From positions 1-48,485 of the IMG/VR virus record IMGVR_UViG_3300037088_001222: a DNA stretch of 48,485 bases. One strand, written 5' to 3'. Both the position numbers and the translations under genes were made by a program. The DNA is from a virus. Below, one piece after another: positions 1 through 48,485 of this stretch. The notes under the pieces were generated by a model. The model ran no database searches. It was not told where the DNA came from and saw only the letters and a program-made list of their open reading frames with translations. Every line of letters begins with the position of its first letter. Position 1 is the stretch's first letter.

Positions 1-1872
1 TCAGAATCCGAACGTGATCTGGCCCCACATGCGCGTCGCGTTCGTAGACGCCGTCCAGTTGTTTTGTTGGGTCCGGAATAACCGGAGGATGCCGCCACCG
101 GCGGGAGAGACGACGACGATCCCGATCTCGTCAGCCCCGCCGTTGTCCGCGTACCAGAAAGTATTTGCTGCCGCGAACGCCGGAGTCACGTACGGGATCG
201 CGATGCGGAGTTCGTTGCCAGGGGCGGCCACGGTCGTCGCGTCGAGCGCGAACCACATCGTCATCGTTCTGCCGACGATCATCCACTTCAAAGTGATCTG
301 GTCGCCGGCTTCGACCGTCCACGTCCCTGCGCTGCCGGTGAAATTCGCACCGTTGTACGGGATGTCCTGCGCTTCACCCATGCCGTAGGAGCGCCCGCGT
401 TCCGTAACCTTCGTGGTGGCAGACGACCCAAGATTGAGCGTCGCCGCTCCAGCCCCTACCGTCATCGTGGGCGTCACGCCATCGTCGAGCGCATCCGTCG
501 TGATGTTGCCGGCCGTCCACGTCCCGTGCGCCCAACCGCCTTTCGAGTAGACTTCGACCTTCGACGCTTTCGATCCTGACGGCCCGAGCGCGTCGATCAT
601 TGCGCCGGCCTGGAGCCCCGACCCAACAGTCGTGACGTGCGAGAACAAACCGATATTCTTCCGCAACGGGATAATCCCGAAGTCGGTAAACATTCCGTAG
701 AGATCGCCCGTGCCTGAGTCCGGGCTGGTGATCGCCAGTCCGCCAGTCACGCCCCACGAGCCTTGCGCCGAGATCCTGGCGCCGGCGGCGTCGGCCGTGA
801 ACGTTGGCGTCACGATGCCAGCCGGGGAGATGGAGACGACTTCTGTGTAATCGCCCGCGTTCGCGCCCTGCGAGCCGAACGAGATTTTCGGCGAGGCGCC
901 GGCCGACATGACGATCCGCGTGTCGCCGTTGTGCCCGCTCACCAGATATGCGGTGCCGATCGCCCACGCGGGATCGGGCGCGTTCGCCGCGAGCTTGTCG
1001 CGCTCCACGTTGTAGGTCGTCCCGCCGACGAGCGTGAGGACCTTGATCCACTCGGCCTTGACCGCGCCCGACGCGTCGTTCGCCTGCACAAGCACAAAGT
1101 CGTTCGGCGTCATCGCCTGCCCGAAGTCGATCACAGCATCGCCACTCGCGACCGCCGCTGCGAACGCGCCCGCACTCTTGCCGATGACGTTCGTGCCGGC
1201 GAAGAGCTGCTGCACGTTCTGCGCGTAGACGGTGGAGTTGAGCGTCGAGATGTAGCCGCTCTTCCACGGATGCGAAGGCAGACCGAGTGAACCTGTGCCG
1301 GCCGGAAACGGAATCAGGTCGCCGCCCGCGAGATACCAGGTGCTGCTTCCGTCGAAGTAGAGCCACGAGTTGCCAGAGTTCCCGAAGTACGCCGCGCCTG
1401 CTGCGGGCGCACCGTTTCGAGAGAACGCGGCGTCGCCCGCCCCCGCGGAATACGCGCCCGTCCCCACCCGCAGCGAGCCGTTCACAAAGACGGTGTTCTG
1501 GAAAGTGAAGTCGCCGGCGGCGAAAGTCCCTGTGCCGACGTCCGCTGCGGTCAGCGTCACCGCCCCGGTGCGCCCAGCGACCGACGTGACCGTGCCGAGC
1601 GCCGCCCAGCCTGTCGTGCCAGTGCCCGTGAGCTTCACGTAGATGGCCGGGTTCGACAGGCTCGCGTCCGTCCGCCAGTACGTGTCGCAGGGGGATCCGG
1701 TGACGACGCCTTCGGGCGAGCCGGAGCCGCTCTGCCATCGGCATCCACCGATCTGGATGCGGTCGGCGGCGATGTCCTGCGCGAGCGCCTGCCCCTGCCA
1801 CACCAGAAGCAGCGCGACGACCGCGCTACAGAATTTCAGCGCCCGGATTGCTCTTGACCGCATACCTGCCAT
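1..1872 (-). CDS. Tail fibre / receptor-binding protein with N-terminal signal-like segment
   Basis: A 623-residue protein that lies last in the visible late operon and probably forms a tail fibre for host recognition. Residues near 95-115 carry the G-x-T-G-x-V-T-L-T-x-x-D-V type motif that is common in phage fibres. The rest is Gly/Ser/Thr/Ala-rich and beta-like, with stretches such as YVKLTGTGTTGWAAL that recur in fibre shafts. The N-terminus is odd: basic residues, a hydrophobic run (AVVALLLV) and an AxA-type site (QALAQ) look like a Sec signal peptide. The start at 1872 (a second ATG lies at 1863) overlaps the end of the preceding tail gene by 47 bp. Its stop codon is the first base triplet of the window. 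A fibre role is inferred from motif and position; the receptor is unknown. Confidence 0.7.
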   Translation of the reverse strand: MAGMRSRAIRALKFCSAVVALLLVWQGQALAQDIAADRIQIGGCRWQSGSGSPEGVVTGSPCDTYWRTDASLSNPAIYVKLTGTGTTGWAALGTVTSVAGRTGAVTLTAADVGTGTFAAGDFTFQNTVFVNGSLRVGTGAYSAGAGDAAFSRNGAPAAGAAYFGNSGNSWLYFDGSSTWYLAGGDLIPFPAGTGSLGLPSHPWKSGYISTLNSTVYAQNVQQLFAGTNVIGKSAGAFAAAVASGDAVIDFGQAMTPNDFVLVQANDASGAVKAEWIKVLTLVGGTTYNVERDKLAANAPDPAWAIGTAYLVSGHNGDTRIVMSAGASPKISFGSQGANAGDYTEVVSISPAGIVTPTFTADAAGARISAQGSWGVTGGLAITSPDSGTGDLYGMFTDFGIIPLRKNIGLFSHVTTVGSGLQAGAMIDALGPSGSKASKVEVYSKGGWAHGTWTAGNITTDALDDGVTPTMTVGAGAATLNLGSSATTKVTERGRSYGMGEAQDIPYNGANFTGSAGTWTVEAGDQITLKWMIVGRTMTMWFALDATTVAAPGNELRIAIPYVTPAFAAANTFWYADNGGADEIGIVVVSPAGGGILRLFRTQQNNWTASTNATRMWGQITFGF

Positions 1873-4006
1873 TGGCGTCGCTCCCGTTCACCCTGAGTCG
1901 GTACGTGATAGTGGAGACCCCGTCCGGGTCCACCCACTGAATGACCTGTTGTGTCCACGCCGCCGACGATACTGCCGTTACCGTGTAGTCCACGCCGCCG
2001 CCGCCGGCCTGCGCGTGCACGATCGCCTGGACGGTTCCGAGCGCTGCGCCCGCCCGGTCGATGCCCTTCACGTCGACGATCACGCGCGCGGTTCGCCCGG
2101 CGTTCTTGCTCCAATCCACCGTCCAGTCGCGGTACTCGTACGCGTCATGCGCGCCAGCCCCGTCGACGTACTGCGACCTCGAGCCGCCCATGTCATAGGC
2201 GCCGATCTGGTTGATGATCGTCACGGACCCGGGCGGCAGCGGCGCGCCGCCGTAGACCGCCGACCCTGGCATCGTGACGGCGCCGGGTTCTTCCACCACG
2301 GTCGGGACCGCGTACGCCGCGATGTCCCGACACGTGAGCGTCACCGTGTTGTCGTCGAGACTGCCCTCGGCCAGTTCCGCCCGCGTCTTTCGGTTCGTCC
2401 AGCCGCTGTTCCCGGTCCCCTCGACGTGCGTGACACCGACGACGTCGCCCAACTCGACGTTCAGGCCGTGCATCCCCGTCTGGACGCGCACGCGGCGAGG
2501 GACGTCATGGGCGCGGGTGAGGCGATTCAGGCCGATGTCATGGGCGACCGTGGAGGCGCGCACGAACCAGAGTTCGGTGGCAGGCGCGATGGAAGGCTCC
2601 CCGCTCGCGCCGGTGTCCCGCAGGTGCAGGTTCTCGACCGCCCAGCGCTGATACAGGTAGTCTCGAGCGTACGAGTAGACGACCGCGCTGTAGTACTCCT
2701 CGACCAGGTGCGCGATCTCGAACCCGCCATCCAGGATGTCGTTCACGTCGTCGAGCGTGAGGGTCGCGGCGGCGGACGCATCAACCATCGCGATCGCGAA
2801 CTGCATCGCGCGCGTGAAGTAGCAGTCGGCATCGCACGACAGGTTAAAGCGCGCGATCGCGTCCCGCAGCGTGACCTGGCCCTCGCCAAACGCGCCGATG
2901 ATGCCGGCGCCGACGTAGCCGTTCGGGGCCAGCCGCACCTGGGAAATCGTCTTGGCGGCGGCGAACGATGCGCTGAGCAGCTTCGAGGTGCCGTCTGCCC
3001 AGGTCGGCGCCGCGAGCCAGGCGCCCGTCTGATAGTTGTTGAGGCCGAAGCAGCGCAGGAAGTGTTCGTACTGGTCGGCGATGGCGGTGTAGAGCGTGCC
3101 GGAGCCGTCGCCGACGCTCTCGACGCCCTGGACGTCGCACGACGAGATGTACGTGCCGTTGAGGTGCCCGGTCGCCAGGTCGCCCGACAGGTAGATGCAC
3201 GTGTAGCGACGGCCGGCGATGTCGATGTAGGGCGTCCCGAAGAACCCCGCCCACCCGCCATGCCCGGGCACGAGCGCGGCGTTCCCGGCGTCGCAATAGA
3301 TGTCCTGCAGGGTCCCGTTGAAGTAGTAGTGCGGGACGCTCTTGCACGCGTGTCCCGCCAGCACACACTGCAGGTAGCTGATCCCGCCGAGCGTGACGTA
3401 GCCCACCGGGATCGGATAGACCGGTCCACCGCCGCTCATGTCGCCGTAGACGATCGGTTCAGGTTGCCCGATGACCGTCGTCGCGGCGCTCGGGAACTGC
3501 GTCAGGGCAAAGAGCCGTCGGGGAATCTGCGCATCCAGCCGGGCGGCGCCGAAGACGGACGCGAGAAAGTCTTCGCACTCGAACTGAAAGCCGAACTTGG
3601 CCTGCGGCGTGTAGTTGCGCACGACCCCGCGGGCGATGATCCGTGGCGTCAGGCCGGCGCGGCGATCGACGTCCGAGAGGGCGCGGATGATGACCTCACA
3701 GTTGCGCAGCGCTCGGTTGGCCGACGCGTCATCCAGGAATCCCCGCAGCAGGCGGTCGACGTCGCTCAGCGCGAACGAGAACGTCGCGCTCGAGTACTGC
3801 CCCGCCCTGTCGGACATCGGCCGCGACCACTGCCCGAACGACAGCACGCGCGCTTCCTTGAAGCCCCCGTAGTACGCCGCGTCGTGCGCCATCGCGACGC
3901 CCGACCAGTAGTAGGTCGTCCCGCTCGGGGACACGAACTCCACCCAGGCGTTGATCGCCTCCGTGCCCGCTCGCGCCCGATCGGCCGAAAAGGTGACCTC
4001 TGGCAT
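1826..4006 (-). CDS. Large distal tail protein (probable baseplate hub-type)
   Basis: A 726-residue protein between the 258-aa tail protein and the fibre. No catalytic motif stands out. The N-terminal half is rich in beta-prone stretches, and the region near residues 185-290 has about eight Cys residues, unusual for a tail hub. The C-terminal third resembles fibronectin-like or coat-like beta domains found in siphovirus tip proteins. Size and position downstream of the tape measure fit a hub or tip-attachment protein that joins the tail tube to the fibre. Its start lies 2 bp downstream of the stop of the upstream gene, so the two are probably co-translated. Function is inferred from position. 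Confidence 0.55.
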   Translation of the reverse strand: MPEVTFSADRARAGTEAINAWVEFVSPSGTTYYWSGVAMAHDAAYYGGFKEARVLSFGQWSRPMSDRAGQYSSATFSFALSDVDRLLRGFLDDASANRALRNCEVIIRALSDVDRRAGLTPRIIARGVVRNYTPQAKFGFQFECEDFLASVFGAARLDAQIPRRLFALTQFPSAATTVIGQPEPIVYGDMSGGGPVYPIPVGYVTLGGISYLQCVLAGHACKSVPHYYFNGTLQDIYCDAGNAALVPGHGGWAGFFGTPYIDIAGRRYTCIYLSGDLATGHLNGTYISSCDVQGVESVGDGSGTLYTAIADQYEHFLRCFGLNNYQTGAWLAAPTWADGTSKLLSASFAAAKTISQVRLAPNGYVGAGIIGAFGEGQVTLRDAIARFNLSCDADCYFTRAMQFAIAMVDASAAATLTLDDVNDILDGGFEIAHLVEEYYSAVVYSYARDYLYQRWAVENLHLRDTGASGEPSIAPATELWFVRASTVAHDIGLNRLTRAHDVPRRVRVQTGMHGLNVELGDVVGVTHVEGTGNSGWTNRKTRAELAEGSLDDNTVTLTCRDIAAYAVPTVVEEPGAVTMPGSAVYGGAPLPPGSVTIINQIGAYDMGGSRSQYVDGAGAHDAYEYRDWTVDWSKNAGRTARVIVDVKGIDRAGAALGTVQAIVHAQAGGGGVDYTVTAVSSAAWTQQVIQWVDPDGVSTITYRLRVNGSDANGRYAVKSNPGAEIL

Positions 4007-4008
4007 GG

Positions 4009-4785
4009 TCAGAAAGGGAGTCCTGGCGACAGCTCCTCGAGCGTGAGCGTTTCCGTATCGGCGTTGACCGAGAACTTGAGCGTCTCGCGCGTGCTGGCCA
4101 ACCGGACCAGCATCGCGTCGGCGATCGTGGTGTCCCGGACGAAGACGAACGGCTTGGCGCGGCCGTGCGAGCTACGCCAGAGCGTGGCGAGCGCCGCGCG
4201 GTCGGTGTCGACCGTCGTTTGTGGCACCTTGATCGATCGCGTGGTCGTCAGGCCGTCATAGAGCAGGGCGACGCCCGCCCGGGTGCGCTGCTCGACGACC
4301 GGATGCGACTCGCCGGTCGTGCCGCCCGAGTTGAGCGCCGAGTTCGGCCAGGTGCGGACCGTGAGCGAGAACCAGACCTCGCCGACCGCAACAATGCTGG
4401 CGGCCGTGAAGACCAAGCGCCAGTAGCGGTAGCTCGGCGCCGGCACCGTCAGGTCCTGCCAGGGATTGAAGCTGAACCCGTCCTCCCGCGCCGCGAGGAT
4501 CGAGAACGCCTGGCTGAAGGACGGCGCACCCCACGCGTCCGAGGCGTTGCCCTGCAGGGTAATGGCCGAGCAGCTGTGGTTGAAGACCGCCACGAACCGC
4601 ATGGCCTTGGCGGCGCCGAAGTCGAAGACGAGCGAGCCCGCCGCCCCGGTGAACTTCGCGGGCTTCGCCGGATTCCCGTCGGTTATGTTCGCCGCGGGAT
4701 AGGCGGCATCAATGCTGCCCGTGCTCACGGTGGGCGTGACGCCGGCCGCGAGGTTGTCGCCGGGAAGCTGGTACAGCGCGGCCAT
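4009..4785 (-). CDS. Distal tail protein with discoidin-like fold
   Basis: A 258-residue protein directly downstream of the tape measure gene. Residues about 20-160 look like a discoidin (F5/8 C)-type beta-sandwich: AYPAANITDG near the start, then VFDFGAAKAMRFVAVFNHS and YRYWRLVFTA, the usual signature strands of that fold. Such folds bind carbohydrate or give structural attachment. The C-terminal 90 residues (with DTETLTLEEL at the end) look like a tail-tip assembly domain. Position fits a Dit-like or minor tail protein. The domain call rests on pattern similarity; ligand and exact tail location are not known. Confidence 0.55.
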   Translation of the reverse strand: MAALYQLPGDNLAAGVTPTVSTGSIDAAYPAANITDGNPAKPAKFTGAAGSLVFDFGAAKAMRFVAVFNHSCSAITLQGNASDAWGAPSFSQAFSILAAREDGFSFNPWQDLTVPAPSYRYWRLVFTAASIVAVGEVWFSLTVRTWPNSALNSGGTTGESHPVVEQRTRAGVALLYDGLTTTRSIKVPQTTVDTDRAALATLWRSSHGRAKPFVFVRDTTIADAMLVRLASTRETLKFSVNADTETLTLEELSPGLPF

Positions 4786-4787
4786 GG

Positions 4788-7700
4788 CTACGCCACCCCC
4801 AGCGCTTCACGGAGGACCGTGCGCGCGCCGGCGCCGAGGCCGGCCGAATCGTTTCGGCGGATGGTCCGCACGATCGGGCCCATCATCTTCTGCGCGAGGG
4901 TGTCGAGCGAGCCGGGCGCCTGCTGGATCTGGACGGAGAGGTCCTTTGCGATGAGCGCGGCCTTCAGGTCGCGGATCTCGCTCACGAGCGCCGCGGTGTC
5001 TACGTTGGCGCCGGCGGCACCAGGCGCCCCGACCAGGTCGCTCGTCACCGCGGGCGACGTCCACGCGCGGACCTGCTGCAGCGCGCCGACCAGCGCGTTC
5101 GTCATGAAGCCGACTCCGCCAATCGCTTCGCCGGCGTGCACCAGCGCGAGCTGTGTCTTCTGGACGATGCCGCCGGTGGCAAACGTGGGGAATCCTGCCC
5201 GGCCACCGCTGGTGTCGCTGCCCCCCAGCTCGCCCCACTGCGCGTCTGGTCCACCGGCATCCGAGGCCGCATCACCCGACGTGCCGGAGCGACCGATCGG
5301 GTTCGTCGAGATCGCCTTCGTCAGATCCTGGATGACGGTGATCAATTTCCCGCCGACCACTTCAAACGTCTTCCCGAGCGACAGGTCGCTTTCCTTCACG
5401 AGGCCAGCGGCCTTTGCCTGGTCGATCAGCTTCTGGGTGTTCTCGTCGACAACCGCGCCGTTCTGTTCGTGGGCGTCATAGATCGCCTGCAGGCCGCCCT
5501 TGATTTGCGCCAGCGCTTGCTTCTCGGTGAGGCCTTTCGCGATCAGTTGGTCGTAATCGTCCACGCCCTGCTGCTGCATCGCGAGCAGCGCGTCGGTGTC
5601 GGTCACGCCGAGGTTCACCATCGCGGCGTAGGTCTGTCCCCAGCTCGTGGCGGCCGCGGCCAGTTCCTTGTTGGCCGAGAGTTTCGCGCGCAGCGTGATG
5701 AGTTCCTGGACGCCGGCGTTCTGCGACTCCGTGCCGAGGTTCTGCTCGAGCGCGACCAGGTTGTCGAGCGCGGGGGCGAGTTCGTCGAGCAGCGTGAGCT
5801 GGTCGAGGCCCTTGGCGATGCCCGCGTTGTAGGACGCGAGCGCCGACAAGCCCACGCGCTCGAGCGCCGCCTGTGACGCCTCGGCGCCGGCCCGCTGGTC
5901 ATCCTGGAGAGCGTTCAGCTTGGCGACTTCGGCTTGATAGTCTTTCGAAAACTGGTTCTGCCCCTGTTGCGCGATCGTCAGATTGACGACGGCCAAGCGC
6001 CACTCGTCCGTGCCTTCCTTCCCGGCCGCGGCGAGATCGTCAACGGCCTTTTGCGCGTCCGCTACGGCCTTCGCCTGGTCGAGCATTCCCTTGGCAACTT
6101 CCGGGCTGCCGATCTGGGCGTTCAGGTCGTCGATGACTTTCTTCTGCGCGGTGATCTGGTCGCCGAGCGTGCCATACTGCGCCGTCAACGGCGCCAGCTG
6201 CGGCGCGAGGCCGGTGCCGATCGTCGTGACCTGGTCATTGAGCAGGCTGTTGACCTGCTCGACGTCGAGCCCGAAGTCGTGCGCCAGGTCGATGAGCCCC
6301 TGGAACTCCTTCGACCAGATGCCGCCTTCCTTCTTCACAACCTCAGTCAGTTTTGGGAAGACGTCGTCGAAGGTCTTCTGCAGATCGTCTGCCGAGTAGT
6401 GCGCGTTCCACGTGGCGACCGCGAACGCGTCGTGCAGGGCCGCGGTCCACTTCGCCAGGTTCTTCTTGGTGACGCCGCCCGTGTCATCGATCACCTTTGC
6501 CATCAACTGGAACGTGGCCGCCACCTCGTCGCCGGCCGTATGCGCGGCGTTCGTCAGCTGGGTCTTCATCGCCTCCGAGATCGTCACGCCCCACGTCTGG
6601 CTGATGGTGTGGGCTGCGTCCTTGCCGGCCTTCGTCTGCCACTTGATGACGAGGTCGACGACGCTCCCCATCGCCGACCCGATCGCAGCGCCGGCGGCCT
6701 CGCCGACCGCCCCCCCGGCCGCCGATCCGATGGTCTTGCCGATCTCCTGGCCGATGTATTTCCCGAGCGAGGCGCCTAACACGCTGCCGACCGCAGACGC
6801 GACCCCCTTCGCTGCGCCCGCCAGCCCACCTCCGCTCGTGAAGGCGCTGACGACCATGCTCGGCACTTTCAGGAGCGTGTCGTAGAGGCCGACCTTGATC
6901 TGATCCTTGAAGCTGCCGGTGGCGGCCGCCTGCTTCCGCAGCATGTCGATCCAAGCGGTCGTCAATTCGTCGGTGGTGTAGCGGCCGGTCGCCACCATCG
7001 CGTCGTAGTCGATCTTCGCCTGCGCAGCGGTCTTGGCCAGTTCGGTGCGCGTGAAGATGCCCTGGTCGTGCAACCGACGCTCGATCGTGTCGGCCGTCCC
7101 CTTCGCCAGCTTGACCTGGTAGTCGTAGAACTCGTTGATCTGGTCGGTCTTGCGCTGGTACTCCTCGCTGTCGATGTCGTACAGGTCCTGCGCCTGGCGG
7201 ATCTCGGCCTCGCGCTGCGCATCCAGCTGCGCCAGCTTCAGCGCCGTCCCGGTCAACTCCATCTCGTTGAGGCGCTCGGTGCTCTTGGCGAGATCGTCGT
7301 CGCGCTGCTTGCGGAGGTCGAGTTCCTTCTTGAGGTTGTCGGTGAGGACCTGGAAGGCGTCGGTGCTGGCTTTCTTCACCTCCCCTTCGAGCTTCAGCCA
7401 GGCCTTCTGCTGCGCCTCCTCGAGCGTCTTCTGGGTCTTGACCGTCTCGAGGTATTTGCGGACCTGGACGTCCTTCGCGCCGATCTTTAGCGCGATGTCC
7501 GCCTCGGAGACCGACTGCGCGTGCAGGACGCCGACCTCGGCCTGCTGCGCCGCGGTGAGCGGAATCTGGGCGGCGCGGATGTTCGCCAGGGCCTCGGCGT
7601 GTTTCTTCCCGGCCTCCTGGCCCTTCTCGAATTCCTTGTACAGCGCCTCGAACTGCTTGGCGGTGAACCCGACCGTCGGGGCACCGGTCTTCATCAGATC

Positions 7701-8963
7701 GAAGACGTCAGCCGCGCTCTGCCCATGTGCGAACAGCGCGAGCGCCGCCTGCCGGATGGCGGGCGAGAGCTTGTTGGTCGTCGCTTCGGACAACGCGTCA
7801 TGCGCGAGGGCGAGCGCCGCGGACATCTCTCGCGCGCGCTCCTCCGCTGGCGTCAGATGGAGATCGATGTCCTTGCCGGTGGCGCGGGTCGTCGAGCCCA
7901 ACCCGGCCAGGCCATCCGCCAGTTTGTCGCTCGCCCGTCCCATCCCGTCGAGCGCGGCCTGCGCATCGGCCGCTTGTTTGATGGCCTGCGCCGCACCCTT
8001 GTTGTCGCCGATCTTGAGGAACACGCCGGCCAATGCCGTATTGACGCCAACGCTGAGCATCAGATAGGCCTTGGCGGCATCGAGCAGTGGCCCGAGCAAC
8101 ATCCCGACGGCCAACCCGCCGGCCTTCAGCACCACCGAGAACGCTGCCTGTCCCGCCTCGGCCTTCGTCAGCCACTCGATGAATTGGCCGAGGATGGGGA
8201 GCAGCTTCTGGCCGATGGCGATCTGGATGTGCTCGAGTTCCATCCGAAGGATGGCCGACTGCGTCTCGAACTTGTGGGCGGCGTCGACATCCTCCTGCGA
8301 CCAGACAAAGCCCATCTCGCGGGCCTGCTCGGTCAGTTCGCGCAACGGCTCCATCAGGAGGCCGAGGGCTTCGCGCCCCTGTCGTCCGAACAGACCCCAC
8401 GCCCCTGCCGTGCGGTCGGCCGAGTTCTCGGTCGTGCGCAGCGCGTCGGAGATCGTCAGGAGCACCTTGTCCGCTGACTGACCCCGGATGTCCGCGAGGG
8501 ACAGGCCGATCTTCTTCAGGGCCTGTTCGATCTGCGGGGAGCCGTCCCCGAGCCGACGCTGCAGCATGAAGCTGGCATTGGTCAGCGCCGTGACGTCTTC
8601 ACCGAGCGCGCGCGCGGCAAAGCGCAGGCCCGACAGCGCTTCGACGTTGATGCCCGATTGCTTGGAGAGGTGATCGAGTTGGCCGCCGCTCTGGGCGGCT
8701 TTCTCGGCAAGGCCGTAGAGCGCTTCGTAGGTCTTGATGCTCGCAGCGCCAATTGCCGCCAGCATACCGACCGCCCCGACGCCGGCGACGGCCGCGACGC
8801 CGAGCGGCTGCACGAGCTTCGAGATCAAGAGATTGCCGAGGCCGCTGATCGCCGACTGCGGCGACTCGAACGCCTCGGTCAGCGTCCCCTTGAAGTCCTG
8901 GAGCGCTTTCTGGGCGTCTTTCGAATCGCCTCGGATCCGGAGGATCAGTTCTTCGACGGCCAT
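4788..8963 (-). CDS. Tape measure protein
   Basis: At 1391 residues this is the longest gene in the window, placed right after the tail chaperones, as is the rule in siphoviruses. It has a helical N-terminus, a hydrophobic segment near residues 54-77 (LGVAAVAGVGAVGMLAAIG), long coiled-coil-prone stretches rich in Ala, Gln, Lys and Glu, and a Gly/Ala-rich hydrophobic region in the middle (around 715-790) of the type thought to help membrane passage of DNA. Using the known rule of about 0.15 nm tail per residue, the tail would be near 200 nm (an estimate). The start follows the frameshifted chaperone stop by only 7 bp. Confidence 0.93.
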   Translation of the reverse strand: MAVEELILRIRGDSKDAQKALQDFKGTLTEAFESPQSAISGLGNLLISKLVQPLGVAAVAGVGAVGMLAAIGAASIKTYEALYGLAEKAAQSGGQLDHLSKQSGINVEALSGLRFAARALGEDVTALTNASFMLQRRLGDGSPQIEQALKKIGLSLADIRGQSADKVLLTISDALRTTENSADRTAGAWGLFGRQGREALGLLMEPLRELTEQAREMGFVWSQEDVDAAHKFETQSAILRMELEHIQIAIGQKLLPILGQFIEWLTKAEAGQAAFSVVLKAGGLAVGMLLGPLLDAAKAYLMLSVGVNTALAGVFLKIGDNKGAAQAIKQAADAQAALDGMGRASDKLADGLAGLGSTTRATGKDIDLHLTPAEERAREMSAALALAHDALSEATTNKLSPAIRQAALALFAHGQSAADVFDLMKTGAPTVGFTAKQFEALYKEFEKGQEAGKKHAEALANIRAAQIPLTAAQQAEVGVLHAQSVSEADIALKIGAKDVQVRKYLETVKTQKTLEEAQQKAWLKLEGEVKKASTDAFQVLTDNLKKELDLRKQRDDDLAKSTERLNEMELTGTALKLAQLDAQREAEIRQAQDLYDIDSEEYQRKTDQINEFYDYQVKLAKGTADTIERRLHDQGIFTRTELAKTAAQAKIDYDAMVATGRYTTDELTTAWIDMLRKQAAATGSFKDQIKVGLYDTLLKVPSMVVSAFTSGGGLAGAAKGVASAVGSVLGASLGKYIGQEIGKTIGSAAGGAVGEAAGAAIGSAMGSVVDLVIKWQTKAGKDAAHTISQTWGVTISEAMKTQLTNAAHTAGDEVAATFQLMAKVIDDTGGVTKKNLAKWTAALHDAFAVATWNAHYSADDLQKTFDDVFPKLTEVVKKEGGIWSKEFQGLIDLAHDFGLDVEQVNSLLNDQVTTIGTGLAPQLAPLTAQYGTLGDQITAQKKVIDDLNAQIGSPEVAKGMLDQAKAVADAQKAVDDLAAAGKEGTDEWRLAVVNLTIAQQGQNQFSKDYQAEVAKLNALQDDQRAGAEASQAALERVGLSALASYNAGIAKGLDQLTLLDELAPALDNLVALEQNLGTESQNAGVQELITLRAKLSANKELAAAATSWGQTYAAMVNLGVTDTDALLAMQQQGVDDYDQLIAKGLTEKQALAQIKGGLQAIYDAHEQNGAVVDENTQKLIDQAKAAGLVKESDLSLGKTFEVVGGKLITVIQDLTKAISTNPIGRSGTSGDAASDAGGPDAQWGELGGSDTSGGRAGFPTFATGGIVQKTQLALVHAGEAIGGVGFMTNALVGALQQVRAWTSPAVTSDLVGAPGAAGANVDTAALVSEIRDLKAALIAKDLSVQIQQAPGSLDTLAQKMMGPIVRTIRRNDSAGLGAGARTVLREALGVA

Positions 8964-8970
8964 CGGATCT

Positions 8971-9598
8971 CTACTTGATCGCCTGCAGCAGCAGGAAGAG
9001 CGTCATCAGCCAGCCACCCTCCCCGTCGCCGACATCGCGGAGGGCCTGCGCCTCTTCGCACTCCGCCTTCGTCGCGAGCGCCAGATCGAGGTCAAGCGCC
9101 AGGCGCGGGTGGCGGATCCCCAACAGGCTCGACGGCCGCACCCGGTACCGGCGCGCCGTCCGATCGATCTGCGCCGCCAGCGGACTGGCGACGAAAGGAT
9201 TTGGCGGCCTCGACCGCCACTTGATCGATGTCCACCGTCGCCGCGAAGATGGCGAGCTTGGTGGTCAGCAGCAGCCGGCCGACCGGCACGCACCCGACCG
9301 GCGCGGGATCGTCCGCGACGACGCGCGGCTCCACGGCGGCCAGGCAGACCCACTTGTCGATGAACTGCGCGAACTCGGGGTGTTCGGTCGCCATCCGACC
9401 GACCGCGTCCGCACTCTGCCCGGCCATGCCGAACACGATGGCGAAGGCCTGCTCCATCAGGGGCAGCGGCAGGATGCCGTTGAACGCGAGGGTCGGCAGG
9501 TCGAGCTTCTTGCAACGGAGATCGCCCAGGCCGTCGATCGTGGCGACGGCCTCTGGGCTGTCGTGCTGGAGCAGCTGCTCCGCCGAGACATACGCCAT
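8971..9598 (-). CDS. Tail assembly chaperone, long form by +1 frameshift (gpGT-like)
   Basis: From codon 135 (TTT, 9196-9194) of the short form, the +1 frame is open for 73 more codons to a TAG at 8973-8971, just 7 bp before the tape measure ATG. It encodes a plausible globular extension (VASPLAAQIDRTARRYRV, then LLGIRHPRLALDLDLALA and a hydrophobic end LMTLFLLLQAIK). Without it there would be an unexplained 128-bp gap. The likely slip site is TCC-TTT-C: tRNA-Phe can move from UUU to UUC with full pairing. The fusion would be about 208 residues. The shift size (+1, equivalent to -2) is read directly from the frames; the exact slip codon is inferred. Confidence 0.7.
9092..9598 (-). CDS. Tail assembly chaperone, short form (gpG-like)
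   Basis: A 168-residue protein between the tail tube and the tape measure, the usual place for the G/GT chaperone pair that binds tape measure protein during tail assembly. Residues 1-135 are well-behaved coding sequence. The last 30 or so residues (Ala/Pro/Gly-rich, ending PPPAPGA) look like read-out of a frame that is not under selection, as expected if a fraction of ribosomes leave this frame near codon 135. The zero-frame stop is at 9092-9094. Family membership rests on position and the frameshift arrangement, not on a sequence motif. Confidence 0.75.
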   Translation of the reverse strand: MAYVSAEQLLQHDSPEAVATIDGLGDLRCKKLDLPTLAFNGILPLPLMEQAFAIVFGMAGQSADAVGRMATEHPEFAQFIDKWVCLAAVEPRVVADDPAPVGCVPVGRLLLTTKLAIFAATVDIDQVAVEAAKSFRRQSAGGADRSDGAPVPGAAVEPVGDPPPAPGA

Positions 9599-9704
9599 CG
9601 GAGACTCCGATAGCGGAAAGGTGGACGCGCGCGACGAGGGGTCCGGAGCCCCCCGTCACGCGGCGCGCTGCCGGATACCGGCCCCTGGCGCGCGCAGGTC
9701 CTGC

Positions 9705-10283
9705 TTACTTCTCCACGCGGACGTACCCGACCTGGTCGCCCAGGTTGCGGGTCAGGTCGGCGAGTCCCTTCAGCGTCACCTTGAAGGTGCTTTCCCCGGC
9801 GCGGCGGAAGGGCATCTTCCAGGCGTCGCCGATGTAGCACTTGTAGAGGACGCCGATGATGAACTTGGTCGGCGCGTCCGGCTGCATGCTGGTCACCATC
9901 ACACAGCCCGTGGTCGGGATGAGGATGGACGAGCCGTTGCCGAAGTAGAAGGCGCGCCCGCCGGCGACGTCTTCCTTGCCCACGTTGTCGATCGCCCACT
10001 GCAGCGTCGTGTACGTGTGCTCGAGCGCCGTGAATTCGATCGAGGTGATCTCCGTGATGGTGAGCACCTTGACCGGGGCCAGCGACTGCTCGATCTCGAT
10101 CTCCTTCTTCGTGTTCTGGTAGGAGAAGATCGTGTCGCCCTGTGTGGCGCCGATGTCGCTGCCGGTCGCCGGCACGCCAGCCGTGTGCGTGATGTAGGTC
10201 GGCGGCGTCCCCGACGCGCCGGCCGTCACGCCCGCGAAGACCTTGCCCGCGCCGCCGTGAATGTTGGCGAGCGTCACTGCCAT
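9705..10283 (-). CDS. Major tail tube protein
   Basis: A 192-residue protein upstream of the chaperone pair, at the standard position of the tail tube protein that polymerises around the tape measure. The sequence is beta-rich (ITEITSIEFTALEHTYTTLQ, then TFKVTLKGLADLT near the C-terminus), with an acidic and hydrophobic pattern like gpV/gp17-type tube subunits. A strong ribosome site (CGGAGGACATGAACC before the ATG at 10283) fits high expression. No catalytic motif is present. Identity rests on order and size. Confidence 0.75.
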   Translation of the reverse strand: MAVTLANIHGGAGKVFAGVTAGASGTPPTYITHTAGVPATGSDIGATQGDTIFSYQNTKKEIEIEQSLAPVKVLTITEITSIEFTALEHTYTTLQWAIDNVGKEDVAGGRAFYFGNGSSILIPTTGCVMVTSMQPDAPTKFIIGVLYKCYIGDAWKMPFRRAGESTFKVTLKGLADLTRNLGDQVGYVRVEK

Positions 10284-10344
10284 GGTTCATGTCCTCCGTC
10301 GAAAGCGCGGCCGGCTCGGCGCGCGCACGTTGCCCTGGTTCCGG

Positions 10345-10719
10345 TCAGTCGTCGAGATGCGAATGGAACGCCTCGACGGGGTGCGCGTCGGGTGCGGCGG
10401 TCGGCTCGTTCGCCGCCTGTGCCTCCTTGGCGATCCGCGCGTCGAGGTCCGCGAGGTCCGCGGCCTTCTCGGTGCGCAGCTGCCGCAGGATCGAGACGCG
10501 CTCGTGCGGCCGCACCTTCGCCAGTTCGGCGTCCACGTTGGTCGGGGGCGCGATCGGCCGGTCGGCCGCGTCGACCGGCTCGACCAGGTGCAGGATCTCC
10601 GGCACGATGTGCGCCGGCACCTCGACAATCTCGCCCGGCGGGACGATCCGGCCCTGGTGCGGCAGGCCGTCGCCGGGTTTCACTCTCACGCGCGCGAGTT
10701 CGATGTGCGCGATGGCCAT
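10345..10719 (-). CDS. Small structural-operon protein, unknown
   Basis: A 124-residue protein between the tail tube gene and a 121-aa virion-type protein. The N-terminal half is beta-prone with a KPGDGLPHQGRIVPPGEIVEV segment, reminiscent of small phage proteins that precede tail genes. The middle (ELAKVRPHERVSILRQLRTEKAADLADLDARI) is helical and charged. The start is supported by GAAGGAG 8 bp upstream of the ATG. I do not recognise a family. It may be a head-tail joining accessory or a tail assembly factor. Confidence 0.6.
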   Translation of the reverse strand: MAIAHIELARVRVKPGDGLPHQGRIVPPGEIVEVPAHIVPEILHLVEPVDAADRPIAPPTNVDAELAKVRPHERVSILRQLRTEKAADLADLDARIAKEAQAANEPTAAPDAHPVEAFHSHLDD

Positions 10720-10762
10720 GACGACTGCTCCTTCTGGCCGCGCCGGCGAGGCGCGAAGCCGA

Positions 10763-11128
10763 TTACGCGCTCGGCGGCAGTGCGAACGCAGCGACGGTCA
10801 GGCTCGTCACGCCGCTGTAGCTGACCTGGACGCGCCCGTTGGCGTCGTTGTAGCGATCCGTGCGGAACGGCCCGAGCATGTAGACCTTCGAGTCGTTCGT
10901 GATGGCGACGACCGTGTCATGGGCCGTCGTGCCGGCCACGCCCAGGCTGCAGGGCTTCTGGCCGACGAAGGTCACGTTGATGGGCGCGCCGCCGGCGTTG
11001 CGGACCGCCAGGAACTGCACGCCGTTGTTGGGGAACGAATCGCCGCCGCCGGCGGCCGCCGCCAGCGCCGTCGAGTCGATCGGCACGGCGGCCGCGAGGG
11101 TGATCGGGCTGACCGTCAGAATCGCCAT
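10763..11128 (-). CDS. Small virion-type protein, unknown
   Basis: A 121-residue, Ala/Gly/Val-rich, beta-prone protein (MAILTVSPITLAAAV at the start, FPNNGVQFLAVRNAGG, then VQVSYSGVTSLTVAAFAL at the end). This composition is usual for small capsid- or tail-decorating proteins. It has a very good ribosome site (GGGAGGAGACA before the ATG). Neighbours are a 67-aa protein upstream and the 124-aa protein downstream in the same operon. A head or tail decoration role is inferred from composition and place; no named family is claimed. Confidence 0.6.
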   Translation of the reverse strand: MAILTVSPITLAAAVPIDSTALAAAAGGGDSFPNNGVQFLAVRNAGGAPINVTFVGQKPCSLGVAGTTAHDTVVAITNDSKVYMLGPFRTDRYNDANGRVQVSYSGVTSLTVAAFALPPSA

Positions 11129-11140
11129 TGTCTCCTCCCG

Positions 11141-11344
11141 TTACGCGGCCGGCGCGGGGCGGTCTGCCTCGAGCACGGCCCATCCGCCCTCGACCATCGC
11201 CTGCAGGCCGGGGTCCTTGCACTTGCCCTTGGCCGTCACCTCGACGTCGACGGCCTCGCCCACGCCGAGCGACAGCGTCTGCCCGCCCTTCGTGGTGTGC
11301 TGCCAGCGGTCCCCGCCCCGGAGGGCAATGAGTCGGAACGTCAT
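11141..11344 (-). CDS. 67-aa protein in head-tail joining region
   Basis: A short protein (67 residues) that starts with MTFRLIALRGGDRWQH and ends with an Ala/Pro tail. The central part (VGEAVDVEVTAKGKCKDPGLQAMVEGGWAVLE) looks like a compact alpha/beta domain found in small phage proteins between tail terminator and tail tube genes. Codon use and operon position support it being real. Function is unknown. Confidence 0.55.
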   Translation of the reverse strand: MTFRLIALRGGDRWQHTTKGGQTLSLGVGEAVDVEVTAKGKCKDPGLQAMVEGGWAVLEADRPAPAA

Positions 11345-11351
11345 GGTGTCC

Positions 11352-11819
11352 TCACACGTTCTTCTGCTGCACGCGCACCGTCACGATCGCGCTCTTCACG
11401 AACGGCGTCGCCTCGCCTTGCATTAGCGGGCCGTAGTCTTCCGAGAGCACCAGGACCGGGAAGATCCCAAGGCCGCACCCGAGCACCGACCGCCAGAGCG
11501 TGTCGCGTGTGGCCCGCACCAGGCGCCGGATACCCTTGACGACCGACTCCTCGTCGTCGCCCGTATGCGTCCATTGCAGCGCGATGGTGGTCGTCCCGAA
11601 CTTGACGTCGTCCTCCGGGCTGCTGTACTCGGTCCGCAGTTCGTAGATCTCGACTTCCGGGAAGACGTTGTGCTGGTACTTCTCCGCCTCGTGGACGTCG
11701 CCGATGACGGACGGCGTCAGGCCGTCGCCCTTCGACGCCTCGATCGTCGCCAGCCGCGCCGTGAAGGCCGGCGACTTGATCTGGTTGGCGAGGCTGTGAA
11801 TGACGTCGTCGATGTCCAT
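11352..11819 (-). CDS. Tail terminator / tail completion-like protein
   Basis: A 155-residue protein in the joining region between connector and tail tube. The pattern is like tail terminators: an N-terminal helix (IDDVIHSLANQIKS), then beta strands with an EIYELRTEYSSPEDDV segment, and a C-terminal strand (SAIVTVRVQQKNV). Terminators cap the tail tube and dock to the head. The ATG at 11819 directly follows the TAG stop of the upstream gene (TAGATG), so translation is coupled. The call rests on position and fold-like pattern. Confidence 0.55.
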   Translation of the reverse strand: MDIDDVIHSLANQIKSPAFTARLATIEASKGDGLTPSVIGDVHEAEKYQHNVFPEVEIYELRTEYSSPEDDVKFGTTTIALQWTHTGDDEESVVKGIRRLVRATRDTLWRSVLGCGLGIFPVLVLSEDYGPLMQGEATPFVKSAIVTVRVQQKNV

Positions 11820-12470
11820 CTACCCCACCCACCCCACGCCCGAGTACAGGCTGGGCCATTCCTCGAGCCTGATGCCCTGCACGAGATCCAGCGCCGCCCG
11901 GTGCTGTGCGGCGCGCTTCGCGTTCAGGACGTCCTGCACGTGGCGCTGGAGCCCGCGGCCCATCGCCGCCATGAACAACGCGTCCACGCGGATCGGCGGG
12001 CGGGCCGGCACGCGGGTCGACGCGCCACCGCCGAAAAGCCGGCGGGTCGCGCGCGCCGCCAGGCCGCCGCCGCCGCGTTTGCGGTAGCCCATCTGATGTG
12101 GCATGGCGTAGGGGACGCGCGTGCCAACGTCCAGGCTGTCTTTGGTGGCGCGCCACACGCTGTCGGCGTGCTTGCCCGGTTCGATGAGCGAACCCTTCAG
12201 CCGGCCCTCGCGGACGAGAATCCCCTGGCCCGGGAAGTGGCGCGCCTTCCACGCGGCGTAGCGCAGATCGAGGGGCGCCCAGCGCGGGCCCGGATCGGCG
12301 CCCTCGGTGATGAAGCCGCGCCGCATGCGCTCGGCAAAGATCGGCTTGAACCAGGTCTCCCAGAACGCGCTCCAGTCGGCGACGTCCGTCCGCAGACGGT
12401 TCAGCGCCGTCACGAACGATCCGCCGTTCGGCACCGAGAGCGTGAATTGAAGCGGCACAGTCTGGGGCAT
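11820..12470 (-). CDS. Tail completion protein (gpS / Mu gpG virion-morphogenesis-like)
   Basis: A 216-residue protein with features of the P2 gpS / Mu gpG tail completion family: FAERMRRGFITEGADPGPRWAPL early, then ILVREGRLKGSL, and VPYAMPHQMGYRKRG later, matching the usual order of R-W-x-P-L, L-x-x-S-G-x-L-x-x-S and Y-A-x-x-H-x-x-G motifs. The frame is open further upstream to 12740, but that part overlaps the connector gene in another frame. The chosen ATG at 12470 lies 2 bp after the connector stop. The protein probably helps seal the tail end or join tail to head. Confidence 0.75.
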   Translation of the reverse strand: MPQTVPLQFTLSVPNGGSFVTALNRLRTDVADWSAFWETWFKPIFAERMRRGFITEGADPGPRWAPLDLRYAAWKARHFPGQGILVREGRLKGSLIEPGKHADSVWRATKDSLDVGTRVPYAMPHQMGYRKRGGGGLAARATRRLFGGGASTRVPARPPIRVDALFMAAMGRGLQRHVQDVLNAKRAAQHRAALDLVQGIRLEEWPSLYSGVGWVG

Positions 12471-12472
12471 CG

Positions 12473-12952
12473 TCAGAACTTCATGTCCATGCGAAACGGC
12501 CGCGCCTCCGGGTCGTACACGTCGTCGCTGAGGTTCGCGGTCGAACGCAGCAACTCGCCGAGCGGCTTGACGAGTTCGCCCGTCGTGCGCGGCGCGTCGG
12601 GCAGTTCGAAGGGATCGCTCGGGTCCGAGATCCGGGCGATCCAGTCGTCGAAGAGCTTCGTCCACGGGCTGCGCTGCAGCACGGCGTCGGGCGCGACGAG
12701 CGTCATACGCGCCTGGTGCGCCTGGCCCATGGCGCCCCACGCGTTCAGCTCGCGCAGCAGCGTCAGACTCTTCGCCCCGGTGACCACGGGCACCACGTAC
12801 CCGAGATTGGCGAGGACCGCATCGATCCGCTCGGCGACCTGGCCGATGAAGGTCGTGACGTCGGCGTCGGGCGGCTTACTGGTCGGCGTGAACGGCGCCT
12901 GGGGCGCCAGCTTGTTCACGTCGGCCAGGGTGGCGTAATGGTCTACGGGCAT
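12473..12952 (-). CDS. Head-tail connector (adaptor) protein
   Basis: A 159-residue, mostly helical protein. The start (HYATLADVNKLAPQAPFTPTSKP, then VTTFIGQVAERIDAVLANLGY) is typical of gp6/gp15-type adaptors that sit below the portal. It lies between a 205-aa virion-type gene and the tail completion gene, the normal position of the adaptor. Its ATG (12952) overlaps the TGA of a possible 29-codon leader ORF as TGATG, which suggests coupled translation. The role is inferred from the N-terminal pattern and gene order. Confidence 0.65.
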   Translation of the reverse strand: MPVDHYATLADVNKLAPQAPFTPTSKPPDADVTTFIGQVAERIDAVLANLGYVVPVVTGAKSLTLLRELNAWGAMGQAHQARMTLVAPDAVLQRSPWTKLFDDWIARISDPSDPFELPDAPRTTGELVKPLGELLRSTANLSDDVYDPEARPFRMDMKF

Positions 12953-13041
12953 CAGGCCCTCTCGGCGGCAGCCGGCGCGGCCGGCACGTGTCCGGCCGAT
13001 TCGCGCGTCACCTGGACGTCGCGCGCCGGCGTTCGCCGCAT
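12952..13041 (-). CDS. Possible 29-aa leader ORF before the connector gene
   Basis: A small ORF (MRRTPARDVQVTRESAG at the start) fills the gap between the 205-aa gene and the connector gene. Its stop overlaps the connector start as TGATG. Its ATG lies within a hairpin that also holds the upstream gene's stop codon, and it lacks a clear ribosome site, so it could be read only after ribosomes open the hairpin. It may be a true mini-protein, a coupling leader, or chance. Low confidence. Confidence 0.3.
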   Translation of the reverse strand: MRRTPARDVQVTRESAGHVPAAPAAAERA

Positions 13042-13058
13042 CGCACGCTTACGCGTGC
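13042..13058 (-). promoter_or_regulatory. GNRA-tetraloop hairpin over a stop codon
   Basis: In the transcript GCACGC-GUAA-GCGUGC folds with the UAA stop in a GNRA loop, and outer CAUC/GAUG pairing covers the mini-ORF AUG. Confidence 0.55.
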
Positions 13059-13666
13059 GCGATGTCCGCGTGCCAGTACCACGCGGTGTACGTCTTCGTG
13101 GCTGCCAGCGCGGTCGTGTTGAACAGGATCGTGTCGTTCGCCGGGTCGAGCGTCGGCGCCGCGGCTTCGCGCGCCGCCGTCCGTTCGCCGCTGGCCGTCG
13201 TGTAGACCGACCCCTGGACCGGCGCCGCCATCGAGATCGCGCCGAGCCGTCGCTCGGTGCCGAGCGCGGCGCCGTACCCGACGGAGATGGTGTCGCCGCC
13301 GGCGCCCTGCGTCGGCACCGTGATCTTCGTGACCTTCGAGAACGCCACCGCGCCGTCCTGCGTGCCGCCGGCGGGCGCTCCGGCGATCGTGTCGGTGGCC
13401 GCCTCGCCGAACTGGTTGAGCCCGGTGATGACGGTGCCACCCGGCACGCTCGCGGCATTGCCCTTCAGCCGCACGACGCGCGGCACGTCCGGCTGGGTGA
13501 TGGCGGTGGTGACGTCGGTCGTACCGGCGGCCGGGAGTGCGATGGCCGCGTGGATGTCCGTGTTGCCCGGGGCCGCCGGGTTCTTCCAGGTCTGCGTGTA
13601 CGGGCAGCCCTTGAGCGAGAGAAGCTCGGGCACCAGTTGCTTGAGTCCGGGTCGCGTGAACGACAT
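13049..13666 (-). CDS. Virion-associated protein downstream of major capsid, unknown
   Basis: A 205-residue, Ala/Thr/Gly-rich, beta-prone protein between capsid and connector genes. It has a strong ribosome site (CAGGAGGGACTGGAC before the ATG). Segments such as NTDIHAAIALPAAGTTDV and GTVITGLNQFGEAATDTIAG suggest repeated beta-sandwich elements, as in head fibres or decoration proteins. No named family is recognised. Its TAA stop sits in the tetraloop of a stable hairpin. It may decorate the head or neck. Confidence 0.6.
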   Translation of the reverse strand: MSFTRPGLKQLVPELLSLKGCPYTQTWKNPAAPGNTDIHAAIALPAAGTTDVTTAITQPDVPRVVRLKGNAASVPGGTVITGLNQFGEAATDTIAGAPAGGTQDGAVAFSKVTKITVPTQGAGGDTISVGYGAALGTERRLGAISMAAPVQGSVYTTASGERTAAREAAAPTLDPANDTILFNTTALAATKTYTAWYWHADIAHA

Positions 13667-13693
13667 GTCCAGTCCCTCCTGCTATCGGCTTGG

Positions 13694-13715
13694 CGCGGCG
13701 CTTGGTGGCGCCGCG
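13694..13715 (-). promoter_or_regulatory. 8-bp stem hairpin after capsid gene
   Basis: CGCGGCGC (13694-13701) and GCGCCGCG (13708-13715), loop 6 nt, in the 62-bp gap after the capsid gene. A TCGCC/GGCGA stem with the capsid UAA in its loop lies just before. Confidence 0.5.
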
Positions 13716-13728
13716 GAAATCGCCGTGG

Positions 13729-14664
13729 TTAGGCGACGACCGAGTAGAAGAGGTAACCGCACGCCGCCGCGACGATCCGCGGATCCAGGATCTGGCTGAC
13801 CCGGATGCAGTCGCTGTTCTTCTTGTCCTCGCGGTACTTGTAGACCTTGCGCGGCTGCGACTGGAACGTGTACATCAGCGACGGCTGCTTGATGGCCGGC
13901 CGCGGATTCACGTAGGCGAGCACCGCGTGCTTGCCCCAGTTGTCGCCCAGGGTGACCGTCTGGCCTTCCTTCGCGGTGTTGCGCATCGAGAGGCCGACGA
14001 GCACGCGCTCGACCCCGAAGAACTTCGCGAGGAGCTCCTCGGTCACGATGCCGAGCTGCGAGTACTTCACCATCTCCTTGATCTGAGGGTGCTGCCTCAG
14101 CACCGCCAGCACGGTGGCGCCCAGGATGAGCGTGTTCGGGTACAACCCGGTCAAGGAGCGGATCGCCTCGCGGCCCGTGATCGTCACGTCCTCGAGCGGC
14201 GTGCTCGTCGCCCCCGCGTTCCACTGCGCGGCCGGCAGCGCCGAGTAGTCCTTCTTGTTGGTCGCCGCGTAGGTGGCGAGCGCGGTCAGTGGCGTCGAGA
14301 CGGCGTTCTCGACGTTGTTGAGCAGCATGTCGGTCACGATCTCGGTCGTGTCGACATCAGCGTCGAGCGGCGCCGGCGTGTTCTTGCGCTGGCGGTCGTC
14401 GATGAGCTGCTCGAGGCCGTATTCCTCGCAGGTATAGGTGGAGGACTTGTCCACCTTGTACTCGACCCGCGCGTAGTCGGCGGTCGGCGCCCGCTTGGCG
14501 TCCGGCACGTCGAAGCGCGAGTAGTCGTACGTGTAGTACGGCGCCGATTCGTAGACGACGGGAATCGTCGGCGCGATCTGGTCGGCCAGGTAGCCGGGGT
14601 TCTTGAACTGCACGCTGATGTTGGTCAGCGGGATGTTCGGGATCAGCTGGTTCAGGGTCGGCAC
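13729..14664 (-). CDS. Major capsid protein (lambda gpE-like)
   Basis: A 311-residue protein at the canonical capsid position, after protease/scaffold and decoration genes. The N-terminus (IPLTNISVQFKNPGYLADQI, then FDVPDAKRAPTADYARVEYK) and the later AVLRQHPQIKEMVKYSQLG and LSMRNTAKEG segments fit the Phage_cap_E (lambda E-type, HK97 fold) family. The start codon is GTG (14664), weakly served by a GAGG about 12 bp upstream. This is unusual for an abundant protein and may rely on the structured leader. It should assemble the icosahedral shell. Confidence 0.85.
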   Translation of the reverse strand: MPTLNQLIPNIPLTNISVQFKNPGYLADQIAPTIPVVYESAPYYTYDYSRFDVPDAKRAPTADYARVEYKVDKSSTYTCEEYGLEQLIDDRQRKNTPAPLDADVDTTEIVTDMLLNNVENAVSTPLTALATYAATNKKDYSALPAAQWNAGATSTPLEDVTITGREAIRSLTGLYPNTLILGATVLAVLRQHPQIKEMVKYSQLGIVTEELLAKFFGVERVLVGLSMRNTAKEGQTVTLGDNWGKHAVLAYVNPRPAIKQPSLMYTFQSQPRKVYKYREDKKNSDCIRVSQILDPRIVAAACGYLFYSVVA

Positions 14665-14742
14665 GGTCTGTGCGCCTCACTCGCGGGTTGATGTTCCGCC
14701 CGGACGGCGGTCGCCCCGCAGGGTTACGAATGACGATTCGAG

Positions 14743-14760
14743 CCGCTTCCTCAGAAGCGG
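14743..14760 (-). promoter_or_regulatory. 7-bp hairpin with decoration-gene stop in its loop
   Basis: CCGCUUC-UGAG-GAAGCGG places the UGA stop in a four-base loop, directly before the capsid leader. Confidence 0.55.
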
Positions 14761-15131
14761 CACTTGACGACTTCGACCTCGATGATGTCGCCCGCGGCCG
14801 TCGAGTTGTACAGCGCGCGCGCGATGCACTCGTGCCCGGCCACCGTGGACTTGACACCGTGTCCGCTGGCATCCGCCTCGAGCCAGTCGCCCGGCACGAT
14901 CGGCGTGCCCGACCCGTCGACCACGAGCTTGCTCGTGCCGCCCAGGCAGACCGCGGCGGACTTGCCGGCCGCGTTCGGGTCGTTCTGCAGGATGCCGGGG
15001 CACTGCGCGTTGGCGCCGGCGAGGTCCACTTCGTTGTCGTTCGCCGTGAACTTCACGAGGTGGAAGCGGTTCGCGGACAGGTCCGCGGCCGCCTTGAAGG
15101 TCCGGACAATCGCGGGGTTGGACTGCGCCAT
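14751..15131 (-). CDS. Capsid decoration protein (DUF2190-like)
   Basis: A 126-residue protein just upstream of the capsid gene in the operon. The pattern fits the DUF2190 / lambda D-like stabilising proteins: an N-terminal strand (IVRTFKAAADLSANRFHLVKF), a central GSGTPIVPGDWLEADASGHG turn region, and a C-terminal ARALYNSTAAGDIIEVEVV strand. A GCTCCC/GGGAGC hairpin ends 5 bp before its AGGAG ribosome site. Its TGA stop sits in the loop of a 7-bp hairpin. It probably binds the outer capsid surface. Confidence 0.75.
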   Translation of the reverse strand: MAQSNPAIVRTFKAAADLSANRFHLVKFTANDNEVDLAGANAQCPGILQNDPNAAGKSAAVCLGGTSKLVVDGSGTPIVPGDWLEADASGHGVKSTVAGHECIARALYNSTAAGDIIEVEVVKCRF

Positions 15132-15323
15132 CGTTGTCTCCTGCTCCCGCTTGGGAGCGTCATGCCGCGAAGAAAAGGCCGCGCCACCAAACGCCGGACG
15201 TGTCCGGCGATCAGCAGAGCGGCCTTCTCTCTGCGGCCGTTATGGATCCCACCGTGACGCGGCCTGCGTCACCCTTCGGCGCGGGTCATGAGGCCGCGCC
15301 TAGTGGGTCCGTCGGTTCGTGCG
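15132..15323 (-). promoter_or_regulatory. Structured 192-bp gap before decoration gene
   Basis: It holds no gene but four stems: GTGACGC/GCGTCAC (15254-15272), an outer AAGGCCGC/GCGGCCTT (15175-15182, 15219-15226) followed by TTTTCTT in the transcript, an inner CGCCGGA hairpin (15192-15209), and GCTCCC/GGGAGC (15143-15158) just before AGGAG. The outer stem with its T-run could be a partial terminator; the last may stabilise the capsid mRNA. Confidence 0.55.
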
Positions 15324-15974
15324 TTACTCGGCGAAGCGCTGCGCGGCGCTCGCCTGTTCGGCGAGCGACACGTTCTCGGCGGACACCTGCTGGTACGCGT
15401 CCCGATAGGACAGCTTCGGATCCGCCTTCATCTTGGCCTGCACGAGCGCGTCGATCTTGACCTGCGCCTCGCCGAGGCTGGCGGCGCCTTCGAGCCCGGA
15501 GCCGCGTTCGGTTAGGTCGACGATCACCGGTGCGCTCTCGAGCCAGGTCTTGAAGCCGTCGAGATTGTCTTCGGCGAACTTGCGCGCGAACGACTTCTCG
15601 AGTTTCTCGTCGATCTTGCCGGTGCGCTTGGCGTCGGCCAGCGCCTGCTCGACATCGCGCTTCTTCAGCGTGGCCTTGACCTCGCTCAGCTCGCGCGCGG
15701 TCTTCTCGCCCGACTCGCGCAGCTGACGGACCTCGGCGGGCTCGGCCGTCGCCTTGTCCTTCAGCGCGCGCACCGCGGCGACCAGGTCGCCCTGCTTGTC
15801 GACGCCGACGATCTCGCGCAGCGCGGTGTCGCACTTCGCCGCCTCGGCGACCTGCTCCTTCATCTCCTCGATCGGCGGCACGTCCTCGAGCTCGAAGTCC
15901 TTCCCGCATTCGGGGCAGGTCACGGTCTGCTTGCCGTCCGCCATCTTTGCGGCGGCCTTCTTGAAGTCCGGCAT
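15324..15974 (-). CDS. Nested scaffold protein (Mu gpZ / lambda Nu3-like) from internal start
   Basis: An in-frame ATG at 15974 (MPDFKKAAAK) follows AAGGAGAGGATC, a near-perfect ribosome site inside the protease gene. It would give a 216-residue product consisting of the scaffold part only. The same layout is known for Mu (I/Z) and lambda (C/Nu3). The product starts with a short lysine/alanine-rich segment, then CPECGKDFEL, then long charged helices with many Glu, Lys and Ala. Production is inferred from the ribosome site and the family precedent. Confidence 0.7.
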   Translation of the reverse strand: MPDFKKAAAKMADGKQTVTCPECGKDFELEDVPPIEEMKEQVAEAAKCDTALREIVGVDKQGDLVAAVRALKDKATAEPAEVRQLRESGEKTARELSEVKATLKKRDVEQALADAKRTGKIDEKLEKSFARKFAEDNLDGFKTWLESAPVIVDLTERGSGLEGAASLGEAQVKIDALVQAKMKADPKLSYRDAYQQVSAENVSLAEQASAAQRFAE

Positions 15975-16604
15975 GATCCTCTCCTTCGTGTGATGGCCGT
16001 CGTGCACGGCGGCGGGCGCGTCTGTGGACTTGGTGGCGATTCGCTCGGCGATGGCGTCGCTCAAGACGACCGGGGCCTCGATGGGATCCATGCCCTCGAG
16101 GAATGGCCGATTCGTCAGCGCGATCGCGCGCAGCGTCGGCCCGATGCGCTTCCCGGACGGCTTGTCCAGGAAGTTCAGCGCGAAGTACGGGCTGATGAAC
16201 CGATACTCTTTGTTGGCGAGCCGGCGCGCGGCCGGCACGGTCCAGGCGGGCTTGGCCCAGAGTTCAGTGTCATCAGCCCGAAGCTCGAGATCCTTCACCC
16301 AGCCCGCCGCGGCGCCGTCGCCTGGCTGACGAGGTTCGTCGGACAGGTGGTCGTAGTCGAAGGGCAGTTCGGTCGGGGCGATCGGCGTGAACTCGCGGAA
16401 GTTCCGCAACATCGTCCGGAGGTCGTCGGCGGTGATGTTGACCTCGCCGTAGGCCGGGCTCTTCCACTTTGTGACGACCCGGGCGACCTGCACCCACGGG
16501 CCGATGACGAGCCCCTGACCGTCTGCCTGGCTCTCGTCCAGTGCCAGCGCGGGCAGCTCGTGGATGAAGATCACGGCGGCGGCGTCCGAGCGCATGGTCG
16601 TCAT
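15324..16604 (-). CDS. Mu gpI-like prohead protease with C-terminal scaffold
   Basis: A 426-residue protein matching the Mu-I (gp32) protease-scaffold type. The N-terminal 200 residues hold the motifs of that protease: PFDYDHLSDEPRQPGDGAAAGW and KEYRFISPYFALNF, then GPTLRAIALTNRPFLEGMDPI. The C-terminal half is charged and coiled-coil-like, as in internal scaffolds, and carries a CPECGKDFEL segment near residue 230. A strong internal ribosome site allows a separate scaffold product. The start overlaps the portal stop by 4 bp (ATGA). The enzyme should cleave the scaffold during prohead maturation. Confidence 0.85.
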   Translation of the reverse strand: MTTMRSDAAAVIFIHELPALALDESQADGQGLVIGPWVQVARVVTKWKSPAYGEVNITADDLRTMLRNFREFTPIAPTELPFDYDHLSDEPRQPGDGAAAGWVKDLELRADDTELWAKPAWTVPAARRLANKEYRFISPYFALNFLDKPSGKRIGPTLRAIALTNRPFLEGMDPIEAPVVLSDAIAERIATKSTDAPAAVHDGHHTKERIMPDFKKAAAKMADGKQTVTCPECGKDFELEDVPPIEEMKEQVAEAAKCDTALREIVGVDKQGDLVAAVRALKDKATAEPAEVRQLRESGEKTARELSEVKATLKKRDVEQALADAKRTGKIDEKLEKSFARKFAEDNLDGFKTWLESAPVIVDLTERGSGLEGAASLGEAQVKIDALVQAKMKADPKLSYRDAYQQVSAENVSLAEQASAAQRFAE

Positions 16605-18808
16605 TCCCCGCTCCCGTCGTCGCTGGCTTTCGCCACGTAGATCACGACACAGCGACAGTTGTCACGCCCATCGCAATTCGGGTTCGGCGGTAGGACCTCG
16701 TTGTAGCGCGGCGAGTCGATCTCCAACTCCTCCCCGTCGCACTCCTGGCACACGTCGCAGGTATTGGCGTCGAGGATGGCGCTGTAGACGCAGTACTCGA
16801 TCGCGTCCTGCAGCGCGTGGGCGGCCGCGTTCCGCCCAAGTGCGAAGGCCTCGTTGATTTCCGCATTGGCGATGTGCAGCAGGTCGCCGTCGGACAGCCC
16901 GGCGAGGTCGCGCCGCAGCGCCGTCTCGATGTCCGCAGGAGACTGGCCCGCGCGCTTCATGCGCAGCGCGACGTTGAGCGCCGTCGCTTTCAGGCGGTCG
17001 GCCGCGGTCTGCGCCGAGATGCGCGCGGAACTGCGGAGAATCGGCTTCGCGGCCGTGGCCGACGCCGGCGCCGCCAGGGCGAGCGCGTCGGCGGCCTTGA
17101 TGCCCTGCTGCTGCCGGCGCAGTTCGTGGGCGACCGTCGCGGTCCCATAGTCGAACACCCTGCCCATCGCCGCGATGAGGTCGGACTCCATCTTCCCGAC
17201 GAGCGGCACGCGCACCTTGCCGGGGTCGATGGCCCCGGGGATCCGCGCGACCTCGCCGGCGAAGCGGGCAATCTGTTCGGCGCGAATCGACTTCAGATGC
17301 GCGACCAGTGCGTCCCGCTGGGTGTTCAGATGCGCGGGCATCTCGCGCAGATCGAGCACCCGCTCCTCGAGCGCGGTCGGCCGCCGCCAGAAGGTCCCCG
17401 CCGCGAGCTTGACCGCGCGGTGGCGGCGCTCGCGCAGTCCTGGCGCCTCCACCGGGCCGGCCGTGGCGCTGGCGCTGGCATCCGGCCTGGGCGGGTAGCC
17501 GAGCAGGGTGCGGTTCGTGTCTTGGATCTCCTGGTCGGCTACGATGCCGCCGCTGCTGGCGAGCTTCTCGTAGGCCGAGGCGATCGCGTCGATGTTGGTC
17601 TCCTTGATGCCCGTCATGCGCATCGTCGGATAGCCGGTGACGGCGAAGTTGCGGTCGACCAGGTCCGGGATCACCTGCTTGTTGATGACCCCGCAGAAGT
17701 ACTTTGCGATCGCCTCTTCGGCGTTCTGGAAGAACTGCGTCGCCGTCTGCCCGAGCGCCCGGTTCCCGCCGCTCTGCGACTTCCCATAATCCAGGAACTG
17801 GGCGAGCACGTTCACCGCGATCGCGCGATCGTGGTGCTCGATCGACGGCAGCACCTCGACTCCGCCCTGGCTGCCCCCCTGCGGCGTGAGGATGTCGACG
17901 TCGACGCCGTAGGGTTGGATTAGGTACGACTGGTCGTGCGAGACCATGTTCTCGAGGTGTACGATCAGCTCGTCGCGTTCGTCGGTCGAGAGCCTGACGT
18001 CTTTCTGGACCTTGGCGCGCGGGATGCCGACGCCGTACCGATACCCGCGGATCGCGTCCGCCTTGTACAAGGCGTCCTTGATCTTCCAGTGCTTGTAGGC
18101 GGTGCGCAGCAGCGAGATCCCCTGGTAGTTGTCGCCTTCCTGCCGGAACGTGAAGCGGACCAACTTGCTCGCGGGGATGTCGAGGAACTGGTAGGTGCCA
18201 GCCTTGATCGCCAACTGCTTCACCGAGAGCAGCTCGCCGTTCTCGTTCGGGAACCACTGCCAGATCGTCTTCGGCGGCCGCGGCGCCAGCTTCTTCAGCG
18301 CCACGTAGCCCTTCCACGGCCCGTCCTCGACGATGGTCCAGATCTTCTCGAAGAGCATGAACCCGAACGGCAGCATGAGCAGCGCCTGGCGTACGACGTC
18401 GTCCCAGTCGATGGTCATGCCATGGAACAGGTTCCACTCGACGAAGTCCGTCGCCTGCTGGTTGGTCAGTTGCACCGCCGCGTCGCCCGACGCGCCGGCC
18501 GCGTCGATCTCGCAGGCGGCCGACTGCACGGGCAGCGTGCAGACCTGCAGGGTCGCGTTCACCATGCCGTCCGATCGGCGCATCTGGTCGAGGTTGCGAA
18601 CGCCCTGCGGACCTTCGAGCTCACCGAGATAGTCCTCACCGCGGATGAAGCCCGACCAGAGCGAGGTGCCAGTGCCGCCAAGTTCTTGCGCATTCTGCTG
18701 CGGCGCCTCGACCTCGCCGGACGGAAATGGCGTCGCCGGGAACGCCGGCTGGTCGCCGGTGTTCGGCGTGGGCGAGAAGAACGAGCGGACGCGATCGAGC
18801 AGGCTCAT
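16601..18808 (-). CDS. Portal protein fused to MuF-like minor head domain
   Basis: A 735-residue fusion. Residues 1-450 resemble the Mu gp29-type (DUF935) portal: GMVNATLQVCTLPVQSA, a DVVRQALLMLPFGFMLFEKI segment, and YQGISLLRTAYKHWKIKDA. Residues 500-735 match the MuF / SPP1 gp7 minor head domain, with LSDGDLLHIANAEINEAFA, a D-A-N-T-C684-x2-C687 start and C712, C718, C720 near the end (cysteines likely bind metal). In most phages these are two genes. The dodecameric portal gates DNA; MuF proteins attach to it inside the head. The portal stop overlaps the protease start (ATGA). A 12-bp inverted repeat precedes its start. Confidence 0.88.
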   Translation of the reverse strand: MSLLDRVRSFFSPTPNTGDQPAFPATPFPSGEVEAPQQNAQELGGTGTSLWSGFIRGEDYLGELEGPQGVRNLDQMRRSDGMVNATLQVCTLPVQSAACEIDAAGASGDAAVQLTNQQATDFVEWNLFHGMTIDWDDVVRQALLMLPFGFMLFEKIWTIVEDGPWKGYVALKKLAPRPPKTIWQWFPNENGELLSVKQLAIKAGTYQFLDIPASKLVRFTFRQEGDNYQGISLLRTAYKHWKIKDALYKADAIRGYRYGVGIPRAKVQKDVRLSTDERDELIVHLENMVSHDQSYLIQPYGVDVDILTPQGGSQGGVEVLPSIEHHDRAIAVNVLAQFLDYGKSQSGGNRALGQTATQFFQNAEEAIAKYFCGVINKQVIPDLVDRNFAVTGYPTMRMTGIKETNIDAIASAYEKLASSGGIVADQEIQDTNRTLLGYPPRPDASASATAGPVEAPGLRERRHRAVKLAAGTFWRRPTALEERVLDLREMPAHLNTQRDALVAHLKSIRAEQIARFAGEVARIPGAIDPGKVRVPLVGKMESDLIAAMGRVFDYGTATVAHELRRQQQGIKAADALALAAPASATAAKPILRSSARISAQTAADRLKATALNVALRMKRAGQSPADIETALRRDLAGLSDGDLLHIANAEINEAFALGRNAAAHALQDAIEYCVYSAILDANTCDVCQECDGEELEIDSPRYNEVLPPNPNCDGRDNCRCVVIYVAKASDDGSGE

Positions 18809-18820
18809 GGGGTGGCGGCA

Positions 18821-18854
18821 GCGCGCGGCGTCAGGGAAGTCCGACGCCGCGCGC
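18821..18854 (-). promoter_or_regulatory. 12-bp perfect inverted repeat before portal gene
   Basis: GCGCGCGGCGTC (18821-18832) and GACGCCGCGCGC (18843-18854), loop 10 nt, between a virion gene and the portal start. No U-run follows. Confidence 0.6.
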
Positions 18855-18863
18855 GCGCTGTCG

Positions 18864-19613
18864 TTACCGTTCGGCCCAGCCCATCTCGAACTCGTAGGAG
18901 AGGCCCGTCACGGCATTGCTCGGGAACCACACCGTCAGCACCGCTGACTGCTGCGGCCCGAGAATGATCGGCGCGGTGGTCGTCACGATGCGTCCGGCCG
19001 TCGATCCGACACCGGCGCTGGCGTCGACCGTGCCGCACTGGATGATCATCTCGTCGAAGAGGACCGGGATCGTCGAGCGCAACATTCCACGAGCGACCAG
19101 ACGCGCCGACGAGCCGGCCGCCGGAGACGTGATGACGGTTGTGGTCGCGTAGTAGATCTGCGCGACCGATACCGTGCCATCGTCGCCGTTGACGTTGACG
19201 GGCACGGCCAGCGTGCCGCCCGACGTGTAGCGCGCGGCGGAATCCACGACGAGACTGAAGTGCGCCGACGTCGCGGCGGCGGGCACGACCGTGGGGATGA
19301 CCTTGATCGTGTCCAGGTACAGCCGCTTCGGCATCGGGTTCGTCACGATGTCGTTGTTCTTGATGACAAACAAGTTCTTCGTGACGTCGTACGCCGCGTT
19401 GACGGGGAACGCGATCGCCGTGCCCGGCGTCGGATTCGTCGCGACGAAGTACGAGCCCTCGTCCGCCAGCGCGTGCTTGCCCGTCAGGCCCAGCGACATG
19501 GCCATCTGCTCGCCGTAGCGCCCGCTGCGCACGATGCCGAGCTCCTGCCCTTCTGCGTAGGCGTTTGGCCTCACGCGCCTCACGACAGCGATCTGTGTGA
19601 CGTCAACGGACAT
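18864..19613 (-). CDS. Virion-associated protein, unknown
   Basis: A 249-residue protein between a small zinc-type protein and the portal. It is beta-rich with many Thr, Val and Ala (MSVDVTQIAVVRRVRPNAYAEG at the start, then KNLFVIKNNDIVTNPMPKR and YYATTTVITSPAAGS later). No catalytic residues stand out. Its position between terminase and portal is unusual for a decoration protein. It may be a head fibre or a packaging accessory. It ends just before the 12-bp inverted repeat at 18821-18854. Function unknown. Confidence 0.6.
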   Translation of the reverse strand: MSVDVTQIAVVRRVRPNAYAEGQELGIVRSGRYGEQMAMSLGLTGKHALADEGSYFVATNPTPGTAIAFPVNAAYDVTKNLFVIKNNDIVTNPMPKRLYLDTIKVIPTVVPAAATSAHFSLVVDSAARYTSGGTLAVPVNVNGDDGTVSVAQIYYATTTVITSPAAGSSARLVARGMLRSTIPVLFDEMIIQCGTVDASAGVGSTAGRIVTTTAPIILGPQQSAVLTVWFPSNAVTGLSYEFEMGWAER

Positions 19614-19616
19614 GGC

Positions 19617-19805
19617 TTACTCCTCTCGCGCGGCTGTGGCGCGCGATTGAGAATGACGGGGCGTGTACAAGGCAAGCGGCGCGACCTGCGCCGACCAGAG
19701 ATTGGCGCACGCGAGATAGAGGCACCAGGGACAGAGCCGCCGGCCATCGGTGGCGTCGGCCATCGGGATCGCGTGGAGCGAGCAGAAGGCAGGGCGCTCG
19801 GACAT
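19617..19805 (-). CDS. 62-aa putative zinc-knuckle protein
   Basis: A short protein with a C8-x2-H11 and C25-x2-C28 pattern (CSLH ... CPWC), a likely metal site, and a basic, low-complexity C-terminus. It lies 3 bp before the following virion gene. The 3' end of the gene forms a TCGCGCG/CGCGCGA hairpin immediately before the GAGGAG ribosome site of the next gene. Small zinc proteins of this sort are frequent next to terminases. Function unknown. Confidence 0.5.
   Translation of the reverse strand: MSERPAFCSLHAIPMADATDGRRLCPWCLYLACANLWSAQVAPLALYTPRHSQSRATAAREE
19626..19646 (-). promoter_or_regulatory. 7-bp hairpin abutting a ribosome site
   Basis: TCGCGCG (19626-19632) and CGCGCGA (19640-19646) form a stem at the 3' end of the 62-aa gene, just before GAGGAG of the 249-aa gene. 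Confidence 0.45.
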
Positions 19806-19920
19806 TGTCAGGAACGCATGCAGATCCTCGTGACTGGAGCACGCCGTGAGACGGCACGGCGACCGCGCTTGAGCTGCAGTGTGGAGAGGAATGGGGGCGA
19901 ACGATAGACACTACCGGACG

Positions 19921-19956
19921 AAACGGCCCCAAACGGACCGAAACGGACTCAAACGG
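19921..19956. repeat. Four AAACGG repeats at exact 10-bp spacing
   Basis: AAACGG begins at 19921, 19931, 19941 and 19951. Helical phasing puts all sites on one DNA face. The array covers the stop of the HTH gene and reaches into the 143-bp gap (19806-19948) upstream of the next late genes, which otherwise holds no clear gene. Confidence 0.7.
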
Positions 19957-20146
19957 ACAGGCGATCGACGCTGCCGCGGGGGATTCGATAGTCCCCACGG
20001 ACCCGCGTCGTGCCCGGCAGTTGGTCCGCTTCGATCAGTTTGTACACCGTCTTTCGGTCGACCTGGAGGATGACGCAGACCTGGCGCACCGTGTAGAAGG
20101 CGGCACGTACTTCGCGATTCCGATCGATCCGTGGAGTTGGTGTCAT
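19949..20146 (-). CDS. MerR/excisionase-type HTH protein
   Basis: A 65-residue protein. The core (FYTVRQVCVILQVDRKTVYK, then LIEADQLPGTTRVRG and YRIPRGSVDRL) is a clear MerR/Xis-like winged helix-turn-helix, as in excisionases and small phage activators. The frame is open to 20197, but ATG 20146 begins the clean domain. It lies between packaging and head genes rather than beside the integrase. Its stop codon falls inside an array of four AAACGG repeats with 10-bp spacing. It may regulate late transcription; an Xis role is possible but less supported by position. Confidence 0.7.
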   Translation of the reverse strand: MTPTPRIDRNREVRAAFYTVRQVCVILQVDRKTVYKLIEADQLPGTTRVRGDYRIPRGSVDRLSV

Positions 20147-20197
20147 GGTGTCGCTCGTGCGCTCAGGAGTTGCCTTGCCCCGCCCAAGCCGCACCAC

Positions 20198-20464
20198 TTA
20201 CTGAATGTCCACCGGAGTCCGCACGATGACCTGCGCGATTCCGATTTGCAACGTCGGTGCCCCGTCGGCGCCGTGCTCGTAGCGACACTCGGCAATGATG
20301 TACTGCTTGCCGCAGCCGGTGCATGCGTTCGGTCCCGTGTTGAGCAGCAGCATCGGTCGGCCGGTGCCGCACGGACAGGTGGCCACCGCCGAGATCAGCA
20401 ACGCGTGGGCCTGCGGCGAGCCGATGATCGGGACGTTCGGGTTCATACTCAGGACCTTTCCCAT
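20198..20464 (-). CDS. 88-aa zinc-ribbon protein
   Basis: A short protein with a CPCGTG ... CTGCGKQ double Cys motif (residues 30-52), a probable zinc ribbon, after an N-terminal helix (PIIGSPQAHALLISAVA). The C-terminus is a beta hairpin (APTLQIGIAQVIVRTPVDIQ). ATG 20464 has a good AAAGGA site. The gene lies 32 bp downstream of the large terminase gene. Function unknown; similar small ribbons sit near phage packaging genes. Confidence 0.6.
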   Translation of the reverse strand: MGKVLSMNPNVPIIGSPQAHALLISAVATCPCGTGRPMLLLNTGPNACTGCGKQYIIAECRYEHGADGAPTLQIGIAQVIVRTPVDIQ

Positions 20465-20496
20465 GTCGGGTTCCTTTCGTGATCGCGTCGATTGTG

Positions 20497-22062
20497 TCAG
20501 AACGCCTCTCGCAGCACGTCGCCCAATGACGAGTCCGACGATCGCGGCCGGTCGGCGCTCGGTCCCCCGCCGCGGCCGGGGTTCATCCCGAGCACTTCCT
20601 TCACGCTCATCGCGGGCGCGCCGTTGAGCGCGAGCTCGCTGAACGCGCCAGACGCCGAGTCCGCTTGGTCGTCGTGCGACGCGAACGGCACGGCGCAGAT
20701 CTCGTCGAGCCAGGCCTTGATCCACGCGCCGCGCACCAGGCGCACGTTGCCCGCTTCCGCCTGCACCGCCAGCGGTCGCCAGCGAATCGACTTCTCGCCC
20801 GTGGATCGCACCCCGGCGTAATCGAATCCGGCGAGCCGCTTCGTGCGGCTCTCGATCACGGCCTTCCCCGAGCTGCCCGGCTCCTGCTCTTCCCGCACGC
20901 GCACCTCGACCCCGTCGAGCAGCGCGGTCTGCCAGATGAGCGTGTCGAGGGCGCCGGCGAGCATGCGCACGCGCTCGACGTCCTCGATGTAGTAGAGGCC
21001 GTCGTCGTCGCGCGCTTCTCGTGTGCCGACCGCCCAGTCCGGGTCGCTGCCGGCTGCCGCCTCGCTGCCGGCGCAATCCCAGAACCGGCAGCGCGCAGCC
21101 TTGATCGGCGCCGCCTCGACGATCTTGAACCACTCGCGCTTGAACATGCCGCCGCCTTCCGGCACGGGACGCTGCTGGTGCTGCGCGGCGTACGCCTGGC
21201 TGCCCATGTTCGATTTGGCCGCCGCGACTTCCTCCGGCCCGAACCGCGCTGGACAGAGCAGATCTCCAGGTGCCGTCCGCGGATCGGCCCAGCCGATGAT
21301 CGTGCGGCGCTCCGTGGGCTCGTATTCGGTCGGCAGGTTCAGGTGTTCGTAGCCGGCCTCGATCAACTCGCCCGCCAAGTCCTGCTCGTGACCGCGCTGC
21401 ATGATGACCACGCGGCAGCCGCGCTTCGGGTCGTTCAGCCGCGAGGACCACACCTGCCGGTACCACTTGATGACCCCGCGGCGGACCGTCTCGCTGTAGA
21501 TCTCCTCGAGGTTGTGCGGGTCGTCGCAGACGATGAAGTCGCCGCCGTGTCCGGTCACCGTGCCGCCGACCGACGTCGAGATCCGATACCCGCGGCGCGT
21601 GTTCTCGTAGTGCGTCTTCACGTCCTGGTCGGTCGTGAGGTCGAAGAGCCCGCCCCACCGCTCCTGATACCAATGGCTGTTGATGACGCGGCGCGACAGC
21701 ACGGCGTGCTCGGTGCTCAGGGACCCGGAGTAGCTCGCATAGAGAAACCGCAACTCGGGCCAGCGCGTCCAGGCCCACGTCGGCCAAGCCACCGACGTGC
21801 ACAGCGACTTGGTATGGCGAGGGGGCACGGTGATGACGAGGTTGCGAATCTGCCGGGTCGTCACCGCCTCGAGGTGCTCGCAGATGGCGTCGAGATGCCA
21901 GCCCGGAACGAAAGGCGTCTCCGGCTCGACGATCGACCACATCGCCTCCAGGTAGGCGCGCAGCGACAGGTCGCACTCGGCGTGCGGCGCCGCTCGCTCG
22001 GGCTCGAGCATCCGGCACAAGGCCTCGGTCGCGCGCACGAAGGGATCGCCGTGTGTCGGCAT
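20497..22062 (-). CDS. terL: Terminase large subunit
   Basis: A 521-residue packaging motor of the TIGR01630 / COG5410 type. The ATPase has the Walker A-like TVPPRHTKS (residues 78-86), an adenine/P-loop-linked FLYASYSGSLS segment, and Walker B FIVCDD (176-181) followed by PHN. The C-terminal RNase H-like nuclease starts at CRFWDCAGSE (Asp329 is the expected first metal ligand), with DPDWAVG and later HDDQADSASGAFSEL, typical of this family. YAAQHQQRPVPEGGGMF links the domains. The start directly follows the small terminase stop. It cuts concatemers and pumps DNA into the prohead. Confidence 0.95.
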   Translation of the reverse strand: MPTHGDPFVRATEALCRMLEPERAAPHAECDLSLRAYLEAMWSIVEPETPFVPGWHLDAICEHLEAVTTRQIRNLVITVPPRHTKSLCTSVAWPTWAWTRWPELRFLYASYSGSLSTEHAVLSRRVINSHWYQERWGGLFDLTTDQDVKTHYENTRRGYRISTSVGGTVTGHGGDFIVCDDPHNLEEIYSETVRRGVIKWYRQVWSSRLNDPKRGCRVVIMQRGHEQDLAGELIEAGYEHLNLPTEYEPTERRTIIGWADPRTAPGDLLCPARFGPEEVAAAKSNMGSQAYAAQHQQRPVPEGGGMFKREWFKIVEAAPIKAARCRFWDCAGSEAAAGSDPDWAVGTREARDDDGLYYIEDVERVRMLAGALDTLIWQTALLDGVEVRVREEQEPGSSGKAVIESRTKRLAGFDYAGVRSTGEKSIRWRPLAVQAEAGNVRLVRGAWIKAWLDEICAVPFASHDDQADSASGAFSELALNGAPAMSVKEVLGMNPGRGGGPSADRPRSSDSSLGDVLREAF

Positions 22063-22608
22063 CTACGCCTCGACCGCGCCGGCGGCGACCGGCTCAACGT
22101 CCACGATGTTCCGTTCCGCGAGCGCCGGCGTCGCCAAGCGGATCTGGGTCGCGACCGCGCCCATGAGCGCATCGACCCGCTTGGCATCGCCGATGATGGC
22201 CAAGGCCTCGACGCGCACGCCGGCGACAAACGCCGCCATGAGCCGCCCGACGTCCTCGAGCGTCAGACAGTCTTCGAGTTGGAGGCCGTTGCGATCGAGC
22301 ACGTCCTTGACCGCGCCCAGCGCCACGCGCTCGTTCTTCGTCCTCAGCAGCTGCGCCAGCCGGCCGAGCGCGGGATCGACCATGGCGGCCAGGCGTTCCT
22401 TCGCCGTGGCCTGCACTTGCGGCGACGCGCCGCCGTGATACCGGCAGACGTTCCCGCCCGGGATGGCCGGCTGCCGGCAGCGCTCGCCGGTCTGCTTAGA
22501 GTGCGCGGTGCACCGGTGCGCCGGCGGCCGTCGCTTTCGCTTGGCCTGCTGTTCCCCCATGGGCTTCGCTTTCTCCATGGGGTGACGACCGGCCTTGCCT
22601 TTGACCAT
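22063..22608 (-). CDS. Small terminase-type protein with HGG cysteine motif
   Basis: A 181-residue protein directly upstream of terL. It starts with a basic segment, then a CTAHSKQTGERC ... CRYHGGASPQV cysteine-histidine motif (residues 33-65), widely seen in proteins encoded before the large terminase. The rest is helical and suits an oligomer that recognises the packaging site. GAGGT precedes ATG 22608. Its stop abuts the terL ATG. The small-subunit role is inferred from position and motif. Confidence 0.7.
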   Translation of the reverse strand: MVKGKAGRHPMEKAKPMGEQQAKRKRRPPAHRCTAHSKQTGERCRQPAIPGGNVCRYHGGASPQVQATAKERLAAMVDPALGRLAQLLRTKNERVALGAVKDVLDRNGLQLEDCLTLEDVGRLMAAFVAGVRVEALAIIGDAKRVDALMGAVATQIRLATPALAERNIVDVEPVAAGAVEA

Positions 22609-22612
22609 GCGA

Positions 22613-22876
22613 TTACCTCGCGTTGCCGACAGCCGGCGCCGACATGGACGCGGCGGCTTCGGTCAGCGTCTGCACCCGCTCGAATCGGAAGCCGGCGCCA
22701 GCGATGCAGCTCATGACCTTGCCGACGGACGCGGCCCCCATCAGGTTCTCGTGCACGGCCGGCGGGACGTCGTAGTAGCGATAGACGCCCGCGGTGAATT
22801 CGACCTCGAGTACGTGTTCGCCGAGGTCGTAGCCGATGGTCTTGACGTTCGACGACGTGACGGGTTGTCGTTCCAT
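22613..22876 (-). CDS. KTSC domain protein
   Basis: An 87-residue protein with the KTSC-type fold: SSNVKTIGYDLGEHVLEVEF then GVYRYYDVPPAVHENLMGA, SVGKVMSCIAG. This family (PF13619) is common in phages and sometimes fused to nucleic-acid enzymes; its function is not established. A GGAGGAG site precedes the ATG at 22876. The gene is 4 bp upstream of the small terminase. A heptanucleotide repeat lies just upstream (22890-22923). Confidence 0.8.
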   Translation of the reverse strand: MERQPVTSSNVKTIGYDLGEHVLEVEFTAGVYRYYDVPPAVHENLMGAASVGKVMSCIAGAGFRFERVQTLTEAAASMSAPAVGNAR

Positions 22877-22889
22877 GAATCACTCCTCC

Positions 22890-22923
22890 GCACTCCGCAC
22901 TCAGCACTCTGCACTCTGCACTG
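22890..22923. repeat. Heptanucleotide tandem repeat GCACTCN, about 4.9 copies
   Basis: Units GCACTCC, GCACTCA, GCACTCT, GCACTCT and a partial GCACTG follow each other without gaps. The array lies in the 66-bp gap between the replication gene and the KTSC gene. A similar 7-bp tandem array occurs inside the SbcC-like gene at 32529-32555. Confidence 0.85.
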
Positions 22924-22942
22924 CCCTTGTTGCTGGTGACCG

Positions 22943-23842
22943 TCACGGGGCCCGTCCGACGCCCGCGTGCTGCTTAAACCGCATCGACTCGATGGCCGCG
23001 GTGATGGTCTGCGGGTCGTACGTGGCGCCTGGCGGAATCTTCCGCTTCACCGCCTCCGCATCGTCGGCCCAATCGCTCGTCATTGGGATGCGCTCTCGGC
23101 GGATGATGGCTTCGACTTGCCTGGTGGTCAGGTTTGTGTCCGCTCGAGATCTCGCCGGCGGGAGGTCGTCGTCGGTGACGTCGTCGTCTTGCCCGGGCGG
23201 TCCGCCGTCCGAGTTGTCCACAGGGTGAGCGAGGGGTGCCGCGCCAGCGGCACCGCTTTTCTCTTCGTGATCGGACGGGACGGGACGGGACGGGACGGAG
23301 ACCGCGCGATGTCCGCGCGGACGCGTCGCGCGCGCGCGAGGGCTCGGACAACCCTCGGACAGGTCGATCTGTCCGTCCGGACAACCCTCGGACGGGGGCT
23401 CATCTTCGGCGGCGCTGTCCGGACCTTGTCCGTCCGGACAACCCTCGGACACTGGGCCTAGCCCGAGCTTGGTTCTTCGCTCTATCTCCTTGCGCTGTCG
23501 GTCTTTCTCGCGCTGAGCCCTGACTTCGTCGGCCCTGCGGTTGTAATGGTGGTAGTCATTGATCTGCCACCCACCATCGACGCGTATCCAGAGACCGCGT
23601 CCGTTCGGCTTCGAGATCGCTTTCGCTAACGCTTCGGCTACCTCTCTTGCGCGTTTCGAGAGCGGACACGCGGCGATAGCCTCGTCAGGAATGAAGCCGT
23701 CCGTGAGATTTTCTGCGCAGTACAGCAGGCCCCACGTCGCGATCCCGAGCGCCACCGCACCGCCATCGCGGCCACCGAGCAGCCGCCCGGCCAGAGCAAT
23801 CTTCGCGTGATGCGCGAGCCTGTCGTCGACCTTTGCCCACAT
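22943..23842 (-). CDS. Replication initiator-like protein with internal iterons
   Basis: A 299-residue protein. The N-terminal 110 residues (MWAKVDDRLAHHAKIALAG, then GFIPDEAIAACPLSKRA and GLWIRVDGGWQINDYHHYN) are a winged-helix domain typical of phage replication initiators. A basic helix follows, then a low-complexity middle with three SEGCP repeats, and a C-terminal domain (NLTTRQVEAIIRRERIPM) that may contact helicase. Three copies of a 16-bp DNA repeat code for the SEGCP segments, a layout like lambda O with its origin. ATG 23842 was chosen because upstream sequence belongs to the next gene. The role is inferred from domain pattern and iterons. Confidence 0.7.
   Translation of the reverse strand: MWAKVDDRLAHHAKIALAGRLLGGRDGGAVALGIATWGLLYCAENLTDGFIPDEAIAACPLSKRAREVAEALAKAISKPNGRGLWIRVDGGWQINDYHHYNRRADEVRAQREKDRQRKEIERRTKLGLGPVSEGCPDGQGPDSAAEDEPPSEGCPDGQIDLSEGCPSPRARATRPRGHRAVSVPSRPVPSDHEEKSGAAGAAPLAHPVDNSDGGPPGQDDDVTDDDLPPARSRADTNLTTRQVEAIIRRERIPMTSDWADDAEAVKRKIPPGATYDPQTITAAIESMRFKQHAGVGRAP
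23273..23450. repeat. Putative origin: three 16-bp iterons and a GGACG tandem run
   Basis: CGGACAACCCTCGGAC occurs exactly at 23345-23360, 23378-23393 and 23435-23450. The last two are identical over 23 bp (23371-23393, 23428-23450). Five tandem GGACG units lie at 23273-23297. All are inside the initiator gene, with spacings of 33 and 57 bp that keep the frame. This resembles origins embedded in initiator genes of lambdoid phages. Origin activity is inferred. Confidence 0.6.
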
Positions 23843-23861
23843 CGTGTGTCCGCCCTTCGCG

Positions 23862-25673
23862 CTACTCGAACAACGTCTCGGATGCCCGCACGGCGCCGCG
23901 GCCTTCAACCACGACCAGGCGACGCGAGACGAGCCGCTGGAGGTAAGTATCCCGACTGCTGCGCCGATACCCGGTCGCCTCGTCCAGGTCCTCGCGCGTG
24001 ACCGCCTTGCCGTGCGCCTGGACGAGCACTTCGAGGATGGCGCGCTCGCCGCCCGACAATCGATCGAGCCAGTACTGCCGCAGATCGCGGCCGGTCGGGA
24101 GCGGCTCGTAATCATCACCGAGCGCGGCAATGCCTCCGTCCGTGACGCTGATGGCGCCGTTCGGGTTGACGTCCACGTAGCCGCGGGACAGCAACCGCTG
24201 CAGATAGGTGTCGCGCGAAGACCGCTTGTAGCCGGTCAGCACGGTCAGCTGGTCGCGCGCCGCGCCGTCCGGATACTGCGCGACGGCCGCCAGGACGACA
24301 CGCTCGCCCTTGCCGAGGCTCGTACCCTTATCCATCTCGGCGAGAGCCCGGGCCGCGGCGCGACGATCGCCAGAGAATCGCACCTTCTCGAAGCGCGGCC
24401 CCTTCGCGTGGTCTTCACCGCGTGGCGAAGCGATAGAACGCTGAGCATTTCCGCCGAGCACTCGAACGGGCGGCGCTGCGGCGGCTAGCTTCGGCGACAG
24501 CATCGCCTGAAACACCGACAGGCTCGCGCCCAGATCCTTCCGGCCGCCGACGATCGCCGCCTGCACGTGCTCCTCGAACGAGCGTGCCGCCTGCAGGAAC
24601 TCGTCTCGCATCACCTCAAGCCGCGTCCAGTCGTGTGCTGTGATGACCGGCACCTCGACGCGTTCCGGTTGACGCTCCAGCGCGTTTGTCGGCTTCGGTT
24701 GCTTCTCGAGCCTGACAACCGCTGCCTTCAGTTCGGCGATCTGCCGGCGCAGTTCCTTCGGGTCCTCAGCCTTCGCCCGCTCGACGGTTGCTTTCATGGC
24801 CTCGCCGAGCGATTCGAGCTCGGTTGGCGTGAGCGCGGTCGGCTTGACCCGCTTCGCCTGCTGCGTCGGCGTCGACGACCCGTCGTAGGTCTCGCGCAGG
24901 GCGACGTGCACGCGTTTCCGGATCTGCAGCCACTGCGGCGACCACACGAACGCGTCCCCCCGCGGCAGCGACGGCAGTTCGTTGACGAGCGCGAGGTCGG
25001 CGTCCCCGTGTTCCACAACCCAGCCGCCGATCGTCTTCCGCTCCTGCGGACCGTTGGTTTGAAACGCCAACAGGACTTCGGTCTGATTCAGGACGTCCTT
25101 GTTCACCGCCTGGGGCCGCTGGCTCAGAATCGAGACGCCAATCCCGTAGTTCCGCCCGACTTTTCCGATGTCCTCGAACACGCCGACCATGCGCGCGTCG
25201 TCGCCGCGCACCATCTGCGGCAAGAACGCCTGTGCCTCTTCGAGAAAGAGATGACACGCGGTGCGCGCCGTCTTCTTGCGGTGAAAAAGTTGCTCGGCAA
25301 ACGCCGTCACGAATCGTGTGCGTTCGCCCTTTCGAAACGGTGAGAGGTCGAGCACGGCAGAGATGTGCTTGTCGACCAGAAGATCCGCCATCATGGCGCC
25401 GCCGGTCATCTCGAGCGGCACGTCGGCGTGCTCCCCGCCGAAGATGTAGACGCCTTCGAATCCGGGCGACTTGCCGTCGCGGTTGAGCCGCAGCGCCCAC
25501 CAGTTGCCGACCCAGTCGAGCGCGATGACCTGCGCATCGGCGCTCAGAAAGAGCTCGGCGAGCTTCATCGCGCCGTACGTCTTGCCGGACCCGCTGCGTC
25601 CGAGGAATGCGTACTTCTGCGAGACCGCTTCGTCGGCCGGCAGCGCCAAACCGTCAGCTAGGTGGAGCTTCAT
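23862..25673 (-). CDS. HerA/FtsK-like ATPase with duplicated winged-helix C-terminus
   Basis: A 603-residue ATPase. Residues 1-250 hold Walker A GRSGSGKT (25-32), Walker B HLFLEEAQ and SILSQRPQ (sensor-like), as in HerA-type DNA translocases. The middle is coiled coil (about 290-345). The C-terminus holds two similar winged-helix units, each with GY[KR]RSSRDTYLQRL (near 481 and 568). The duplicate may read DNA in a sequence-specific way. It starts with ATG 25673, overlapping the end of the Cys-rich gene (TGAATG). A role in DNA translocation, packaging help or recombination is inferred; HerA proteins often partner nucleases such as NurA, which is not seen here. Confidence 0.75.
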   Translation of the reverse strand: MKLHLADGLALPADEAVSQKYAFLGRSGSGKTYGAMKLAELFLSADAQVIALDWVGNWWALRLNRDGKSPGFEGVYIFGGEHADVPLEMTGGAMMADLLVDKHISAVLDLSPFRKGERTRFVTAFAEQLFHRKKTARTACHLFLEEAQAFLPQMVRGDDARMVGVFEDIGKVGRNYGIGVSILSQRPQAVNKDVLNQTEVLLAFQTNGPQERKTIGGWVVEHGDADLALVNELPSLPRGDAFVWSPQWLQIRKRVHVALRETYDGSSTPTQQAKRVKPTALTPTELESLGEAMKATVERAKAEDPKELRRQIAELKAAVVRLEKQPKPTNALERQPERVEVPVITAHDWTRLEVMRDEFLQAARSFEEHVQAAIVGGRKDLGASLSVFQAMLSPKLAAAAPPVRVLGGNAQRSIASPRGEDHAKGPRFEKVRFSGDRRAAARALAEMDKGTSLGKGERVVLAAVAQYPDGAARDQLTVLTGYKRSSRDTYLQRLLSRGYVDVNPNGAISVTDGGIAALGDDYEPLPTGRDLRQYWLDRLSGGERAILEVLVQAHGKAVTREDLDEATGYRRSSRDTYLQRLVSRRLVVVEGRGAVRASETLFE

Positions 25674-25808
25674 TCAGTCCTCGTCGAAGTCATCTTCGTC
25701 CGCGCATTCGGACGGGTCGCATTCGCAGCAACAATCGTTCGGCGCCGGCTGGCCATGGTCCTCGCCGTCGCAGTCGCACATTTGGCCGCAGGTTGGACAT
25801 TCGTGCAT
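25674..25808 (-). CDS. 44-aa Cys-rich acidic protein
   Basis: A tiny protein (MHECPTCGQMCDCDG at the start, then a CCCEC run and an acidic tail DEDDFDED). It contains nine Cys, likely a zinc cluster. A perfect AAGGAGG precedes its ATG at 25808, and the stop is adjacent to the next ATG (TGAATG). Similar minute Cys/Asp-rich proteins are seen in phage early operons. Function unknown. Confidence 0.7.
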   Translation of the reverse strand: MHECPTCGQMCDCDGEDHGQPAPNDCCCECDPSECADEDDFDED

Positions 25809-25821
25809 GACGTCCTCCTTG

Positions 25822-26040
25822 TCACATCGACAGCCGCGGTCGGCCGGCTACTTCCCAATGAGCAGCGCACAGATGCGTTGACCGTGACGTTGGATGCGCG
25901 TGGCGAGCACAGAGCCGGCGGCTGCACGGATAGAACGCGCCGGGTTCGCGATGGTCGCAGAGAGCACTGTGCTCGTTCGTGCAACCTAGCTCTTCGCACT
26001 TCGCCACAGCGGCGCCGCGGTGACTCTTGCGCAGCGTCAC
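25822..26040 (-). CDS. 72-aa zinc-finger-like protein
   Basis: A short Cys/His-rich protein: CEELGCTNEHSALCDH, then YPCSRRLCARHAH and THLCAAH. Four to six ligand pairs suggest two zinc sites. The start is GTG at 26040, which overlaps the TGA of the upstream gene (GTGA). This supports it over the longer open frame reaching 26073. Function unknown. Confidence 0.6.
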   Translation of the reverse strand: MTLRKSHRGAAVAKCEELGCTNEHSALCDHREPGAFYPCSRRLCARHAHPTSRSTHLCAAHWEVAGRPRLSM

Positions 26041-26378
26041 GCTCGCACCTCTCCCGTGTCGCATCCAACGCACAGATAGAACTCACCGAACTTCATCAGA
26101 TTCGACGCCTTGCCGCAGACCGCGCACGTTCGCTTGCCCGCCTGCGACGGTGGCATGCCGTGTTCGAGGCGCTCGTCGAGCACGGCCAGGAACCGAAACA
26201 GCATCTGCTCGATCGACTCGTTCGAGCGGAGCTTGGCCGCAGCCGTGGCCATCCTTCGATGGTCGGGACTCATTGTCCAGCCGCTGACGCTCGCGTGTAT
26301 CTGTCCGCGCAATGGGTGGCCCTGCATCTTCCAGTGCTTGACCTGCGCGAGCCGCTGCCAGACGGTGCCAACCGTCAC
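26037..26378 (-). CDS. 113-aa protein with C-terminal zinc ribbon
   Basis: The GTG start (26378) overlaps the helicase stop (GTGA), and the end overlaps the next GTG (GTGA). The N-terminal half is helical (VGTVWQRLAQVKHWKMQG). The C-terminus has a CAVCG ... LCVGCD ribbon. The helical middle (RRMATAAAKLRSNESIEQMLFRF) might bind DNA or a partner. No family is recognised. Translational coupling to the helicase suggests a shared role. Confidence 0.6.
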   Translation of the reverse strand: MTVGTVWQRLAQVKHWKMQGHPLRGQIHASVSGWTMSPDHRRMATAAAKLRSNESIEQMLFRFLAVLDERLEHGMPPSQAGKRTCAVCGKASNLMKFGEFYLCVGCDTGEVRA

Positions 26379-27652
26379 GCGGACCTCCGGTTGCGAGTCG
26401 CCCAGTACGATCGGGACGAGGATCGCCGCCGGCCGGGCGGTGTCAGCGCGTACGGCGCATCCGGCCGCTGGCCGCTCCCGGCGCCGTCCCGCTCGCCGAA
26501 ATAGCAATTCGTCAACGGCCGCCCGCGCGATGTGATCGCCCAGAGATCGCCACTCTTTCCGGTCGCTTCCAGCACCAGGTCCTCGACACGTCCGAACTGC
26601 TCGACCACGCCGACCATGTCGACCACGACGCAGCGGTCCTTCCCTGGGCATGGCCGGATGCCGCGCCCGACTTGCTGGTAATAGAGCGCCAGGGAGACCG
26701 TGGGCCGCGCAAGGACCACTGTCTCCAGGCCCGGGAAGTCTAAGCCGATCGCAACGATGCCCACGTTCGTCACGACGCGCGTCCGGCCGGCTTTGAAGTC
26801 CTCGAGGACGCGGGCTCGTTCGCGATCGGGCGTCTCGGCGGAGACCGTCGCCGCGCCGGGGATCGCCGCCGCCAGGCGCTGGCTCTCCTCGACGAACCGA
26901 GTGAAAACCAGGACGTTCCGCCGCCCTTCGGCAAGGAGCCCCTCAACCGTGCGCTGCAACTGCCCTTCGAAGCCGATCTCGTGGAAGTACGTCTGCACGG
27001 ACGCGTCGGTGTAGTCCGCGCCGGTACTGTTCAGGCGCAGGCGGTCGCGCCGGAAGGGCTGCTCGCGGTACTCGACGCGCGAGAGAAACCCGTCTCGGCA
27101 CAAGTCCGCAATCTGCGTTTGGTGGACGACGTCGCGGAAGATGCGCGGCCGCGTCCGCGTGAGGAACCGCAGGATCGAGCCGAAGGAGTTCGACGCCAGG
27201 CGGTACGGCGTTGCGGTCAAGCCGAGGACGCGCGATCGGTCAAGCACCTGGAGGAAATCCCGGTACATCCCGCCCTTGGCATTGCAGAAGTGCGCCTCGT
27301 CCACGAGCACGTACGGGAACGGCCGGAACTGCTCCGCGTGCTTCGCGACGCTGCCGATCGTCGCGAGGGTGATCGCGCCGATCTCCTTGCGGCCGACGCT
27401 CGCGGAGAACAGCGCCGGCTGGTAGCCGTAGGATTCGAGCTTCGCGGCGTTCTGCTGCAAGATCTCCTTGTTCGGCTGGAAGACGATGCACGGGCCGGGC
27501 AACTGCGTGACGATGCCGGCGATCACCAACGATTTTCCCGATCCGGTCGGGGCAACGATCAGCCCATTGCGGCCGCGCATCCGCGGGTCGGTCAGGTACG
27601 CCACGCCGCTGGCGACGGCTTCCTGCTGGTAGGGGCGGAGCTGGTAGGTCAT
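26375..27652 (-). CDS. SF2 DEAH-type helicase
   Basis: A 425-residue helicase. Motif I APTGSGKS, motif II VDEAH, motif III LGLTATP, then VLVFTRFVEESQ (motif IV region), TNVGIVAIGLDFP (V) and QQVGRGIRPCPGK (VI). The last 45 residues, after the Arg-finger region, are less ordered and partly Ser/Arg-rich, but still coding. ATG 27652 overlaps the upstream stop (ATGA), favoured over ATG 27685. It should unwind DNA at replication or recombination intermediates. Confidence 0.9.
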   Translation of the reverse strand: MTYQLRPYQQEAVASGVAYLTDPRMRGRNGLIVAPTGSGKSLVIAGIVTQLPGPCIVFQPNKEILQQNAAKLESYGYQPALFSASVGRKEIGAITLATIGSVAKHAEQFRPFPYVLVDEAHFCNAKGGMYRDFLQVLDRSRVLGLTATPYRLASNSFGSILRFLTRTRPRIFRDVVHQTQIADLCRDGFLSRVEYREQPFRRDRLRLNSTGADYTDASVQTYFHEIGFEGQLQRTVEGLLAEGRRNVLVFTRFVEESQRLAAAIPGAATVSAETPDRERARVLEDFKAGRTRVVTNVGIVAIGLDFPGLETVVLARPTVSLALYYQQVGRGIRPCPGKDRCVVVDMVGVVEQFGRVEDLVLEATGKSGDLWAITSRGRPLTNCYFGERDGAGSGQRPDAPYALTPPGRRRSSSRSYWATRNRRSA

Positions 27653-27921
27653 CGACGTGTCTGCCCTTTTCGAGTCGTTCCGCACACGTCCGTCCGCTCG
27701 CCGGCGGCGCGGTGATAGGTGAAGTGCTCGGTCGGCAGCACGAGCGCGTACTGGTCCCGTAGTTCGATGGGACCGATGAACCGCCGCCGGCCGGCATCGT
27801 CGACGATCGCGGTACCGGGTGGCAGTTGACGGAAGTGGCCAGTGGCAATGGGCACCTTCACGCGGCCGCGCATCACGATCGCTGTCGCCTCCGACCCGGT
27901 CTCACGATTCATGACCTGCAT
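27649..27921 (-). CDS. 90-aa protein, unknown
   Basis: A short beta-rich protein (MQVMNRETGSEATAIVMRG, later FRQLPPGTAIVDDAG and RDQYALVLPTEHFTYHR). The start is chosen at ATG 27921, with AAAGGCG upstream, and its end overlaps the helicase ATG by 4 bp. Its start overlaps the end of the frameshifted upstream gene by 20 bp. The pattern resembles small SH3-like or DNA-mimic folds, but no family is recognised. Confidence 0.55.
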   Translation of the reverse strand: MQVMNRETGSEATAIVMRGRVKVPIATGHFRQLPPGTAIVDDAGRRRFIGPIELRDQYALVLPTEHFTYHRAAGERTDVCGTTRKGQTRR

Positions 27922-28208
27922 CGTCGTTCGCCTTTCGCAGCGCCTCAAGCGGCGCGACCTTCATCGACCCGTCCCACGCCACGTCGAAGCCGTCTTCCCG
28001 CTCGACGAACCGCGGCGTCCGGGGGGGGGGCAGGAACGACCGCCCGCGATGCCTTCTGGGTCCGTGGCTTTCTCGGCTTGGCGTACGTCCGGATGAACGC
28101 ACGCACCGCCTCCTGGCCGAGCGCGAATGGGGGCGCGTGCAGCTCCTCGGCGATGGTCTTCAGCCGCTCGGATTCACGCGCGGTCAAATGGACGGTGAAC
28201 ACTCGCAT
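27902..28208 (-). CDS. RHH-like regulator interrupted by a C10 tract (frame break)
   Basis: The N-terminal 50 residues (MRVFTVHLTARESERLKTIA, then PPFALGQEAVRAFIRTY) fit a ribbon-helix-helix protein. At 28021-28030 there is a run of ten C on the coding strand. After it, the original frame runs to 27945 as Arg-rich non-biological-looking sequence, while the +1 frame continues as TPRFVEREDGFDVAWDG and ends at 27902 with normal codon use. Removing one C joins both into one protein of about 101 residues. It could be sequencing error, phase variation, or slippage. Confidence 0.6.
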
Positions 28209-28222
28209 GGTGGCCTCTCGCG

Positions 28223-28744
28223 TTACCGCTTCTTCGCCTTCGGCTTCTTAGCCTTCTGTGCGCACCGATCGCAGAGCGTTTCCGTCGCATCCGCCCAGCC
28301 GCAACCGTCTTCGCAGGCTTCGGCATCCGTGCAGCCGCATTCGCGGCACGTGCCGGGTGTCGCCGGCGTCGACTTGTCGGCCGGCTTCTCCTGCGCCTTC
28401 AGCACGGCCGCGACGTCGATGCCGAACGCCTTCGCAGCCTTGGTCCACTCGTCGCGCCGCCACCAGTCGCCGAGGTCCCCGTGCAACTCCAGCGCGGCCA
28501 GGTGCCGGAGCGCGATGTCGGGCGTCTTCGGCGCGCCGAGCTTCTGCCGGCCGTCCACGTCCGGCTTCCAGCCCGGGTCGCGCCAGGCCAGCGCGACCTT
28601 CGCGTCCGAGATTTCGTCGTGGCGGTCCTTCCCGAGCAGGTCCGCCAGCATCCCGTACAACAACTTGCCGATCTGCGTCGTCTCATCGATGAGCCGATAC
28701 GCGACCTTCTTCGGCCCCTTCGGTTTCCGCGTCCTGAATCCCAT
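28223..28744 (-). CDS. 173-aa protein with C-terminal zinc ribbon
   Basis: The N-terminus (VAYRLIDETTQIGKLLYGMLA) is helical. The middle contains WRDPGWKPDVDGRQKLGAPK and ALRHLAALELHGDLGDWW. The C-terminus has a CRECGCTDAEACEDGCGW ... LCDRC metal motif common in phage proteins, and ends in a Lys-rich tail. I looked for a metallopeptidase HExxH and did not find one. AGAAGGAG precedes ATG 28744. Function unknown; a nucleic-acid role is plausible. Confidence 0.55.
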   Translation of the reverse strand: MGFRTRKPKGPKKVAYRLIDETTQIGKLLYGMLADLLGKDRHDEISDAKVALAWRDPGWKPDVDGRQKLGAPKTPDIALRHLAALELHGDLGDWWRRDEWTKAAKAFGIDVAAVLKAQEKPADKSTPATPGTCRECGCTDAEACEDGCGWADATETLCDRCAQKAKKPKAKKR

Positions 28745-28802
28745 CTGCCGTCTCCTTCTTGGTTGCCGTTCAACCAGCCGGTTGCATGTCTACCGTGTCG
28801 AG

Positions 28803-29288
28803 TCAGTTCCACTGCTGTCTCGCGCAGTACGTGGCGAGGAGGATCGCGTCCGACGTCGCCAGCGTGATGTCGAGCGTCGGACACAGCTGCTGCGCGAAGG
28901 CTTTCAGGTCGTTCTTGTGCTCACGCTTCGCCTTTGATCGCTCGGCTTGCGTCATGAGCGTGCGCGGCTTCCCCGGCGGCGTCAGGCAGCCGAGCGCCTT
29001 CTGCCACTTCATCGGGCTGACGACGACGAACGGGACCTGCAGGGCAATGAGGAAGCCGGTCAGCATGCCGGCGTGCTTCAGGAAGGCGCCGGCCGCAGCG
29101 ATGTTCTGGCCGGGCATTGTGTGCACGTCCTCAATGACGGCGACGGTGCGGCCCGGCTTCACCATCTGGTCGCGGAGCAGCGCGAAGATGTCGGGGCCGG
29201 TCGCCGGCATCGCCTCGGCGAACGTGACGCCGTTGTCGATACAGGCGATCCCGCCGCCCGCCCCTGGATCGATGCCGAGATACAGCAT
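28803..29288 (-). CDS. RuvC-like Holliday junction resolvase
   Basis: A 161-residue RNase H-fold nuclease: GIDPGAGGGIA (Asp7), VIEDVHTMPGQ (Glu near 53), and late HKNDLKAF and LATSDAILLA with acidic residues, giving the RuvC catalytic set. It is of phage size and lies in the recombination region. It probably cleaves branched DNA before packaging. The start is ATG 29288, 5 bp after the upstream stop. Confidence 0.85.
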   Translation of the reverse strand: MLYLGIDPGAGGGIACIDNGVTFAEAMPATGPDIFALLRDQMVKPGRTVAVIEDVHTMPGQNIAAAGAFLKHAGMLTGFLIALQVPFVVVSPMKWQKALGCLTPPGKPRTLMTQAERSKAKREHKNDLKAFAQQLCPTLDITLATSDAILLATYCARQQWN

Positions 29289-29292
29289 GTCC

Positions 29293-29583
29293 CTACCCCT
29301 CTTCCCCGGGCTCGCGCTCGCGCCGAGGCTTGCTCTTGCCCGAGAAGTCCTTCGACTTCACGCACGTCGCGAAGTGGCTCGTCGCCCGATCGTGCCGCTC
29401 GATCAGTTCGTGGTTGTCGTCCTCGGCGTGGAACGTTGACAGCGCCACCGAGTCGGCGTCGAGTGGATGCGCCTTCCGATTCGGATAGGTGTACGCCCAC
29501 GTGATACGGGCGCCGCAGCCCTTGCACACGCCGCCGTTCTGCGGCCGGGCATACACGCAAATGACCCCTGGCTGCTCGGGCAT
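29293..29583 (-). CDS. 96-aa zinc-type protein
   Basis: MPEQPGVICVYARPQNGGV is followed by CKGCGARITWAYTYPNRKAH and SHFATCVKSKDF, giving C-x2-C ... H ... C ligands. The C-terminus is basic. CGGAGGACGACG precedes ATG 29583. Such small ribbons often accompany nucleases; here it is just upstream of the resolvase. Function unknown. Confidence 0.6.
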   Translation of the reverse strand: MPEQPGVICVYARPQNGGVCKGCGARITWAYTYPNRKAHPLDADSVALSTFHAEDDNHELIERHDRATSHFATCVKSKDFSGKSKPRREREPGEEG

Positions 29584-29603
29584 CGTCGTCCTCCGTTCAC
29601 GGT

Positions 29604-29716
29604 CACGAGAAACGTGGGGGATTGCATGGGGGGCTTGTTCTCGTCCCATCAACGAGGTGCCGGTCTCTGCCGGCTGTCACGCCAGACGAATCGGCGGCGG
29701 CGTTTCCGCTCTCGTG
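29604..29716 (-). other. Intergenic segment closed by inverted repeat
   Basis: The 138-bp gap between two small genes is bracketed by CACGAGA (29604-29610) and TCTCGTG (29710-29716), extendable by GTTT/AAAC with a bulge. A GCCGG/CCGGC hairpin lies inside. In the transcript it could form a closed multi-branch structure ahead of the next gene's ribosome site. No clear gene lies within. Confidence 0.35.
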
Positions 29717-29721
29717 GATCT

Positions 29722-29949
29722 CTACGCCTGCGCTTCCGCTGCCGGCGCGTCTGCGGCGTCCGTCGTCACGATCTCGACCTGCTTCGCGTTGAGCGTGATC
29801 GTGTTGCACTGGTCGCCCGGATACATCGGCTCGATGGTCTTGAGACTGACGTTGCAGTACTCCTCGCCAGCCGTGATCGATTCGACCCTGCACGGCACGT
29901 TGACGATGTCGCCTTCCTTCAGCAGCTTTCCGTTCTTGTCGTGTGGCAC
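29722..29949 (-). CDS. 75-aa small SH3-like protein
   Basis: A short beta protein (KLLKEGDIVNVPCRVESITA, then GEEYCNVSLKTIEPMYPGDQ and TLNAKQVEIV) that reads like a KOW/SH3-type barrel; the tail is Ala-rich. The start is GTG 29949, with AAAGGAG about 6-7 bp upstream. Such proteins are common in phage early regions with no known role. Confidence 0.6.
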   Translation of the reverse strand: MPHDKNGKLLKEGDIVNVPCRVESITAGEEYCNVSLKTIEPMYPGDQCNTITLNAKQVEIVTTDAADAPAAEAQA

Positions 29950-30004
29950 GTGTCGCTTCTCCTTTGGGGGCCGTTGGTGTTCCTGCGCCGCCTCCGAGCG
30001 CGGC

Positions 30005-30211
30005 CTATTCCGTCTTGTAGAGCCTCGCTCGGACGGCGCAGTCCTTCGCCTCGAGCAGCTTGCGCAGGGCCACGGTGCGCTCCGGGTTGCGCGGGAGCGT
30101 TACCGCGATGTCGTGCGCGAGGTTCGCAAACGGCTGCGAGATCTCACGCGGGTGCGTCGGCAGGTGGTCACACACGAAGAACTGCAGCATCGGGTCTGTC
30201 TTCTCGTCCAC
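30005..30211 (-). CDS. 68-aa Acb2/Tad1-like hairpin protein (candidate anti-CBASS/anti-Thoeris)
   Basis: The protein is two helices: a start MLQFFVCDHLPTHPREIS, then QPFANLAHDIA, and PRNPERTVALRKLLEAKDCA. The order F..H-P....is.pFa.lA..i...P...ER..AL..L.EA resembles the Acb2/Tad1 helical-hairpin domain, found in phage proteins that sequester cyclic nucleotides and related signals made by CBASS or Thoeris systems. It is shorter than the best known members, and similarity is judged by eye. The start is GTG 30211. If right, the phage carries an anti-defence sponge in its early operon. Confidence 0.45.
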   Translation of the reverse strand: MDEKTDPMLQFFVCDHLPTHPREISQPFANLAHDIAVTLPRNPERTVALRKLLEAKDCAVRARLYKTE

Positions 30212-30242
30212 GGTCTCACTCCGTTCCCTGAACTGGGGTCAG

Positions 30243-30455
30243 CTACGCCGCGTCTTTCGGCGTGTTCCGCAGCGCTCGCTCGACAAAATAGCGATCGAGC
30301 TCCTCGGCCGACATGCCGCACCCGCAGCCGCAGGACGTCGGCATCCGCTTGGTTCCGGCCTCAACCTGGTGGCCTCGCCGCTGAATCAGGCGCCACGACA
30401 CTTCGATCCAAATCGAGAGCGCGGCCAGGACGACCAGCCCGATCACCGTCCACAC
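30243..30455 (-). CDS. 70-aa membrane protein
   Basis: It has one N-terminal membrane segment (VIGLVVLAALSIWIEVSW), then a basic stretch, a CGCGCG cluster and a helical end (SAEELDRYFVERALRN). The GTG start (30455) has an excellent GGGGAGGTG site. It overlaps the preceding gene by 13 bp. It could be a small membrane effector; holin activity is possible in principle, but the position in the early operon argues against it. Confidence 0.55.
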   Translation of the reverse strand: MWTVIGLVVLAALSIWIEVSWRLIQRRGHQVEAGTKRMPTSCGCGCGMSAEELDRYFVERALRNTPKDAA

Positions 30456-30592
30456 GGTTCACCTCCCCGGCGCGGCCTCCGCTTCGTGACCAGCGCCTCG
30501 ACCGCCTCGACGACGACCAGCGCGACGAACCAGCCGCCGCAGACGCAGGCCCAGAGCCGCGCGCCGGCGACGAGGATGGCTTCGAGCGTCAT
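30443..30592 (-). CDS. 49-aa membrane protein
   Basis: A single hydrophobic segment (AILVAGARLWACVCGGWFVA, continuing LVVVEAVEAL) followed by a basic tail TKRRPRRGGEP. The ATG (30592) overlaps the upstream stop (ATGA), and the end overlaps the next gene's start. It and the following 70-aa gene look like a coupled pair of small membrane proteins. Function unknown. Confidence 0.5.
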   Translation of the reverse strand: MTLEAILVAGARLWACVCGGWFVALVVVEAVEALVTKRRPRRGGEPCGR

Positions 30593-31026
30593 GCGGCACC
30601 GACCCCTTGTGCGCGTTTCACACGCGCCAACTCTAGGCGAACCGCGGCCACACGCTCGACGAGCCTGACCGTTGGGAGCGCGCGCGCGTCCGGTGTTAAT
30701 CGCCAGACAGCGAACGTGCGCCACGTAGATGCCGCTATAGACCAATGAGCGCCCTGTCGCTTGTGTCGCCGCTGTTCCCGCGATTCCAGGGCTCCGACCA
30801 ATCCGAGGTCATGTCGCCGCAAACACAGTGCCGCGCGAGAAATCCCCGTGTCCCGATGTGCCTCGTAATCATCGGCCCCGCGTTCGTCGCAGCTCCGCAA
30901 GTACTCGACGTAGCGCCCCAGCTGGCTGTCACAGAACCCCTCGGCCTCGACGGCCGCGCAGCAGCTCGCGTGCGTCGCTTGTGACGATTCGCTCTCGGCG
31001 AACGGCAGGCCGGCCTGGGTGTGCAC
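30589..31026 (-). CDS. 145-aa protein with HTH-like region
   Basis: Helices at CDSQLGRYVEYLRSCDERGA and DDYEAHRDTGISRAALCLRR resemble a small helix-turn-helix domain used by phage early proteins that control another replicon. The N-terminus is Cys-rich (ASCCAAVEAEGFC). The C-terminus is basic and Val/Ala-rich. The start is GTG 31026 immediately after the upstream TGA. Its stop overlaps the next ATG. Function not known. Confidence 0.5.
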   Translation of the reverse strand: MHTQAGLPFAESESSQATHASCCAAVEAEGFCDSQLGRYVEYLRSCDERGADDYEAHRDTGISRAALCLRRHDLGLVGALESREQRRHKRQGAHWSIAASTWRTFAVWRLTPDARALPTVRLVERVAAVRLELARVKRAQGVGAA

Positions 31027-31027
31027 G

Positions 31028-31228
31028 TCAGCTCTCGCAGTCCTCGAGCGCGGAAAGCGCCCGGATCATTCGCGCACAGTCGCCCGACGCAATGGCCGCT
31101 TCGCCTTCGGCGATGTCTGCTTTGAGCGCCGCCACGCCGAAGAATCCGACCGGGCCGAGCGCCTCGTAGTGCGGCAGAATGGCTCGCACCCGATTGCACT
31201 CCTTCTGAATTCCCTCGATTAGATTCAT
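31028..31228 (-). CDS. Conserved small phage protein (66 aa)
   Basis: MNLIEGIQKECNRVRAILPH, then YEALGPVGFFGVAALKADIA and EGEAAIASGDCARMIRALSA make a two-helix protein seen in many temperate phages, without a known role. ATG 31228 has AAAGGACGCG upstream. The frame is open further upstream, but that part lies within the inverted-repeat element at 31242-31360. Confidence 0.65.
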   Translation of the reverse strand: MNLIEGIQKECNRVRAILPHYEALGPVGFFGVAALKADIAEGEAAIASGDCARMIRALSALEDCES

Positions 31229-31241
31229 CGCGTCCTTTCGC

Positions 31242-31360
31242 TTGCCGGGAGCGGCCGCTCTTCGCCTAGCGTCGAACACCTGACGGGCTCTTAGCCTCTC
31301 CAGCCACCTGGCGCCGTCCCGCATAGGGCCGACCTCTGGCGTCCGCACCGCTCCCGGCAA
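31242..31360. repeat. 119-bp element flanked by perfect 13-bp inverted repeats
   Basis: TTGCCGGGAGCGG (31242-31254) and CCGCTCCCGGCAA (31348-31360) are exact reverse complements, enclosing 93 bp between the SbcC-like gene and the small gene downstream. Internal short stems are visible (GGCT/AGCC). No target-site duplication is clear. It could be a miniature mobile element, or a structured RNA in the transcript leader of the 66-aa gene. Confidence 0.5.
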
Positions 31361-31364
31361 TTCC

Positions 31365-33911
31365 TCACGCCGCCTGGCGCTGCTGGTCGTACGGCGGCAG
31401 TGCGATCTCCACTTTCCCGTCGGCGAACCGCAGCTGCGCGTCCGCCTGGTTCGCCACATCCATGTCGTGGGTGATCAGGTAAATCCGCTCGAACCCGGCG
31501 AGCTGCTGCAGCCGTCGCAGCATCGGCAGATAGTGTGGACGGTTCCCCGGGCTCAGCGGTCCCGTCGTCTCGTCGCGCCAGCAGGTCCGGATCGGCGTCG
31601 CGCTGCGCGTGTTCACATACGCCGCCAGCGCGTTCGCGAGCGCTTCATCGACCGGCACCTGCTCGCCGCCCGACAGGTCGCCGATGTCGCGTGGGGCCCC
31701 GCCGCGCTCGTTGTCGGTGACGAGGATCGAGAAGGTCTCCTTCATCCCGTCGCCGTTCTTGCTCTTCGAGACCCGCGCTTCCTGGGTGACGACTTCGACG
31801 GTGAACCGTGCGCCGAACGACGACAGCAGGAGGTCGTTCGTGAACGCCGAGACGGTCGGGCCCGCGTTCGCAATCTCGAGCGTCTGCAAACCGTCGCGTG
31901 CGAGCGCCTTCGCGAGCTGCTGCCACTCGACGAGTTCGGCGTCGAGCGTGCGCAGTCGGCCCTCGAGGTCCGCGAGCGTGGCTCGGCGGTCAGCGAGCGC
32001 CTGGCGCCGGCGATCGAGTTCCTTCCGTCCGGCGTCCACCCGCGCGAGCGTGCCCGTAGCCTGGTCCCACTCCCCGCGCAGCCCGGCGAGTTGGCCCTGC
32101 CAGCGTTGCGCCTGTTCGTTGGTCTGGTCGGCCGCAGCGAGTTCCGCCTTTGCCGAGTCCAGCCGCGTCTCTCGGTGCTGCTGGTCGACGTCGATCGAGC
32201 GCAGGTTCAACTCGGTCGCCTGCCACGCCTGCGCGGCCCGTTCCTCGGCCGCCTGCTCGGCCGCGGTGCGATCAGCGGTCGCCCGGTCGCGGTCCGCGAT
32301 CAGTTCCTCCTCGCGCGCCAGCGCGCGCGCCTGAATCTCCGGCCTGGCGGCGTCGGCGGTCCGTGGCGCCTCGTCCCGCTTTCGCCGCAGGTCCTCGAGC
32401 CGGGTCTCGGCCTCCGCCACCTTTGTAACGAGCGCCGCCTTCGCCTGGTGCTTCTTCTTCGCGGCGTCGAGTTCGCCGATCGTCGTCGCGATGATCGACA
32501 GCTGGTCAGCCGCGGCATGCAGGTCGGCGTTGAGAGTTGACAGTTGAGAGTTGAGCGACGGCACGGCGCCGGCTTTCTCGCGGAGGGGCTCGATCCGGCC
32601 CTTCGCCGCGATCGCCTGCACCAGGAACTGGCAGCCGGCATATTCGCCGCTCGCCTGGCAGGGGACGTCATCGACGAGTTGAGCGTCGGCCTCGGCCCGT
32701 TTCAGGTCCTTCTCGGCTGTCTGCGCGTCGTACAGCGCGGCCTGCACCGCTCGAGAGGCCGTGACGATCTCGGACCGCTTGTCCAGCCAGCGCGCCTGGT
32801 CGTCGCGTGCTGTGCGCAGGTGCTCGTCCGTCTCCTCCACTGCGACGATCGCCGCCTTGATGCCCGCGGCGTCGGCCAGCAACGCCTCGTTGTTGGCGAT
32901 CCGTTCGTCGAGGTCCTTCAGTGTGGCGGCGAGGTCCCGATCGAGCTTGTCGAGTTCTACGCGCAGAGTCGCCGAGTTCTTCTGGGACCGGGCTTCGAGG
33001 TCGCGCATCGCGCGCGCGTGGGCGTCGGCGAGCCGCTTCCGTTCATCAACAAGCCCCTGTTCGGCGGCTTTGCCGGCCGCCTCCACGCGCTTGCGCTCCG
33101 CCGCCGCGGTCGCGAGTTCGGTTTCGATTGCCCGGACCTTCTGCAGCACGACCGCCCGAGCCGCCACCTGGTCCTGCACCGTGGCCAGCTGCGCCTCGAC
33201 GTCCGCAATCGATTGCGCCAGCGCGGTGCGCCGCCGCTCAGCCCCGGCCGCCTCGGAGTTGAGCAGGGCGCCCTCCGTGTCGAGCGCGTCGTCCTCTGTG
33301 GGCCTGACGTCCCGCTCGAGGATCTCCCGCTGCGCCAGCATCCGGCCGCGTCCGGCGTCCACGAGCCCGGCTGCCGTCTTCGCCACCTGGCTCATCGCGT
33401 CGAGCCGCTCGAGGCCAAGGAACTTTGCGAACAGGTCCTTGCGCTTCGACTTCTCGAGGCTACTGAACCGCCCGCTGCCGTCCTGCGCGGAGAACGCGGA
33501 CGCGGCGAGCACTGCGCGCGGCGGGAAGATTCTCGCTATGCACTGGTCGTACGTGGTGACCTTGCCGTCGTTGAGCACGGTGCGCGTGCCGTCCGGGTCC
33601 ACGCGGACGATGACGGCTTCGCTGGCGCGCTTCACGGCGTCGACGTTGAGCCGGCACTGATAGACGGCGCCTTCGAGATCGAACGCCGCTTCGAGGTAGC
33701 TGTCGCGGTCGTGGGCGTAATCGCTGATGTCCTTCGAGCGGGTAAAGAACTGGCGGTAGAGGCAGGCGAGCGGCGCCTCCAGGAACGTGGACTTCCCTTC
33801 CCCGTTTTCGCCGACCAGCGCAATCAGGCCGCTCGGCAGCTGCGTGCAGTCGACAGTGACGGCATCGGCGTAGCGGAGGACGCCTCGGATGGTCAGAGAT
33901 AGCTGCCTCAC
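31365..33911 (-). CDS. SbcC/Rad50-like ATPase
   Basis: An 848-residue SMC-type ATPase. Walker A GENGEGKST (34-42) near the N-terminus, two long coiled coils, a hook region with CQASGEYAGC, and a C-terminal lobe with LSGGEQVPVDEALANALAAY and IYLITHDMD. Canonical hooks use CxxC; here the two Cys are eight apart. The GTG start (33911) overlaps the upstream stop (GTGA). The long open frame upstream to 34214 is on another gene. Together with the SbcD-like gene it forms a nuclease that processes DNA ends. A heptanucleotide repeat sits in the coiled coil. Confidence 0.88.
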   Translation of the reverse strand: MRQLSLTIRGVLRYADAVTVDCTQLPSGLIALVGENGEGKSTFLEAPLACLYRQFFTRSKDISDYAHDRDSYLEAAFDLEGAVYQCRLNVDAVKRASEAVIVRVDPDGTRTVLNDGKVTTYDQCIARIFPPRAVLAASAFSAQDGSGRFSSLEKSKRKDLFAKFLGLERLDAMSQVAKTAAGLVDAGRGRMLAQREILERDVRPTEDDALDTEGALLNSEAAGAERRRTALAQSIADVEAQLATVQDQVAARAVVLQKVRAIETELATAAAERKRVEAAGKAAEQGLVDERKRLADAHARAMRDLEARSQKNSATLRVELDKLDRDLAATLKDLDERIANNEALLADAAGIKAAIVAVEETDEHLRTARDDQARWLDKRSEIVTASRAVQAALYDAQTAEKDLKRAEADAQLVDDVPCQASGEYAGCQFLVQAIAAKGRIEPLREKAGAVPSLNSQLSTLNADLHAAADQLSIIATTIGELDAAKKKHQAKAALVTKVAEAETRLEDLRRKRDEAPRTADAARPEIQARALAREEELIADRDRATADRTAAEQAAEERAAQAWQATELNLRSIDVDQQHRETRLDSAKAELAAADQTNEQAQRWQGQLAGLRGEWDQATGTLARVDAGRKELDRRRQALADRRATLADLEGRLRTLDAELVEWQQLAKALARDGLQTLEIANAGPTVSAFTNDLLLSSFGARFTVEVVTQEARVSKSKNGDGMKETFSILVTDNERGGAPRDIGDLSGGEQVPVDEALANALAAYVNTRSATPIRTCWRDETTGPLSPGNRPHYLPMLRRLQQLAGFERIYLITHDMDVANQADAQLRFADGKVEIALPPYDQQRQAA
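32529..32555. repeat. Heptanucleotide tandem repeat GTTGASA inside the SbcC-like gene
   Basis: Units GTTGAGA, GTTGACA, GTTGAGA, GTTGAG are consecutive. Read on the coding strand, they give LNSQLSTLN, a leucine-patterned part of the coiled coil. Three 7-bp units equal 7 codons, so the array matches the heptad period. Confidence 0.8.
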
Positions 33912-34387
33912 GCGGCACCTCCGTTCTCGCGCGGCGTTTCGGCATTCACGATCGTTCCGGGGACTGGCCTGGCGGCGTTGTATTCGCCGTCCCACGCGAA
34001 CATCGGCTTCAGATCCAGCGCCACGCAGACGTCGAGGTAGTGCGCGTACAGGTCCTTGTCGTTGTAGAACGCCACGTGACACTGCTCGTACCAGCACTTG
34101 AACTCGCCGAGCAGCGTCATCGCCTTCGGCCCGCGGTGCGCGCCCTCCGCACCCCGCGCCTCCAGCATCGCGTCGGCCAGCAGGTATGCGCTTCGCGCAC
34201 AGGTCCCGGCCCATTCGCGGTCGCCCTCGCTGTCTGGTTCGTTCGGGCCGACCGAAATCTCGGAATTGGCCTGGAGGCCCATCATCGACATGGCGGCGAA
34301 GTGGTCGCGCAGCCTCATGCCTTCGTCAGCGAGCGGCACGTTTTCGGAGACCGGGAACGCCGGCCCGCCATCGTGTTCGTATTTCAT
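33908..34387 (-). CDS. Conserved phage protein of the GGPAFP type
   Basis: A 159-residue protein that begins MKYEHDGGPAFPVSENVPLA and has DEGMRLRDHFAAMSMMGL, the hallmark of a small phage protein of unknown role found in many phages. The middle has ARSAYLLADAMLEAR and FKCWYEQCHVAFYND. It overlaps SbcD by 4 bp upstream (ATGA) and SbcC by 4 bp downstream (GTGA), so all three are coupled. Function unknown. Confidence 0.7.
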   Translation of the reverse strand: MKYEHDGGPAFPVSENVPLADEGMRLRDHFAAMSMMGLQANSEISVGPNEPDSEGDREWAGTCARSAYLLADAMLEARGAEGAHRGPKAMTLLGEFKCWYEQCHVAFYNDKDLYAHYLDVCVALDLKPMFAWDGEYNAARPVPGTIVNAETPRENGGAA

Positions 34388-35637
34388 GCGGCCACCTCGT
34401 GCTTCTGTCCGCTCTCCATGTTGGCGACCAACGTCGCGACCGCCGAGAGCACGTCCGGGCCGTCCCGGTGCTCGAGGTCCGCGAGCTTCTGCAGGACCGT
34501 GGCGGCGACGTTGCTGCCACCGTTCGCGCGCGACCAGGCGTCGATCTTCTCGGCCAGCGTCTTCGCCGCCGCGACTTCCTCGGAGCGGAGGCCGCGGTCG
34601 GGAATGGCGACGGGTTCGAGCTCCAGGCGCGCGGCGCCAGCGAACTGCGCGCGGACGACGTCCTCCGCGACAATAGACCGCTCCGACGCGGGGAAGCGGA
34701 ACCGCACCCGCACCTCACATCCGTCCCACGTCGACGGGGCGCCTTCCATCTCCCCGCCGGGCCCGCGCGTGGCCCGCCAGGTGAAGCCGTATTCGCGCGT
34801 GAACTCGCCCTCGACGTGGTACAGGGCCGGCGTCTGAATCGGCACCGACGTGACCGACGGCGGCAGCCTGGCGCGATCGTCGAAATACTCGACGAGCAGG
34901 AATCGCTTCTCCTCCAGCTCGCCGAAATTACAGGGCGCCACCGAACCGCAGTACCACGCCTGCGCGCTGTCGAACTGTTGCGGCTTGTGCACGTGGCCGA
35001 GGATTTTCGGGAACGGACCGAGCAGTTGGAGCGTCTCGCGCGAGATCTCGATCTCGCGACCGATTGAGGGTTGAAAGTTCGACAGCGTCGCGCCGGCGAC
35101 GTTGATGTGTCCCAGGAACAAAGGCAGGTCGCCGCACCGCATGACGCCGTCCTCGATCTCCGCCGCGAGTCCCTGGAGGATGTCCCCGAGCGCCGCACCG
35201 CCGGCCTGCTGAGTGTCGGCCGCGCTCGCTCCGGCAGCGATGAGGCCAGAGCGAGCGGGATACGGCAGGCAGCCGACGATGGCTGTGGCGCCCGTCGGGA
35301 GCGGGACGCGGAGAGTGCGGGGGCTGACGACGACATAGATAGGCCACGCGGCCGCGAGCCTCGAAAAGATCAGGCTGTCGCCGGGAACGCCGTGGTTGCC
35401 TTCCACGCAGACAATCGGCGCCCGGGCGGCCATCCGCTGGAACCGTTCGGCGATCGCATTGCGGTCATCCACGGACGACCGCTGATCGAAGAGGTCGCCA
35501 GCCTGGAGCCAGAGGGCCAGGCTCGGCAGGGACAGACCGTAGTCGATGATTGAATCGAGCGCGGCGACGTACGCGGCGTCGCGGAAATGTCCGCTCCGCT
35601 TGTGCACGTCGCCGATGCAGACGATCTGGTGCGTCAT
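34384..35637 (-). CDS. SbcD/Mre11-like nuclease
   Basis: A 417-residue metallophosphoesterase: GDVHKRSGH (motif I), LQAGDLFDQ (II), CVEGNHGVPGD (III), then LFLGHINVAGA and ILGHVHKPQQFD. These are the metal-binding residues of Mre11/SbcD. The C-terminal part is a capping region with a long helix. It pairs with the SbcC-like protein two genes downstream, and a GGPAFP protein sits between. It likely resects or cleans DNA ends to feed annealing. Confidence 0.9.
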   Translation of the reverse strand: MTHQIVCIGDVHKRSGHFRDAAYVAALDSIIDYGLSLPSLALWLQAGDLFDQRSSVDDRNAIAERFQRMAARAPIVCVEGNHGVPGDSLIFSRLAAAWPIYVVVSPRTLRVPLPTGATAIVGCLPYPARSGLIAAGASAADTQQAGGAALGDILQGLAAEIEDGVMRCGDLPLFLGHINVAGATLSNFQPSIGREIEISRETLQLLGPFPKILGHVHKPQQFDSAQAWYCGSVAPCNFGELEEKRFLLVEYFDDRARLPPSVTSVPIQTPALYHVEGEFTREYGFTWRATRGPGGEMEGAPSTWDGCEVRVRFRFPASERSIVAEDVVRAQFAGAARLELEPVAIPDRGLRSEEVAAAKTLAEKIDAWSRANGGSNVAATVLQKLADLEHRDGPDVLSAVATLVANMESGQKHEVAA

Positions 35638-35646
35638 CGGCGCGCC

Positions 35647-36789
35647 TCAGTACTTCCCGCCAGCCGCGGCGGGCAGATCGTCGTCCGTCACGCCAGCGTC
35701 CTCGAACAGCCCGGGCTCCCACGGTTTCAGTTCGGTGATGACCTGGCCGCCCTTTTTCCCGGGCTCGTCGACCATCTCCACGACAATCTTCTGGTCGCGC
35801 GCCTTCTCCGCGAACTTGCCGATCGCCTCGTCGAAGGTGAACGCCTCGCGGCCATCGTCGAGCGTGACGAAATACCGCGTGTAGGGGCGTCCCTTGTCGG
35901 CCGTCTTGCCGCTCTGCGCCTCCACCTTGACCACGACCGGGCCGTTCGGCTTCTCCGGCTCGCGGCGCTGCTCCTGCTGCGCCTGCCGGGCCTGCTGCTG
36001 CGTCTCGGCCGGTGCCTGCCGCCCCTGACTGGTCTCGGCCGCTGTCTCGCGCACCGCCTCGACGTCGATGACGTCCGGCTCGGGCCGGCTCGCCTGGGGG
36101 TAGAGGGCCGCGGTGCCCATCAGCCGCCGCTCGGTGACCATCCGCGCCTGCGCGGGGTCGTTCATGTTCGGCTGAAAGGACACGCGGAGCGCGACGAAGG
36201 GCTTCTCCAGGTCGCGCGCGTCGTACTTGCTGGGGATGCCCCACGTGTCGCGCGCCGCGGCGTTGCACGCTTTCGCTTCGCACAACCGGAGGCCGAAGCG
36301 TCGCGCCTGTGCGATCTGCCCTGACTTCATCCCGGCGACCTGCGGGCTGCCGTCGCGGAGATCGACTTCGGCGGTCCGCTCGATCACGCGCGCACTGCCG
36401 TCGAAGTCGGTGTAGGTCAACCGCGCGCGCATCTCCCAGTAGTTCGGGATCGTGCGGTCGTCGGTGCGGACCGTCGTGTAGGAGGCGCCGGCGGCAGAGG
36501 CGATCTTGTTGAGCGCCACCTTCGTCAGCGACCGCTCGTTCTGCCCGCGGTGGAACAAGTTGCTGTGGTACGTGTCCACGCCGATGCCCTGATCGTCCAC
36601 GCGCGGATCGAGCACGACGACGGACGGCGCGATGACGTGCTGGGGCGCGAGCGCCGAGATGCTGACCGCCGGCGACAGGACGTGCGCGACCTGCTGCCAT
36701 TCGCGGATGCGCTCGGCGAGCTGCTGCGGTTGCGTGATCTGCATGGAGGCCGTCTTTTCGAGCCGTGCGAGTGCGGTGGTGTCAGCCAC
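35647..36789 (-). CDS. Probable DNA annealing/recombination protein
   Basis: A 380-residue protein. Residues 80-240 carry LNKIASAAGASYTTV, EVDLRDGSPQVAGM, RRFGLRLCEAKACNAAAR and LEKPFVALRVSFQ, a pattern seen in phage proteins placed with recombination nucleases. The C-terminal region (RYFVTLDDGREAFTFDEA, then KIVVEMVDEPGKKGG) is beta-rich and could be an OB-like ssDNA-binding unit. A Gln-rich linker joins them. The GTG start follows the previous gene's TAA within 3 bp. The annealing role is inferred from neighbours (SbcCD, RuvC). Confidence 0.55.
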   Translation of the reverse strand: MADTTALARLEKTASMQITQPQQLAERIREWQQVAHVLSPAVSISALAPQHVIAPSVVVLDPRVDDQGIGVDTYHSNLFHRGQNERSLTKVALNKIASAAGASYTTVRTDDRTIPNYWEMRARLTYTDFDGSARVIERTAEVDLRDGSPQVAGMKSGQIAQARRFGLRLCEAKACNAAARDTWGIPSKYDARDLEKPFVALRVSFQPNMNDPAQARMVTERRLMGTAALYPQASRPEPDVIDVEAVRETAAETSQGRQAPAETQQQARQAQQEQRREPEKPNGPVVVKVEAQSGKTADKGRPYTRYFVTLDDGREAFTFDEAIGKFAEKARDQKIVVEMVDEPGKKGGQVITELKPWEPGLFEDAGVTDDDLPAAAGGKY

Positions 36790-36792
36790 GGG

Positions 36793-36999
36793 TTATTTCT
36801 CCTGTCTCAAGGCGTCGGCTTGCCGGCGCCGGATCTTTTCGTTTTCGCGGTCCGCCTGGTGGCGGGCCCGTGCTCGATCCGCTGTCGTGTTCCGCTCCGC
36901 GCGCCGCACGATCGCGGCGAGCCGCTGTCCGTCGCGCGCGTCGGCGACCCGCTGCAGCGCGTCCAGGTGGCTGCCGACTTTCGCGAGCGTCTCACCCAC
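36793..36999 (-). CDS. 68-aa coiled-coil protein
   Basis: A short helical, charged protein (MGETLAKVGSHLDALQRVAD at the start, RARARHQADRENEKIRRRQA later), probably a coiled coil or RNA/DNA-binding basic helix. The GTG start (36999) overlaps the end of the upstream gene by 8 bp. Its 3' end holds the ribosome site of the annealing gene. Function unknown. Confidence 0.5.
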   Translation of the reverse strand: MGETLAKVGSHLDALQRVADARDGQRLAAIVRRAERNTTADRARARHQADRENEKIRRRQADALRQEK

Positions 37000-37453
37000 G
37001 AGCGGCCCCTTCTTGTTCGCGCGCGATCGCGAAGCGGAGGACGCCCTCGGCGGCCTGCACACCGGCGTAGATCCCGAGCGGCTGCCGCTCGACTTCCAGC
37101 GTGAGCCAGGCACACACGCGCGGATACCAGCGGCCGAGCATCTTGGCGGTGAACCAGGAGACCTGCTCGCCGAACTGCGGGGAGCCGGGCCTCACCGGGC
37201 GCTGCTCGTGTCCAGTCAGCTCGGACCGCACGAGGATCGCGCCCTCCGCGTCGCAGATGCGCGGCGCAGCCAGGCCGGACCGCGGCGGCAGGACGCCGAG
37301 CCAGAGCCCGAGCGCCGGGTCGAGCTCGCAGAGCGGCAGCGCTTGGAGCCGCGTGGCCGGCGCCCCGTGGACTTCGACCGCCATCTGGCCCATCGCGACC
37401 GCGGTGTGCATGAGTTCTTGTGTGAGTGCTGAGGATTCGTGTAAGATCGTCAC
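36992..37453 (-). CDS. 153-aa protein, unknown
   Basis: It starts at GTG 37453 with AAAGGA upstream. The sequence (SALTQELMHTAVAMGQMAVE, later QVSWFTAKMLGRWYPRVCAW) suggests an alpha/beta domain with a Trp-rich middle. No catalytic motif is clear. A 9-bp hairpin lies in the gap upstream (37475-37508). Confidence 0.5.
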   Translation of the reverse strand: MTILHESSALTQELMHTAVAMGQMAVEVHGAPATRLQALPLCELDPALGLWLGVLPPRSGLAAPRICDAEGAILVRSELTGHEQRPVRPGSPQFGEQVSWFTAKMLGRWYPRVCAWLTLEVERQPLGIYAGVQAAEGVLRFAIAREQEGAARG

Positions 37454-37474
37454 TGCTTCGTTCCTTTCGATTTG

Positions 37475-37508
37475 CGGGCCGGCGCTGGTTGTGACAGCAG
37501 CCGGCCCG
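37475..37508 (-). promoter_or_regulatory. 9-bp stem hairpin in early operon gap
   Basis: CGGGCCGGC (37475-37483) and GCCGGCCCG (37500-37508) form a perfect stem with an inner GCTG/CAGC extension. It lies 22 bp upstream of a GTG start, with no U-run after it. A role in RNA stability or attenuation is possible. Confidence 0.4.
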
Positions 37509-37520
37509 AGTTGTTTCCGC

Positions 37521-37895
37521 CTACCTTCGGGTCATCCACGCCGCCACGATCACGGCCACCACGAACGCGCGCCAGAACCAGACAGCGCCGCGGCCCGCAA
37601 ACGTCGGTTCCCCAAATGCGAGCGAGCAGCCACCTTCCTTGCGCCACGTCTCGTAGCGCACGACCCGCCGCGCGTGCCGCAGCAACCGGATGGCGTTCGT
37701 GATCGGCCAGCCCTTGATGCGCTCGACCGGCCAGCCGTCGCGCCCAACGAAGACGAGGCGGTCGGCATCGAGACAGGTGCAGTCGTTCGCATCGAAGAGA
37801 AACCCGGAGTGACACAGGCAGCAGTGGACGTCCCACGCGTGGCCGTGTTTGCACACCATGTCGGTGGTCACCACTGCGTCGCAGTCGGTTCCCAT
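37521..37895 (-). CDS. 124-aa Cys-rich protein with C-terminal membrane segment
   Basis: The N-terminus holds many Cys and His (CKHGHAWDVHCCLCHSGF, then DCTCL), a likely zinc site. The middle is basic and helical. The C-terminus is hydrophobic (WFWRAFVVAVIVAAWMTRR), a probable membrane anchor. It may attach a zinc domain to the inner membrane. Function unknown. Confidence 0.6.
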   Translation of the reverse strand: MGTDCDAVVTTDMVCKHGHAWDVHCCLCHSGFLFDANDCTCLDADRLVFVGRDGWPVERIKGWPITNAIRLLRHARRVVRYETWRKEGGCSLAFGEPTFAGRGAVWFWRAFVVAVIVAAWMTRR

Positions 37896-37910
37896 CTACG
37901 TCCTCGCCTT

Positions 37911-38126
37911 TCAACAACCAATCCGGACGTACCACGTCTTGATGCAGGTCCCGACCAGCGGACCCGGCCAGGGCTTCTGCTCGCGCTGGACCAGTCCGTG
38001 CTTTACCGCCCACGACAGCCTGCGTTCGTCCACTGGCGTGAGTTGCCCAATGCTGGCGATCTCCTCCCGGCCGGCGAAGATCGCCAGCAACTCGGTGATA
38101 CGCTCGCGATGACGGCTGCTCTCCAT
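37911..38126 (-). CDS. 71-aa protein, unknown
   Basis: A small helical protein (SSRHRERITELLAIFAGREE, then IGQLTPVDERRLSWAVKHGL). The chosen ATG is 38126. The pattern VDERRLSWAVKHGLVQREQK could be a small winged helix. It lies 7 bp after the upstream stop. Confidence 0.5.
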   Translation of the reverse strand: MESSRHRERITELLAIFAGREEIASIGQLTPVDERRLSWAVKHGLVQREQKPWPGPLVGTCIKTWYVRIGC

Positions 38127-38133
38127 TGCTCGC

Positions 38134-38385
38134 TCACTTCCCGTGAAACCGAATCCGCGGTCGTCTGCCGTCGAGCGCCCAGCCCGGCGACTGCCAGCCG
38201 CAATCCGTGCAGCGTTGGGCCATCCGGTCCGGCGCAAAGTCGTAGACCAGTGCGTGCCCGTGCACCGCGCCGCACCACCACTGCCCGACCGCGCGCGTGA
38301 GCCGGGCGAGTTGCCCGGTCGGGTGCGGTCCGGCCTGATTGCCTACCGCCTCAACCCTCGCCCGGCTCACGCTCAGGGTCGTCAT
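38134..38385 (-). CDS. 83-aa zinc-finger-like protein
   Basis: WWCGAVHGHALVYDFAPDRM is followed by RCTDCGWQSPGWALDGRR, giving a C ... C-x2-C motif and a basic end. Its start overlaps the upstream stop (ATGA). A small zinc protein; function unknown. Confidence 0.5.
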   Translation of the reverse strand: MTTLSVSRARVEAVGNQAGPHPTGQLARLTRAVGQWWCGAVHGHALVYDFAPDRMAQRCTDCGWQSPGWALDGRRPRIRFHGK

Positions 38386-38591
38386 CGCTTCTCCAGTCGC
38401 GCGCCTTCGCCGGGCGCGAGCAGATGCCCGAACCGCTCCCGCAATTCGTCGGCGTCCTCGCCCACCAGGTCATAGACCGACACGGCGGCCAATGCCGGCA
38501 CGAGCTTGCGCGTGGTCGCGAACGCCTCGCGCGGGTCGCGCGCGTAGACGTAGTAGGTGCCAAGCGGCGTGCGGTTGATGTGCAGCGTCAT
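38382..38591 (-). CDS. 69-aa protein, unknown
   Basis: MTLHINRTPLGTYYVYARDP, then REAFATTRKLVPALAAVSVY and DLVGEDADELRERF suggest a beta hairpin plus helices. ATG 38591 overlaps the upstream stop. Coupled on both sides. Unrecognised. Confidence 0.5.
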   Translation of the reverse strand: MTLHINRTPLGTYYVYARDPREAFATTRKLVPALAAVSVYDLVGEDADELRERFGHLLAPGEGARLEKR

Positions 38592-38911
38592 GAGAAGCGC
38601 CTCTTCGCTGGCGCGGGAAGATCCGCCGCGATCGCGGCAGACTCTCTCCGTGGAAATCTCGCCGGCCGCCGGTCCGACGTCGCCGGCGCGCGGTGCGCGT
38701 CGATCCACGCATCGAGATCCGCGAGCAGGAATCGCAGCCGGCCGGACTTCACGTACCGCTCGCGCTGCCCGTCCGCGGCTTGCCGCTCCATCACCCGCCC
38801 GTCCGTCCGCACGCAGGCGATGCGCCCTTCCTCGGCGAAGCGATAGAGCGAACTCACGGGCAGCCCGAGGTAGGCGGCAGCGTCGGTGGCCGAGAGCCAG
38901 CGGCGCGTCAT
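38588..38911 (-). CDS. MerR/excisionase-type HTH protein (possible Xis)
   Basis: A 107-residue protein: MTRRWLSATDAAAYLGLPVS, then SLYRFAEEGRIACVRTDG and RLRFLLADLDAWIDAH, a standard Xis/HTH_17 fold, followed by a basic tail. Its location early in the leftward operon, near the immunity region, suits an excisionase or a transcription regulator. It overlaps both neighbours by 4 bp. Confidence 0.7.
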   Translation of the reverse strand: MTRRWLSATDAAAYLGLPVSSLYRFAEEGRIACVRTDGRVMERQAADGQRERYVKSGRLRFLLADLDAWIDAHRAPATSDRRPARFPRRESAAIAADLPAPAKRRFS

Positions 38912-39303
38912 CGGCTCACCGCCTTCGCCATCCGGACCTTCACGCGCACGAACTGCATCGCGGCCTCCGCCAGGCGCGTTGCCGCGAGCACCGCCGCATC
39001 CTCGCGTTCGACGTGCGCGCCGCGTTCGTGCGCCATGCGATCGAGGTAGTCGAGCACGATCGAATCCGGGAGTTGATCGAGCAGGGACAGTGGGAAGCCT
39101 TGGACGCCGCTCGTGAGCCGGGAGAACTGGGCCTCGCTCATCCTGCAGTCGCTGGCGAGCGCCTTGCGCGCCGTCCCGCCGGCATCGATCGCGTCATTGA
39201 GGCACCGCAGGGCGAGGCGCTTGTCCTCGCGATCGACGAGCGCCGCGTCCGGCTCCTCGTGGTAACGCGTGGTAAGTGCATTCCCTAGCGTTGCGGTTCT
39301 CAT
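38908..39303 (-). CDS. CII-like regulatory protein
   Basis: A 131-residue helical protein with KRLALRCLNDAIDAGG, RMSEAQFSRLTSGVQGFPL (HTH-like) and SIVLDYLDRMAHERGAHV. It resembles phage regulators of the CII/CP76 kind. It is the second gene after the leftward promoter. A role in lysogeny control is inferred from fold-like pattern and position. Confidence 0.5.
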   Translation of the reverse strand: MRTATLGNALTTRYHEEPDAALVDREDKRLALRCLNDAIDAGGTARKALASDCRMSEAQFSRLTSGVQGFPLSLLDQLPDSIVLDYLDRMAHERGAHVEREDAAVLAATRLAEAAMQFVRVKVRMAKAVSR

Positions 39304-39348
39304 TGGCAGATCCTCGTGCTCGTGAACCTCAGCAGCCCTACCCCACCG

Positions 39349-39371
39349 GCGCCGGTCTCATCAGCCGGCGC
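39349..39371 (-). promoter_or_regulatory. Hairpin between first and second leftward gene
   Basis: GCGCCGG (39349-39355) and CCGGCGC (39365-39371) form a 7-bp stem with a 9-nt loop, in the 75-bp gap after the HTH gene. It may be an attenuator; no U-run follows. Confidence 0.4.
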
Positions 39372-39378
39372 TGCCCAC

Positions 39379-39579
39379 CTACGCGGCCTCGCTGGCGCGC
39401 ACGCGGTCGATGTACTTCCGGATCTTCGCGAGCGTCCTGTCGTGCATCTTCGGGTTGGGCGTGTTGAGGATTCGATAGATCGCCTGGCGCGTGACGCCGT
39501 GAATCTCGCGCGCGAGATCCTCGTACGTCAGGTCGCGGTCGATCCGGATGCGGTTCAGTTCAAGGACTTCGTTCAACAC
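39379..39579 (-). CDS. Cro-like HTH protein, first gene of the leftward operon
   Basis: A 66-residue protein with GTG start (39579): VLNEVLELNRIRIDRD, LTYEDLAREIHGVTRQAIYR, then MHDRTLAKIRKYI. This is a compact lambda-type HTH, shorter than repressors, like Cro. The frame is open upstream, but a perfect -35 and a -10 lie there, so transcription starts near the GTG and translation may be leaderless. It likely competes with the divergent gene product at the TTACGTRATG sites. Confidence 0.65.
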   Translation of the reverse strand: MLNEVLELNRIRIDRDLTYEDLAREIHGVTRQAIYRILNTPNPKMHDRTLAKIRKYIDRVRASEAA

Positions 39580-39586
39580 GATGGCA

Positions 39587-39615
39587 ATCTTAAGGGCGAC
39601 CTTACGTAATGTCAA
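39587..39615 (-). promoter_or_regulatory. Leftward early promoter (leaderless transcript predicted)
   Basis: On the minus strand, TTGACA (39615-39610) is separated by 17 bp from TAAGAT (39592-39587). The start site would fall at about 39580, right at the GTG of the Cro-like gene. The spacer holds TTACGTAATG. Confidence 0.7.
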
Positions 39616-39644
39616 TAGACAAACGGATAATATTTTACGTGATG
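39602..39644. promoter_or_regulatory. Candidate operators TTACGTAATG / TTACGTGATG
   Basis: Direct repeats TTACGTAATG (39602-39611) and TTACGTGATG (39635-39644), 33 bp apart, about three helical turns. The core TTACGTAA is palindromic. The first copy lies in the spacer of the leftward promoter, the second near a GATAAT -10-like element (39625-39630) of the rightward side. Confidence 0.55.
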
Positions 39645-39676
39645 GCAAGTGCCTGAAGTCCCTAGACTTAGCGGTC

Positions 39677-40237
39677 GTGACTGCCGCAGAAGTGTTGATC
39701 GCCCTGAAGAAACTCCGCGAGGACGAGGGGACAGACATCGCGGTCGCGCGACTGCTGCACGTGCAGTCAAATCACGTCCCACGCATGCTGGAGAAGGCGC
39801 CGGACGACTTTCACCCGCAGACCGCCACGTGCATTCGGATTGCGGCCGCGATCGACCGCCCGGCCCGCGACGTGCTGGAGGCGCTCGGCCAGCAGGACGT
39901 CGCCGACGCGATCGAGGAGTGCTATCGCGAGCGGCCCGTGCAACCGAAACAACCGTCGATCACGCTGCCGCGCGAGGATCAAGCCCACCTCGCTCAGGAG
40001 CTGCAGCGCTTACCCGACCCCATCAAGGAGGCCCTTGGGGCGCTCGTCCATGCGCTGGCGGCGGAGCCTCGTGCTCGTCGTCGGAAATCGACCGGGACCC
40101 GTCCCGCTATTCGAGCGGGCAAAGAAGACGTGTCCGATCTGCTTCAGGTTGAATCAGATCTGGAACCTTCTGACGCCGAGCGGCCGGCGCATCGTCCGGG
40201 AACTCGTGCGGGAGGCGCATCGAAGCACAAGCCATAG
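39677..40237 (+). CDS. Probable repressor, C-terminus in doubt
   Basis: GTG 39677 starts a 186-codon frame. Residues 1-70 (VTAAEVLIALKKLREDEGTD, then LHVQSNHVPRMLEKAPDDFH and CIRIAAAIDRPARDVLEALG) look like an HTH DNA-binding domain with a helical dimer region. It lies opposite the Cro-like gene, the usual place of the repressor. From about 40060 on, codon use degrades in this frame while the +1 frame becomes strongly coding. So the true protein may change frame, or end earlier than shown. Confidence 0.55.
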   Translation: MTAAEVLIALKKLREDEGTDIAVARLLHVQSNHVPRMLEKAPDDFHPQTATCIRIAAAIDRPARDVLEALGQQDVADAIEECYRERPVQPKQPSITLPREDQAHLAQELQRLPDPIKEALGALVHALAAEPRARRRKSTGTRPAIRAGKEDVSDLLQVESDLEPSDAERPAHRPGTRAGGASKHKP

Positions 40238-40244
40238 ACTGTAA
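40050..40244 (+). CDS. Overlapping +1-frame segment with CxxC motif
   Basis: This frame shows good third-position G/C from about 40071: LVLVVGNRPGPVPLFERA, KKTCPICFRLNQIWNLLTPS, GRRIVRELVREAHRSTSH. It could be a separate 64-aa gene (ATG 40050 or GTG 40071) overlapping the repressor frame by nearly 190 bp, or the repressor's real C-terminus reached by a frameshift. A hairpin (CTGGCG/CGCCAG, 40245-40258) follows. Confidence 0.5.
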   Translation: MRWRRSLVLVVGNRPGPVPLFERAKKTCPICFRLNQIWNLLTPSGRRIVRELVREAHRSTSHRL

Positions 40245-40258
40245 CTGGCGTTCGCCAG
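40245..40258 (+). promoter_or_regulatory. Hairpin after the repressor region
   Basis: CTGGCG-TT-CGCCAG follows the end of the repressor-region frames and precedes the accessory operon. It may act as a weak terminator; no strong T-run. Confidence 0.35.
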
Positions 40259-40325
40259 ATTCCCCACTCAGGAGGGTCGCCCTTGGGTGGCTCGGGGAGG
40301 CCTGGCAACGACGAGGAGAAGGACC

Positions 40326-40931
40326 ATGACACGAGCACTCGTTGTTGTCGTCGCTGTGCTGCTCCTGGGGTCAGCATGGACCGCTGGCGCACAGCCACTC
40401 ACGGACGATCAGATCGCCGCCATCATTCGCGACCCCGGCAAGGCCGAGCCTGGGCTGCACCTCGATGAAGCGTTCAATCTCGCGGCGTCGGGATTCGTCA
40501 TCGACGTCTATTCGCCAGCCGCCTGGCTGCGCCTGCAAGCACAGAAGGCGAAACGGGAAATGCGTCCGTTCACACCAGCGGATGTGGATGCCGAGATGCG
40601 TGCCGACGTGTGGCGCGTCAAGGCCTTTCCGAGTATGCCGCGCCGACTCCACGACACGATCGCCGTCTCCTCGGTCTCCCACGTGGTCATTCGCGATAAG
40701 TCCGCAGCAACCGTGATCCAACCCCTGACCAAGTCGCCGTTTCCGCATTCCGCACAGAATGCGCTCGGCGCGTCAGTCAGCTATGACGGCTTGGATGCTG
40801 GCTTCCCGGGTGAGGCGGTGCGGGGGTTATGGGGCGAACGGTCGGACCGTCCGTTTTGGATCTCGGTCATCGGTCCCGATTGGAAATATGATTTCGAGAT
40901 CAAGCCGAAGCACTTCGACAAGCTGAAGTGA
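40326..40931 (+). CDS. Secreted protein, unknown
   Basis: A 201-residue protein with a clear Sec signal peptide (MTRALVVVVAVLLLGSAWTA, then GAQP), so it is exported to the periplasm or beyond. The mature part has LTDDQIAAIIRDPGKAEPGL and DVDAEMRADVWRVKAFPSMP. The C-terminus (WKYDFEIKPKHFDKLK) is beta-like. No known enzyme motif. A GAGGAGAAGGACC site precedes ATG 40326. Its stop overlaps the next start (GTGA), making it the first gene of a four-gene operon with a methyltransferase-nuclease. Confidence 0.75.
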   Translation: MTRALVVVVAVLLLGSAWTAGAQPLTDDQIAAIIRDPGKAEPGLHLDEAFNLAASGFVIDVYSPAAWLRLQAQKAKREMRPFTPADVDAEMRADVWRVKAFPSMPRRLHDTIAVSSVSHVVIRDKSAATVIQPLTKSPFPHSAQNALGASVSYDGLDAGFPGEAVRGLWGERSDRPFWISVIGPDWKYDFEIKPKHFDKLK

Positions 40932-41533
40932 CGGGCATTGCGCTGGCGGGGCTCGTCTTCGCGGGCCTGGCTGCCGTCGTCGCAATTGCGCGCCGGCGTG
41001 CACGGGCGCATGCTGCGCCAATAGCCCGGCCCCCGTGTTGCGTCGCTGAACTTATTCCGCGCGCGCAGACCTGCACGTTTCTTGCGCTTCCGGACGCGTG
41101 CGACGCGTGCCGGGAATTCGACGGAGAAGCTGTCGTCATCGGATCGTCCCGGTGGAAAGAGATCGAGCCGCCATACGCCGGATGTACGAGACGCGGCGGC
41201 TGTCGCTGCGTCTATTGCTACGTGACGGTTTCGTTGCCGCCGTCGCACGAACAGGCCAGACGGCGGAAAGATGACGAGCGTTGGGCGGCCGTCGGAGCGA
41301 TGCGGGCGGCTTGTGGTCTCGGCGGCTACGCCAATCTGAAAGCGTGCATCGAGAACGTGGCGAAGTCCGACGTCAGCGGATCCGAACTCGCCTACGCGTA
41401 TCGTCGACTCGGCGAATGCGCAGAAGCGGAAACCCGATTCGCCGAAGCGATCGAGTCATACGAGACAGCCATGGGGCTGGACCCGAACGTCGGCGTGAAA
41501 CGTCGCCTGAGCCGGCTGCGCAAGAGTCGATGA
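40928..41533 (+). CDS. Membrane protein with MuF-type cysteine module and TPR-like tail
   Basis: A 201-residue protein, GTG start. Residues 4-21 form a membrane segment (IALAGLVFAGLAAVVAIA). Residues 58-94 (C58-x2-C61 ... D65-G66-E67 ... C86 ... C92-R-C94) align without a gap to the portal/MuF C-terminus of this same phage (C684-C720), sharing C, C, D, G, E, R, E, P, P, C, C, R, C. Residues 120-195 look like TPR helices (LAYAYRRLGECAEAETRFAE). It probably faces the cytoplasm or periplasm with a metal-binding domain. Function unknown. Confidence 0.7.
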   Translation: MTGIALAGLVFAGLAAVVAIARRRARAHAAPIARPPCCVAELIPRAQTCTFLALPDACDACREFDGEAVVIGSSRWKEIEPPYAGCTRRGGCRCVYCYVTVSLPPSHEQARRRKDDERWAAVGAMRAACGLGGYANLKACIENVAKSDVSGSELAYAYRRLGECAEAETRFAEAIESYETAMGLDPNVGVKRRLSRLRKSR

Positions 41534-41826
41534 CGCACCTGCTCACGTTTCACCGCTCGGTCGTCCGCGAGATGAACGAGGACGCGGACGATCCGTGCCT
41601 CTGGGCGCACCTGGTCCGCGGCGACGAACGGCGCGCGTACGAGATCTACCCTGGCGTGACGTTCGCCGGCTGGCAGGCCCGCACCGAGGTCAACGGCGTC
41701 GAGCGCGGCGGCATTCACGTCAAGCGGGAGAACGTCCTCGCGAAGAAGACGGCGTGGCTCGCGGAGATCAAGCAATTGCGATCCGCGGGATGGCGCGACG
41801 TGAAGGCCCTCGAGGATCAGGGATGA
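41530..41826 (+). CDS. 98-aa protein in methyltransferase operon
   Basis: MTHLLTFHRSVVREMNEDAD is followed by CLWAHLVRGDERRAYEIYPG, TFAGWQARTEVNGVERGG and KKTAWLAEIKQLRSAGW. It is a compact alpha/beta protein without a recognised family. Both ends overlap neighbours by 4 bp (ATGA), so it is made together with the methyltransferase. It might be a specificity or accessory subunit. Confidence 0.6.
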   Translation: MTHLLTFHRSVVREMNEDADDPCLWAHLVRGDERRAYEIYPGVTFAGWQARTEVNGVERGGIHVKRENVLAKKTAWLAEIKQLRSAGWRDVKALEDQG

Positions 41827-43460
41827 ACCGACTCTACTACGGCGACAACCTGGACGTGCTGCGCGAGTGCATCGCGAGCGAGTCCGTGGATCTCGCGTAC
41901 CTCGACCCACCGTTCAAGAGCGACCAGAACTACAACGTGCTGTTCAAGGCGCACGACGGCGCCAAGGCGGCCGCGCAGATCCAGGCGTTCGAGGACACGT
42001 GGGAGTGGAACGAGGAGTCCGCCCGGGCGTGTGCGCACGTGATCGAGTCGGGCGGTCCGGTGTCCGACGCGATGCGCGCGTTCCGGACGTTCCTCGGCGA
42101 CAGCGACATGATGGCCTACCTGGCCATGATGGCGCCGCGGCTGGTGGAATTGCGGCGGGTTCTGAAGCCAGCGGGAAACATCTTCCTGCACTGCGACCCG
42201 GCCGCCAGCCACTACCTGAAGATGCTCATGGACGGGACCTTCGGGCCGGAGAACTTCAGGAACGAGATCGTCTGGCACCGGACGGCGGCGAAGGGGTTGA
42301 TGACCCGCGCCCTCGCCGGCAATCACGATGTCATTCTCAGCTACCAGCGCAGTGCCGGATCGACGTGGAACACCGATCAGATGTTCACCGCCTACGACCC
42401 GGACGACCTCGATGAGAAGACGTTGGACAAGTACTCGGCGACCGATGCGACCGGCCGGCGCTACCAACTCACGAGCCTGTTGAACCCCAACCCGGATCGC
42501 CCGCATCTGACTTACGAGTTCCTCGGCATCACGCGCGTCTGGCGCTGGACGAAACCCCGCATGCAGGCCGCCTACGAGGCGGGCCTGGTCATCCAGCCGC
42601 GACCCGGAGCGGTGCCGCGGTACAAACGATACCTTGACGAACAGCGGGGCAAGCCGTTCGGGGACGTCTGGACCGACATCCCCCCGATCAATGCTCGAGC
42701 CCGCGAACGACTCGGCTACCCGACGCAGAAGCCTGAGCCTCTGCTCGAGCGCCTCATTCAGGCGGGCAGCAATCCGGGAGACGTCGTGCTCGACGCCTTC
42801 TGCGGCTGCGGGACGACGATCGCGGCCGCGCAGAAGCTCGAGCGCCAGTGGATCGGCATCGACGTCACGTTCCTGGCGATCAACCTGATTCGACAGCGCT
42901 TGCGGGACCAGTACGGGCCTGACGTCGACGCCACGTACGAGGTGATCGGGCAACCGACGACCGTTCAGGATGCGGCGAACCTGGCCGCCGAAAAGCCGCA
43001 CCAGTTCCAGTGGTGGGCGACGGGGCAGGTCGGCGGCCGCCTGGCCGAACAGAAGAAGGGCGCCGACCGCGGCATCGATGGCCGGATCTTCTTTCACGAT
43101 GAGGGTCCGAAGGGACCGACCAAGCAGATCATCCTGTCGGTGAAGGCGGGACACCTGAAACCCGAGTACGTCCGCGAGTTGCGCGGCGTCATCGAACGGG
43201 AACAGGCGGTGATCGGCGGGCTCTTGTGTCTCAACGAGCCGACGAAGGCGATGCGCCGCGAGGCAGCCAACGCCGGCTTCTACAAGTCGCCCTGGGGCAG
43301 CGAGCACGCACGCCTGCAGATCCTGACCGTCGCCGAGCTGCTCGAGGGAAAGCGCATCGACTACCCAGCCGAGCGGCAGACGCAGGCCACGTTCAAGCGG
43401 GCGCCTCGCGCGGTGAAGGAACACGAGCAGCCGCGGCTCCGCGAAGCCGAGGACGTGTAA
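41823..43460 (+). CDS. Beta-class DNA methyltransferase fused to PD-(D/E)XK nuclease
   Basis: A 545-residue fusion. DPPF (28-31) precedes the AdoMet motif FCGCGTT (326-332), the beta-class order for N6-adenine or N4-cytosine methylation; YPTQKPEPLL (299-308) and WIGID flank motif I. From residue 395 an Mrr-like nuclease domain follows: GGRLAEQKKGADRGIDGRIF with D419, then IILSVKAG with K441, the PD-(D/E)XK pattern, then an end rich in helices. It would both mark and cut DNA in one chain, as a self-contained restriction-modification enzyme. Translated from an ATGA overlap. Confidence 0.85.
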   Translation: MNRLYYGDNLDVLRECIASESVDLAYLDPPFKSDQNYNVLFKAHDGAKAAAQIQAFEDTWEWNEESARACAHVIESGGPVSDAMRAFRTFLGDSDMMAYLAMMAPRLVELRRVLKPAGNIFLHCDPAASHYLKMLMDGTFGPENFRNEIVWHRTAAKGLMTRALAGNHDVILSYQRSAGSTWNTDQMFTAYDPDDLDEKTLDKYSATDATGRRYQLTSLLNPNPDRPHLTYEFLGITRVWRWTKPRMQAAYEAGLVIQPRPGAVPRYKRYLDEQRGKPFGDVWTDIPPINARARERLGYPTQKPEPLLERLIQAGSNPGDVVLDAFCGCGTTIAAAQKLERQWIGIDVTFLAINLIRQRLRDQYGPDVDATYEVIGQPTTVQDAANLAAEKPHQFQWWATGQVGGRLAEQKKGADRGIDGRIFFHDEGPKGPTKQIILSVKAGHLKPEYVRELRGVIEREQAVIGGLLCLNEPTKAMRREAANAGFYKSPWGSEHARLQILTVAELLEGKRIDYPAERQTQATFKRAPRAVKEHEQPRLREAEDV

Positions 43461-43545
43461 CACAAATCGTCAGCGCCACGGATCAGGAGATCGCGCCAGC
43501 CGTCACTCGAGCGGTCCCAAGCCAGCCGCTCAACAGGGGAACGTC

Positions 43546-44109
43546 ATGAAACGACACTTGCGTTCGCTCCTCGTTGTAGCGTCGGCGCTGGTCATCCTCG
43601 GCACGCTATCCGGCCAGGCGCTCGCGAAGCATGCTGGACCGACGCGATCGCCGGCCGCGGTCGCTCCGGCCGGTCACGGTGCCGTCGCCATCGGTCAGGC
43701 GAAGACGGCCGACAACGGCGACACGATCGTCTACATCACGAAGACCGGGAAGAAGTACCACGCGGACGGTTGCCGCTCGCTCGCCAAGAGCCGGATCCCG
43801 ATCAAGCTCCGGGACGCCGTGGCGCGCGGCTTTACCGCGTGCTCGATCTGCAAGCCGCCGGCGCTGACAGCGGGTCAGGAGGCTGCCGTCCCTCCGACGG
43901 CAGCACCGCCGGCGCCGGCGGCTCGCACGGCCCCCGCGCAGGACAACGGCGACGTCACGGTCTACATCACGAAGACGGGCGCGAAGTACCATCGGGCCGG
44001 CTGTCGGTCGCTGGCTAAGAGCAGCATTCCGATCAAGCTACGCGAGGCCGTGGCGAAGGGCTACAGCGCCTGCAAGCTGTGCAATCCGCCCGCGTTGACG
44101 AAGAAGTAG
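43546..44109 (+). CDS. Secreted protein with two tandem Cys-domains
   Basis: A 187-residue exported protein with a signal peptide (LLVVASALVILGTLSGQALA). Two copies (61-105 and 138-182) of a domain with VYITKTG-x-KYH-x2-GCRSLAKS and IPIKLR-[DE]-AVA-[RK]-G ... AC-x2-C-[KN]-PP, joined by an Ala/Pro linker. Each has H, C, C, C ligands for one metal. The same unit occurs at the end of ComEC-type beta-lactamase-fold proteins and nucleases. Here it stands alone, so a metal or DNA-binding role outside the cell is possible. A recent duplication is suggested by near identity. Confidence 0.8.
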   Translation: MKRHLRSLLVVASALVILGTLSGQALAKHAGPTRSPAAVAPAGHGAVAIGQAKTADNGDTIVYITKTGKKYHADGCRSLAKSRIPIKLRDAVARGFTACSICKPPALTAGQEAAVPPTAAPPAPAARTAPAQDNGDVTVYITKTGAKYHRAGCRSLAKSSIPIKLREAVAKGYSACKLCNPPALTKK

Positions 44110-44118
44110 CGGCCGATC

Positions 44119-44919
44119 ATGAACAACGAAACGGCGGGTGCCGACACACAGAGCGCGCCGCGCAAGACGCCATTGCCTTGGTGGAGAAGCCTGACGGTTC
44201 AGATCGTCAGCCTTGCTCTGGGCCTAGGTGGCATCGCCGCCACTGCGCTCACATACTATTTCCCTCCACGGCCCCGGCCTGTCTTCATGATCGATTCCGT
44301 TCGCGCAACTCTCGTCGACGCCGAGCGGGACACCGGCTTGACCCTGCTGTTCAAGGACCGACCTTTGCCACCTGGCTCGAAAATCACCGCGGTGCGAGTC
44401 TATTTCTGGAACGCGGGGCGCAGTCCGATATGGGCCAACGACGTCCTGCTGCCGGTGCAGTTGGACGTGATGGACGGCGCCGAGATCCTCTCGACGAAGG
44501 TCTTGAAGCCCTCGCGACAGGAGATCGGTCTCCGTGTCGAGACGGATGCGCGCCGGGTTGTGCTGGGGTTCAAGGTCCTGGAACCAAATGACGGGACGAC
44601 GATCCAGGTCTTGCTCCTTGGCACTCCGTCTGCCCGCCTTTCAGCTGCCGGTTCGGTAGTGGGCGTCGGTTCGCCGATAGTCATTACCCAGGGGGCTTCT
44701 GAGAACGATGGCTCTTTAGCCAAGGCTTTCTTCATGACGCTCGTAGGTATTCTGGCTGGCGTTGCTGGCTTCACTCGAGCCACCTGGGTCACCCCCCTTC
44801 CCGGACGCAGACAGCGCGCCCTGCTGTACGTGACCGCGACGGTCACTACACTGTGCGGCATCATGCTGCTAGTGGTGTTGTTCTTACTGCAGACGACTCC
44901 ACCGCAGCGATTGCTCTAG
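44119..44919 (+). CDS. Three-span membrane protein, unknown
   Basis: A 266-residue protein with hydrophobic spans near 27-47 (LTVQIVSLALGLGGIAATAL), about 200-220 (LAKAFFMTLVGILAGVAGF) and 236-258 (ALLYVTATVTTLCGIMLLVV). A soluble beta-rich domain of about 150 residues (AVRVYFWNAGRSPIWANDVL) sits between span one and two. The order suggests an external or cytosolic sensor. No family is claimed. Confidence 0.65.
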   Translation: MNNETAGADTQSAPRKTPLPWWRSLTVQIVSLALGLGGIAATALTYYFPPRPRPVFMIDSVRATLVDAERDTGLTLLFKDRPLPPGSKITAVRVYFWNAGRSPIWANDVLLPVQLDVMDGAEILSTKVLKPSRQEIGLRVETDARRVVLGFKVLEPNDGTTIQVLLLGTPSARLSAAGSVVGVGSPIVITQGASENDGSLAKAFFMTLVGILAGVAGFTRATWVTPLPGRRQRALLYVTATVTTLCGIMLLVVLFLLQTTPPQRLL

Positions 44920-44940
44920 TCGACGGAACCGAGATGACGA

Positions 44941-45168
44941 ATGACGAGCGCTGACACGGTCCTGTGGACGCTGACGAAGAACGGTCACCGCATGGAGGCC
45001 GTACAGCGCGTCGTTCGGGATCTCGGCCTCGAGCTCCGGTTCTCGATCGATGGCGAACTGTATCACTCGCAGATCTACCGCAACGGCGGGGACCTGCTCG
45101 ACGCGGCCAAGGCGAAACGCGTTGATGCCGAGGCGAAGGGATGGACAGCGCCGCCGTCAGCCGGCTGA
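44941..45168 (+). CDS. 75-aa protein, unknown
   Basis: MTSADTVLWTLTKNGHRMEA, VQRVVRDLGLELRFSIDGEL and NGGDLLDAAKAKRVDAEAKG form a small alpha/beta unit found in various bacteria. Its stop lies in a 14-bp perfect palindrome (GTCAGCCGGCTGAC, 45156-45169), 5 bp from the end of the convergent receiver gene. Function unknown. Confidence 0.6.
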   Translation: MTSADTVLWTLTKNGHRMEAVQRVVRDLGLELRFSIDGELYHSQIYRNGGDLLDAAKAKRVDAEAKGWTAPPSAG

Positions 45169-45169
45169 C
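45156..45169. repeat. 14-bp palindrome at convergent gene ends
   Basis: GTCAGCCGGCTGAC is self-complementary and spans the stop of the plus-strand 75-aa gene. It could serve as a weak bidirectional terminator stem or protein site. Confidence 0.4.
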
Positions 45170-45173
45170 GCGG

Positions 45174-45566
45174 CTACCGGCGGATCAATCTGCGCACCGC
45201 ACGGATCAGCTCGTCGACCGTGAGCGGCTTCGTCAGGACAAGGTCGGCGCCCGCGTCCTTCGCCGCGGCGAGACCTGGCGCGTCGACCCAGGAGGTGACC
45301 ACGAGAATCGGCACGGTCTCCATCCCGGAAAGCGATCGCAGGCGACTGCAGATCTCGGCGCCAGGCGCGTCGGGCAAGGCGAGTTCGGTCACGACGAGGT
45401 CGGGGGTCACGCGCGCGATGGCCGCCTGCGCCTCCGCCGCGGTCGCCACGGCGATCGGACGGCAGTGGATCAAGCGTAGGACGCTCTTCCACATCTGGCG
45501 TGTGTCAGCGTGGGGCTCGATGACGAGGACGATCGGACGACGACGACGCGACGACGGGGATTGCAT
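45174..45566 (-). CDS. Atypical response-regulator receiver (Glu at phospho-site)
   Basis: A 130-residue single receiver domain without output domain. The fold is clear: VLVIEPHADTRQMWKSVL, DLVVTELALPDAPGAEICSR, ILVVTSWVDAPGLAAAKDAG, LVLTKPLTVDELIRAV. But the acidic pair is E17-P18 rather than D-D, and the phosphate-accepting Asp is E61. T91 and K113 are kept. So it probably cannot be phosphorylated and may be locked in an active-like state. It is the only minus-strand gene in the accessory region. ATG 45566 lies upstream of a basic start (SSRRRRP). Confidence 0.75.
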   Translation of the reverse strand: MQSPSSRRRRPIVLVIEPHADTRQMWKSVLRLIHCRPIAVATAAEAQAAIARVTPDLVVTELALPDAPGAEICSRLRSLSGMETVPILVVTSWVDAPGLAAAKDAGADLVLTKPLTVDELIRAVRRLIRR

Positions 45567-45651
45567 CCGAGATCTGATGATTGCACGGTAACGGTCGGGG
45601 CGGCGCGCTCCGTTGCACAGAATATTTGGCTGTCCGGAACGGAGGGTGTCC

Positions 45652-45930
45652 GTGACGAAGACCGAGTCGTGGGGCATCTGCTTTCCGCTCGACGAATTCC
45701 AGGCGATGACGCCGACGGGGCGGACGCAACTATTGGACGCGCTGGCTCCGTTCGGCGCCCATCTCTCGCTCCCCCGCTGGCCCTCGCCGGCGATGTCGAG
45801 CGGGGACGTTGGTGACGTCTGCATCGCGGTGACGACGGCCGATCAAGCGGCCGCGGTGAAGCGCGTGCTGCTGTCGTTTGGCCTGTCGCGCGCGACGCTG
45901 CATCGACTCGACGAGACGGCATCGGAGTGA
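45652..45930 (+). CDS. 92-aa protein, unknown
   Basis: GTG 45652 with GGAGGG upstream. WGICFPLDEFQAMTPTGRTQ, then CIAVTTADQAAAVKRVLLSF suggest an alpha/beta ferredoxin-like fold. Divergent from the receiver gene and 3 bp upstream of the DUF6680-like gene. Unrecognised. Confidence 0.5.
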   Translation: MTKTESWGICFPLDEFQAMTPTGRTQLLDALAPFGAHLSLPRWPSPAMSSGDVGDVCIAVTTADQAAAVKRVLLSFGLSRATLHRLDETASE

Positions 45931-45933
45931 CGG

Positions 45934-46464
45934 ATGAACGCCAATTATCCGGAGGCAACCATGCTTGTGGTAAATGTTCTTGCACTTGCAATGTCGCCGC
46001 TCGTCGCCGTTCTGGTGTCCATGTACCTTCAGAGTCGGCGCGATAAGCGCAGTCAGAAGCTTTCGATCTTCAACACGTTGATGAGTACCAGAGCACCCGC
46101 GATGACCATGACGCACGAACACGTGCGCGCCCTCAACATGATCGACTTCTCGTTCCCCGACTGTCCATCAGTGCGACAGCTGTGGCACGAGTACTTCGAC
46201 ATGCTATCCAATGAGGGGCTTAACAATCCGGTCGGCTGGGGACAGCGTCAGAAGAAGAAGCTCGAGATGACCGCCGAGATGGCCAAGGTTCTCGACTACG
46301 GCTCGGCGATCACTCACTTGGACGTCGATCGAGTCTATTACCCGGTCGGGTTGGGCGCTCAATCGCAGAGGTCCGACGAGATCGCCGCGGAAGTACTGCG
46401 CGTCTTGAAGGCTAGCGGTGGAGTCCAATTCACACCACATAATCCACCAGCAGCCGCCGTGTGA
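45934..46464 (+). CDS. Membrane-anchored DUF6680-like protein
   Basis: A 176-residue protein with an N-terminal anchor (MLVVNVLALAMSPLVAVLVS), then RRDKRSQKLSIFNTLMSTRA and HVRALNMIDFSFPDC, a pattern I associate with DUF6680, whose role is unknown. The C-terminal part is helical (EMTAEMAKVLDYGSAITHLD). It may act at the inner membrane. It precedes the YfbU-family gene. Confidence 0.6.
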   Translation: MNANYPEATMLVVNVLALAMSPLVAVLVSMYLQSRRDKRSQKLSIFNTLMSTRAPAMTMTHEHVRALNMIDFSFPDCPSVRQLWHEYFDMLSNEGLNNPVGWGQRQKKKLEMTAEMAKVLDYGSAITHLDVDRVYYPVGLGAQSQRSDEIAAEVLRVLKASGGVQFTPHNPPAAAV

Positions 46465-46580
46465 CAGTGCGTGTCGCTGAAGCCGACGAACCAAGACGCC
46501 GAACGACCGGCGGAAGAAGTAGCGGACGGGAGCTCGAGACGAAGGGCTCGCACCCGCCGCAATTCACGAGGGGACGAAAG

Positions 46581-47096
46581 ATGCAACTGACTAGACTTGA
46601 GCGGCTCATGCTGGCCAACCAGTACCGCATGCTGGAGGTGCTCGTCCCGGACGAGGCAGACTCCTACGCCCGTTATCGCGAGGCGTTGGAGTGGGGATAC
46701 GAGGCAGAATACGAGGGCATCGCGAAGAACGTCTACCCCGACGCGCTGAGCGGCGAGGCCTGCGCCGAGGTCGTGAACATCCTCGATATGTTCAGCGCGC
46801 TAAAGCGTGCCTACGGGCGACTGGACGACAAACCCGACGTGATCTGGATTGAGTTCCCGGGCTTCTCTGGGAACGACGAAACCATGCAGTTGGCGTACGC
46901 TCAGTTCTTCTGCGACAAAGGTCGATTTCAGGATCTGGACAGAGGTCCGGACAACTTCAACGGTCATATCCCGGTTCTTCCTGCTTACCGTCGAATGCTC
47001 GGCGAGTGGCTTCCGATGCCGGCCGAACAACGGTACAACTTGACGAGGGACGACATTGTGAGAATTACATCAGCCGCGCGTGACTCCGGTGCGTGA
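46581..47096 (+). CDS. YfbU-family protein
   Basis: A 171-residue protein: MQLTRLERLMLANQYRMLEV, then EEYEGIAKNVYPDAL-like text, a VVNILDMFSALKRAYGRL helix, and YAQFFCDKGRFQDLD with NFNGHIPVLPAYRRMLGEW. This matches E. coli YfbU in order and size (about 165 residues). YfbU has been reported among proteins that promote MazF-linked death in E. coli; its action is unclear. ATG 46581 follows GAGGGGACGAAAG. The longer frame from 46461 is probably not used. Confidence 0.85.
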   Translation: MQLTRLERLMLANQYRMLEVLVPDEADSYARYREALEWGYEAEYEGIAKNVYPDALSGEACAEVVNILDMFSALKRAYGRLDDKPDVIWIEFPGFSGNDETMQLAYAQFFCDKGRFQDLDRGPDNFNGHIPVLPAYRRMLGEWLPMPAEQRYNLTRDDIVRITSAARDSGA

Positions 47097-47168
47097 GAAC
47101 GGAGCCGCCAAACAGCTGAAGAGGGCGCGCCTGCGCGCAACGAGCGGGCCCGGCCGGAGGCCTGGCAG

Positions 47169-48485
47169 ATGACCGTCTACCGCCCAGACGACCGCGCCGC
47201 GTACCGCTACGACTTCTGGTACAGGGGCCAGCGCCACGTCGGGTCGACTGGCCAGCACCGGAAGGATCTCGCCGACACCTTCGAATCGGACCTCAAGCGG
47301 AAGCTCCGGGAGCGCGCTGGCGGGATGCCGATGGATCCGGCCGACACGCCTCGCTTCCAGGACTGGGCCGAGACGTACTACGCGCACGCGCAGAAGCGGG
47401 TCACCAGGCCGGAGCGGATCGACGACCTACTGCGCGTCGTGCTCCGCTTCTGGGGCGCGAGGCCGGAGCGCGAACACGGGAAGATCAAGATCGTCGAAGG
47501 CGAGCCGTACCACGACCTACACCTGGGCGACGTCGTCGCGGACCCGATGTGGATCGTGCGCTTCGAGGACTGGCTCGACGCACGCCCGATCCCCATCTCT
47601 GGGCAGACGAAGAACCAGTACCGGTCGGTCGTCTCCCAGATGTTCGCCCTGGCCGCCTCGCCGGCGCATCGAAAGCGCACGGGCATCATCACGAACCCAC
47701 TGGCCGGCATCGCCCGGGACAGCCAGGTCGAGCGCACGACGATCGTCACCGTGGAGGAGCTCCGGCGCTGGCTCGCGCACGCCAGCTACCACGTCCGCCT
47801 GGCCATCGCGATCGCGGCGCTCGCGCCGAAGCTGCGCCTGGCGAACGTGCTCGCGCTCACCTGGCGAGATCATCTCGACCCCGCGCTGCAGTACATCACC
47901 GTGATGCAGCACAAGACGGTGCGGGCGACAGGGCGGCCGCTCGTCGTGCCGATCGTCCCGCAGCTGCGCCAGATCCTCGAGGATGCGCGACGTCGGAACC
48001 GCGGCGAGTACGTCGTCGCGTATCGCGGCCGCCCTTTGGCCTCCATCCGCGGCGGTCTCGACGGCGCCGCGACCAGGGCGGGCCTGCACTACGGCCTCAA
48101 GGACGGGATCACGTTCCACACGATCCGCCACGCGATGGCGACGCTGCTCGCCGAACTACGGGAGCCCGAAGCGATCCGCAAGGAACTCATGGGCCACGTG
48201 CGCATCGAGACGACGCAGCGCTACACGCACCTCCGACCGATGCACCAGGTGGCCCCGCTCGAGCGGCTATCGGACGCGATGCCGATCGCCGACCTGGTCA
48301 CGAATCCGCGCCGGCGCGCGCTCTCCAAGGGCTCCCTCCTCGACCTGCCGCCTGGTGGGAAAAACGGTGGGACTGCCTCCGAGACTGACGGGGAAACACT
48401 GGGAAAACGGGGGAATAGCGAGAAGGCGAAACCGGAGGCCGAATCGGTCGATTCAGGCCAGAAAACCCGGCGAAAGTCGCGCTAG
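47169..48485 (+). CDS. int: Tyrosine integrase
   Basis: A 438-residue site-specific recombinase. An N-terminal arm-binding-like region (YRYDFWYRGQRHVGSTGQHR) and a core-binding SAM-like region (130-185) precede the catalytic domain: R223 (with N226 where Glu is usual), K249, H317-x-x-R320, H343 and nucleophile Y352 (RYTHLRP). The C-terminus is a 60-residue Lys/Glu/Gly-rich tail. It is the last gene, at the right edge, transcribed outward, so an attachment site is probably just beyond the window. Confidence 0.92.
   Translation: MTVYRPDDRAAYRYDFWYRGQRHVGSTGQHRKDLADTFESDLKRKLRERAGGMPMDPADTPRFQDWAETYYAHAQKRVTRPERIDDLLRVVLRFWGARPEREHGKIKIVEGEPYHDLHLGDVVADPMWIVRFEDWLDARPIPISGQTKNQYRSVVSQMFALAASPAHRKRTGIITNPLAGIARDSQVERTTIVTVEELRRWLAHASYHVRLAIAIAALAPKLRLANVLALTWRDHLDPALQYITVMQHKTVRATGRPLVVPIVPQLRQILEDARRRNRGEYVVAYRGRPLASIRGGLDGAATRAGLHYGLKDGITFHTIRHAMATLLAELREPEAIRKELMGHVRIETTQRYTHLRPMHQVAPLERLSDAMPIADLVTNPRRRALSKGSLLDLPPGGKNGGTASETDGETLGKRGNSEKAKPEAESVDSGQKTRRKSR

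Follow-up and report, generated by a model that had tools for sequence, protein, structure and literature searches.

Receivers without Asp at the phospho-acceptor position make up ca. 4% of receivers, and in 26% of those the replacement is Glu, more often than any other residue; in these aspartate-less receivers the first acid of the acidic pair is kept in 65%, the second residue is acidic in only 29%, and the conserved Lys is largely kept (PMC4395418). A 2025 review estimated such pseudo-receivers at ca. 6% of bacterial receivers and described how they switch and what they bind as an open question; the idea that they act by binding two-component partners has its precedent there, and they can also bind proteins outside two-component systems, as FrzS binds SgmX (PMC12632262). 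Replacement of Asp by Glu alone is often insufficient for activation, as in CheY, PhoB, and Spo0A, and the activity of ChxR is independent of its Glu (PMC4395418); a Glu acceptor is activating in some regulators, including NtrC and VirG, and a chemical report of Glu phosphorylation exists (both cited in PMC4395418). Among phage proteins, PIT4 binds host kinases (PMC10714779) and, by analogy, may be taken as a precedent for a phage-borne kinase binder.

The window, the whole stretch of 48,485 nucleotides analysed in this study, contains a gene for a 130-aa protein that, judged by its residues, is a Glu-type aspartate-less receiver (pseudo-receiver). Like the receivers of that class (PMC4395418; PMC12632262), it has a receiver fold by profile and model, Glu in place of the acceptor Asp, and a retained first acid and Lys; its second acidic position is non-acidic, which is true of about 71–80% of the class. 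Unlike them, it has no output domain and is borne by a prophage. The protein matches the class on all residue features tested and, on these features, is ordinary for it. It also gave a 68.5-bit match over its whole domain to phrog_731, a group of receiver-like phage proteins of unknown function, whose profile has 227 positions; the match of the window protein is confined to its receiver part.

The receiver gene and its active site

The protein matched Pfam Response_reg (PF00072) at residues 13–125 with 62.9 bits (E = 3.9e-17; cut-off, 30.2 bits), covering profile positions 1–111 of 111. This receiver-domain match is far beyond chance. The AlphaFold2 model had a mean pLDDT of 93.3 with strands and helices predicted to alternate in the receiver order, and solved receivers among its best structural matches superposed on it at TM ca. 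0.8–0.88 by query length. Pfam and PHROG profile matches gave no output domain, and no DNA-binding domain was found; the protein stops after the receiver part, in agreement with its description as a stand-alone receiver in an earlier note on this DNA. The gene has a third-position GC of 0.85, which is coding-like, and an intact frame. Its start codon is the one chosen in the earlier note, and the frame stays open upstream. Extension to an ATG at 45824 is disfavoured, and the short version is favoured because a plus-strand 92-aa ORF, whose GTG start at 45652 is preceded by a good ribosome site (GGAGG at 45641), overlaps the extension. A weak test for a sigma-70-like promoter immediately upstream was negative, and no clear consensus promoter or terminator of its own was found.

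Mapping onto relatives placed the acidic pair at E17–P18, as the earlier note had read it, and the acceptor at E61, followed by T91 and K113 (Table 1). In the AlphaFold2 model, E17, E61, T91, and K113 are at or just after the ends of β1, β3, β4, and β5, respectively, and are therefore in active-site locations. The usual residues are present at D+4 (Pro65) and D+8 (Gly69). A gapless alignment with the nearest own-genome paralog paired E61 with its Asp (VVTELALP and VVTDLAMP, respectively), with no alternative Asp of the window protein at this position, and the Glu acceptor reported earlier was thus confirmed. The residue set of an active phospho-receiver (acidic pair, Asp, Thr/Ser, and Lys) is incomplete in the window protein, which has E-P, E, T, and K. 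Since the acceptor position lacks an Asp and Pro18 stands where the second, metal-binding acid would be, ordinary Asp phosphorylation would not be expected. The receiver is presumably signal-independent, as had been proposed.

Table 1 Positions of the receiver gene, its active-site codons, neighbouring genes, and Glu-receiver proteins with a Cys-rich region.
Feature	Position	Strand	Basis or remark
Single-domain Glu-type pseudo-receiver (putative), 130 aa + stop	45174–45566	−	Response_reg 62.9 bits; E61 acceptor; pLDDT 93.3
E17–P18 codons, acidic pair (second, metal-binding acid lost)	45513–45518	−	mapping onto relatives
E61 codon (GAA), phospho-acceptor position	45384–45386	−	mapping and paralog alignment
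T91 codon, conserved Thr/Ser	45294–45296	−	mapping onto relatives
V110 codon, K-3 (aromatic of Y-T coupling lost)	45237–45239	−	
K113 codon, conserved Lys	45228–45230	−	mapping onto relatives
Convergent 75-aa ORF	44941–45168	+	relative adjoins related integrase in L140
Divergent 92-aa ORF	45652–45930	+	GTG start; GGAGG at 45641–45645
DUF6680 protein, cargo	45934–46464	+	domain match
YfbU-domain protein, cargo	46461–47096	+	domain match
Tyrosine-type integrase, right end	47169–48485	+	right 58-bp att repeat begins 10 bp past window end
Glu-receiver/Cys-rich family members	L025:1471–2196; L032:1426–2223; L046:1168–1899		

The prophage and its cargo slot

The window carries genes for tape measure, capsid, protease, portal, and large terminase proteins, together with a helicase and a phage-type integrase. 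In contig C133 of the host genome, tRNA-Leu(gag) is at 16566–16652, and a 58-bp perfect direct repeat is found at 16597–16654, over the 3′ part of the tRNA gene, and at 71552–71609; the next-best repeat was 23 bp with mismatches. The second copy starts at window position 48495, outside the window. The receiver gene (C133:68231–68623) is located between these repeats, which are ca. 55 kb apart. Because the repeats in tRNA-Leu(gag) and past the integrase flank the receiver, the element is a ca. 55-kb prophage integrated in tRNA-Leu(gag) with the receiver inside, and the prophage location given in the earlier note holds. The host genome assembly is a draft, its contamination estimated at 5.56%, but the prophage is tied to C133 by the att repeats and by contig continuity. 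Beyond the prophage, this contig continues with genes of chromosomal type, among them one for an FtsH-like protease, as named from their sequences by eye. The prophage also contains SbcC-/SbcD-like genes at 31365–35637, and their relatives are also found near a related integrase in another locus (L141).

All other genes predicted from 40.2 to 48.5 kb are on the plus strand, and the start of the receiver gene is 85 bp from that of the divergent 92-aa ORF. Domain and defence-library scans gave no family match for a longer version of this ORF (45613–45930), there was no kinase match among the scanned window proteins, and no Rfam match was obtained within 38000–48485. In the defence-library scan of the cargo, the methylase was the sole match; the gene at 41811–43460 encodes a DNA methylase fused to a region matching NA-iREase1 (NACHT-associated inactive restriction endonuclease). 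The gene at 43546–44109 encodes a secreted-looking protein, which has two near-copies of the motif VYITKTG.KYH..GCRSLAKS.IPIKLR.AVA.G...C..C.PP and is matched twice by phrog_14556.

Searches using the integrase, the capsid, and viral contigs yielded a few distant related prophage loci; integrase relatives came from three other genomes of the order, a capsid relative from one. The 16–19 kb read around each contained no receiver. In L140, other genes occupy the slot that separates the integrase from the relative of the 75-aa gene, as expected for a variable cargo slot. An ORF resembling helix-turn-helix/DUF433 proteins and a DUF5615-like ORF, toxin-antitoxin-like by eye, were seen at L140:11206–12319. 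The receiver lies inside the att sites and is absent from the relatives' loci examined, and therefore it is moron-like single-gene cargo beside the integrase, not a core phage gene.

Relatives in the host genome and the order

Protein scans gave no ortholog of the window receiver in the viral contigs or in phages, and the plasmid scan gave two weak matches; two more single-protein scans were also without a match. One protein scan of the genome contigs returned 12 weak relatives, with Asp in all those in which the acceptor position was covered. At E 1e-20, 297 genomes of the phylum gave no match except in the receiver's own genome. The best-scoring receiver outside that genome is one of G003 (35%, E = 9.4e-21), with Asp at the acceptor. 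Receiver matches were obtained in 134 of 50,697 phage records, many of which are short or unannotated and possibly host DNA. Within the collections searched, the window receiver thus appears to be a singleton, and selection on the gene is unproven.

We compared 51 receivers of its own genome, taken from the best matches to the window protein and forming a similar-to-query sample, not a full census. The acceptor residue was Asp in 48, Glu in two, and Ala in one, and the second acid was missing in all three without the acceptor Asp. The Glu receiver other than the window protein is a 258-aa protein (L144:491–1267, G000:C33). Its receiver is C-terminal and has a D-G pair, a Glu acceptor (ILLEADLP), and Tyr kept at K-3; its N-terminal part presumably is a phosphotransfer (Hpt)-like region, as it appears by eye.

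The nearest own-genome relative is a canonical single-domain receiver, G000:C112:80830–81192 (L145:6759–7274; the C112 receiver), which shares 38% identity with the window receiver over 120 gapless residues. It adjoins genes for a TonB-C protein and an aminoacyl-tRNA editing-domain protein, and a hybrid kinase is encoded ca. 7 kb away. The C112 receiver differs from the window protein in having an E-D pair and the acceptor Asp and in being located on another contig, outside the prophage, whereas the two are alike in their single domain and in four helix-1 residues. These residues, D21, T22, M25, and V29 of the window protein, occupy what we take to be the four kinase-specificity positions of RR468-type receivers, known from HK853–RR468 work. 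Among the 50 other own-genome receivers, only the C112 receiver has D-T-M-V at these positions; as estimated from residue frequencies, a set of 50 receivers would yield one such match by chance with a probability of very roughly one in five. The shared residues are suggestive but follow in part from overall similarity.

Glu receivers are also found in a family of 12 proteins of the order (L025, L032, L046, L055, L056, and L091–L097), which are ca. 240 aa long with an N-terminal receiver and occur in eight of the 193 genomes of the class searched, all in one taxonomic family. All 12 have Glu at the acceptor and all 12 have lost the second acid, which is replaced by R, Y, H, A, P, or G, and K-3 is without an aromatic residue. 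Their conserved Cys-rich C-terminal region (CPxC...SHIGGV...EQWDY...C...YRxRTRKLR) is unnamed by Pfam; in the three members scanned, only the receiver part passed the Pfam cut-off. The L025 copy adjoins genes that, from a look at their sequences, we assume to be CheB/CheR-like. The family resembles the window protein in the Glu acceptor, the non-acidic second residue (D-P in two), and the lack of the K-3 aromatic; unlike the window protein, it has the Cys-rich C-terminal region and is confined to another family of the order. No remnant of the Cys-rich SHIGGV region was found downstream of the window receiver in the three minus-strand frames. Quick trees placed the window protein outside the Cys-rich family, and a clade uniting the two was not rejected by clade tests; longer constrained tree searches with the window protein inside or outside the family gave p-AU values of 0.126 and 0.144, neither of which is rejected. 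Common ancestry of the two, as judged from these trees, is neither shown nor rejected.

Possible roles of the prophage receiver

The earlier note suggested that the Glu mimics phosphorylation. In that case, E61 would lock the receiver in an active-like state and switch on what a host single-domain receiver targets, in the manner of CheY and DivK, regardless of signal. T91 and K113 are kept, so an E61–K113 salt bridge is possible, and NtrC and VirG exemplify activation by Glu. However, such a change alone often does not suffice, ChxR works independently of its Glu, the metal site is lost at P18, and Val at K-3 leaves the Y-T coupling missing. We regard phosphomimicry as unlikely, and as less likely than had been implied. 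Because Asp-to-Glu alone often fails to activate and the aromatic residue of the Y-T coupling is gone, a decoy or constitutive binder is favoured over a phosphomimic.

It is rather doubtful that the receiver serves the prophage itself, for example in lysogeny control or as adaptor or co-regulator for the divergent 92-aa gene, unrelated to host two-component systems. Its divergent orientation, the 85-bp spacer, the nearby integrase, and the FrzS–SgmX example would suit such a role, whereas the lack of a receiver around the integrase and capsid relatives and of a DNA-binding domain in the protein speaks against it. Improbable, too, is neutral or decaying cargo, that is, a captured host receiver gene whose acceptor was lost through drift: no orthologs were found, and the acceptor, metal site, and K-3 residue are all lost, but the frame is intact with coding-like third-position GC, the core fold is well predicted, and T91, K113, P65, and G69 are retained, in line with the retention of the first acid and Lys across the pseudo-receiver class (PMC4395418). 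A normally phosphorylated response regulator using another acidic residue is scarcely credible; the protein has several Asp and Glu residues, and Glu phosphorylation has been reported chemically, but no Asp aligns with the acceptor and the directly metal-binding acid is Pro18.

Our preferred reading, which we hold tentatively, is that the prophage carries a phosphorylation-blind, one-state binder or decoy that competes with a host receiver for a two-component partner. This reading is supported by the joint loss of the acceptor, the second acid, and the K-3 aromatic, since a real pseudo-receiver is expected to lose the second acid with the acceptor, as seen in 3 of 3 own-genome receivers without Asp and 12 of 12 Cys-rich family members. 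The window receiver would not be phosphorylated and would act through protein-protein contact alone, in one fixed state. It may bind a host histidine kinase or phosphotransfer domain, or else a protein that a host single-domain receiver targets; competition with the host's own receiver would then damp the response of the lysogen whatever the signal. The likeliest partner set, on a weak lead, would be that of the C112 receiver. Titration of a host kinase, as the earlier note proposed, can reasonably be inferred, with the shared helix-1 residues, perhaps a chance match, as its only sequence lead. The more specific proposal that the temperate phage uses a phosphorylation-blind mimic of one particular host receiver, acting as a dominant-negative decoy on a kinase or phosphotransfer protein and decoupling lysogen signalling, is unlikely.

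Receivers that lack the acceptor Asp form a known class; the window receiver is a one-off cargo gene in the collections searched. With no output domain, no matched kinase nearby, and a canonical host paralog, this phage-borne stand-alone pseudo-receiver is a simple test case. Binding to a host partner would make it a natural decoy for two-component signalling.
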